Of a stretch of 64,000 bases of DNA, positions 1-64,000 are shown piece after piece. The DNA lies in NCBI GenBank assembly GCA_905182985.1, contig CAJJDN010000112.1, forward strand, positions 133,308-197,307. The letters run 5' to 3'. The notes beneath the pieces were generated by a model that was not told where the DNA came from, made no database searches, and saw only the letters and a list, made by a program, of their open reading frames with translations. Numbering within the stretch: the stretch's first letter is position 1; each line of letters opens with the position of its first letter. This DNA is from Paramecium sonneborni (Eukaryota; Ciliophora; Oligohymenophorea; Peniculida; Parameciidae). The translations under genes and the position numbers were made by a program.

Positions 1-2
1 AA

Positions 3-3000
3 AAAAAAAGATAAGAATAATTAAATATACAAAAAAAAAGGGAAGAAGAAGAAGAAAAAAAAAGAAAAGAACAATTAGAAAAAATTAAAAGATTGGAAGA
101 AGAGTAAAAAGAACGTCAAAGATAATAAGAAAGATTAAAATAATAGGAAGAAGAAGAAAGATAAAAAAAATAATAAGAGGACTTATTCGAAAAATAAAGA
201 AAAGAAGAGGAAATTAAGTTTTTAAAATAAAAAGATGAATAAGAATAAAAGGAAAAAGAATAAATAGAAAAGGAGTAGAAAGAAAAAGAATAAAGAGAAA
301 AAGAACATAAGGAAAAAGAATAAAGAGAAAAAGAATAAAGAGATAAAGAGTAAAGAGAAAAAGAATATAGGGAAAAAGAATAAAGAGAAAAAGAATAAAG
401 AGAAAAAGAGTAAAGAGAAAAAGAATATAGGGAAAAAGAATAAAGAGAAAAAGAATATAGGGAAAAAGAGTAAAGAGAAAAATAATAAAGAGAAAAAGAG
501 TAAAGAGATAAAGAATAAAGAGAAAAAGAGTAAAGAGATAAAGAATAAAGAGAAAAAGAATATAGGGAAAAATAATAAAGAGAAAAAGAGTAAAGAGATA
601 AAGAGTAAAGAGAAAAAGAATAAGAAAGGATTTTCAAATAACAATAGGAGGAATTTAGTAAAAATAATTTAGAAGAATTATAATAAAAGATTATTGAAGA
701 TTAATATGGAAATTATTAATAAAATCAGATTTCATTAAATGATTAATTTAAGGCTTAAGAATTAGTTGGAACATCTAATATAAATGTTTAAACTTCTAAA
801 TTTTCACAACCTTTAGATGGATCTTAAATTTAAAATAGAATTCGTAAACCAATAAGTTAATCCAGTTAAGGAAGAAATCTTTAACCATAATAGTTGAAAA
901 TAAAAGGTGATTTAAGTGGAGCTCCTGATATGATTAGAGAAAATTAACCATAAATAAATTAGCTTGATAAAAGTTAATTGGATCTTCTATAACAATAAGT
1001 TGAAAATTTATTAAGAGACAAATAATAAATGTAAAAACAATTAGAAGAAGCAGAAAAAAAAAATCAATAATTATAAGAAGATGTATATTCTATAAATGGA
1101 GGTGGAAATAGATTATAAGAAGATTTGAAAAATCTTTAAAAGAGATTTGATTTATAATAACAAGAAAAAAAATTAATTTAAAATTAATTAACTTAAACTA
1201 AATAATAATTTGAAGAGTATAAAATAAATGCTGAAAGAATGAAATAATAATAAAGAGATTCAAGTGATTTAGAATTAAATAATTACAAGATTGAAAGATA
1301 ACAATTATTTTCAGAAAAATAAGCATTAATAAGATAATTAGATTAATTAAAATAATAATCAACAAATCATTTTGAACTTTAAGATAAGTAAGCTTAAAAT
1401 GAATAATTGATTGCTTAATAAAAAAGAGAAATTGAAAATTTAAAATAAGAGAAATTATTAATCTAATAAAGATAATAAGAAGAAATTGATTAAAATAGAT
1501 TACTACTTCAAGAATAATAAAGTTTTTAAGAAACTCTTAATAAGTAATTGAATATTTATAAAACCTAATTGGAAAAAAGTTCATAAGATTATTTAAACCT
1601 TTAAGAAAATTAAAAAAAGCAGGGTGAACAACTTTTATAATAAGTAACAGATGCTAGAAAAGAAAGTTTGAATTCTAAATAATAATTAAACACAATTTAA
1701 TTGTAATTAAGTGATAAAGAAGCAGAAAATAAATAATTATAATAAAATTATTAAGCACTTAGAAAAGAAAATGAGTAATTAAAAAGAAATCTAGAAACTG
1801 CTTAATAATAAATTGATTAATTCATTCAAAAAAATATGGATAATAGAAGTTCAACATTATTATAGTAAAAATTATAATAAAAACTTGATGAAATAGATAA
1901 ACTTAAAGAAGATCATAAAATTGCTATGAGAGAGAAAGATGATTATTATAAATAAAGATTAGAAGATGTTACATAAGAGAGATAAAAATTATAAAAAGAT
2001 GTATTTGAATTACAATAATAAGTATAATAATTAAATATTGCATAAGCGGAGGCTATATAAAAATAAACTTAAACTAAATAAAAAGTATTATCAAAAAATC
2101 ATTCAAAATCTTAAGCATCTGAACTTGAATCAATTTAATAATAATAAAATAATTAATAATATTAGCAATTTGAGATTTCTGAAGTAAAAGTAGATGCTAC
2201 AAAATTGTAATAGGAGGTAAATGCAGGTTTTAATAATTAAAGAATATTTTAAGCTCCTTAATAATGTCCGATAGCAGTATTTAAGAATTTTCCAGCTAAT
2301 CAAAAATTCTATCCTGAAGAATTGCCTTAAAAATCTAAAAATGTTAATCCTGAATGTTTGGAATTAATTTTTCCATATAATAGTCCTGAAGATTATTTTA
2401 ATAATAAACCACCAAAATAGAGAAAAGGTAAAGTAATATAATCAACTTAAAATATTGATGAAATCTCTCATTTAAATTAAGAAAATATAGATAATTTCAA
2501 ATAGAGGTGTTTAGGATCTAAAGGAATTCTATTTGAAGAAAATGGATTATAGTTTGGATTATCTTATTAAACTTAAGGTTCATAGAGCAAACCTTTTTTT
2601 ACTTATGGACTCTATATAATAAATAACTAAGAAGTGAAGTATGATTTTGTAATTTAATTCATGGAATTTGAAAGTAAAATTAAAATAATATATAAGAATT
2701 ATAACAATTTTGGGCTAAGCCTTTGGGTATTTCAAAAACTTTAGATGGTGATTCGAATGATTTAATAGAGATTGCTGTGGGATAGAATAAGATACCTTTA
2801 TAAATTTTGATATTGTAAGTTTCTCATTCTTAAAATCACCCATTCTAAGTTTACATTCCGAACCATATTTGTTAATAAATAATTTATAGAGAAATAAAAG
2901 TAAATGAGTTTAAGAGTAAATGGAATTAATATTAATCAAATTTAATTAGAACACCATTGCTTATTCTAAATAAAGGAGTAATGAAAAGTTATAAAAATTT

Positions 3001-3281
3001 TGAAAAGCATATACCAAAATTAATAAAATTAAATAGTAATAAAATAAATGATTTTGAATTGGGGATAGATGAAATAAAATTTGGAGGATTAGGCAATTTT
3101 TAAGATATTTCATTCTTGATAAAAGTATAAAAATATTATTAAAATTTAGTTTGAAATTTTACCTAATGATAAAATTTGTATTTATCTAACATTTGAATCA
3201 AAATTCAATTCTAAAAGATAAATATTAGAAAAAATATTAAATGGATATGCATAGATATTAGGAGATGGTAAAAGTTTATGA
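3..3281 (+). CDS. Coiled-coil protein with C-terminal AP-2 alpha-appendage domain (5' partial)
   Basis: The frame is open from the window edge, so the start is missing; about 1076 residues are visible. Two introns restore the frame: 2674-2696 (23 nt) and 3125-3149 (25 nt). Residues 1-80 are K/E/Q-rich, 80-206 are a pentapeptide repeat, and about 300-740 are Gln-rich coiled coil. From about residue 842 the protein matches the two-part ear of alpha-adaptin: a beta-sandwich beginning ILFEENGLQFGL, then a platform with VNEFKSKWNQ, an FG-G turn, and a C-terminal strand/helix around KICIYLTFESKFNSKRQILE. Its length of roughly 235 residues equals the normal appendage. The adaptin trunk is absent in what is visible. 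Known alpha ears bind endocytic accessory proteins; a role as an endocytic tether or scaffold is inference. The domain call rests on remembered family pattern, not on a search. Confidence 0.8.
243..624 (+). repeat. 15-bp tandem repeat encoding E(Q/Y/H)REK pentapeptides
   Basis: About 25 tandem copies of a 15-nt unit (gaa taa aga gaa aaa) lie in frame within the first gene. They encode EQREK with occasional Y, H or D variants. The unit is almost entirely purine on the plus strand, so the minus strand shows long spurious open frames. The product should be a highly charged single alpha-helix. Confidence 0.9.
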
Positions 3282-3427
3282 TTATGAATAAATATTTTAG
3301 AAATATAATATAAATAATTTAATAAAATAATAAATCTTTCTATAAATAAAAATTGAATATTTAAATATAAGTAAAATTTGATTAATTAATAATAAATTAA
3401 AACAGATGTGATACTAAATAAAAAAAA

Positions 3428-4324
3428 TCAATTAAGAATTGAATTTGGTAAGAGAGCATTAAAAAAGTCTAACGGAAATTTAGATTTGCCAGTTTTTGGA
3501 ATGACTAATTTGTTAGGCTATCTTGCATTAATCTTAGAATTGCCTACTTTGTTTTATTCAGCAAACTTTTTTTTTAAATCTTATGTAGATAAACATAATA
3601 AATCTAAAATTCTTTCTTTAGTTTATTAAGTCAAAACAGGAGTTTCTTTATTTTTTTTATTTTCTTTTGTTTCTAAAAAGAATTAACTATCTTATTCTAG
3701 TTCTATAAAATTTTCAGTTTTCTTTTCAATTTTTTTGATGCCAGAAACAATTTTATCTCCTAAGATAGATGCAAATTTATCTTTTGGTTCAGATGGAATT
3801 GATTATTTATGAAGACGAAATAAAATATCTTAAGATTCATCTTATTTAGAAATGGAATGTGTTGGAATTTCATTAGGTTCTGTTTTCATTTTAATTAAAG
3901 GAGTAAAATTTTTTCTTCTATCAGTTCGTAGCTTAATATTATTGATATGCTAACTCTACTGTTTTTTGGTAGGAATTACTTTTGATGTTTAATCATCAGA
4001 TTTGATTCTTCTAGTTGTTGGTAATTTGTAAACTGATAAATCGTTTATAATTTTATATTTTGAAATAGATCCATCATGTAATGGTGAATTAAGTGTTGGA
4101 ATACGTTTTGTTGGATATATACGATGTCTTTTATAAATATAATAGAATTACAAGTCTTTGAATTGTGTTGGTGAATGTAATGGTTAGGCAATGATGGGTG
4201 TTTTTCTTCGAACTCCTTAACTGTTTGAAGGGGTATCTTCTTTATTTAGAAAACTTATCTTATTTGTAGAGTGACGAGAGGAAAGATTAGGAGGTCTAAT
4301 GAAATAGGGTTGCTGTTGTTTCAT
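3428..4324 (-). CDS. Uncharacterised basic protein, 298 aa
   Basis: A single intronless frame runs from an ATG at 4324 to TGA at 3428-3430. It begins MKQQQPYFIRPPNLSS. The protein is rich in Lys, Ser, Pro and Thr, with short TP/SP-like motifs (RRKTPII, PTLNSPLH) suggestive of phosphorylation sites, and has no membrane segment or recognisable domain. It is convergent with the preceding coiled-coil gene (147 nt apart) and divergent from the next gene, whose ATG lies 135 nt away, so the two may share a promoter region. A plus-strand ORF at 3408-3629 is a shadow of this gene. I do not recognise a function. Confidence 0.7.
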
Positions 4325-4459
4325 TTATATTGTAAATAAATAAAATATAATAATGAGATTTCTAATTGTAAATGGATTCAATGCATCTACATCTTGTGCT
4401 AAAGTGTTTGATTATTTTAGGAATAGTATTTAGAATGTATTTTATTATATTTTATTTAG

Positions 4460-6150
4460 ATGATATCGAAATAGAGAGAAGTAGCAGATACTGAATGTGA
4501 ATATCATTTTAGAGATAGACATTCTTTAGATGATTTCCTTTATGAACCAGAAACTAGTTTAATAAGAATGGAATATGGTTAAAAGTTCAATTCAGTTGAT
4601 ATAGTATTCATATTAGCATCTTCTAATTCAAGACCTTGGAATCCAAATATGAGAAAGGTATAAAAATATAATTTAAGATTTAAGATAATTACATTAATTA
4701 GAATGTGTTTGAAGACTAAAAAATTATTATTTTCTACTTCATTTGGTGCTTAAGCTATTGCTTATCTATGTTCTACAAATTTCTCAGTGGTAATTAATTT
4801 ATTTACAGTATAAGCATGCTTCTATCACTAATAATCATGGAGAAGGTTGTAAATTAGTAGATTTTCCAAAATATACATTGTAAGCATTTAAGAATGGTCC
4901 AAGTGAATATTTTTTAGATTCTACGACAGGAGATCTTTATTTATATAGTAAAGTTACAGATGAATGGTTACCAAAAGCTAATATAGGATTACACAATAGA
5001 AGAGATGCTATGGAGTATTAATCGATTGGTAAATATATTGTTAAATCACCAACATATAAACCTAAATAGAATATGTTGGCAAATCAAAGTGAGATGACAT
5101 GTTAAATTAAAAAATAATTCTTACATCATTGGTTATTTAGAGGTGTTACAATGGAATTTGCGATAACATCTTATAATTAATGGGATATTCATGCAATTAC
5201 ATTTACCAATCCAGATAAAGTATTTATTAAAAATTAAAATAGAAATTTAATTCATTAGCAGAGCATAATTTAAGAGGACCTTTAATAATTGAAAGTGATA
5301 ATATTATAGCAACTATGTTTGAATTAGATCCAAAATAAAAAGATACCGTTAAAATATTGTAGAATTTTATTGATAATGCTGTGAAATTAATTAGATTCAA
5401 TAATAATTATAATCTTATTAGTATTACAAATGAGAAGTACTTTTCAGGAAATAAAGGATTAGACAATATTGAGATAGTGTTTTAATAAAAAAAAAAGATG
5501 AGTAATTTAAATCCAGAAGATTTATTGAAAAAATAATAAAAGAATTTTATGTTAGAATATCGAAAATTGTTGAATACTGCTATTTAAGAGACTGAAAGAG
5601 ATAAGATTTTTCATGTTGGATTTTCAGTTAAGAAGGATAGATTACCAGAGTATTAATTTATTAATATAGTTTTGTATAGCAAAATAATATTTAAGAGAAG
5701 AATTATAAAGTGACAAGAAGAAAATCATTTTAAGTTAAAAAGGCTTAATTTTTAAGATAATAGAGTTAGATAAATGTTGGAGGTGATGATGATTAATAAA
5801 TGAAAGATTTATAAGAAGAGTCACCAAAAAAGCCTTTACCTTTTTAACGTTTAGTTACAACAGCCAATATTAATAGAAGATTCAATTCTAAAAAAAGTTC
5901 AAATCCTAAAACTCCAAATAGTGTTGAAAAAGAGGATTATGAAACTTAAGAAATTGAAAATAAAAGGATGAGTTAAACAAATGTTAGAAAAATGCTTCAT
6001 CCAACTTTAGATGATGAATTTCTAGGATCAACTAAGATATGGGTTCCAGGATTTTTATCAAAAACTAGAAATATTCATTAACATACATAATCTTAAAGAG
6101 GATAACGTAATTAGAATAAAAGATTTCACACTGATTCACTTGTCAGTTGA
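4460..6150 (+). CDS. Uncharacterised protein with possible alpha/beta N-terminal domain
   Basis: ATG at 4460, TGA at 6148-6150. Introns: 4658-4684 (27 nt, a stopless multiple of three, so retention also keeps the frame), 4790-4814 (25 nt; a 19-nt version ending at 4808 is also in frame), 5220-5242 (23 nt) and 5650-5669 (20 nt). The N-terminal half contains KKLLFSTSFGAQAIAYLC, resembling the strand-turn-helix of class I glutamine-amidotransferase-like folds, followed by FRGVTMEFAITSYNQWDIHA. The C-terminal third is basic, Ser/Gln-rich and low in complexity. The amidotransferase resemblance is weak and I do not assign an activity. Confidence 0.7.
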
Positions 6151-6200
6151 TAAGTATAATTATTCAAATATATATTTATATATATATAAAATCTATTTTT

Positions 6201-8165
<1,965 letters not shown>

Positions 8166-8189
8166 TTATTATAATTTTATACCACATAA

Positions 8190-9933
8190 TCATTCATTTT
8201 TTTGTAAGACATCAATATAAGTTTGTATTAATCTGTTCGTTATTTCATCATTACATTCTAGCCCCTTTAAATTAACTTCAGCATTCCCTTATTGATCTAA
8301 AATAATCTTATATATTCAGGAAATTATTACTCTGAATATAAATTGTTAATCGTTTATATTTCCTGATACAAGTAGTTGTCTTTAATTTTTATAAATAATA
8401 GAATGCTGTATACATTTTTATACATCTGCTAATCCATTTGGAAATACCTCAGAATCGAAAAGGAAATCTTTTGAGCATAATACTTTTTTAATTTCTTAGT
8501 ATTCTTTTATCAAGTCTTCTTCAATCATGTGTTAGTAATTAATAATATTTGTGATTTTCAATTAAAATGAAACTTCTTCTCTCATTATTTCAATACTGTC
8601 AATAACAATATCGATCTTGATATCCTCATGAATAAGCTATTATTTTGGAATATTTCTAATTTCAAATAATACTTATTTCCCAACAGCCAAGTTTTTATTT
8701 AGATGGTGATTACTAAAAATTTCATCTATGATAAATGCTAAAATTACATTTAGGTAAAATCCATACACGTAAATCTGAAATCCTTTTTTTAACACATATC
8801 AAATATATAGCTATATCAATTGTATTTTAATTTAATTTAAAATCTCTTGCCAATTAATAACCTTCACCAATATGAAAAAGTCCTCTTCCATCTAATAATC
8901 TTTTTTTTTTTTCAGGATACGATGTATCAATTATACAAAGAGGATACTTTCCACTTGATTTTGTCATATAGTTTTTTTGATTATCTACTTAAAATTCTTC
9001 ATCAAATATTAATTTTCCTTATATAAAGCAACTAGTGATTGTTTCTGATACATTTGTTGATTTTGTTCCATTCATTTTAGAATAATTCATAGTGGAATTT
9101 TATTATTATATTTGTTACATAAGTTTTACGTCTGACGAGAGGGTCTCTTTTAAAACTTTCAGTTTTTCTATTTCTTGAATTAATTAATCTTATTCTTATT
9201 TTTTATTAATAATTTATTAGTCGATTTCAGATAATTATTCTTGCTTTTAGGGATGAATTTACTCTTATTTTGGTTATTCATAATTATCTATTGTTTAAAT
9301 ATCATTTTAATCCTTCTCAAATTCGTTATTTTTCCTTAACATATCTTCAGCTTAAGATCTTTTCCACTATTATTTAATCTCTTTATAATTAGGATGTGTT
9401 TTATCAATTGTGTCTTTCAAATATTCGTATTTTTTTTTTTTTAAAATAGGCATACCTTTTTCCTATTGTTTTTTTTTAAACAATTAATACTCTATTAAAA
9501 ATTAAGAAATTTATAAATTTTATGTTTAAGGGAATACATGTGCCCAATAACCCAAAAGTTCTTCAGAAATTGTAATAGAAGATTTAATATATTATTAGGT
9601 TTTAGGCGGAAGTTCTTTTGAGTACATTTGATTAATGAAAATGTACTACACAATAACTGGCAAAACTATTTTTTAGAAGTGCTCATAATTAAATTCTTGA
9701 TTATTTTCTTTTGTTAATAATTAACAAAGCTAATTATAAACATCTATTTATACGTTTAGAATAGAAAATTATGAAACATGTCTTTACAAATCATTAACTA
9801 AGAATTGTTTTATAGAAATACACAGTTCCTCAAATTCTTCTTGCTTTCCAGTTTTAATTATTCTTTTACATTCAGTAAGATATTTAAAATCTTCATTTTC
9901 GCTACTCTATATAAATGATCTTAATTGATTCAT
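8190..9933 (-). CDS. Uncharacterised coiled-coil protein, 562 aa
   Basis: One minus-strand gene from ATG at 9933 to TGA at 8190-8192, with two introns: a 24-nt one (gtaataatttcctgaatata...ag, about 8317-8340) and a 31-nt one near 8745-8775 starting gtg, whose 5' border is less certain. The N-terminal half (about 1-170) is helical; residues 215-280 form a Gln/Glu-rich coiled coil; the C-terminal half is a compact domain with motifs SGKYPLCIIDTSYPEKKKR and GRGLFHIGEGYQLARDFK. The internal ATG at 9090 lies in the same frame, so the two halves are one gene. I know no family that it fits. It is convergent with the CDKL kinase gene, 24 nt apart. Confidence 0.75.
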
Positions 9934-9984
9934 AATTAAAAAAAAATATTAATTATAAACTGATATGAAAAGTAAATTTTTTTT

Positions 9985-11633
9985 TCAAAGAGCACGAAAC
10001 ATTAACTCTTGGAATTCCTTAAAATTAATCTAAATATTAGAGTTAATAATTATTACCTAATTATTTTCATAGAAAGAAAATTACTATTTCAACGATGATC
10101 TCTTATTGTGATATAAGGAACACATTTTTGTTAATGTAATAAATCCATCTACATCTGAAAGAAGCTTATATGCCCCTTTTAAATTTAATTCAGTTATTAA
10201 AGTTTGTTTGTTAATGGCTCCAATGAGGAATTCTTAGAAATCAATTTCACCATTTTTATTAATATCAATACCCTTAAATAGAGCATCTACATGCTCTTTC
10301 ACATCTTTAATATTAGAAAAATGTTTCATGTAAGCAATTGTGAGATCTTATTTACTAATCTTGCCATCATGATTAACATCAAATTACCCAAAAAGTTAAT
10401 AAAAAAATTATTCTTAATCTGCTGAATAAGTAGAAATCATAAACTATAAAAAACAACATTAAAGAAAATTTAAAGTATGATTATTATCTAATTGTTATAC
10501 AATTAATTTCTCTTCTTCATATTCAGTCTCAGTATATTTTTTAAACCAATCTTCATTTAAAGCTTAATTTAATTTTATTCTTTTGGTAGGATCAACTTTT
10601 AAGAATTTTTTTAATAAATCAACAGATTCAAATGGTAAAGATTTATTATTAAAATCTTCTTAAAGAGAATAATTCTTAATATTGTCTAATATTTCATCTT
10701 TATTTTTTCCTTTAAATGGAACCTCACCAGTTAACATTTAAAAGAGTATAATTCCAATACTCCAAACATCTCTTTCAAATGTATAAAATTCAGGAAATTT
10801 AATAGCTTCAGGTGACATATATTAATAAATTTCTTTTTCTGAAATATAAGATTTTAAGTAAATAGGTTTAAAATCGACTAATTTAATAAAATTAGAATTT
10901 GATTGATTAAGCATTTAAAAAGAAGAAAGTGTTAATCCTCCATGATTTACATTTTATTGGTGAAGATGTTTAACAATTTCAATTATTTATTTTAAGAGAA
11001 GAGCAGCTTATTTTTGAGTATATACAGAAATATGTAGATTTTAGGATAGGATAGTTCCGTTGCAGAAATCATGAATTATTTGATAATTATTACTATCCTA
11101 AAATATTTCGAAAATTCTAATTAAATTAGGATGGTTCTAAAGATATAAATAAATTTTAATACTAATTAATTTAATACAATGGACTCAATGAATTAATTTC
11201 CTTGTTGGGATTTTTTTATCATTTCAGCTAACAGAATTCTTCCACTAAGATTATGTTAGACTATAACAATTTAATCATTTAATTTAATTCTGCAATGAAA
11301 TTGATCTTTATTAAGCATAGTATAGTATTTTGAGAATTGGACATTTTTTAAAGATATCCAAGTTTGGAGAGTTCCAAGATGTCCTACATTTTCTACAATT
11401 TGATCTGCCCAAATTATATGTTTAGGTATACGAGTAGATGGAGTAGCAGCAAACTTAGACTTTATTTGATTTGGTGAATTAGCAATAGGTTTAATAGTTT
11501 TAATTGTTCTTTCAGAATTTACGAGTCTTTGAATTTCTTAACTTTATTCATTATGAGGAGAGCATTTTGTTAATTATTCATTATGTTCTTTATTTTTTAG
11601 ATTAGTTTATTGTTTAGCTGAACATATTCCCAT
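9985..11633 (-). CDS. CDPK-like pseudokinase with EF-hands (531 aa)
   Basis: ATG at 11633, TGA at 9985-9987; introns 11137-11162 (26 nt) and 10030-10056 (27 nt, stopless, so possibly retained). The N-terminus MGICS is a classic myristoylation/palmitoylation signal of calcium-dependent protein kinases. The kinase scaffold is clear (NHPNLIRIFEIFQDSNN, MSPEAIKF, RDVWSIGIILFQMLTGEVPF, DPTKRIKLNQAL), but the glycine loop is missing, the VAIK lysine is Glu137, HRD is HGG (222-224), and DFG is DFK (245-247). Two good EF-hands (D-V-N-H-D-G-K at 410-416 and D-I-N-K-N-G-E at 448-454) are followed by two degenerate ones. It is therefore predicted to be catalytically inactive, yet membrane-anchored and calcium-binding. 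Three intact relatives and a pseudogene lie at 35-44 kb. Confidence 0.88.
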
Positions 11634-12082
11634 ATTTAAATTAATTTTATATGTTCTATGAGATCAGTTTATTTAAGAATTCCTGTATTCTAGATCAATA
11701 TGAATAGTTGATAATAGATTATGTGATGGTATTTATATGTTAGATAGAAATTTGAGGAGAAAATAATGAATTTTGGACGAATTACTATTTAATAATTTTA
11801 CTAGGTAAGAATTGATAAGAATGAAAAAATTTGGGAGAAGAATTTTTTTGATATTGGAATGGTTGTTTTTGAATATCAAATTACATTAAGACAGATGATA
11901 AAATAATATAAATTAATAAAGAACTAATATATGTACAATATGATGTGATATTAATATATGTTTAAATGTTATTGATTTTTTATAAGGATTGTATGATTTT
12001 AAATTAGGATTGTTTGAATTGTAATGATACACATATATTTATTTGTGCGTATTTGTTATTATAATCGGTGATATTTAATTAA
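11634..12082. other. Intergenic spacer, shared upstream region
   Basis: This stretch separates the divergent starts of the pseudokinase and the giant deubiquitinase. It is AT-rich and I see no gene, structured RNA or repeat in it; it presumably holds both promoters. Confidence 0.6.
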
Positions 12083-15000
12083 ATGAATACAGAAGAATTG
12101 AAGGAAGCGATAAAGAGAATTGGATAGTCTTAATAAGAGTAAGATCAATATAGTAATAGTAGATCTTAGTAAGATTTAGAGATAGTGTGGCAATAAATCC
12201 AAAATCCTGTTGGATTGGATTTATTGTATCAATGTGCTAAGAATATAGTTGAATTCAGACAATATATGATGTATTGGAAAGTATATATCATCTTATTATG
12301 AATAGTTTGCGAATAAAATCTTAATGGAGATAGTGAAGGTATGTTTAAATAATCGGGATCAATTGAAGGCATGGGAGATGATTCGATTTATAATTGATCC
12401 AGATAAAATTTTTTACAAATGTCATGAATTAGTATAAATGGATGAAGACCAGGTAATAGAATGCAAAAAGATTTTAGTTTTCGCATTAGGAATTCACATA
12501 ATAAGAATTTTGTGATAATCTTTAGGAAGGCTAAGATGTAGATGCATTATATGAAGAGGAGAAAGGGAATGTGATTGGATGGTGTAGAGCAAATATTTAA
12601 AAAATGAATGATAAATATGTTTGGGTTAAATGGCATGAAAATGATGAGACAGATAAAATTGTTCGTTATTCTATGGATTTAGCACCATTTAAAAGTTAAG
12701 TAACAGATGATGAATGGGAATGGCGTCATTGTCTTAATGTTGGAGATATTATTGATTGTTTTGATAATCGTTTATGGTAGAATGCAACTATTATTTCTGC
12801 ATTGAATGATGAAAATAAAGAATATGTAATAGGATTCAGAGTATATGATGAAAAAGGCAATTAATATGATTCATAAAATAGGAGATTCTTTGGTTGGAAT
12901 TAATAATATGATGAGAGCATTAAGGCTGTCAGTCCAAGAATTTAAAAAAGAAATAAATTTTCAAGAGGATAATCATATACACCTCATTGTTAAGAAGAGA
13001 TTGTTAATGATTGTAATGACTTTCTTTTTCCAAATTAATATTATGCTGTACCTAGATTTTAAACCAAATATACCAGAAAATCTGCGGTTGTTTGTGAAAT
13101 GATTAATGAATTTGGTCGTGCTGGTTTATTCTCATATATTTTAGATTAAATTCAAAATAAATGCACTATAGACTTCTTACATAGTTATGTGGTAGTTATT
13201 TATAATTTCTAAGAATTACTTCATCGATAATTTGTTTAAACTTACATTCCCTAATTATTTGATGCAGTCTAAAATAATATATTGTCATCTCCTGATAACA
13301 ATCTGAGAAATTTTTCATCTTAAAAGATTATTGATATTTTATAAGCCTTGAGTAATCTATTGAAACGAGTACATCCATTATAGAAAAGGTAGGAAATGAT
13401 TGATAGATTGGATTTAGATATAGCATATAAATGTTTTACTAGTGATTTTTTAGAGAGAAAGATTCAAGGTTTAAAAGCAATTTAAGAGTTGATAAAAAAA
13501 ACAAAAGATTAATATAATTAATATGGAATATAGGAATGGTAAAAGTAAGCAGCTATCTAAATGATATTGGAATGGTTAAATGAGAAAAAGATTTTTGAGA
13601 CTCTATATGTTGGATCTGGGAATTCTCATTTAGTTTAAAGGAGTGCAGAGTTTTTTAGATTTTTAATAGAGGAGAAGATGATTAGTATTAATAATTTAAA
13701 AGAGATTTGGAATAGTTTAGAGAAAGCTGAATATGAACATAAGTTAGCAATCTTTAAATTATTTAAGGATGTTTCTAATTCCTTAGAGAAGGAATGGTTA
13801 GATGTTTTAATAGATGCAATTTGTAATAAGGATGCAAAAGAAGTAACAAAAGATGATTTGGAATTGTTACTTGATATAATTAAGACAAATTATAGATATA
13901 AAGATGAATACGTTTAGAAATGTTGTAATTATTATTGGGGAGTACTAAAGAGTGGATAATTGAATTAGATAATGTTAGAATAATATATATCATATTATAT
14001 TGATTAAGTAACTCAATATGAAATGAGACCTCATAAAGGCAAATAGATCAATATGATAGGTGAGAGTATTGCAAATGGAGAATAAGTGAATGTAGGATTT
14101 AGAGTATTAATAAAATTGATAGAGAAATTGGATGTTTAACCAAGTGCTTGTGAATAATACACTCGAAATTGGGCATTAACAGAATTGGAAAGTAAATTTA
14201 AAATAGTTAAGGAGATAATAAAATCAATTCCTGAATTAAAGAAATAGAAGGATTATTTAGAAGAGATTAAGATTAGGATGCAATTTATATAGTTCTTTTA
14301 TTTGAATATAAATACATATGAATATAGATTAACATTTAAGATAATTTCAAGTATATGGGATCAATTAGTTTGTTAATCATCAAATTAGTAAGAAAGGGAT
14401 TTGGTTTATAAGTGGTTTAGTGCATTATCAAATTAAGATGGTTAATCATAATTAACATCAATGGTTGCAATATCAGATTTGAAGACCTTTTTTTAAGAGA
14501 AGATGACTAAGGATTTAATATAGTTGACAGAGGAAGGATTTAATTGTTTTAAAACAGTATTGACGGCAATAAATAAATAAGAAGATAATAGTTTTGGTCT
14601 TGATATTTTATGGTAAATGATATTGGAAACAGAAAATGAGAGGGTATCTTAATTAGCAATAGATTATTATCTGTAATTTGAGAGTACATTAGAAGTGTTA
14701 TTTAATAAATTACAAGAGAATAGAAATAATAATTAAAAATTGTATAGATGTTTATTAGTATTGGAGGGATTTATAGATCAAAGTGAAATAAATGGAGTAG
14801 GTAATTTAAAGAGTTTGAATGCATTATCATAAGGAGAGGAATTATAAATTTAGGTTTCTCATGAACATGGAAATTAAAAGAAATTTACAATAAGGATAAA
14901 TGATAATTAAACAATAATAGAATTAAGATAGGCTATTAGTAAAGTAATAAAATAGTAATGGGATTCAATTGGTTTGAATAGTTTAAAAGGAGAAATAAAA

Positions 15001-18000
15001 TTCACTGAGAATGGGAAGATGATTAAAGACTTAAGATTGAAGAAGGGAGAAATCATTATGGTATTTAGAAAATAAGTGAAAGATATACATGAAGTTAATC
15101 TATTAGATGGAGATGAATTATCTGAACCAGCTAAATAAGTATTTGGAGAGATATTTAGTGAATATTCTACAGATGGTAAAATGAGTAAAGAAGATTGTAC
15201 AAGATTTGTAACTGGATGTACAGGTAATCCTTGTAGTATCGATGATGCTAATATTTAAAGAACATTTGAATAATATGATAAAGATAAAGATTCTATTTTG
15301 ACTTTGAATGATTTCCTTGATTTCTATACTGATTCTGCAAGAACTAAAAGAACAACTGTTTGGCTCAATCTTTAGACTTTACATTATCGGAATGATCTCA
15401 TTAGAGGAGATAGAGTACCTTTACCTTATGTAAATGCTCAATTATTACCTCGAGGATAGATTGTTTAAAGTCAAAGATATTTAGATTTACTATTTGAATT
15501 ATTATAAAATTCAACTAATGAAGTTTAAGAAAAAACTTGGTATCTTTTAAGAAGATTGCCTCCATCACCTTAATTGATTAAGTAAATGCTTACTTTTGAA
15601 AACATTCAATCACCTACTGATTGGGATTAAATACTTGTTAGTAGTCATTACAGATTGCTATATAGTCTATATATTATTGAATTTCTTATGAATTAATATG
15701 ATTCTAATCATTTATAAGCTTTAATAGAAGATTAAGATATTCTTATCTTAAAAGATAAATGGATGAGTAAGTTTCTATAACTTGGAGGATTTGATAAGTT
15801 ATTACAATTCTTTAAATAATATCAAGGTAGAAGTGTAAGTACACTACCATAAATTGAAAAAGAAATCTTATCATTTCTATTAAAAACATTCTAAAATTAT
15901 GTTATTGCTGCTTGTGCTACTAATGTATCTAATCTCTATTAAGCATCAAAAGCCATTCAAATCATTAAACCCTTAGATTAAGTACTTATTGATATAAGAT
16001 AATCAGAAGATCCTGAAGAATTTAAATTACTTGTATAAAAATTAAAAGAAAGTCGATTAGGTGATAGTATCACTGAAAAAATTGAAAAATTTATCACTGT
16101 CTTAATCAATTTAATTTAAGAACTTCTTAAAAGTAATGAATTAGAATAAGAAGATAGATAAATTATTGAACATAGTATTATTGTAATCATTGTTATCTTA
16201 TTACATAATTAAGAATTATTAACAAATAGTATTGAAAATATTGAATTCATTAATATCTTTTTTAGTGGTATTTTCACTGATAAATCAGATAGTTTAAGAA
16301 ATCTATTTAGTAGAGCTATCTTAGTTCTCTGTTATGAAAGTTATAAAAAAAACCATAAACCTACGAAAATTATATTATAATAATTGATATCAATATAAAA
16401 TCAACAAGCTAATTCATCATAGTTTTATGAATTGTTAAGTTAACTGATAGATATAGCCTTTGAAAGTGAAGATTCTTAATAATTTATTGATTATTACTAA
16501 TTAACCCAATAAGTACTTGATAATCTCATCAATCATAAAAGTATTGAAACTAGATCAAAATCTACCGTTGTTGATAAAATACTTATTGGTCTTTTGAATT
16601 TATTGACCAAATTGTATAAATTCATTAAATAGCCAATTCATGATATTATATTTAATGATTGTTTATTTAGTCTTTAAGATGAAAAGGAAATTAAATGTAA
16701 ATCAAATGAAAGTAGATAAGCCGCATTTAAATTACTTTATTAAATATCACATCAATAAATAAATTGTGAGAATATTCTTTTAAATCTTCAGTAGTTGAGT
16801 TAAAAGATTCCTCTTATCAATAGATGGAATTATATACCTTCAAGTGATATGAGAAGTTCTTTTGGATATTGTGGAATTAAAAATCTAAGATGTATTTGTT
16901 ACATGAATGCCATGCTTCAATAATTTTATATGACTATTCCATTTAGATATGGTATTTTATAAGCTGAAGATGGCAAAGAACCTGATATGTAATTAAGTAA
17001 AACAGGATTTTTATTTGATGATAATGTTCTTCATCAATTATAATAGATGTTTAGTTATTTGGAATTATCTGATCGTATTGATTATAATCCTTAAGAATTT
17101 TGTGCTGCTTTTAAAGATTATGCAGGAGAACCAGTTAATATTTTTATTCAATAAGATGCTTAAGAATTTTTAAATATGATATTTGATAAATTGGAGAATC
17201 TTCTCAAAAATACTATCTATAAAAATATCTTAGATGGTGTTTTTGGAGGTAAAACCTGTACTTAAATTGAATGCTAGAATTGTAAAGCTATTAAAAATAA
17301 GGATGAAATATTTTATAATTTATCTGTTCCCATAAAAAACCTTAAGAATCTTTAGGAATGTTTTGATAAATTTGTACAAGGAGAGATAATTTCAGATTTC
17401 AAATGTGAAAATTGTAATTAAAAAGTGGATGTAAATAAGAGGTAATTGTTAGCTTAATTACCAAATGTTTTGATTTTACATTTATAAAGAATTGTATTTA
17501 ATTTAGATACATTTATGAATGAAAAAATCAATTCTCGTTTAGAATTTCCAATAAATTTGGATTTAGCATAATATACTATTAATTAAGATTAATGTACTTA
17601 ATATAAATTAGTTGGTATTGTTGTTCATTTGGGAACAGCAGATGTTGGTCATTATTTTAGTTATATTGATATAAAAAGTCAAGATTAATGGTTGGAATTT
17701 AATGATCATAAAATAAAGGAATTTAAATTGAAATAAATGGAGAATGAATGTTTTGGTGGTTAATCAAATTTAGATTATAATGATAATGATGTTTGGGGAA
17801 ATGGTTTTAGAGAAAACTCTTAAAATGCTTATATGTTAATTTATGAGAAAGTTGAAAAAGATAAAATTCAATTACAATTTAATACTCAAGAAGAATTATA
17901 AGAATAGTTATCCAAATTTGAAAATTATTCAATTTAATCTAATAATGTGTTATTAGTTGATTACAATTCATTCAAATAATATATTCCGAGTAAATATTAA

Positions 18001-20110
18001 AAGAAAGTTAATAGTGATAATTAATAGTTTTTATTAGAAAGAAATCTTTTCAATCAAGAATTTATGAAATTTATTTTAGACATAAGTGATTTTGTAAATA
18101 GTGATAATGCAAATGTGATAATTGAAATTCTTATTCGATTCAATTATGATTTATTGGCTCGTGCTTATGAGAATTCCATTTTGGAATAATTTAACACAAA
18201 GATTGTATAATTGATTCAATAATACCCTAATCCAAATTATCTTGATTTAATATACTTTGGTAAACAAGCTAAAGTATAAGATCTCTTATTAGTTTGTCCT
18301 GAGTCTAGAACTCGAAAATATTTTGGAAAGATGTTGTCTATTTTATTTAATCAAACAATATAAATTCAAGGTGAAATCACTTAAAAAATTTAAGAAGGTT
18401 TAGATTAATTGTTTTTAATGTTATAAGATTAGGTTCCTAAGAATTGGACTCGTTTTGATTAATATTTCTAATTTTGGCTTGATTTTATTTAAGAAGGTAA
18501 ACTCTAAATCTAGTATTGTTTATAAAAAGATATGATTCTTTATATGATCGATTTTATTCTAGATAAGAGTAGTCCATTATTATTATATGAAAAGAAGACT
18601 TAAATGGGAAATGCATACTTTCCAATCAATTGTTAAATTCCAATGTAAATAATAAGTGTACTCCTTTAATAAAATCATTAACTCACACTTTAAGAGAAGA
18701 AATTACTCTATTTACCTAAGTTTTATGATAGAGCTCTTAAAAGTACCAAAACTGAAGAATTGAGTCCTATAATTGTTAAATTTGCATATAATAATAGATA
18801 TTTTTCTGAAATGATAGCAGGATGTATAATGAGAGGATTAGGAAGTGTAGATTCTGATGAATTTAAGATTTACTTATAAATAGCTAAGCCTTTTCTATTG
18901 ATAGAAGATAATCTCTAAATAGAAAGATTAGAATGGCTAATTGGAATACCTTCATCAAAACAAAAGGAAACAGTTAAAGTATATGATAATTAATTTATTG
19001 AATATCCACAATTTGGTCTTTATGGATTAATAAGTTTAGAAGAAGATTATTGGACATTTTCTAGTCCATTGGGATGGTAGAATAATCTTTTTGATTATTT
19101 CTGTATTCATAGAGCTATTAAAAATAATGATAACTAATGTTTACTAGTTCTAAAATTATTATTAATGATTAGTGTTGAATGTGATACTTGTTTTGATTAT
19201 ATCTCTAAACTTCCGTGTGTAAATTATCAATATGTAATTATTTCTTTTTATTTTTATAGAAATATATGGAGGAAATTTTCAAAGCCTTCATTGAAACTTA
19301 TATCATTGATACTAAACGATTCTACTCTTAATATCCTCGAAAACAAGAAACTGATGAAACCAAAATATATCTAGATTAATATTGTAATAAGATTTCTTAA
19401 ATTCATAATGAATTTTAACCTCAATTTGATTATATTATTGGAAAAACTATTGATGTTACTAAAATCAGAAAAATACATTTTCTATTCAATCCTTGCACTA
19501 AAGAAGAAATTCAAATAGATGAAGGATCTGAAGGATTTGATGAAATTAAATAACAAATAGAAGAAGGTAATTTACATAAAGTACTTACATTGGAAGTAAT
19601 TAATATAATATATATTTAATCTAGGAAAAAATATATAAAACTTATGTTTGTGATAATATGCCAAATGGAAATACTAATGAAGCATTACCATAATAATATG
19701 TTAAAGGAACTTAAATTAGTAATTATTCTGTAGATCCTAATTGTTAAGCTGCAAACTTTATATAATCAAAAGCTTGGAGTGCTGATAGTGATGATTCAGC
19801 TACTGTGATTAATCCTAGAATTTCTGATACTGTTAAATAGATTCAACTTCAAAATCACACTAATAGAAATTTACATGTTATCTTAGAAATTAAAAGTGAT
19901 GTTAATCCTTGTCATTTTATACCTAAATCTAAAATTCAATCACTTATGGTTTCTAAAAGTTCGACTACGATGTTTACAGCCATTAAAAACAACTGTAATT
20001 AAGAATTTCCACCACTCTAATTGAAGTTAGTGTATAAAAAATAAGAGCCTAGATAAGACTCTTATATATATTTATCGTCTTAAGATGAAATGAATTTGGA
20101 ATTATTATGA
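12083..20110 (+). CDS. Giant ubiquitin-specific protease (USP9X/USP24/USP34-like) with UBL and EF-hand regions
   Basis: ATG at 12083, TGA at 20108-20110; introns 12281-12305, 12453-12477, 19234-19259 and 19596-19624 leave 2640 residues. The long first part is alpha-helical repeat. A ubiquitin-like segment lies at about 916-985 (KKFTIRINDNQTIIELRQAI...LKKGEIIMV), then an EF-hand pair at about 1000-1075 (EQYDKDKDSILTLNDFLDFY). The USP domain spans about 1574-1925: Cys box NLRCICYMNAMLQQ with nucleophile C1589, QQDAQEFLNMIFDKLE, CxxC zinc pairs, and His box VHLGTADVGHYFSYI with H1840, ending NAYMLIYEKV. Catalytic Cys and His are both present, although the usual GNTC/GATC before the nucleophile is RCIC. 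Family members remove ubiquitin from protein substrates. ORFs listed at 12845, 13678 and 19165 are pieces or shadows of this gene. Confidence 0.92.
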
Positions 20111-20264
20111 TATATATTAAAAATATATATAATAAATTATTTGAATCATATATTTTTTAATACAATCCTAAATAAATATATTCAATTCAAATCTTAAAAT
20201 CAATTAAAAAATCATTTTAATATAATAGATATATATATTTCGTTTGTTTAATTAAATACAAATG

Positions 20265-20384
20265 TGGGGGGTCTTTCGACCTCTAAAAATTTATGTAAGT
20301 CACCGGTATGAGCCCAACCCACGGTAATCTTTAGTAAAAGGCGAAAAATTAGCACGTTATAGGTTGAGCTCGGTGATGAATAAT
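20265..20384 (-). ncRNA. U5 spliceosomal snRNA
   Basis: A GC-richer island reads, on the minus strand, as U5. The invariant loop CGCCUUUUACUAAAGAU is at 20343-20327. It is flanked by a long stem pairing AUCACC...GAGCUCAACC with GGUUGGGCUC...GGUGA. A Sm site AAUUUUUAG (20291-20283) follows, and a 3' hairpin with the tetraloop GGUCGAAAGACC closes the RNA (about 20282-20268). Ends are estimated to within a few bases. U5 aligns exon ends in the spliceosome, which here must process 20-30 nt introns. The gene is in the spacer downstream of the USP gene and transcribed towards it. Confidence 0.93.
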
Positions 20385-20612
20385 TTTTTTATTTAAATTA
20401 ATTTACTTAAATAATAAATTCAATTTTCTTTTTTTATGGGTTTTAATTAATAAATATATAACATATTTATATTCAATGTAAACAATTTCTTACCTAATTT
20501 TTTTTAAGTTTAAATTTATAGAAATCAAGTAATAAACCTTTTATTTGTAAGAAGAGACACTAAATCTGAAATGAATAAATTGTTGCTTTAAAATAATATT
20601 AAAAATATTAAT

Positions 20613-21198
20613 TCATTATTCAGAATCGATTAAAGCATTCATTAATTAACTTATACATTATTTTAATTTTAAGTGGTAAAATAATAAAGATTCTTTAAAA
20701 TTCTTCTATTTGTTTGTTAAATAATCTATATTTGCTAAGTTTATTTTTTAACGCGGATTTCTTATTTATTTATTAATTTCTGACTTTTTTTAATCATTCA
20801 GATCAGAGAGATTTTGGATTCTTAACAAATTTTAAAAATCACTATACTCATCCTTAAAATTTAGTCTAACCAATCTTTTTACATAAGTTTATTAAAAAAT
20901 CTTATCTTTTTAGAAATTAGAAAATTTGTCTTCTTTATTCTGTACTTTCAAAATAGAATTTATTTAGCATTTATCTTATTTGATTGTTGTAAAATATTGT
21001 TTCAATCAGAAATATTTTTATCCAATAATTTTTAGTATATGCTTTAAATAACACTATTAGAGATTTGTTTGTGTGATGAAAAGATTCTTATATTAATTTA
21101 TTAATTTAATAAGAAATTTTCAAAAGATAGCTAATAAAACTATTGATTAGAAAAAAGAGAAAGAGAGTTTGAAATTCATTAGAAAATTGGTAAGTCAT
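20613..21198 (-). pseudogene. Unresolved minus-strand reading frame, frame-split
   Basis: From the ATG at 21198 one frame reads about 115 codons with protein-like composition (for example ESTEQRRQIFQFLKRQ). It stops at a TGA near 20850, where the neighbouring frame continues at once with KDEYSDFQNLLRIQNLSDLN and ends LMNALIDSEQ at 20613-20615. No gt...ag intron of the right length joins the two. Either the gene is decaying, there is a one-base sequence error, or both frames are chance: with TGA as the only stop in AT-rich DNA, open frames of this size do occur at random. The frame is also open upstream to about 21330 without an ATG. No domain is recognised. Confidence 0.3.
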
Positions 21199-21374
21199 TA
21201 AAAAGTTAGAATATTTCTTTTTAGTATATAATAAATCTTTAAATTAGCAAAATTTTGTTTTATAATCAAGAGGGTTCTTACAATAATTAGAATTAAAAGG
21301 AAAGGAATGAAGTATGGTGATTTGTATTTGGTAATTTTATATAATATATATTTTAATTATTTTAACAGTTAGTT

Positions 21375-23634
21375 ATGAATAAGGCTTTTCAAAGAAGTAA
21401 TAATAAATAACAATAATAGAGCATTCTGATAATAGTATTCTGAAAGGGAAAACTTAACATCAAACCCATCAGAGAAGTCCAATGAGTACAAAAGAAAATG
21501 ATACAAAATTCAAATATCCTGAAGTTCTGCGTCGAAAAGAATCTAAACCTTTATAAGTTTAAACCAATCATTCAGATATGAGATCACCTAGTGCTCAATC
21601 TACATAATCTCCAATTAATAGTAAAACTTAAATATATAATTATTAGAGAGCATTCTCATTACTCATCGATCTCAATCAATGTTTTAAGATGCATAATATA
21701 TTGATTATATTATTACAAATAAAGAAGTGAATTAATTTTTAAAGAAACATTTTTTACATGAACATATGCATACAAATAGTTCTAGAAATACAAATACTAA
21801 ATTAATTTGTGATTCTTGGGATAAAGTACCTGTAACTTACTTTATTAAAAGTTTATTTAGTGAGTATCCTGAAATCATTGAAGATCATCATTTAAATGAG
21901 AAATTAAATATTAAATTAAAGACTCTAATTAAAGATTTGATTTCTGAAGATGGATAAATCTTATCATTAAATAAACTATAAATACATACACGACATTTAG
22001 GATTATTGGGATTATTATTGACTGCTTTAAGAGATATTCAAGATGCTCCAACTGTAAATCATAATACTCCTCATAATTAATCTATTTCAAATGAATTAGA
22101 TATCTCTACAACATAATAATAATCAAAATTTCACAAATTAGCTTAAGAAATAGCAACATCAGCTGAAAATAGAATAAATGAATTGGTAAATTTAAAATTG
22201 CAATAATTCACAATTAAATAAAAAGAATTAGAAAAATAGATTTAATAATTAAAATAGAAAGCTACAGAAAATTTTGATCTTTTTTAGCATGAGGCCAAAA
22301 ATAAATAAGTTATAACTCATTTAACATAATAATTATAATAGAAGGATCAAATTATAGCAGATCTTGAATAAAAACTAATTAAAAAATGGATGAATTCATC
22401 TATTGAAGAAGAAACTCATATTACTAAAATTGCATAACCTAAAGCTTCACCTATAAAAATTTAAAGTCCAAGTTAATCTCCATTTAATGATAGTAATCAA
22501 TATTTATAAAGAATGATTACCAATTTATGTACTGTTTGGGATCTTGGTTGTGCAAATGAAGATTATAGATTTTCTTAAATTTTAACAGCACAAGAAAATA
22601 ATTAAATGCCTTATTAACATTTTTAACTTATTCCTATTATTAAAACAATTCCAGGCTTCAATGAGTTGATATTTAAATCATAAAATAATAATCATATCAT
22701 CACAAATTTCATATAGAATTGCATGAATAATGACAATAATATAATTTTGGAATTATATTATGAAATTATCACCTTACTTCCAAATTTGAAAATTAGTGAT
22801 CAAGATTAATATTTAATTAATGTAATGTAATTATTTCTAAAATTAACTGTATCAATTTTGTAGATTAAAACTGTATTCAATATTACTAAATTAAAAGAAT
22901 GGGGATCAATTAAAAGACAATTAACTGAGTAATAGAATTAATTTATAAAAAATTTGATTAATTAGATTATTTAGATTAATCAATACAGCATAAAGTAAAT
23001 ACCTTAATCAAAATTATGGAATTAATAATAGATTTTTCATGATTAATATGTGTAAGAATATAATAATCGATTAATTGAGAATTAGGTTATTAACAATATA
23101 TTACGAAAATAACTGAATTAAATACACAATAAACAAAACATGAGATTGTCTCTTATTATTAGGATTGTTTAATGTTTTTATTACAATGATGTGGAAGAAT
23201 TAATTGGTTTAATGTAATCTATTTAAGGGGAAACAGATATAGATATTTATTTATCTAAATTAATTTTGGATTGTGATTGCATAAACTTAATTTTATTTCC
23301 TAGTTTGTTTAATCCTAAATATATTCTTAAATCAATAACAAATTTACTATAATTTAAGTGTCCTGGTTAATTTTACATATTATATACTAAGTAAGTATGT
23401 TAAATTAGGAATATTGATTTATTGATCGATTTATTAACTAAAATGCATAATACTATGAATTCCGATGTTGTTATTAAATTATGGGATGTATTAGGAGCTA
23501 TTGCTAAGAGTGCAACCTTAAAGGAATGTAAAGAAGGTTTACAATTTGTAATAAGATTATATTCAAATTCTCATCAAGCTACAATAATACATAATATATA
23601 ATAAGTTTAAAAAAATTTAGCAATCCCAATCTGA
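21375..23634 (+). CDS. Uncharacterised protein with central coiled coil, 736 aa
   Basis: ATG at 21375, TGA at 23632-23634. Introns 21397-21419 (23 nt) and 21621-21646 (26 nt) are both required to keep the frame. The first 90 residues are a disordered, Ser/Gln-rich basic tail (KHSDNSILKGKTQ). Residues 110-210 are helical (VNQFLKKHFLHEHMH, LGLLGLLLTALRD). A coiled coil follows at about 255-330 (LEKQIQQLKQKATENFDLFQ). The C-terminal half is all-helical and repeat-like (WDVLGAIAKSATLKECKEGL), reminiscent of armadillo/HEAT helices but not confidently so. It ends 39 nt before the PSMD13 gene. I do not recognise the family. Confidence 0.8.
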
Positions 23635-23673
23635 TTTTTTATTTTCAAATATTATTAAATAAATTAAATAAAA

Positions 23674-24806
23674 ATGAGTATTTTGAATTAACACTAAATT
23701 GCATTTCCACATCTCTTACCTATTATTGATAGTATGAGAGTTTATTAGGAATCTAAATTGTGGAAATAATTGAGTGATTAATTATTACTCTATATTAAAG
23801 ATCCATAAGTAAATTAAGGAACACACTTAAAGGATCTTTATGAAGGATTTGTTAAGAAATTTTATCAAGAAATTGATGAAATGAAATTGATGCGTTTCCT
23901 CATTAAAGCTGCAGAATAATATGGAGATTTTTAAAGCAGAATTGATTTTCTTAAATAATTTAAATTAGATTAGTAGCCTTAATTAGTCATTAATATTTTA
24001 ATAGCATTCTTCAAATTATAATAGGGATAACTATAAGAAGTGGATGAACTATTAAAATAATACAAATAAGCAAGTGAAAAATTATAAGAAGTTGATCCTC
24101 TTGTATATTCAATGCTATACTATTTATCATACAACTTTTATAAAATAAAGAATGTTTATGAAGAATTCTATGTGAATGCCTTATAATATCTAGCATATAC
24201 AAATGATTAAGATATGTTGTAAGAATAAAAAGTGTAACTTTCATATGAAATGGCACTTGCAGTATTGATTTCACCAAATATTTATAATTTTAGTGAATTA
24301 TTACAATAACCAGTTTTAGTTAGCTTAAAGGAAAGTGTCTAATATAATTGGATTTATAAATTGTTAGATATTTTCAATAGGGGAAGTGTGAGAGAATTAA
24401 ATACATTTTAATGGAATGAAGAGAGAAAAGGACTCATTCCAAATTTCTAGCTTTTGAATGAAAAAATTAGAATCATGGCTTTTCTTGAATTAGCATTCTC
24501 TTTGCCAAAAAATAATAGGGTTTGCACTTTTGAAGAATTAGCATAAGTTTCAGAGTTACCTTTATAAGATATTGAAAAATTGGTTATGAGAACAATCAGC
24601 AAGGGTTTAGTAAAAGGAAGAATTAATTAAGTAATAATTATAGTTTATTATTTTAGGTAAAATAAACTATTGCAATTTCTTATGTAGTGCCAAGAGTATT
24701 AACGATGGATAAAATTGAAATTATCAATAAGAAATTTGGTAATTGGGAGAGATCATTGAATGGTTTTTTAAAAGAGATTGAGGATGTAAGGTAGACATTT
24801 AATTGA
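23674..24806 (+). CDS. PSMD13: 26S proteasome regulatory lid subunit Rpn9/PSMD13
   Basis: ATG at 23674, TGA at 24804-24806, one intron 24631-24656 (26 nt); 368 residues against about 376 in human PSMD13. The helical N-terminal region is followed by a PCI domain: KIRIMAFLELAFSLP, then the winged helix VCTFEELAQVSELPLQDIEK, LVMRTISKGLVKGRI, and after the intron AISYVVPRVLTMDKI. This matches the Rpn9 PCI pattern closely, including the LVKG turn and the PRVL motif. The protein is a structural subunit of the proteasome lid. The ORF on the opposite strand at 24011-24277 is a shadow. Confidence 0.92.
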
Positions 24807-25363
24807 CATATATAAATATATAAATCAATTAATTATTTTACATTAATTTAAGAATGTTTAAGATCTAATAGAATTAATATGGATTTGTTTTAAATCTTTT
24901 TTTTCATGTCCTGGTTCTTCTAAGGAATAAATACTGTTTCTTATGTATTGAAAGTTGATCATTAATATAATTTGGAGAGTTATTATAATTTATTTGATCT
25001 TCATTATTTGAATTTAATTAATTGATAGTGATTTAATTTTCTGATTGTAAAATTTGAGAGATCATATTTTTTTAAATATAGAAATGTAATTTTTTATTAA
25101 AAATAAGAAGAATAATGTATTAATTTTAGTGATTGTAGTAATATATTGAATAAGCTATGAAGACAATAATGGAAATTAAATTAAGATTGAATAAGGATGT
25201 AAATTAATAGAGAAGTATTACTTAAAAAGTAAGATTAAAATATATTTATATGGTATAGGAATAATAATTGTGGTTTAGAAATAGATTTGGTATGATTTAA
25301 TATGTATGAGAAGGTAGAAATAGTTTTTTTTATATTATTCGTTAAATAAATTAATAAAATTAA
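24807..25363. other. Intergenic spacer
   Basis: AT-rich DNA with no supported gene. A minus-strand frame from ATG 25065 to TGA 24904 could encode 53 residues (starting MISQILQSENQITINQ), but nothing independent supports it. No structured RNA or repeat is seen. Confidence 0.5.
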
Positions 25364-28300
25364 ATGAGTAAATAGATTAAGGCAATGTTAATTAAGAATT
25401 TGAAAATGAGTTTTAGAAATGGAGAACTATATTCTGACATTACTATTCCAATATTTGTGGCTTGTATGTTATCATTGAAAGGTATTATGAATATGTATAA
25501 TATAGAACAATTGAGTTCACTTAATTAAATCTTACCAATATTGTATAGTTTTGCAATATTACCAACAGCAAGATCAATAATGGTGCATTTAGTGGAAGAG
25601 AAGAGTAAGAAGTATAAGGAATTGTAAGGAGTAAGTAAAAGATTTATAATTTATAGATTATGGGATTGAGTTAATCGTCATATAAAATGGGATGGTTGTT
25701 GACAGGATATTTAAGAATGACACTAGCTTTGATATTCTTTTTCCTTTCATAAATATTATTCAATCTAATTGTTTAATTGGATTGGGATTTTTATTATATA
25801 AATTCATTTTCTGAACTAATGTGGCCATATATAGTATATGGATATGCAGTAAATTAATTATTATAATAGAGTCAATAAATTAATCATTTTTATTTGCTTC
25901 ATTAATGAATGAATCTAGAATAGCAGGAGAAGTAGCAACATTTTTTTGTGTAGGTTTTAGCTTTTTAATATTTTTAACTTTTATAGAATAGGCTGCTACG
26001 TATATTTTAAATATAATAATTAAGGTCTATTTCATTCTATATTGTAGTAGGCTTCTTGAGTCCATAATGCAATATAGGATTTGAATACATAACAGCCTTA
26101 TAAATAGGAGTTAATAGAGTAGGTGCTAATGTAGCTTGGTTTGATCCTTTATTAAAATAACCAATGAATATATTTCCAGTTATATTGATAAATGAAACTT
26201 ACAATTTGTAAGATGCAGGATATCAATTAATTGTTACTATGTTATTATATTTGATTTTGGCTCTTTATTTTGATTAAGTAATACCAAATGATTATGGAAT
26301 ATCTAAACATCCATTATTTCTATTAGGGATAAATTAAAAAGAGAATGCTAAGAATGGAGAATGTCTATTATTAGAAACACAAAAAGATGCTACATCAGCA
26401 TTATATTATGAAACTATTTAAGAAGATTTAGAACCTACTATTTATGTAGATAATCTTACGAAATAATTTAATAATAAGAATGTAGTTAATAATCTTACTT
26501 TCCGACTTTATGAAAAGCAAATCTTTTGTTTACTTGGACATAATGGTGCTGGTAAGACTACAACTATTTCAATGTTGACAGGATTAATAGCTAAAAGTAA
26601 AGGAAGAATTTAAATGTATTAAATGAATTTTGACAATTAATTGAAATAAATTAGAAATCATATTGGTTTATGTACTTAATAAGATTGTCTTTATGAATAT
26701 TTGACTGTTAGGTATTATTATTATTATATTTTGAAAGGGAACATTTAAAATTCTTTTCTGATATCAAGAATTCTGAAGAAAGCGAGTTAGATAATATTTT
26801 AGATAAAACAGAATTAAAAAATGAATAAAATAAAATAGTTTAGACATTATCAAAAGGTAGTTTAAGAAAATTAAGTTTGGCAATATCTTTAATAGGGAAT
26901 TCTAAAATAATATTTTTAGATGAACCAACATCTGGAATGGATGCATTTTCAAGAAGATCTATATGGAATATTTTATAAAAGATTAAATAAGAATAGAGAA
27001 CTATAATATTAACAACTCATCATTTAGATGAAGCAGAAATGTTAGCTGATAGAATTGGTATTATGTAAAGAGGAGAATTGTTAGCAGAAGGAACTTGTAA
27101 TTTTATTAAGAAAACGTTTGGAGAAGGATATACTATTTAATTAAGAAAAGAATCTATTAAATATTAAGATGTCTCTGAAATTCTATCTTAAGCAAAGATT
27201 GTATCTGAATAATGTCATAAATCATAATTAACTTTTTAAATTTCATTTGAATATTAAGATAAACTTGAAAATATTTGTTAAAAATTAGAAGAATAAGGAA
27301 TTGAAATTGATTTAAGATTGAATACTTTAGAAGAAGCATTTGTTAAAATTGGAGAACAAGAATAATTAGAATTAAGTAAATCAAATTCAAGAAGATCAAT
27401 GAGTTTATAAATGATTCAAAATGCTGAAGAAGGTTATTAATAATTCATAGAAAATGTACCTGCAAGTGTTAAAGATAAACCTAAATATAGTTTATATAGT
27501 TAATGTTTAGCCATGTTTTAACGTAGATTTTATACTACAATAAGAACTAATACAAATATTTTGGCATTTTTAATGCCTATTTTGACTATTTTATTAGGAT
27601 TATTAGTAGCTAAATATGTTTAATTTTCTGGAAGATTATCAAGAAATGATGATGCTTAATTATTTTTAAAGATTTCCATATTAGCATGTGTAGGAGTGAT
27701 TGGATTTTCATTTAATTCAAGTTTATATGTAACATTACCAGTTCTAGAAAAAGAATGTTAATTAAAAGAAGTTATGATTTGTTCTGGATGTAGGATTATT
27801 GGATATTGGTTAGGTACATTTCTATTTGATTTTATTGTTTACTTCATTATCATAGTCTTTTTATTAATTATGGGTGCAATATTAAGTCTTGAAGCAATAA
27901 CAGATTTCTGGTGGTAAACTATCCTTATTTATTTATGTTTTGGATTAAGCTACATTACTTGTATTTATTTATGTAGTTTTCTTTTTAATGATGTAGCAAA
28001 AGCTATGAAATTATTTGTTTTATCCATTTTCTTTTATTGCTTTTGTTTACCTATGGTACTTTTGGGTTTGACTAATTTTATTTATCATATAGATTCTATT
28101 CAATCCTTTGAAATATTAGTATATATCTTTTAAGTACTCTTTATGGTATATTATTTATTACATATTTAAGATAACATGTCCATTTTATAATTATTATTTT
28201 GCTTATGCTTGTATGCCTCATTTAAATAAAGGTCTTAAAGCTGAATTAGGAGGATTACGTCTTATTACATATCATAGTTACTGGTATGTTATTATGCTCA

Positions 28301-29456
28301 TTTATTAATTTTTATAATATTCTATGCTAGTCTACTATTTAGAATGGAAAAGAATCTAAAGAAATTAAAAAATCAAATCATTTACTTAAGATACATAATT
28401 AGATGATGATGTTTTAAATGAATAATAAAGAATATTTAATGGCACTGATGATATTATTCAAGCTTAATAGATCTATAAGAAATATTAGAAATAATAACAA
28501 TTTGCTTTAAATAATATATCTTTTGGATTAAAAGAAGGATAAATAATGGGAATAATTGGACCAAATGGTGCAGGTAAATCATCTTTAATAAATGTTTTAA
28601 CAAATATTAATAAAACTACTTATGGAATAATTAATATTAAATATCCTGATTAGTTACATATAGGAATATGTCCATAATATGATTGTATATGGGAAAATCT
28701 TACTGTAAAAGAACATTTAAATGTATTTAGTAAATTAAGAGGATTGTCAGGTAAATATTAAGATGAAGCTGTTTTATATTTTTTATAAAATGCTGAATTA
28801 TACAATTTTAGAAATACTAGAGCTGGATAACTTAGTGGAGGGAATAAAAGAAAATTATGTGTAGCATTAGCTTTAATAGGTGGTAGTGATATAACATTCT
28901 TTGATGAACCAACAACAGGAGTTGATCCTATATCTAGAAGAACTTTGTTTAAAACTTTAAAGTAAAATGTATCTATTAGAAAATGTTCTGTTATTTTAAC
29001 AACATAAGTTATAGATGAAGCTGAGAATCTAAGTGATACTCTTGGAATCTTAATTGCAGGATAATTTATATGTTATGGTGAACCTAATTATTTAAAATAG
29101 TATACTTTATTATATTAAATTAGAAAATATTCTGATGGCTATTATATATCTATCTTATTTAATTAAAATTATTCAGAAAAAGATATTTTAGATATTTTAA
29201 CTAAATAATTTAATAATTTTACTTAAATTAAAGAAATTAGAAAATATTATCTTACAATCAATATTCAAATTATCAGTTTCTATTCTACTTTTAAATTGCT
29301 TAATCAATTAAAATAATAATAAATTATATAAGACTTTTCTATTTCTAAGAGGTATTCTAAATTAATATTAATTCTAGCTCTCTTGAGAATATTTTTGTTC
29401 TCTTTACAAAATAGCAAAATGAAATCAATGAATAACTAGGTGTTGCGGTCCAATGA
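25364..29456 (+). CDS. ABCA-type full ABC transporter, 1305 aa
   Basis: ATG at 25364, TGA at 29454-29456. Introns: 25482-25505 (stopless, uncertain), 25631-25656, about 25849-25871 (borders uncertain), 26000-26024, 26712-26737, 28146-28170 and 29352-29377. Layout is TMD1-NBD1-TMD2-NBD2. NBD1 has Walker [11 protein letters not shown] (about 358), signature [12 protein letters not shown] and Walker [13 protein letters not shown] with [12 protein letters not shown]2 has GPNGAGKSS (about 1016), [12 protein letters not shown] and [13 protein letters not shown]. The order, and the C-terminal tail ([20 protein letters not shown]) typical of family A, identify an ABCA lipid-type transporter. It is shorter than animal ABCAs because the large extracellular loops are reduced. 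NBD1's signature is LSKGS rather than LSGGQ. The substrate cannot be told. Confidence 0.9.
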
Positions 29457-29499
29457 TCAATTTAAACTTTACATCTTATTAATATTAATAATAAAATAA

Positions 29500-31061
29500 A
29501 TGATAACTAATTTTATTAAAAAAATAGCCTCAACTTGTTCAAAAAATAAGAAAGGTGATGATGATGATGATGAAGATGATGATCAACAATATTAAGAAAC
29601 AATCAAAAAAAATAATCTTAAAAATCAACAAAAAGATCCAACATCAATAAAGAATGATAATCATTTAAATAATTAACCAAAAATTTTATAGTAGCCTTAA
29701 TATTCCAATGAAAATAAGTAATTATATATTTAATATAAAGCTATGATTAAGATAATGAATAATAATAGAATTAAAACTATTATTAAAGAAAAAGTAATAA
29801 TGAAGAATAAAAATCATAGATGATAAAAACTGATCAAACAATAAGTATCAATTTCTTCCAATAATCAAATATTAGAAGAAATTTAAATTAATAAAACAAT
29901 ACTGATTTTCAAAAGTCTAGTAATTAATAACAATCAAATATTTATATAGAACATGATAATTAAGAAGTCACAAATTTACAACAATTTCAATAATATCTTT
30001 AAGAATAAACTTCTATAAATCAATAGACTAGTCTCAATTATGAATAATTAAAGAGAAAACAAGAATCAAATCTAAGGCAAGATGATAATTCATAAAGTTC
30101 ATATTAAAATGGAAAATCAATTTAAAAAAATTAAAATTATGATCCTCCCTCTGTTTAATATAATTAATAGCAATTTTCTTTTGATGGGTAGCCAATGATA
30201 AGATTTTAAGATTAAAATTCTATTAACAATAATTAAAATAAAATTAAAATATTGAACCAAATAAACTAACCCTAATAAGATAATTAAAAATTTAATTTAT
30301 AATTATAGCATGATTAAAATTAATTTTAAGAATTAGATTAATAAAATGCTTATCGAAATCAGAATTCTTACAATATCTATTAACATAGTTTAGAATTTCA
30401 GTAACCTTAGAATTAATACCAATATCAATAAAATAATTAATTTGCTTTCAAACCAAATGAAGACATTCATTATATAGATTAGGAATAATTTACATAATCA
30501 TCATTTTAATAAAATAATCAGACTATAAATAATGATTCTAGAAAAATTAAAGAAACTAATCTATTAAGAAACAGTATTTAAAGTTTCTAAAGTTTCAATG
30601 AAACAGATATATTTACTAATTATGAAAGTTGTAATGAATTAAATATTTAATCTAAGACAAAAACTAAATAGGTTATATGTTAATATTGTTAAAAAGAGGT
30701 CTAATAAAAATATACCTAATTATAATGTTAACATTTCTATTGTAATGATTGTTTGAAGGAATTATTAAAAAATTAATCATAATAAAAGGATTGCTTTAAA
30801 TATAAATGTATATGTTCCATACCAATAAATTTAAAACTCTTTTCTTTTTAAAAAGATAGAGCTGTAGACATCTTAAAGGAGAAGTTAATTATTAATTAAA
30901 TTAATTAACTTAAATAGAATATTTAGAAATAAAAAAAATTGAAAAAGTGTAGAAATTAACATTGTTAATTTTTTGTAATTATGAGAGATGACTTGAATAA
31001 ATAACTTTTTTATTGTCCATTATGCTTATAGGAACAAAATGATGATTAATATCAGAATTGA
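29500..31061 (+). CDS. RING/RBR-like E3 ubiquitin ligase candidate, 512 aa
   Basis: ATG at 29500, TGA at 31059-31061, intron 29718-29740 (23 nt). After a short acidic Asp run (about residues 19-28) come some 350 residues of low-complexity Asn/Gln-rich sequence. The last 130 residues are cysteine-rich: VICQYCQKEVQQKYTQLQCQ, HFYCNDCLKELL, CFKYKCICSIPINLKLF, then KKCRNQHCQFF and YCPLCLQEQ. Spacing CxxC...CxHxxCxxC followed by a CxC and a second CxxxxC/CxxC set resembles RING1 plus an IBR module of RBR ligases; I do not see a complete RING2 with the catalytic Cys. E3 activity is inference. It starts 44 nt after the ABC transporter stop. Confidence 0.75.
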
Positions 31062-31951
31062 ATTTAAAAATTTTTTAAAGTATCTACATCCTAATTTTTT
31101 AAATATTTAATCAAATAATTAATTAGTTAATGAGTTATCGTATCTGTATCTGATAAAATTACAATGACAGGTCCTAGTATAAATGTCTGTATATAAATTA
31201 AACATTATTTTAAGTAAATTTTTCATTATTACTTAAAATAATTTTTTGTGAATATTTGCCTAATTATTTAATATTTCTATATGAATTCATATACTATATT
31301 TATATAATTATAAATAAATAAGACAATTAAAAAACTTCAATAAAATTAAATTTTAAAAGAACCATTAGTCAAATTATCCCTTCTAGTTGTTTATTGTGAA
31401 ATTTCATATAAAATTATTCTATTTAACTTTTGAATTAATGTATCTGTTTGATAATAATTAAAAATATTTTTCCTTAATTAATCATAAGTATTAGTTATAT
31501 TAATCTAAAATATTCAGTTGAATATCTATAAGAGATGTCTTCAAAAATAATTAATTAATTTTTAAATACTAGATAGATGAGATCACATGATATTAATATA
31601 ATTAGTTAATGGTAATTATAATATTAAGATCATTTAAATATTTTGTTTTTTAGATCTCTTCAAATATAATGTATTTATGATGAAATTGTATAATATATAT
31701 CATGCTTTCTGTGAAATTGGTTCATAGTCTATAAAGTAATATATATTTAATTATTTTTGTTTTGTTTGAAATATAGAATATAAGATAAATAATATATTAT
31801 TTGTTTTTAATTTTGTAAATTGAATAATAATATTCTCTGAGATAATTTTCTTTAGTTTGATAAATTTCTAAAAAAATATGATTGGAAAGATAATTATAAG
31901 AATTTAAAAACTATTTAATTTATATAATAAAATTTATAATTTAATTTGGTC
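31062..31951. other. Intergenic region with scattered open frames
   Basis: Roughly 890 nt of AT-rich DNA. On the minus strand between about 31700 and 31330 there are short frames of 40-60 codons with Gln-rich translations, but they occupy different frames without plausible joining introns. I regard them as chance or relic and call no gene. No RNA structure is evident. Confidence 0.5.
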
Positions 31952-32562
31952 ATGGCAGCATCTTTTCATATTTAATTTTATTTAGATAAATTAATGAATA
32001 TTGATAAAGAATTAGGAGGAACAGCAGGAGCTTGTATAAAATATGAGAATTTTTATTAGAAAAAAAGGGTGGTGATGTATTTACAAGTTTAAAGGATTCA
32101 ATCCATACATTAATATTTCAACTGAGATCTAAAATAGAATAGAAAACTAAATATGTGAATGTTTAGAGAAATGTTGAGACCATAAAATTAGATGTTGAAA
32201 TAAAAGATTTGATCACAGATATAGAAAGTTTATTAGATAAGTTAAATGAAGCTTTGAGAAAATAATCAAAAGATAAAAAAGTATTAATGTTTGAGATTAT
32301 AAGAAATATCCTGAATAAAATATTTAAGCTAAACAAAAGATCTACTCAAATTATAGATAATAATTATATGATTTATAATAATTGTTAGATCCTAATGCAA
32401 TTATTGATTGATAAAACTAATGAAGAATTGTATAAATAAAATAGTTAGTTGAAGAAGATTATATAGAAATATAGATAACCTAATAAATTTTGTTTAGATT
32501 CATTCTTATTGGATTATGTGGTGTTATCTATGTAATCTTAAGATGAAACAATCAATTAATGA
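31952..32562 (+). CDS. Small helical protein with uncertain C-terminal exon structure
   Basis: ATG at 31952 and intron 32034-32059 (26 nt) give the start MAASFHIQFYLDKLMNID and a helical segment (GGDVFTSLKDSIHTLIFQL, IKDLITDIESLLDKLNEAL). From about 32281 two readings compete. Reading straight through ends at TGA 32560-32562 (194 residues, last part QPNKFCLDSFLLDYVV). Removing a candidate 23-nt intron at 32280-32302 gives a more protein-like stretch (KYPEQNIQAKQKIYSNYRQQ) but stops at TGA near 32408. The heptad-like N-terminal helices recall SNARE regulatory domains only loosely. No function is assigned. Confidence 0.55.
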
Positions 32563-32634
32563 ACAATTTATTTAACAAATTATAATAATTTATTAATTTT
32601 ATAAATTATTATAATAATTTTAAACTTTATTAAT

Positions 32635-33319
32635 TCACAATTTTGATTTCTTTAAATGGGCTGTACTATTTAATAGTAAATAGTCTACATTATCTTTTTA
32701 ATATTGTATCACATTCACACTGCAATAATCTGCATTATTTGAAATTATTTATTTTTCTAACATATTTACTGCATGTACTCCATAACCATGAGTCACAACT
32801 AATATATTATTATTTGTAAAATGTTCTCTCATTCTTTTATAATTTTCTGAAAACCTTCCAAAAAATTCTTAAATTGATTCAGGGTATTATTGAATCACTT
32901 CTTAATAAGGAACATCCAAAAATGAATATTATTAAAAAATATGCTAATAGATTTATGAACCTTTATAATAATGTAATTCTTTCAATATATCTTATTCAAA
33001 CCAATCTTATCTAAAACATTCTCCTAACCCTTTTGCAATATAAATTTCTATTTCTTATTCTAATTAATTTGCTATTCCAATTACTGTTTATATACATCTT
33101 AAATAAGGTGATGTTACTAAAACAATCTTATTTATTGAATGCTTTCAAATTTTAATAAATCTATACTAATTTCAAAATATTTCTTATATATTTTCCTGTC
33201 TTTTTTGCCTGTGTTTCTCCATTCTAAGATAAATGTGGATCAAATGATAATATAATACGTTGCTTTTCTGCATTTGTACTATCATCTGCTCTTTCACCAT
33301 GTCTAATTAAAAACAGCAT
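32635..33319 (-). CDS. Histidine phosphatase superfamily protein (phosphoglycerate-mutase fold), 219 aa
   Basis: ATG at 33319, TGA at 32635-32637, intron 33142-33166 (25 nt). The N-terminus MLFLIRHGERAD carries the catalytic RHG motif (R6-H7-G8, acid E9). Next come LSQNGETQAKKTGKYI, a second basic site VLVTSPYLRCIQTV (SPxxRCxQT), and the C-terminal catalytic histidine in ILVVTHGYGVHAVNML. This set and order define branch 1 of the superfamily; the SPYLRCIQT form is nearest to UBASH3/STS- and TFC-tau-like phosphatases. Substrate is unknown. It is tandem with the SKP1-like gene, 54 nt apart. Confidence 0.88.
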
Positions 33320-33373
33320 TAATTTTATAATTATATACATTTAAGTTTTATCTAATAACATATATAATATATT

Positions 33374-33878
33374 TCATTTAATAATGATTTGATTAAATAT
33401 TTAATCAATATTATTTTATAATTCCTTTGTATAATTCACTTTTAATTAATTCCTTTCAATAAATTAGATAGGTGTTAATCCCATAAATAATATTGCAAAC
33501 GATACTTACATTAAATTTATGAGTATTTCAATCCCTAAATAATCAGCAGCTTTTCTTATCAATTGTCTTTCTAAATTTTATTATTGTAAAGATTTTAAAA
33601 ATTTAGATTCTACAGGATTAAGAAAACTATCTAAATTTTTACTTGGAATGGGTTTTGGAATAATTGATGGACTTTCTGTTAACATATCTATTAAAAATTG
33701 ATTAATCTTAATCAAAATGTGACTTTAAATTTCCATATCTATAATATTAATTGTTTATTCACATTCTAAAACCTAATTCATAATATGTACCTGAAATAAA
33801 TTAAACAAGATTACTATATTTCAGAAAAGCCTCTAAATTTATGGTAACAATTTAATTATCTATTGTTCTTATTTACAT
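33374..33878 (-). CDS. SKP1-like SCF ubiquitin ligase adaptor, 159 aa
   Basis: ATG at 33878, TGA at 33374-33376; intron 33766-33790 (25 nt) removes a decoy ATG. The N-terminus MQIRTIDNQIVTINLEAFLK corresponds to the BTB/POZ strand pair of SKP1. The C-terminus (FLKSLQQQNLERQLIRKAAD, then YLGIEILINLMQ, MGLTPIQFIERNQLK) matches the SKP1 dimerisation and F-box-binding helices (FL...L..LI.AA.YL.I..L), where a typical member has KTPEEIR. Length equals the family norm of about 160. It is divergent, so its F-box partners may be specialised. The 5' part (exon 1, intron and start of exon 2) is repeated at 34814-34984 inside the assembly duplication. Confidence 0.8.
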
Positions 33879-34812
33879 TTTTAAATAAATAAAAATATAC
33901 AATATAATGTCATCATATAATTTCAGCCATTAAGAGCTTAATGTCTATAAAAGATAACTAATTTTACATTTATAATTTACATTTTATTTTATAACTTAGT
34001 GAATTCTGATTCAATTAATTCCTCTTTTATGTTAAATTACTAAAACAAATTATTTCTATAGTAAAAAATACTTTTAGTAAATCCACGATAAAAATTTATT
34101 TTACTATAGTTATATAACCTTTTCGATTAGATAATATTCTAAAAGTAACTTTAAGATTATTTTCAGTAAGAAATGATTTCCTATTAAACTGAAAATGTAT
34201 CTTTATAATTTTCATAAAATTTTTAATATGCATTCATTAATTCATATAAAGTTATTTTTCCATCCTTATTCGTATCAATATCATTAAATGCTTAAATAAT
34301 ATTAGAAGATTATGTATTAAAGTATTAGGTTGCCATATATTAAAGTACGCAATATTGCAATAAACTCAACTTTTTTTTAGTTTTCTCATATTTTACAAAT
34401 CTGTTTTGACTTTGTTCTCGAATTTCTTTTTATATTTAATTATCCAATAGTTTTATTTAAAGTTACTAAATCCATTCTATTAAATGAGTTTAAAACTAAA
34501 ATATTTGATAAAAATTCTTTGGCTTCATAAGAGAATTTATCATTTTACAATGATGACATATCAAAAAACCCTTTTTTAAATCTTTTTATATTTTTTAGAC
34601 ACTTTTTCCTTTGAATGATAAGAAACCAAATATCTCTTTGTTTACCTTTCATATCATATTCACAAAATCTTTCTAATGCTAAATAGGAAGCATTTTATAT
34701 TGTTAATGGTGCTTTTATAAAAATTCTTTTTATATCAATTAATTTAATTGTTTTTTAATCCTTTTAATCATTTAATGCAAAACTATTTAATTTATGTTAA
34801 TGCAAATAATTA
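33708..34812 (+). repeat. Direct duplication 1, copy A (probable contig-overlap artefact)
   Basis: These 1105 nt recur, identical as far as I can read, at 34814-35918, with a single N between (34813). The copy covers the 5' part of the SKP1-like gene and the 3' part of a decayed pseudokinase. Identity including intron and spacer, and the N exactly at the junction, point to two contig ends that overlap but were not merged. Confidence 0.9.
33990..34812 (-). pseudogene. 3' part of decayed CDPK-like gene, duplicated copy A
   Basis: This is the second appearance of the 3' half of the pseudogene described at 35096-36456, cut off by the N at 34813. It includes the EF-hand FNDIDTNKDGKITLYELM and the segment SFLTENNLKVTFRILSNRKG. 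It is probably not a separate locus. Confidence 0.7.
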
Positions 34813-34813
34813 N

Positions 34814-35918
34814 TTAATCAAAATGTGACTTTAAATTTCCATATCTATAATATTAATTGTTTATTCACATTCTAAAACCTAATTCATAATATGTACCTGA
34901 AATAAATTAAACAAGATTACTATATTTCAGAAAAGCCTCTAAATTTATGGTAACAATTTAATTATCTATTGTTCTTATTTACATTTTTAAATAAATAAAA
35001 ATATACAATATAATGTCATCATATAATTTCAGCCATTAAGAGCTTAATGTCTATAAAAGATAACTAATTTTACATTTATAATTTACATTTTATTTTATAA
35101 CTTAGTGAATTCTGATTCAATTAATTCCTCTTTTATGTTAAATTACTAAAACAAATTATTTCTATAGTAAAAAATACTTTTAGTAAATCCACGATAAAAA
35201 TTTATTTTACTATAGTTATATAACCTTTTCGATTAGATAATATTCTAAAAGTAACTTTAAGATTATTTTCAGTAAGAAATGATTTCCTATTAAACTGAAA
35301 ATGTATCTTTATAATTTTCATAAAATTTTTAATATGCATTCATTAATTCATATAAAGTTATTTTTCCATCCTTATTCGTATCAATATCATTAAATGCTTA
35401 AATAATATTAGAAGATTATGTATTAAAGTATTAGGTTGCCATATATTAAAGTACGCAATATTGCAATAAACTCAACTTTTTTTTAGTTTTCTCATATTTT
35501 ACAAATCTGTTTTGACTTTGTTCTCGAATTTCTTTTTATATTTAATTATCCAATAGTTTTATTTAAAGTTACTAAATCCATTCTATTAAATGAGTTTAAA
35601 ACTAAAATATTTGATAAAAATTCTTTGGCTTCATAAGAGAATTTATCATTTTACAATGATGACATATCAAAAAACCCTTTTTTAAATCTTTTTATATTTT
35701 TTAGACACTTTTTCCTTTGAATGATAAGAAACCAAATATCTCTTTGTTTACCTTTCATATCATATTCACAAAATCTTTCTAATGCTAAATAGGAAGCATT
35801 TTATATTGTTAATGGTGCTTTTATAAAAATTCTTTTTATATCAATTAATTTAATTGTTTTTTAATCCTTTTAATCATTTAATGCAAAACTATTTAATTTA
35901 TGTTAATGCAAATAATTA
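34814..35918 (+). repeat. Direct duplication 1, copy B (probable contig-overlap artefact)
   Basis: Exact repeat of 33708-34812 at an offset of 1106. Its first 171 nt (34814-34984, minus strand) are the 5' end of the SKP1-like gene without the remainder; the rest belongs to the pseudogene that continues to 36456. Confidence 0.9.
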
Positions 35919-36456
35919 ACAATATCAATTATTTATCTAATCATTATGCCAACTAATTCCTTTGACATACCAATTCCATTATTTTTTAGATCTAAAATTC
36001 CCCCAGTATAATATAATTTTCAAAAATTATTTTAGATGTATCAAAATCTTCATAAATTTCATGATGATTCTAGAATTTTAATTGAAATAATATTAAATTT
36101 TAAATTAATAATTGATTGATGTATTTTGGCAATTTACCAAATATACGAATTTTACAATTCAAATTATTCTATACAAAAACTAGTTTGTATTAATTAAACC
36201 TATTTTTATAAATATGATTTTTGCTAAGCATTTTTTCATGTATAATTGAATAATGTTAGGTTATTGCAATTTTTAATAATTTAAATAATTATTAAGGACA
36301 ATTAGAAATTTGTAGCAACTTTTTTTTAGAACACAAGGGTTTTTAATTTTATTTTTAGATGAAACTTGAGCAGAAGCAGATGGGATCAGATTTTTCAATT
36401 TTGCCTAAATTTATTTTGAATTATTTTCTTAACTCGCCTTTGAAACAGCTATGCAT
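35096..36456 (-). pseudogene. Decayed CDPK-like pseudokinase
   Basis: Reading from 36456 (MHSCFKGELRKQ) the frame gives ITQHYSIIHEKM, VQNNLNCKIRIFGK and QNHHEIYEDFDTSKIIFENY, all alignable to the pseudokinase family (compare VQHNLSGRILLAE and NHPNLIRIFEIFQD). A small insertion near 36020 shifts the frame, which resumes as TGGILDLKNNGIGMSKEL, IIDIVNYLHQHKLNSFAL and IKLIDIKRIFIKAPLT. The block after RDIW (the GIIFYKLLTG region) is deleted, and another shift precedes the single clear EF-hand (DTNKDGKITLYEL). Multiple shifts and the deletion support a dead gene. Its motifs show that it arose from an already catalytically altered relative (DIK in place of DFG). A sequencing-error explanation for all breaks is unlikely. 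Confidence 0.7.
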
Positions 36457-37145
36457 TATCCCAATAATAAAATGATATAAATATTATTTTAAAAATAAAA
36501 ATAAATTATCCATCAAATTATTTTGATAATCGAATTGCTTTTATTTGTCTTTTCTATTTATATGTGTACTCAAAATTTATATAACATTTTTTCAAAAAAT
36601 TTTATGTTATTTTATCCACAAATTAACAAGCAAATAAAAATAAAATAAAATTTGATAAATTTTCTAAACCCCATTTGAATTTGAAAATATTAATATTTTG
36701 TATCTTCAAAAATGATTGAATTCTGTCATATTTAAATAAGTTTCTATTTTACCATTTGGTATAGTATTAGATATCAGTTGATAAATAATTTTTATAGAAA
36801 GTTTATTAATTTATTTACTATCGCGCTCTCTAATTTGAGGTTCAAAATAGTTTTGTTTAAATAGTTTTTCTAAGTTTATGAATTATTATTTTAACATAGA
36901 TTTATGAATTAATTTTGCTACAGCTATAAAAGATTGATATGGGAATATTAATTTATTTATCATCTAAAAATATTAATAAAAATTATGAATGAATAATTAA
37001 TGTAATTATTAAAAAAATTAACTAACTTATTTTGATAGAAATGTTAAAAGCAATTTTTTTCTTTCTAAAGAACAAATATTAAGAATTTTAAATTCATATC
37101 ATTCTTTTTTTATCATATTGCTATCAATAAATTAATAAATCAAGA
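36457..37145. other. Intergenic spacer
   Basis: AT-rich, homopolymer-rich DNA between the divergent pseudogene and the first intact clustered pseudokinase. I see no gene, RNA or repeat. Confidence 0.55.
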
Positions 37146-38697
37146 ATGGGATCATGTACATAGAAACTGAAAAAGGTTAACTAAGAAAATGCTTAAAAAA
37201 GACAAATGTTATTACAAGCTTTGCATTCTAAAAATTAATCGATTTAGACTCAAGAATCAGATAAAGAAAAAAAGAAGAGAGAGAAATTTATGAAAACTGA
37301 TAAAACTCTAAATATCCAAAATTTCATCCTGATTTAAACATGCAAATTGTCTAAAGTTTATTCTGTTGTTTCTAATGGCAACAAAGATTAATAAATTTCT
37401 TTTCAAGGTAAATACCAGAATGAAAATTTATAAATTGTACAAAATAATCTTACTGGGAGGATTAGAACAATTGAAACACTACCATTGGGTGATAAATACA
37501 CAAGAAAATACATGGATAATTTATTAGCAAATACTTTAGTATTTTTAATATAAAGAATTTTAGTCTCATCCCAATATTACTTAAATACATGAAATCTTTT
37601 AGGACGATAATAATATTCATATTATTCAAGATTATTGTAGTGGAGGAAAATTATGTAACATAAATTACAGACAGGGTTAGGGAATATAAGAAAATATCGC
37701 ATTAAAAATTTTAGTTTAAATGATTGAATCTATGAATTATCTTCATGTGAAAGGATTAAATCATGGTCATTTAACATTTAATAGTTTTTAAAGAACTGAT
37801 GAATCAGAAAACTATTATATAAAATTAACAGATATAAAACAAATCTTTATAAAACCTTAGATAACATTTGAACAGTTACTATTTTTTGCTCCAGAAATAA
37901 TAGATAATGATTAAGAATATTCAATAGCTAGAGATGTTTGGTCTATAGGTATTATATTTTATAAGCTTTTAACTGGTAATTTGCCATATTCATCTACATA
38001 AGTAAGTAAATTAAAATCAGAAATAAAAAAGGGTATAATATAAATGACAGAATTACAATTTGATAAAATATCTTCAAGATCAAAGGATCTGCTAAATAAA
38101 TTACTTGAATATAACCCATCAACAAGATCTAATCTTAATTCTATTATAAAATCTCCATTATATAGAAAATTAGTTTCTCAAACTAATTAAATTAGCAAAT
38201 AATCAGTAAATGCTTTGGCCAATATTAAACCAGCTAATCTTATATAATCATTATTTTTATAATTTTTAGTTAGTTAACTTTGCTAAAATTAATAGAATGA
38301 AATTTATTAAATGTTTAATAAATATGATTAAAATGGGGATGCTAAATTAAGTAAGATAGAAATATATGATCTTTTGTATTAATAACTAAGATCAAAAGAA
38401 TAAGCATAATAATAGGTTGATGTAATATTTAAAGCTATTGATACTGATCATAATGGTACAATAGATTGTAATGAATTTATTAGATGTATTGTTGATAGAC
38501 AAGCTTTAATCACCACTCCAAATTTGAAAGTGATTTTTAAATAATTATCAAATGGGAAAGGTTCTATACGTAAAAAGAGATTTATGTAATGTTTCTAAGT
38601 TAATTAAAAATAAACAGATGAAATGTTTGCTTCAATTACTAAAAATAAGAGAATCACTTTTAAAGTTTTTTCGAGGACTATGATAGAACTTGTCTGA
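37146..38697 (+). CDS. CDPK-like pseudokinase with EF-hands (508 aa)
   Basis: ATG at 37146, TGA at 38695-38697, one intron 37539-37563 (25 nt). N-terminus MGSCTQ predicts myristoylation with palmitoylation. Kinase-like domain about 65-335: SHPNITQIHEIFQDDNN, FFAPEIID, ARDVWSIGIIFYKLLTGNLP. Losses: no glycine loop, VAIK lysine replaced by Glu110, HRD changed to HGH (198-200), DFG changed to DIK (221-223). EF-hand 1 at 386-397 (DQNGDAKLSKIE) and EF-hand 2 at 424-435 (DTDHNGTIDCNE) are good; two further EF-like segments are degenerate. The position equivalent to the CDPK autoinhibitory helix is present between them (about 340-365). Catalysis is unlikely; a calcium-regulated membrane scaffold is inferred. 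Confidence 0.9.
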
Positions 38698-38748
38698 ATT
38701 ATAAAAGAATTTTATACTAATTTTTATTATTTATTTTATTTTAAATAT

Positions 38749-39494
38749 ATGGAAGAACCTTTAATTTAAAATGAAGAATAAGATTAAAAAATTCCAAATG
38801 AAAAAGTTATGACAAGATTAATAAAAGGAGAATTTAGATTTGAAAGAAGGAAATATATATTTTTAAATGTAAATAGTGTGAATTTAGTAAGTAAAAGCAT
38901 TAAGTAATTAGATATTAACCATATATAATTTGATTGGACCTATTAATATAGAAGCCTAGAAATCATTAATATTTTATGAAGATACAAGAGTACCTTTAAA
39001 TGATTAAGACTTTACTCTAATGAATTTATTAAATGCATTGATTGTTGTTCATTTATTGAGAATTTTTACTTGTTTATTAGGTTTCTTTAGTGTTTCATAG
39101 GTATTTAATAATATCCATTATTTAGAAATCAGGTAAAATAATGACATATTTTATGATTATGTCAACTGTATGTGTTCTATGTAGAGGAATTATATCATTA
39201 TTAATTGTCTTAAATTATACTGCAATAAAAGATACATGTAATTTAATTTTTGGTGGTGGAACTGATGATATTGGATCTTTAATGGCAATGTAATTTTTAG
39301 TTGTGCTTATACTTTTTGTTATTGCTGAAATTCTGCTTGCTTTAATCTCATTAATCTAATGTTCTAAAACTAAAGAAGAATATCGAAGTATTTATTATAT
39401 ATTATTATCTTAAGTTTGGATCAAACATAAAGAAAAAATGATGAAGAATTATGAATTATGTTATGAAGTAGCAATTTGTTAATTAGACGAGTGA
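38749..39494 (+). CDS. Small multi-pass membrane protein, 231 aa
   Basis: ATG at 38749 (MEEPLIQNEEQDQK), TGA at 39492-39494, introns 38887-38911 and 39101-39125 (25 nt each). After an acidic cytosolic N-terminus and a short basic stretch (GEFRFERRKY) there are three clear hydrophobic segments: LLNALIVVHLLRIFTCLLGF, MIMSTVCVLCRGIISLLIVL and FLVVLILFVIAEILLALISL. A weaker one lies at YIFLNVNSVNLILTIYNLI. The tail is charged (KTKEEYRS...WIKHKEKMMK). The family is not recognised. It lies 51 nt after the pseudokinase stop, on the same strand, so a shared regulatory context is possible but untested. Confidence 0.8.
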
Positions 39495-40479
39495 TTTATA
39501 AATATGTGTAAAAAATAGTTTTATATATAATTTAATTACTTTCATTTTAAAATATTATTTTATTTCTATACGTTTCTCTTTAATATATTAAAAATATAGA
39601 TATTTATATAGAAGAAAAATTAAACATGCTTAAATATAAAAATACAATATTGCAATATTCAAATTTGTTATACATAAAAAATAATCTCTTAAGAAAAACT
39701 TTTATTGATAGCAAAAAAGATAATAATTTAAATGGAATTAAACTCCATCAATTTTAATAACCTTTAATCATTCTATAAATTATATCACATTTTATGATTA
39801 CCAAATAGGGTTATTTAAGAAATATTAATCCTTAAAGTATCAAAATAAAACTTGGTTCTATCTTATTTATTAACATAATATTATTGAACAAATAGCTAAA
39901 TTTATTCTTTTGAAAATTGATGATATTCGTTATTAAAATTTTTGTAAAAAACTCTATTATGCAATTCAGTTTAATTGTTATTTTTTTTAGAAATGCTTAA
40001 ATATTTGTTTAATCATTAAAACTTATAAAGAAAAGAACTCAATCTATCTTAGTTTATAAATATAGTAAATGAGGCTCTTTATCTACTTTAATCAAAAAAT
40101 AACCTTTAAATTAATAATAAGCAACATTTATAATTTCAATTACATTCATAATTAAATTTATCTTTTTTTTTAAGTATTCAGATATAAAACAATCTTTATG
40201 TAAAATTATTAGATATTAACTCAATATTTTAATCTATTTATTTAGATATTATAAATAATAATAAAAAGAAGAAATTTTAACGTAAGAGTTAAAGATTATT
40301 TTTTATTAATTGCTAACAGGACAAATTTTAGAAATAGAATAATAATCAGTTGAAGAAATTACTTTTAATATAGATTAATATCAGAAAAAGTAGAAAAGAA
40401 AGCAAAAAATATTCACTTAAAAAAATTGTTTAATATTCTAATTTAATTAATTTATTTTCTATATATAAAATTTAAAGGT
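39495..40479. other. Intergenic region with a broken ORF and an unassigned open frame
   Basis: Between the membrane protein and the next pseudokinase. It contains the interrupted minus-strand ORF described separately. On the plus strand, about 40170-40440, one frame stays open with a protein-like translation (KEEILTQELKIIFYQLLTGQ) but has no ATG and runs into the next gene in another frame. The rest shows no feature. Confidence 0.5.
39748..40149 (-). pseudogene. Small ORF with one in-frame TGA
   Basis: From ATG at 40149 a frame reads MNVIEIINVAYYQFKG... and KVDKEPHLLYLQTKID, meets TGA at 40039-40041 (codon 37), then continues open for another 97 codons (for example FNDQTNIQAFLKKITIKLN) to TGA at 39748-39750. 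No gt...ag intron removes the internal TGA. It could be a pseudogene, a one-base error, or chance, since TGA is rare in this DNA. Selenocysteine is formally possible but I see no support for it. Confidence 0.35.
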
Positions 40480-42092
40480 ATGGGATTATGTTCTTCCAAT
40501 TAGAATAAAAAACCAATTTAATAATCTCAATTTGTGATTAATTAAAATGAGCATAGTAAAAATGTTTTGGATTTAATTAGCCAACACTAAATAATCAGAG
40601 ACTCAACTGACAAAATAAACTAGAACTGCTGTTCCTTCAATAAATTTATTACAGAATAATAATTTTGTTAAAGATGATATTGATCCTCCAACACCTCAAA
40701 GTTTCATGCATAATCTGAATATTGTATCAGATATATAGAAGTCGCTTGAATTTAAAACTGGTTTTTTTAAAACTTATTCTGTAATTACAACAAATTGTAA
40801 AAATTGATCATAAACCATCAGAAGATGATAAAACTTTATTATGTCAACATAACAAAACAGCTGTATTGGTTTTAGTCTATTGTCTTGATCCTAAAAACAT
40901 TTAAGATAATTACTTTATTAAATCAATATAATTAAATTAAAATGTAGTTTTTTCTATTATTTTAGGATAATGTTAATATATGTTAATTTATTGAAATATT
41001 TAATGAAAATAAAACTATCTACCTGATTTAAGAGTATTGTAAAGGAAGCAAATTATCGAATTTATAGAAATTAGATTAATCTTAAATCTTATACATCATG
41101 TCATAATTAGTATCAGTTTTGAATTAATTGAATTCAAATAATTAATATCATGGCAAATTAACAATTGATTCTTTTTCTTTAGTCAATAATGAAAGTTATA
41201 ATGTTAAGTTAACAGATGTTAGAACAATATTTCAATAAAATATAAATTTGCAATAATAAAAGGAAGCTGATGAGCTAGAATTATATAAGAGGTACTAGCC
41301 TCCTTTTGAAAATCCCTCAATAAAAACTGATATTTTTTCAATTGGTATGATATTCTATTAATTATTAACTCATAAATTACCATCAAAATTAAAAATTATT
41401 AATAGTTAACAAATTTCGAATCCATTACCAAAATTGGAAAATTAAAATGATCCAAAGATTATGAAATTATTAAAATCAATGCTATAATTAGATAGTTCAA
41501 AGAGAATTTCCATCTAATAACTTACTTAAAATAAATTAATCAGTGTCCTTAATAATAAAAAACTGATTTATTAAATTTTGGATAAGATTTAAAATAATCC
41601 TCAAATCAATTATTTTTAAACAGCAATTTTAATTTACATGATAACAAAATTTTAACCTTAAGAATCAAAAATTCACAAAAAGTTATTTTAAAGTTTAGAC
41701 TAATATAATAATAAATATTTGAATAAAGATGAATTAAAACAAGCTTGTGAGAGAACTGATATAAATAAAGTTGAATTTATAATGGCTCCATAAGAATTTA
41801 ATGATGAAATTAAAAAATGTAATGGGGGATAGATATCTTAAAATGAATTTTTAATTGCTCTATGCAATAGAGAAAATTTATTAACAGAAGATTATTTAGA
41901 AAATAGCTTTAATTTTTTAAAAAATTAAAATGGTTTATTAAGTGGGAAGTCAATAAGTCGCAAATTCTTTGTGGATTAAAATGAATTACACAAGGATTTA
42001 GAGAAAGTATCATTTAATGGATAGGTAATATAATATATTTAAATTAGATAACACTTAATGAATTCAAAGAATAGATGTTACTTTTGAAATGA
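40480..42092 (+). CDS. CDPK-like pseudokinase with degenerate EF-hands (505 aa)
   Basis: ATG at 40480, TGA at 42090-42092; introns 40556-40580, 40797-40821, 40944-40965 and 42025-42047 (25, 25, 22 and 23 nt). Starts MGLCSSNQ (lipidation signal). Kinase-like segment about 85-340: LLCQHNKTAVLVLVYC, then ICQFIEIFNENKTIYLIQEY and TDIFSIGMIFYQLLTHKLP. The VAIK lysine is Tyr117, HRD is HGK (200-202), DFG is DVR (222-224), and the APE motif is gone (KRYQPPFEN). EF-hand loops are much eroded: one reads DQYNNKYLNKDEL, another NGGQISQNEF. This is the most divergent of the four intact members, and calcium binding is doubtful. Confidence 0.85.
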
Positions 42093-42448
42093 ATTACTAT
42101 TTATTTATATATTTATTATTACTATGTATGAAAGATTTTTAATGGTTAAACAAACAAAGAGTTTTTTATTATTTATTAAGTAAGGGTCACATCTATGTCA
42201 TTTTAAATTCACAATTGTTAAATGATCTTAATATATTTTTTTGATTTGAAAATACTTTCATAGACTTAATTAAAAACATTTAAAACTTCTAATTCTTTGA
42301 AAAAATAGTGATTGTATCTTAATGAATATTGAAGAAATTAATTATAAGTATTTAATTAAACAAATTACAACTTAAAATAACGCATAACTTATTTTACTAA
42401 TTATAAATAAAATAACACTCGATAATAATAATAATATAAATATTCGTT
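42093..42448. other. Intergenic spacer
   Basis: AT-rich spacer between two tandem pseudokinase genes; no gene, repeat or RNA seen. Confidence 0.6.
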
Positions 42449-43987
42449 ATGGGTTCTTGCAATACTAAAAAGAAATCTAAAAATTAATAAGAAATGGTTG
42501 TAACTACTTAAGCACAAAATGATAAAAATAGAATAGAAAGAAGATAATAGAAAGCTTAAACATTGACACCAATTTTAGCGAAGACAACATAATCTGACAC
42601 AGTAAATGAATCATTTATTTCAAATCGATCTACAAAAAAAGCTTATGATAATTAGAAATAACAAATCTAAATAAGATCTGGGCTTTTCAGAGTTTATACC
42701 TTATTAGGAAGCAAATCAGATTCTTATTTAGAAAAATAAGAAGACAATTAAATAAAATTAATCTAACATAATGTTAGTGGAATTAAAAAAAGAGTAGAAA
42801 CAATCAATAAATTAGATACTTCAAGTGAGAAATTGATAATGAAAATTTAGAAAAACAGATTGGTATTTAAATATTTAATATTAGTAAAATGAATATATTT
42901 GTCCAATAACAAATATATATGAAGATACAGAAAAATATTATCTTCTATCTGATTATTGTAGCGGTGGAAGTTTAAGTTCTTTAAAGAAAAATTTAAATGA
43001 TAATTAAGTAATGATCCTTTTAAATTAAATGGTGAATGCTATTTCTTATTTACATTAGAAAAAGTTTGTTCATAGAAGGCTTTCTTTAGATAGTTTTCAT
43101 TTGTTGAGTGATTTAAATAGTTTATTTTGTAAATTGGTTGATGTAACATGTTTATTTTATGGAAATGAATATGTAATGATAGAGCCATCATATGAGGATT
43201 ATTAAGAAGATATTTATGCATTAGGTTTAATTGGTTATTAATTATTAAATGGATAAAAGCCTTATTAGATAAAAAATAATAAATTATAAGATAATAATAA
43301 TTCAAATGAGCTTTTATTGTATTTTAAAGAAGGAACTTCTCCTACTTTAAAAAGAATTTTGATCAAAATGTTAGACAAAAAGACAACTGAAAAAATAACA
43401 ATGGAGGATATTAAAAAATATTTGTCCAAAAATGATTAAAGAAATAATTTTACTGAAGTTTTAATGAAACCTTTGTATTTTTTATCAAAGTGTAAACCAA
43501 GAAATTATTTTCATGTTATAATTTTAGCTTTCATGCTTAACAAATTTAATTAAGAAGAAGAATGTATTTTAGAAAAAATATTCATTGATGCAGATATTGA
43601 TTAAGATGGATTACTCAAAAAAGAAGATATTCTTCCATTATATAAATCTATTGTTGAATATGAAAACATCAGTGTTGATATACAACAAGTTTTCTAAAAA
43701 TTAGACACAACTAATAAAGGATCGATTGATATTAAAGAATTTATCTCAGGAGCATTAAATCTCGAAGATTTACTATCTTAAACATATTTAGAAACATGTT
43801 TTAAATATTTATAAAATTAAAGAGGATATATTACATGCCATAGTATTAAAAAACATATAGATATAAATCAACAATTGTTCGTTTAAACTTTAGATGAAAT
43901 TAAAGGCTAACATAAGGTATCATATCCATTCATATTTAATAGGTAAATTATAACGAGTTTGCTGAGATAATGAGATAACTATTGTGA
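42449..43987 (+). CDS. CDPK-like pseudokinase with EF-hands (496 aa)
   Basis: ATG at 42449, TGA at 43985-43987; introns 42863-42884 (22 nt) and 43917-43942 (26 nt). N-terminus MGSCNTKKKS. Motif state: KLIQHNVSGIKKRVETI places Glu117 at the VAIK lysine; HRD is HRR (201-203, keeping Arg but not Asp) in FVHRRLSLDSF; DFG is DVT (224-226); APE is missing (MIEPSYEDYQEDIYALGLIG). Hinge region SDYCSGGSLSSLKK is kinase-like. EF-hands: DADIDQDGLLKKED and DTTNKGSIDIKE are recognisable, with two weaker ones ending VNYNEFAEIMRQLL. The last exon (43943-43987) is repeated at 45113-45157 in the assembly duplication. A minus-strand ORF at 43039-43305 is a shadow. Confidence 0.88.
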
Positions 43988-45089
43988 TTTAAATTATTGA
44001 TTATAATAGAGTTATATAATATTATAAATACTTTATTTTTTATATTGAAATTCTTTCTTTTTAAAAAAAAGTTTAGAGATAGGTATAAATAAAACTTTAA
44101 ATTAATTTGATTTAAAAAAGACTTAAAATTTTTCTTTATTCAATAAAGTTTTTTAATTTGGTAAATTAAGTATATGATTATTTTGAGATGAGAGTAAATA
44201 AAAATTGATAATTGAAAATACTTTTTGCTTGGTAAAATTTGAAAATTATTTTCTAATTTTTTAATGAGTTTGAGTTCAGCTTAATTGAAATCAATCTTTT
44301 TACTTAAAATTTAATCTGTTATATTGATAAGGAATGTCTACAGATTCTTAATGTATTCAAAACCTATTTTCATTTGCTAATTTAATTAAAAATAAATATT
44401 GTAATTATTTTTAGCCGTATAATTTTTTTTGAATTGAATTCTAAAAAGGAAGCATCCCTTTGAATATCATTAAATGTTAAAATTATGTTTAGTAAAAAGG
44501 AGTTTAATATTTAGAATAGATGCAAAGAGAATCAAAAAATATTCAGTAGTGAATTTATATATAAGATTAATTTATTATTAATATTTAAATAATGAATGAA
44601 CAATTGGACACCTAAAATTAAACTGATGTAAGTATAATAGATAATAATAAAAAAATAATAAGGAGAAATCGTTTAAGATTAGATAAATTTAATCATCCTA
44701 TAATAAAAGGTGTGAAAGGAAAGAGAATAGCCTTTCGAGATGCAATTGAGGGAACAAATTTATGTGATATATATTTAGTATCAAAGTATATTGAAAATAA
44801 AGAATAACATTTGAAATGTAGATGTGCATGCGAAATTTATTGAATTGATTATCCTGTTCTTATTAAAAGGATGATTGTATTGTTATAATTATAAATTATA
44901 ATAATTCAAAATTTTGATTTATTATTTAATTTAATTTCACAAGAAAAATAATAGTGATGTATTTGAAAATTTAATTCATTTTTTGATTGCCTACATGTTC
45001 TAAAGGAATTCTTTACATCGATTGATCAATACGCTATTATTGGCACCTAATTAAGATTAAGTCCTTTGATGATTAACTAAAGTTTATTT
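43921..45089 (+). repeat. Direct duplication 2, copy A (probable contig-overlap artefact)
   Basis: These 1169 nt recur at 45091-46259 with one N at 45090 between. Copy A begins inside the last intron of the pseudokinase and ends inside the 3' end of the MAPK gene (minus strand, 44976-45089). In a single-copy locus the two genes would be about 1.1 kb closer. Confidence 0.9.
44592..44843 (+). CDS. Small Cys-tailed protein, 83 aa (copy A)
   Basis: ATG at 44592, TGA at 44841-44843, no intron. The sequence runs MNEQLDTQNQTD, a basic stretch (KKIIRRNRLRLDKF), then KGKRIAFRDAIEGTNLCDIY and a cysteine tail LKCRCACEIY. The compact conserved-looking core and the Cys cluster suggest a real small protein, but I cannot name the family. 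The identical copy at 45762-46013 is probably the same gene counted twice. Confidence 0.55.
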
Positions 45090-45761
45090 NCATATCCATT
45101 CATATTTAATAGGTAAATTATAACGAGTTTGCTGAGATAATGAGATAACTATTGTGATTTAAATTATTGATTATAATAGAGTTATATAATATTATAAATA
45201 CTTTATTTTTTATATTGAAATTCTTTCTTTTTAAAAAAAAGTTTAGAGATAGGTATAAATAAAACTTTAAATTAATTTGATTTAAAAAAGACTTAAAATT
45301 TTTCTTTATTCAATAAAGTTTTTTAATTTGGTAAATTAAGTATATGATTATTTTGAGATGAGAGTAAATAAAAATTGATAATTGAAAATACTTTTTGCTT
45401 GGTAAAATTTGAAAATTATTTTCTAATTTTTTAATGAGTTTGAGTTCAGCTTAATTGAAATCAATCTTTTTACTTAAAATTTAATCTGTTATATTGATAA
45501 GGAATGTCTACAGATTCTTAATGTATTCAAAACCTATTTTCATTTGCTAATTTAATTAAAAATAAATATTGTAATTATTTTTAGCCGTATAATTTTTTTT
45601 GAATTGAATTCTAAAAAGGAAGCATCCCTTTGAATATCATTAAATGTTAAAATTATGTTTAGTAAAAAGGAGTTTAATATTTAGAATAGATGCAAAGAGA
45701 ATCAAAAAATATTCAGTAGTGAATTTATATATAAGATTAATTTATTATTAATATTTAAATA

Positions 45762-46013
45762 ATGAATGAACAATTGGACACCTAAAATTAAACTGATGTA
45801 AGTATAATAGATAATAATAAAAAAATAATAAGGAGAAATCGTTTAAGATTAGATAAATTTAATCATCCTATAATAAAAGGTGTGAAAGGAAAGAGAATAG
45901 CCTTTCGAGATGCAATTGAGGGAACAAATTTATGTGATATATATTTAGTATCAAAGTATATTGAAAATAAAGAATAACATTTGAAATGTAGATGTGCATG
46001 CGAAATTTATTGA
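45762..46013 (+). CDS. Small Cys-tailed protein, 83 aa (copy B, same as 44592-44843)
   Basis: Identical to the ORF at 44592-44843 by virtue of the duplication; most likely one gene. Confidence 0.5.
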
Positions 46014-46145
46014 ATTGATTATCCTGTTCTTATTAAAAGGATGATTGTATTGTTATAATTATAAATTATAATAATTCAAAATTTTGATTTATTATTTAAT
46101 TTAATTTCACAAGAAAAATAATAGTGATGTATTTGAAAATTTAAT

Positions 46146-48135
<1,990 letters not shown>

Positions 48136-48169
48136 TTTAAAAAAATTAACTGTTAAAAATAATTACAGT

Positions 48170-49003
48170 ATGAAGAAACATAAATCCTACATCAATTATG
48201 AAGACATAATAGAAAAACCTACTTCTTTGAATAATATGTAATAATCATTTAATCTTAATGTAAATGTAAAATAACTCAAATAATAATCATCTCCTAATAT
48301 ACAACTAATTAATTAGAAGAAGCCTTATCTTTAATCAAGGACTAATAATCGTAATAGTCTTCCAGTATTAAGATCTGCATTATAATCATAATTAATTGAG
48401 AGGGATTTACAATTCAATTAGAAAGATTATGATAAATTAAAAACTGAACATGAAAACCTTAAAATAACATATTCTAAATAAGAATCACTTCTTTAATAAC
48501 TTATAAATGAGAATGCTTAGTTGAAGAATCTAAATGTTGAACTTAAAAATTAAATTGATGATCTTAAAATCAATATTAAAAGATATTAATAGAATGATGA
48601 GGCAGCTTATTAATAATATCTCTCAAATTAATAAGAGTTGATAATAAAAGAATTAAAATCAAAGATAAATTAATTATCTGAGAAACTTATCATTATGGAA
48701 AAACAAGCTAATTAACCAGCTAATCATCTAATTTATGTTAATGAAATATAAAGTTTATGTCTAGATTTAAAAAGACATTTAGAATGTAAATATTGTGGAA
48801 AAGAATTAAAAGATCCAGTGACTTTAATACCCTGTGCTCATTCTTATTGTAAGGCATGTAGAAAAGGTTATTCAAATGATTGTTTTTTGTGTGGCAAAGA
48901 ACTAAAATTGGAAGCAGTGTATCTAAATTAATTTATGATTGACATGATGGCATTATATAAACGAAATATTGGACTCATTGAATAGTTGAAAAATAATTTA
49001 TGA
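48170..49003 (+). CDS. Coiled-coil RING-finger protein, 277 aa
   Basis: ATG at 48170, TGA at 49001-49003, intronless. N-terminal 70 residues are basic and disordered (LPVLRSALQSQLIERDLQ follows). Residues 75-190 form a coiled coil (ENAQLKNLNVELKNQIDDLK). A C-terminal RING reads LECKYCGKELKDPVTLIPCA, HSYCKACRKGY and NDCFLCGKELKLE, matching C3HC4 spacing (CxxC, C-x-H-xx-C-xx-C, CxxC). It ends LIEQLKNNL. An E3 ubiquitin ligase role is the usual one for such proteins, inferred. Its start is 35 nt from the divergent MAPK start. Confidence 0.88.
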
Positions 49004-49302
49004 ATTAATAATCTAAGAATAAGTCTCTCCCTCCCAAAACTTATATTCCTAAACACAATGATACCCAAGATATTGAGCATTGTCGATAAGCTATCAAATA
49101 AATCATTGACAATACAGATAACTCTCGTAACCAAATTTATCATAAATCTGCTGAAAAACATCAATAACAATAATAATCAAAAAAACATCTACATTCTACA
49201 GTTCAATAATATAATGAAAATGTAGGTAAGATGTTTACTTCTACAAAGTATGGAGTTGCTTACATGTAAAAAAAAGTTATGCATAATATTGATAAAATAT
49301 GA
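49000..49302 (+). CDS. Small Gln/His-rich protein overlapping the RING gene by ATGA, 100 aa
   Basis: The ATG at 49000 overlaps the TGA of the RING gene (sequence ATGA), and the new frame runs to TGA 49300-49302. It starts MNQQSKNKSLPPKTYIPKHN and ends with a helical segment (FTSTKYGVAYMQKKVMHNI). Codon use, with Gln written TAA, resembles neighbouring genes, and an apparent minus-strand ORF at 48928-49170 is less convincing. It may be a separate small gene, the C-terminal part of the RING protein after a frameshift, or a sequence error. Confidence 0.55.
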
Positions 49303-49581
49303 TTTATTTGATTCATTTAATAACTTTTCTGTTACAATAATTAATTATAACTCTCTCCGCTATCCTCTATAGGAAGATTACCATTAAATTTTTACACAAT
49401 GATTTTGTTTAAATTTAAATTTAGATACATATTTATAATTGATTATTAATAGTGTATTTAATTATGCATCATTATTTTATTTACTCCCCCCATCCTTTTT
49501 ATTAATTAAATTCATTTTCCTTTTAAATCCTCTTAGGAAATTAAAGATATAAATAAATACTTTCTTAAATATATTTTAAAT

Positions 49582-51067
49582 ATGTAAACTAAGCAATCCT
49601 AAACACGTTCTTGGTAACAAATCCTCATAGATATTTCCTCATGTATGATCTAGTTGTCTTTAGGTTATATTTGTGTTGAATTGATGATGTCTATTAATTT
49701 GCACTTTCTTAATCTATATACATCTAAAATCAGTGTTGCTGCATTTGGAATTTCTTGGATGATCATCACAATTTTGTTACTACCTTTTGGAATAGGTATT
49801 ATATTAATTAATTATAAAGGTCTTAATCAAGCATTAAACACCATGGCTTCTTAAGCGATTGGATTAGGAAAAAATAAACTTTCACTTATTTATTTAAATT
49901 TTACACTTTCTTCCTAAGTCCTGATATTTATTCCACTTCTCATAGTGATTTTATGTCTTAAAACTCCTTTTAGTTATTTGATCGTTGAAAACAGAGAAGA
50001 AACCATAAATATTGCATGGTAATTATTTATTATATATAATACATAGGGAACTCATTATTCCATTATCATTGACCTCATTAACATTATTAATATTTGAAAG
50101 TTTAAAAAGTTATTTGATATCATGTGAAGTTTTTAGACCATTCATGATTATTCATTTAGTTACCTTGGCATTTCATACATTTTGGTGTTGGCTACTAGTC
50201 TCTAATTTTGGAACCTATGGAGTTTGTATTGCTACCATTATCTCTGAGTCAACAAACATCCTTTTTTTACTAATTTATGTCAGGCAATAAGAAGACCTGT
50301 AAATAAAATTTAAATCATTTTAATTCAAATTACTGTTGCAATCTCATTTTCATATTTATTAAGAATACCTTAAAAATACTATATCAATCATAGTTCATAT
50401 CTATTTAAATACAGGAATATTTATTATATTATCATTTACTGCTATTTCTTTAGGTATTGATGCCACCAATGCTTAATTAGCTCTATCCAACACATCATCT
50501 CTATACTTTAGATTGCCTTTTTGTTTATCAATTGCTTTAATGACTTATGTTGGCAATTAAATTAGTTAAGGAAATATTATTAATGCTAAAAATTATATTA
50601 AATATGGTATAATATTATATTTCAGCATTTTGGTGGTCATTATGATGATTTTCTATTTTTACCATCTTGAATGGGCTCACTTCTATACTAATGATTAAAT
50701 AGTCTAGCATATACTATTGAAAACTTTGCCATTTTTTTTATTTGGGAGTGTGATTATAGATGGGTTATAAATAGCATTAAGTGGAGCACTTAAAGGTCTT
50801 GATGAAGGAAAGTTAGTATCAAATTACACTTTATATTCTGCATATTTTGTGGGTATTCCACTCATTTTAATATTAACAAATATTTTTGATTTAGGATTAA
50901 TTGGAATTTGGTTAGGTTTTGGAATATGTAATCTTTTATTATCAAGTTTATTTATTTATACATTATGCAAAATCGATTGGAATATGCATGCTATACATAT
51001 TAAAGATAAATTTGATAAATAATCACAATAAATGGAAACAACCATGGAATTGTAAGATTTATGTTGA
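49582..51067 (+). CDS. MATE-family multidrug/toxin extrusion transporter, 485 aa
   Basis: ATG at 49582, TGA at 51065-51067, one intron 50019-50046 (28 nt). Length and about twelve hydrophobic helices fit MATE proteins. Diagnostic sequences are LNTMASQAIGLGKNKLSLIY (family pattern N..L.SQA.G.G), and in the second half TYVGNQISQGNIINAKNYI and DGLQIALSGALKGLDEGKL, which correspond to the equivalent VGN.LG.G and D..Q....G.LRG.G motifs. Members export cationic organic compounds by proton or sodium antiport; substrate here is unknown. ORFs at 49654, 50012 and 50919 are segments of this gene. Confidence 0.9.
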
Positions 51068-51440
51068 TGATAAGTATAAATTGATGTATATAATCATAAA
51101 AATTTAATTTTTTTATTTCTTAAACTTTAAATCTAAAAGAAAATATTTTTTTGCACGATTGACAAATTATTTTCAATAAATAGTTAAGATAAATTTCTCA
51201 GGATAAACACATTTGAACAGCCTTGAAAATTATAGACAATAATTTTTGAAATAATCCTAATTTACATTATTTCAATATTATATTAAATTCATTTATTTGA
51301 TTTTTAAATAAATAATTCTAGAATAAGTTTTTATAGATCCTAATTTATTTATTTTTATTTTATAATTTAATTTTAATTTTTAATACTTAAGAATGATATC
51401 AACCATCTTTATTTCAATTTATTGATAAATTATTTGTAAT

Positions 51441-52279
51441 TTATTCTTTTCATTTAACTTAATTTATGTTCGATAATATTTTTAATTTTAAAATACCTTT
51501 TTATTTTACTTTGTATATATTATAAGTTATGAATAGACTTTAGAAAATTTAAATAAATAAATACACTTTTTATATTTTGAATTTCGAAATATAGAAATAA
51601 ATACAAAAATAGCTCAATTTTAAACATTAAATATCCCAAATAGAATATAAATTTTATTTCCCCCATTCAACAAAAAGGCAAGTAAAATTAATCAGTGTAT
51701 TTATAAAATTTATGATTACAATTATAGTTCAATTTCAGACAATAAATATAACGAATCGAATATAAAATTTCTTAAAATCAATGATTTTATATATAAAAAA
51801 AATAAATCAAATATAAAATATATCTTTCAAAAATAAAAATATAGCATAAGTTTTATACTTCATTTTTTCATATTTATTGCCTTTAATTTATCTTTAGTCT
51901 ATTTTTCATAATTAAAAAAAATTTTTCAAATATATTTATTAATTTAGCTTTTCTTATATAATCAATAATTAGAATAAGTTTTTAATTAATTTTTTTTCTT
52001 AAACGAGAAACAATAATAATATTATATTAATTACTCGCTGAATATTAATTTATATATTTCAATTTTTCTTATTAACTTTTCAAAATTATTTTTACTTAGT
52101 TCATTGTGATTTCCACTAAATGAAAAAAGAATATAGAAAATAAGTTTTTTATACGAAGATGAAAGCTAAAGGTAGGGCCTGGTTGAGAGAATTTCAATTA
52201 TTCGTTTCATAATAATATCCTCTTTAAATCTTTTTAATCTACTCCCTTGAATTATACTTAATTTTATTTATACATTAAG
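51441..52279 (+). repeat. Direct duplication 3, copy A, in a gene-free region
   Basis: These 839 nt recur at 52322-53160 across a 42-base N run (52280-52321). From 51068 to 53238 I find no gene on either strand: the DNA is very AT-rich, apart from a short GC-richer island near 52154-52190. Exact identity flanking the gap suggests an unmerged overlap. Confidence 0.88.
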
Positions 52280-52321
52280 NNNNNNNNNNNNNNNNNNNNN
52301 NNNNNNNNNNNNNNNNNNNNN
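52280..52321. other. Assembly gap (42 N)
   Basis: Run of unknown bases at a scaffold join. Single-N joins also occur at 34813 and 45090. Confidence 0.99.
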
Positions 52322-53160
52322 TTATTCTTTTCATTTAACTTAATTTATGTTCGATAATATTTTTAATTTTAAAATACCTTTTTATTTTACTTTGTATATA
52401 TTATAAGTTATGAATAGACTTTAGAAAATTTAAATAAATAAATACACTTTTTATATTTTGAATTTCGAAATATAGAAATAAATACAAAAATAGCTCAATT
52501 TTAAACATTAAATATCCCAAATAGAATATAAATTTTATTTCCCCCATTCAACAAAAAGGCAAGTAAAATTAATCAGTGTATTTATAAAATTTATGATTAC
52601 AATTATAGTTCAATTTCAGACAATAAATATAACGAATCGAATATAAAATTTCTTAAAATCAATGATTTTATATATAAAAAAAATAAATCAAATATAAAAT
52701 ATATCTTTCAAAAATAAAAATATAGCATAAGTTTTATACTTCATTTTTTCATATTTATTGCCTTTAATTTATCTTTAGTCTATTTTTCATAATTAAAAAA
52801 AATTTTTCAAATATATTTATTAATTTAGCTTTTCTTATATAATCAATAATTAGAATAAGTTTTTAATTAATTTTTTTTCTTAAACGAGAAACAATAATAA
52901 TATTATATTAATTACTCGCTGAATATTAATTTATATATTTCAATTTTTCTTATTAACTTTTCAAAATTATTTTTACTTAGTTCATTGTGATTTCCACTAA
53001 ATGAAAAAAGAATATAGAAAATAAGTTTTTTATACGAAGATGAAAGCTAAAGGTAGGGCCTGGTTGAGAGAATTTCAATTATTCGTTTCATAATAATATC
53101 CTCTTTAAATCTTTTTAATCTACTCCCTTGAATTATACTTAATTTTATTTATACATTAAG
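52322..53160 (+). repeat. Direct duplication 3, copy B
   Basis: Exact repeat of 51441-52279 at an offset of 881, directly after the N run. It ends 79 nt before the 3' end of the potassium channel gene and contains no gene that I can see. Confidence 0.88.
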
Positions 53161-53238
53161 ATTTAAATGAATTCTTTTGGCTAAGAATTGAATGATAAAA
53201 AAAATAATATTGTTTAAAAATAAAGTCAAATATTATTT

Positions 53239-56131
53239 TCAAATATTTTCTTACTAAATTATTTTGTTGGTATCAATCTTTTGAGAATGTAACAAATGAT
53301 AAGTTTTGATAAATTCAGCTGGATATTGTAAATAAGAAATAAATTTTTTAATTAATTCCTAAAGTTTAAAATTTGAGCTATGATTTATTCTATTTATTTA
53401 TTTTTCAACATTGTGTTGAGGATAATAATCATGAAAATTCTTACTAACCTCAAATTCTGTTAAACCTTTTTTGATATATTTTTATTGATTTTACAATTTA
53501 AAATATAATAATTCAATAGATTCCTTATCATTTAGATTCATATTTTTAATTGATTTTATATATTCATACCTTTATTTTAATTCTTCATCTATATTAATTT
53601 CATAGTAATTGGTTGATAAAAGTTCTTAAGTATAATTTTATTTAAAATGATTATTATTATTTTAATTATTTAATCCTTATTAATACATATTCAAAATATT
53701 TAATCCTTATGATTATCTTCTTGAAGCTAAACTATTTTATTTTTATAATCCCATTCCATCTAATTGATAATCGAGTTGTTTACTGTTGATTGTTTTATTT
53801 AGTCTGACTTAATTATGATTATTTATGCTTCTTTTAATTTATTCAATATGATCACCTGGAATATATGATAAAGCTAATAATGAATCTCTTTTTAAACTTA
53901 CTTTAGCTACAGAAGTTGATTAATATTCAATTTTTGATTCTTTTGACTCTCTAGATTCTCGAAAATCTTCTGGTATTCCATTTTAGAATGACATTGTATT
54001 TATATTATTTGTTGTTAATTATTATTACTAAGGTAGGTAGTATTTTTTAAGAAATGATTATTTGATTTCATTAAAATCTAAACTATCAATCTAATCAGTT
54101 TATAATCTTTATGATTTAAAGGGTCTTCTACAAAATACTTTTCTTTTTTATAATAAGGCATATTAACACCTCTTTATAATAAGATCTTTTTGTGGAATAA
54201 AATGAAGCATAGGGCAATTGTTGATTTCATGTTCCGAAGATAAACATGATTCACATTGTTTGTGAATATAAGAAGATCTGTAATTGTAAATTAAATCATC
54301 TTTAATATGGCAAAACTTTTCATAATCATTTGGAAAATCTTTGAGTTCCTGTATAAAATCATTTCTAGACAAAACTAATAATTTAGTGAATCCAACACTT
54401 TTAAGTTTCTTATTCTATATAATATTTCCAACAAATAAATTTCTTAAACCAAAGATATCATCTTTTTTTGCTTTTTTTAATATTTATCCTGATTCCATTA
54501 ATACATCAATTTCTCCATCATCAACAAAATAAAATTAAATATTATTATTATCTAAATCTATAATTTATTCTGGCTAAAGTTATAAAGAAAAAACTTTTTT
54601 CAATAAGTTTTATTAGAATTAAATGCTAAAGTTTTATTATAATAAAGTAACCTTAGCAAATATTTAACTATTGGCTTATATTATTAATTACTCTCTTAGA
54701 CTTTCAGACAACTGAGATATTATTACTTTTTCTTCTTCTGTATCTTATCCTTGTATAGATTGCCAATAATGATTTAAATATTATCGAATTTGATTTTACA
54801 AATAATATGGCACTTACTTTTTATTCATATAACTATTAATAGTTCTTAATTTATTTTTCGTATCTTCTCCATAATCAGTTATTTTTTCAATTATTGAACC
54901 AACAGTATTTATTGAATATGGTAATTGAATACTTGAGACCAAAATAAGAAAAATACATGTTGATTTTTCTAATCCACTTTTAGGTGATATATCACCATAT
55001 CCTATTGTAAACATAGTTACACAAGTATAATAAAATGATTATAAATACTCATCTGTCCAATCCATTATGGGAACATCTTTTAGAGAATCTAACCAATTCT
55101 AATCATTTTTCTCTCTACTATAATTGCCAACCTAATTTAAAAATTATTTGTACCCAAAACCATAAGCATGAAAATAAATGAATGACATAAAATAGTAATA
55201 ATAAAAATTTTAATAATTCAATGCAACTTGATACCTTCTTTGATAAATTTAAAGCTTATTCATATTCACTAGCTTTATAATGTACACTTATTTAATGTGA
55301 TAATACTGTCAATAAAACTAAATAACTTGGATTTTAAGTCACATTAATTGTTGTAATTTCAATAGATTTAAATGTTATAAAAAGTGTAGCTAATAATAAA
55401 GTAGATATCCATTCGAAACCATAAGATTTTATTATTTAATGTTTAAATATTTATGCTCTATCAGTAATAAGTGATCCTGCATTATAATATGCAGTATTTA
55501 ATCCAATTAAAAAATCAATAAATAAAATAATTAGCATAATTATAGTTGAAGTGTAATACCTATTAAACAAAAGAGATTAATCAGTCCAAGCCAATTCTAA
55601 AGGTATTAAATATAAGAAATATAATTTTGATATTATTGCTATGACATCCCAAATTATAATCCTTCTATTTTCTGGATATACTATTGGGATAGCCATAATG
55701 TAATGAGTTAAACATTCAATAAAAGGTTTAAAAATACTTAGAAGTCTTTTTTTTAATAGTCTGTCTATGAAAATCTTAAAAGTTGATTATGTTGATATTT
55801 TATCAATACTTCCTAATGAACTATCATTAATAATTGTTAAATGTTTATGGTTTAAATTTTTTAGGTTGTGTTTTCTATTTAATAAAATTTCAATAAACTT
55901 CTTAGCATTTACATTTTATGCTTACATACTTTTTAATACTAATCTCTCTTAATAATCAACTGAAATTTATTTGCTAACAAAATTTAAAATTCTTTATCCT
56001 ATACTTTTTGTTCTTGAAGCCATACTATTTTTTTTAATTATACCTTTAGTAAACTAGCGATCTAATTCTCTTTAAGTATCAATACGATCTTTATTTACTT
56101 AAATGGATTAATAGTTTGAGTGAAAACTCAT
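53239..56131 (-). CDS. Potassium channel of the CNG/EAG type with degenerate cyclic-nucleotide-binding domain, 956 aa
   Basis: ATG at 56131, TGA at 53239-53241, one intron 55132-55153 (22 nt). A basic cytosolic N-terminus is followed by S1-S6 helices at about 150-420. The pore reads SFYYTCVTMFTIGYGDISPK, with the K+ selectivity filter TIGYGD near residue 370. S5 is SCIELLKFLLLLFYVIHLFS. The C-linker (KKQVPYYLQNQIRQYLNHYW) and a CNBD-like barrel (FYFVDDGEIDVLMESG, KKDDIFGLRNLFVGN) follow. The cassette lacks the usual FGE...R ligand residues, and the S4 stretch (LLTVLSHQISVHYKASEYEQ) lacks the regular Arg/Lys series, so both cyclic nucleotide and voltage gating are questionable. The Cys/His cluster QCESCLSSEHEINNCPMLH may bind metal. 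Ciliates carry many such channels in the ciliary and somatic membrane. Confidence 0.9.
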
Positions 56132-56187
56132 CTTAATAAAAAATTATATATTTATATTATATAGATTGATAATAACAAAAATAAAAG

Positions 56188-58049
56188 TCAAGAATGTTTT
56201 TATGATATCTTGTTATTATTATTAATTTATTGTTATTAATTTTACTTAGCTACTTTTATTATCATTTACTAAATTAAAGTTCCTTTTTCATAAGGATTAG
56301 GGGGTTTCGATGGAACTATTGTACCACTATTCATTTTTTTAAAATTATGTGCTTTTGGAGAACTTTGATAGTTAAGATTGTTTTTAAATAGAAATTCTAG
56401 ACTAGGTCCTCTTTCAGTCAAACATATTAAATTATCATTTTGTTATTCTTTTTAATATAAACCTCTGCTATCAGATAAATGTTTTTTATGTCCTGAAAAT
56501 TATTTTAATTCTTAAAACATTATTTTAGAGTTCTTATACTTGTAATCAATTAAATCATGATTATGAAAAGTGTTTAATCTTTCTTAATTTGAAGTTTGTC
56601 TTATATGAATATTTTAAGAAGTAGTTTTTCTTGATTTTGGATTATTATTCATTAAGTTATTAGTATTTAAATTATTGTTGTATTAATGTTGAGTTTTTGC
56701 TTTTTAAAATTTAAAATTTTCTGATTTCATTTTCTTAAAAAAAGGGCTATTTCTATCTGAATTAAAAAAATTTTAAGTTCCAGATATAGGGCGATGAGTT
56801 AAAGCTCCATTTTTCCATTTTCTATCAAAAACAATTTAATCCTCTTCAATTAATAATTGAGCAAGATAATTTTTATTTTAATTAGTTTAAGATTGTTAAG
56901 TCTTAATATTTGTAAATGATCCAATTGTAATTTTTGGATTAATTTGAGCTGTAGGTGATGTATTTTTATGATTAGTTTTATTTGTTATTAATTATTTTTT
57001 AGGTTTTTATTTTAAAGATTCACTTAATCTACTATCAATTTTAGTAGCCATTTCATCAATAGATACTTTATTTTTTTCTTGTTTTCTTTTTAGATAATCT
57101 AATTAATTTTTAACAAAATTATAATTTTTGTTATTATTTGATAATTCATTATTTTATGTTTTTAATAAATGATTGATTTCAATTTTTTTCTAATTATTAA
57201 TATTGTTTTTTGGTTATTATAATTATAATAGTGATTAGATAAGTTAATCAGATGGTTAATTAATATATTTTTTTGTACTAAGTTATTTTTTATTTAAATA
57301 TGCGAGAAAGTTTTCTAATTTAACATCTTCTGTTTTAGAAATTTATGGAATAAATAGTGAAGATTATTCATCGCAATTACCAATTTATTTACAAATTTCA
57401 TTTAAAGTTTGTGATACATCAAGTTTAATCCTAATTGGTTTATCTATTTACTATTTATATAAAATAAGAAAATACTTGTTATAATTTATTTAACCAACTT
57501 AATTCTTTTAATATTTAAATATTGTCTAGATTTGATTCATTTTATTCTTATTGATTATTTTCATTAGATTCTTATGAATTTAAAGGTGATGGTTTATCTC
57601 CAACAATTCCTTTAGGTGGTTTATGAGGATTTTTCTTATTCTCATCTTCAATAAGTTTAGCTATTCTATAATACTCATATTTTCTCTTTTTATCATAATA
57701 TTTATTTAACATAGAAGCCACAGGTTCTTAAAATATTCTTGCAATATCACTATGAAACTATAATTTTAATTATTGTAAATATACTTTGTAATATTCAGCT
57801 AACAATTAAATTTTGGAAGGATATTCACTTTTCTTATATATACGTTTTAAGTATTCATCCTAAATAGAGATATCATTATACTTCTTCATCATAACAATTA
57901 CAATCTTTATATCTGATTACCCCTTTTGTAGTAGCATCACTTAGAATTTCATTAATATCTCGTGTGTAATAATAATTTTGAGATTGACAATACTTTTCAA
58001 AAAGTCTTTAGTTTATAATTGGATAATGGATTTCTTTATACTTTTTCAT
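56188..58049 (-). CDS. Uncharacterised protein with conserved-looking N-terminal domain, 604 aa
   Basis: ATG at 58049, TGA at 56188-56190; introns 57860-57881 (22 nt) and 57451-57475 (25 nt). The N-terminal 100 residues are aromatic-rich and helical (HYPIINQRLFEKYCQSQNYY, then DINEILSDATTKGVIRYKD and QLLAEYYKVYLQQLKLQF). A basic, Asn/Gln/Ser-rich disordered region follows to the C-terminus, with a middle coiled segment (VKNQLDYLKRKQEKNK) and a proline/lysine motif (GIVGDKPSPL). I do not recognise a domain. It lies in tandem 57 nt upstream of the channel gene and diverges from the giant membrane protein (197 nt between starts). Confidence 0.8.
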
Positions 58050-58246
58050 TAATTAATATAATGTAAATTATTAACAAATTTTCTAATGACAATTAACTAG
58101 TTCCTCTTTTATTATATATTATTTTTGATATATAAAATTCAAATTAATTAAATTGTTCGATCAATTAAAAGTACTTTATTCTCGATATTATTGATAAAGA
58201 ACTCAATATGAATTTATAAATATGAATTAAATATTTATTTTTTAAA

Positions 58247-61200
58247 ATGTACTCTAATCTTTTAGTTCAGTATTTAAGAAATAGAGCTTAAGAGATGGTG
58301 GAAATAATATCTGAGAGTTAGACTGATATTAATAGTACAATAATAATGATAACATTTTGTTTCTAAAGAATTAGCCTTTTATTTACTTTTGATAAGTTTG
58401 CTGATAAACCATATAATGATTACAAACTTAGATTCCTCTAATAGTTATTCAATTGGTTTACACTCTAAACACCTATACAATTAATTAACAGTTAAAATTT
58501 TAGTAAAATTGTGATGTACATCATGTGTATATATTTATGGCTCATTATAATTCTAATGTTGACAAAGATGAAATGGAAATTTCTACTAAGAAGTTACTTC
58601 ACCTTTTATTAATTATTGATACTAATCCCTTTAATTGAACATGTTGATACACATATTTCTCAATATTAAGATTTATTGATTGGAATATTCACTTTGATAC
58701 CTCTAACACTTTGTTATATTTTATTTTTCCTACTTCATCGAAACTACCTTTTACCATAGAAAAATATATATATTAGACGTTATTCGTATTATAATATCTT
58801 ACTGATTATATTTGATTTCTCAATAATGATAGCTATTTAAATATTTGATGAATTAATTTCATCTATTTTAATTATATTTATGTCTATTCTCTTAATTATT
58901 GATTCATTTATAATACAACCATATTGCTATCATGTTAATTTAAAATATATTAGTGCAACATCTATTTCATTTTGTGTTTCAATCATTAAACTATTATCAT
59001 TTCAAATATCATAAGAAGAAACCTTTTATTATTTGATTCTTTTAGTACCTCTCATTACCGTTATATTATCATAAATATTTTTAAGACAAATGAACAATTA
59101 AATATTTAGTTATTAAATGGGATTAAATAAATTATTAGCAATAATTGATGTTATTAATTATAAAGACACAAATCAACTTCAAAGGATTTCTATTTTATAT
59201 CACATTAAATAATAATTAAAAATAATTATAGATAATGAAAATATTAATCTTCGAATTTAATCTACAGTAATATAACTTTTTGAAATAGTAATTGCTTAAA
59301 TTAAAACTCAAGATTTATCTACTCTTGAAAAATTATAACTTTATAAAATTCTTTATCTAACAAATACTTGTAAAAGAGTTTCATTAGGATATATCGAATT
59401 AAAAAAATTTATAGCAAATTCTTCAAGACAATCTCTTTATTTTACTTTAATATCTAATTTACTTTAAGAAAAGATTTCAAAAAGAAAAATATAATTTAAT
59501 GATTAAGATAAAAGTTTATGCTTAATAGATATTCGTAAAGCTGAATTATTATATGAAGATTCAATAAATTTAATAGTTGAAATATTAGATATGAAAATTA
59601 AGTATTGGATGGATTTATATAAAGGTTATCAAAAAATTGAAGAATTTGCAATGAGTACTTATAAATTAAGCTTAAAAATATGGTAAATTAGAGATTCTTT
59701 TTTTTAACGTTTTTCAATAGAACCAATGAAGTTATAATCTAGATTAATTCATTTTAATGTACTAGAATTAAAATTATTAGCAATTTTATATTCTGCAATA
59801 TTAAATGATTATCATGCTACTCTAGATATTGAATAGAAGGTTGAGGAAATTGTTTAATATGAGAAAAATTCATAAAATGAATATATTAATAATATTACTC
59901 TTATTAATGAAGATTTAATAATGATTGCAGTAAGCTTTGTAAAACAAAAGAATTTAATTTTAAATAAAAACAGAGGTTAAATTGCATAGTTTTTTGGATA
60001 TGAAAATGATAAAGATTTCACTAATATCACTACTATTGAATAATTGATGCCTTAATATATTTAATAATTTCATGATAAACTTTTGTCAAGATATATGAAT
60101 AAAGGTTATTCATCATTTTTTTAATAGTAGAAAGAAGTTTATATTAAAATAAAAAACAATTTTATTAAACCAGTTAATATGAATTTAATACATATGTATG
60201 AATTTGATTCCGATTATATCATTACTGGAGTACTCTAAAAAGTGAAATAAAGTTATGATTTCATTATTTTTGATAGAAAAGGAAAGATATTAGGAATAAG
60301 TGAATAAATTTTTCATATTTTGGGTATAGATTTTAGTATAGAATAATTATTAAATAGAGGATACATTTATTTTTGGATTCCTAATATATTTGAATTAATC
60401 ACAGAAGAGAAAACATAATTATTATCATCACCAGATATGTAAACAAAAAGTATTCTTAAATCTTAATAAATATTCTCTATTAATAATTTTATATAACTTT
60501 GTTAAGATCATGAATTTAGTAGATCAAATAGCACAGCTAAAAATAAAGAATCATAAAAATTTTATACTGATTTAAATGAAACAGAATAAATGATTTCATT
60601 TGGTAATATTAATTCTATTCATTTTTTAAAAGAATAAAATATTTCATTTATAAACGAATTTTTAACTAAATATAATTAGAGTAAATATAGTGATTAAAAT
60701 AATTTATACTTAATCAAATATTCTATATCTTTTAATGTAATTGGTGGTGATTTTCTACCATAATTTGTAATTTAAATTAATGAAATTGAAAAAATTAATC
60801 CAAAAAAACAAGGATAAAAATTTTCAATGAGCTTTTATAGTACTATAAAAAAGAGTACAATTAATGAAGAAAAGACAGAAAGCTGTTTAGTTTTTGAACA
60901 TGAAATGAATGATAATAATGAAAATTTGTATATAAATCCACCAATAATCAATAAATTAAGTAAAATTCAAGATTCAAAAATAGAAGAAAGTTAAAATAAA
61001 TATCCAATATATAATTAAAGTAATGAATAATTTAAACTGATTTCGCCAAGAGGCAATAAAGAAATATTAATTGGAATTGATGATTATGAAGATGAAGATT
61101 AAAAATTTTAAGACGCTCCAAAAAGTAGTTCTTAATAAAATAATAATAAACCAGATATGGTTTAAGCAATTCAATAATATAAAGAATTGGATCAAGAATT

Positions 61201-63236
61201 TAAAGATAATGCAAAATAATCATAATCAAGTGGAACATCAGATAGAACATAATTGTCTGTTTTTAATATTTTAAGAACTTTATAATATAGTTAAAGATAT
61301 TAAACAACTCTTATTAAAGTTTTTATAAATACATTTTTTTTATTTATAATTCTATTATTCTTAATTGCTCTTTAATTAGTCATATCTAAAAATAATACTA
61401 ATAATTTATAATTTTAAATTTCATTAGTAGGATTACCAGATGAATTTAGTAGAATCTATAATACATTTACAGTACTTGGTTAAATGGATGTAGAAATCAA
61501 ATTTTTGAATATTTCACATGGAGAATATTATGATCACCGTATTGAATAAGATAGTAATATTTTAAGAGAAAAATTGTTAATTTTAATTGTAGAAATTGAA
61601 AAAGAATTTTCAAAATTAGATCAATAAGGTAAACTAAATTAAGCTTAAGTTAAAATAGTAAATTAATATAGTTTTGATTAATTTAACATTTCAATTTTAT
61701 AATTTAATTAAATGGTAAATGAATACACTGAGGCATTAGATTAACTTTTTAATTTTGATTAGTAGTAAGAATAAGTTAATGAATAAATTAGATTGTTATT
61801 TTTAAAAGCTAATTTAAATAATTTATTAGAATTTGTAAGTAATTTAATAGAAAATATTGTAGATGAGTTTTTTACTAATATTGAAAATTATGAGTTACTT
61901 TATTTAATATTGTTATTCATTGAATTACTTATAATTATAGTTGCAATTTTATTACAATTTGGACTTTGGATTGATCCTTATATCTATAAATAGAATATTC
62001 TTCTTATGATTTAGAGAGTTTAAGAAAAAGACATAGATCTATTATTGTTAAAATATAAATCTTATAAGGAGATATTACAAAATGATATCAACAAATGGAA
62101 AAAAGTAAATTATTTTAAAGAATTTTTCTCATGTAGAATATCATAATTGAGAAAGATATAGAGAATGTAATAATAAGATTAGATTAATAAAAAATAATAA
62201 AAACTATAATAGAGAGTTAAGATTAGTATTAGAATTTAAGAAACATAGTATTCTGTAATTCATATCTATTTTATGTTATTTTTACTTTGGTTAATAATGA
62301 CATCATTTGTATTATCTTCTTATTTATTCTAATATATTAATATTATGAATTCTTATCCAGAACTAAATTTATGTATGTAATTTGTAAGATTCAAATAGGA
62401 ATTCGATGCTACAATGATTATTGGTTAGTTAATGAAAAACGAACCATTAATAAATAATTTTTAAATTTAAAGTGGTATATATATTAGAAATCCAGAATAT
62501 AACAAAAAGGATGGATTTTTTATTACTAATAATTAGATTTTATTGGATCAATTTAAAAGTAGTTACGAAGCTGGAAAAGATCTTTATTCAAGTATTTATT
62601 AAAACATTGTAGCTTCAAATAAAATAAGTGAAACAAATAAAGATTTATTATTAGGATTATATTAAAATGATTTATGTGTTTATATTCCTGAACAATTACC
62701 ATTTTGTTCATATGAAAATGGTAAATTCACTTATTTTCCTAATTATCCAATACCAGAGGAAATCAATGATAATAGAGAAAGATTAAAATAGGGATTTAAT
62801 GGAATTTATTAAGAGTAAATTTATTATTTAATTTATTAGGGTTTCAGCATTATTTGCAAGTAAATTTGTTAAGGAATTAAATGGAGATTTAGAAACTAAT
62901 ATTGATGAAATTAAGAATTTCTTAAAAACTCAAGAATATTATCAAATTTTATTGCCTTATTTTTATGATTTAAATAAAGCAATTGAGTTATTTTATGATA
63001 CAATTATAATAACTTCTGTAGACATTTTAGAATTGGATTATTACAATTATTTAATCTATACAATTATTTATGGGATTAGTACAGCTTTTATATTATTTTA
63101 TGTGATCTCATATAGTACAAAAAGATTGTAAAGATAAATCAGAGCCATTAGATAAGCTTTAATATTATTACCTCATGAAAGTTTATTAGATGCTTAAGTT
63201 TATAATGCCATAAAAAGATTTGAATAAGGTATGTGA
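58247..63236 (+). CDS. Giant multi-pass membrane protein with PAS-like domain (tmcB type), 1654 aa
   Basis: ATG at 58247, TGA at 63234-63236; a single intron 62815-62839 (25 nt). Residues about 30-330 contain eight or more hydrophobic helices (for example ILIIFMSILLIIDSFIIQPY). A cytosolic region follows, with a PAS-like domain at about 565-700: LNKNRGQIAQFFGYEND, then IEQLMPQYIQQFHDKLLSRY, and FDRKGKILGISEQIFHILGI. Further single helices lie near 1030, 1220, 1345 and 1600 with large loops between them. The arrangement (N-terminal multi-TM, PAS with MP...H..L..Y, later TMs) is that of the tiny-macrocyst protein B family expanded in ciliates. Ligand and output are unknown; sensing is inference. 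Plus-strand ORFs at 61071 and 61793 are part or shadow of it. Confidence 0.85.
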
Positions 63237-63474
63237 AATATAATTAAAAAATATTTAAATTTAATATTCATAATTTAATATATTATTATTATTAAAGGAA
63301 ACTATAAGATTTTCATAAAATATATATATTATTCAAAATCAATAAATAAGTAAAGAGATTAACCTCTATTAAATAATCTTAAGTGATTTCATTCTAAATT
63401 TTCATTGAATATAATTTATATTGCAAATATTAATAATATTCAAATTTAATTAATTGTATAATAAAATAAGAATA

Positions 63475-64000
63475 ATGGATTATTATGAGGCTTAATTATA
63501 GGAAAAAGAGTAAATGCTTCTAAAAGCTGCTTCAGTTATTGAAAGTTTAAAATAAGATGTAATTATATTTAATATACAATTAATTAGTTTTAAAATTTAT
63601 TTATCCAATATTAGTAATGTGAGACTGAAAATAATTAAATTAAATCTTCCATTTCAAATTGGGATTAGATATAATAAATTTAGTAACTCAAAAATTTGCT
63701 AACTTAAGAAATAATTAGTTTTCATCCTGAACAATTTAAAACTCCATTTGTTCAATTCAACTATAAAAATGAATTAGAATTATCACTCTAAAGAGAAGCC
63801 AAATTTAAGGATTTTCTATTTCATATTAATGAAAGCTTTAAATTATTAATTGAAACATATTCTAAATGCATTGATGAACCAATTACATAAGGAATATAAT
63901 AAATATTGTTTGAATTTGAAATTTGGGATTAATCCTAAAAATAAAATAGCATATTATAACTACAAATTGCTGAACATCAAATTTTTATGTATACTCAATA
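63475..64000 (+). CDS. Uncharacterised coiled-coil protein (3' partial)
   Basis: ATG at 63475 begins MDYYEAQLQEKEQMLLKAAS, then intron 63559-63587 (29 nt), after which the frame is open to the window end (about 165 residues). The N-terminus is a coiled coil. The rest is helical with motifs EIISFHPEQFKTPFVQFNYK and DFLFHINESFKLLIETYSK. No family is recognised, and the gene continues beyond the window. Confidence 0.7.

Follow-up and report, generated by a model that had tools for sequence, protein, structure and literature searches.

On the evidence of their sequences, four genes (A-D) and one pseudogene (E) of Paramecium sonneborni probably belong to an ancient Paramecium family of lipid-anchored pseudokinases, which derive from calcium-dependent protein kinases (CDPKs) and would serve as a calcium-gated membrane scaffold and not as enzymes. 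All five lie in a stretch of 64,000 nucleotides (C112:133308-197307; hereafter the window) of a 91.5 Mb genome in which TAA and TAG are sense codons. At least 39 members can be modelled in this genome; the HRD aspartate is absent from every one of them, and the family forms a single clade apart from active CDPKs.

Pseudo-CDPK genes of the window

Genes were modelled with genetic code 6 and short GT-AG introns of 22-27 nt. The features are as follows (window positions):

37146-38697, + strand: gene A, pseudo-CDPK, 508 aa, one intron (37539-37563); 100% identical to the deposited P. sonneborni protein P0116
37473..37475, + strand: in A, Glu codon at the VAIK-Lys position (motif table, alignment to solved CDPKs)
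37762..37788, + strand: in A, HGHLTFNSF in place of the HRDLKPEN catalytic loop (motif table, alignment to solved CDPKs)
37831..37833, + strand: in A, Asp of the former DFG, which reads D-I-K (motif table)
38326..38361, + strand: in A, EF-hand 1 loop, near-canonical, 5/6 positions (EF scoring)
38440..38475, + strand: in A, EF-hand 2 loop, canonical, 6/6 positions (EF scoring)
40480-42092, + strand: gene B, the most degenerate pseudo-CDPK, 505 aa, four introns
42449-43987, + strand: gene C, pseudo-CDPK, 496 aa, introns 42863-42884 and 43917-43942; 100% identical to the deposited P. sonneborni protein P0212
9985-11633, - strand: gene D, pseudo-CDPK, 531 aa, introns 11137-11162 and 10030-10056; 100% identical to the deposited P. 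sonneborni protein P0001
about 35022-36464, - strand: pseudogene E, a decayed copy, frameshifted at several points, without an ATG start and with its catalytic loop deleted

An earlier note on this DNA had placed A-D and their CDPK-like architecture correctly, as judged by the gene models and by matches of the Pfam Pkinase and EF-hand models to all four, with kinase and EF-hands in one chain. The B, C and D models share an intron at a matching place in the last EF-hand region. The description of A, B and C as three tandem genes is loose, the gap of ~1.8 kb between A and B holding open stretches. In a protein search with a four-gene profile, in which the best-sharing 7998 candidates were scored and B was queried only within the profile, no deposited copy of B was recognised. 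Each of the four starts with MGxC, as the note had it, and the motif is found near the model start in 33 of the 35 members outside the window (searched from 250 bases before to 30 after that start), which brings the total to 37/39.

Pseudogene E is a decayed copy as claimed, with a longer extent than first given, and its state bears out the idea of continuing gene death in the family. Its best alignment is with a gene of contig C46, at a score of 1201 (the other 18 queries reach 301 or less), and dN/dS between the two is 0.165; this relative retains the family motifs, and its model has one unexplained frameshift in the linker. Elsewhere in the window, ABC transporter pieces, a MatE match and an ion-channel match are seen at 25909-29823, 49982-51067 and 53239-55308.

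Catalytic residues and EF-hands across the family

The family count of 39 comprises the four window genes and 35 members elsewhere, and is a lower bound, many weaker matches being unclassified; three further likely members lie at C150:197983, C150:177580 (minus strand) and C122:211453 (minus strand). L001-L008 (top Pkinase matches) and L080 (a different kinase) were excluded, and a gene represented by several loci was counted a single time. Member models are spliced alignments, some covering only part of the protein; 20 of the 35 outside models were free of frameshifts initially and 28 after refitting, leaving an unexplained frameshift in 7/35, in one case (C150_214) inside the kinase domain. 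Some of these seven may be unmodelled introns.

Pseudokinases are defined as kinase folds that lack at least one of the VAIK Lys, the HRD Asp and the DFG Asp. The family falls within this definition and lacks the catalytic residues of active CDPKs: the Lys is present in 3/39 members (C5, C3 and C6), with Glu at its place in 24/39, and neither the HRD Asp nor the DFG Gly is found in any (0/39 each). The Gly-rich loop is lost as well, and the catalytic Asn (0/39) is replaced by Ser in 35/39, with Phe next in 37/39. Retained are the HRD His (39/39), followed by Gly in 31/39 and, after the lost Asp, by Leu in 34/39, so that the common new signature of the family reads H-(mostly G)-x-L-(T/S)-x-x-S-F; the DFG Asp (34/39); and a Lys three places before it (39/39). 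Solved CDPKs align in the same register to A and to a 20-sequence profile, and the residue placements agree; the alpha-C Glu, where the alignment is gapped, was left out of the scoring. The earlier statement that all four window genes lack the residues for phosphotransfer thus holds for the VAIK Lys, HRD Asp, catalytic-loop Asn and DFG Gly, and has to be qualified for the HRD His and DFG Asp, which A-D keep.

An artefact of reading frame or genetic code is excluded. Beside the dead cluster lies an apparently intact MAPK-type kinase (window about 46146-47909, - strand), presumably of the ERK7/MAPK15 type, which under the same code keeps HRDLKPSN, DFGLAR and TEY, so the losses are not a product of reading; likewise, six CDPKs modelled from this genome still have the Lys, HRD, Asn and D-F/W-G, the DFG being replaced by DWG in two of them. 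Judging from the lost residues, the kinase fold of the family should no longer transfer phosphate. Since the DFG Asp is kept in 34/39, some weak binding of metal or nucleotide may persist, and one might ask whether the fold binds nucleotide through this Asp and catalyses another reaction: some pseudokinase-like proteins have proved active, and the invariant Lys before the Asp would suit such an enzyme. We regard this as very unlikely, given the loss of the Gly-rich loop, HRD Asp, Asn and, except in three members, Lys; nor was a relocated conserved Lys noticed in an unsystematic look through the motif table.

EF-hand loops were scored by a six-position rule devised for this analysis, gapped loops counting as 0, in 44 rows (the 39 members, C62_333, C8_6 and three P. 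tetraurelia proteins). A score of at least 5/6 was reached by EF1 in 41/44, EF2 in 25/44, EF3 in 4/44 and EF4 in 0/44, compared with 10, 12, 11 and 10, respectively, of 12 comparison CDPKs. In most members, then, EF1 survives and EF3 and EF4 are gone, and the family lacks the four calcium-binding EF-hands of active CDPKs. The claim that EF-hands are present in all window genes stands for EF1 in A, C and D and for EF2 in A and D only (5 or 6 of 6), not for B, in which the two loops score 4 and 4, nor for EF3 and EF4, which by this rule are lost in all four. As EF2 fails in 19/44 rows and B scores low in both loops, some members may not bind calcium.

Single origin, spread and constraint

In a maximum-likelihood tree of 60 rows and all columns, the family lies on one side of a branch with support 100/99, and the same branch, again with 100/99, is found in a second tree of 55 rows built without the catalytic, EF3 and EF4 columns. 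Nine near-identical rows from other species were left out of the first tree, and 14 rows of the second, namely those nine and the long-branch or odd rows C25_105, C150_216, C16_757, win_B and P0009. The window cluster is only part of this clade. Loss of the HRD Asp therefore probably occurred once, before the expansion; support for the deeper branching order within the family is weak, which leaves the placement of the three Lys-keeping members uncertain. C62_333, C8_6, P0010 and P0140 were labelled as comparison group in both trees, though apparently inactive too. The two P. sonneborni loci among them, L033 (C62:333k) and L036 (C8:6k), are sister to the family (94/97) and represent a second, milder inactive type: HRD reads HKN and DFG is missing, but unlike the family they keep the Lys and a near-canonical EF3 (5/6). 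Four metagenome relatives of CDPKs, P0138, P0139, P0010 and P0140, have HGD, HGN or HKN in place of HRD, and P0010 and P0140 also look inactive.

The tree also bears on the suggestion that the dead proteins are decoys, which would dimerise with active CDPKs or compete for their substrates or membrane sites and so tune them by dosage. The six modelled CDPKs of the same genome, with intact catalytic residues and four EF-hands, would provide the targets, and the C-lobe frame is retained (DVW motif: Asp 39/39, Trp 34/39). However, in the 60-row tree the family has a separate branch of strong support, within which the subfamilies have long stems, and close mimicry of any single active kinase is not seen; a decoy role is hence rather unlikely.

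A local expansion, as first proposed, is not what the genome holds: the 39 members are spread over C112 (eight), C46 (seven), C150 (seven), C122 (six) and other contigs (11), and the first four, with 28/39 members, look whole-genome-duplicated. Gene order on C112 matches that on C46 and, in part, that on C150 and C122, and a USP9X-like deubiquitinase gene (window 12382-19653, + strand) has close copies at matching positions on C112, C46 and C122; none on C150 was among the matches listed. For C112/C46 and C150/C122 pairs other than B, dS is 0.85-1.33, while pairs between C112 and C150 are saturated. Three successive whole-genome duplications have been described for Paramecium, and the present pattern fits two rounds among the three (PMC10195154). 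With pairs at dS about 1 or saturated, a recent local tandem burst is ruled out, and the expansion is old, as the earlier note had argued. B is not part of a simple duplicate pair, because it shares only 34% identity with its positional partner L054 (C46:175k), with saturated dS, compared with about 80% for its neighbours; reciprocal loss of older tandem copies is perhaps the reason. Two equal-scoring matches ~1.1 kb apart, at C150:173269 and C150:174401, represent either a recent tandem copy or an assembly duplication.

The losses extend to other species of the P. aurelia group, where none of 13 A-, C- and D-type orthologues keeps the VAIK Lys or the HRD Asp and all 13 show the same losses; the proposal was open to refutation here and was not refuted. 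Identities are 72-79% for A, 73-75% for C and 74-76% for three of the D-type. Since the contigs listed for these proteins are equal in length, D probably shares a contig with A in P. tetraurelia and with both A and C in P. primaurelia. The expansion can be called lineage-specific only within the reach of capped, word-based protein searches with three queries (the four-gene profile, A and C). The P. tetraurelia D-type protein P0003 branches outside two P. sonneborni copies in both trees (100/99 and 100/98), in keeping with a published hint that P. sonneborni and P. jenningsi underwent a duplication of their own (PMC10195154).

Purifying selection is shown in 12 unsaturated duplicate pairs (dS < 2, the E pair set aside), with dN/dS of 0.045-0.152, far from the value near 1 that the earlier note had named as contrary evidence; B, which gives no usable estimate, is outside this result. 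Pseudogene E and the frameshifts left in 7/35 outside models, although some of these may mark introns, might be taken to mean that the genes are remnants of a past CDPK expansion in near-neutral decay, but this reading has very little probability in the face of these ratios and, for A, C and D, of the identities to other-species orthologues. Pooled over ten pairs, omega falls from 0.130 in the N-terminus to 0.094 in EF3-4, 0.082 in the kinase domain and 0.057 in both EF1-2 and the ex-catalytic region; within the kinase domain, the tightest constraint thus lies on the ex-catalytic region. Active kinases are also best conserved there, so its low omega does not specifically prove a new role, and active CDPK pairs are saturated in dS, which rules out a fair comparison of omega.

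A putative calcium-gated scaffold and its relation to known systems

We favour a scaffold whose seat at the membrane would probably be provided by N-myristoylated Gly2 and palmitoylated Cys4, as MGxC implies, and whose kinase fold would no longer transfer phosphate. By analogy with CDPKs, calcium on the retained EF-hand 1, and in many members on EF2 too, would shift the calmodulin-like tail against the kinase-shaped body, and this movement may expose or hide a protein-binding face. The protein would then act at the membrane as a scaffold gated by calcium, and not as an enzyme. More tentatively, and with some doubt on our part, the 40-plus-member, single-origin pseudo-CDPK family could constitute a new class of calcium receptor, retained from before an older whole-genome duplication, in which the ex-active site (HGxLTxxSF and the kept Asp) would have been remodelled into a conserved non-catalytic site for a ligand or partner, read mainly by the first EF-hand pair.

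Public records label several of these proteins 'Calcium-dependent protein kinase', so that kinase counts and calcium-signalling models for Paramecium probably include a block of non-enzymes. Catalysis lost once, followed by multiplication under strong constraint, makes the family a natural test case for the passage from an enzyme fold to a regulated scaffold. Gene silencing by feeding is described as in use in Paramecium (PMC10974281).

Among the titles and abstracts that a literature search listed, none concerns a family of CDPK-derived pseudokinases in ciliates; a 2009 paper on the P. tetraurelia kinome lay outside its scope, so an earlier notice may exist. In Ichthyophthirius, also a ciliate, 38 kinase-domain genes outside known families were called likely pseudokinases; in that account, on which alone our comparison draws, they are not described as CDPK-derived or EF-hand bearing (PMC3341644). 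The other near case is Oms3, the O3 mating-type substance of P. caudatum, which is kinase-like with C-terminal EF-hands, as in the family, and which its authors locate to the ciliary membrane (PMC10974281). In contrast to the family, Oms3 is reported to have ATP-binding residues and four EF-hands and looks active-type; compared by these descriptions only, it was set aside as a member (PMC10974281, PMC12942946).

CDPKs of ciliates, apicomplexans and plants share with the family a kinase fold followed by a calmodulin-like EF-hand tail, and solved apicomplexan CDPKs match it in both sequence and fold. In Foldseek searches of the PDB with the predicted structures of A and D, the 50 matches listed of 2000 were CDPK entries, one per list being named by gene only. 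CaMK and DAPK are also among the kinase-domain matches, with nearly equal Z; the predictions are mediocre (mean pLDDT 69.8 and 68.7, respectively) and their domain arrangement is unreliable. Unlike CDPKs, the family is without the Gly-rich loop, HRD Asp, catalytic Asn and DFG Gly, has lost the Lys in 36/39 and has mostly lost EF3-4. With pseudokinases in general it shares a kinase fold devoid of key catalytic residues, and it is set apart from them by its single origin and its junction to an EF-hand calcium sensor.
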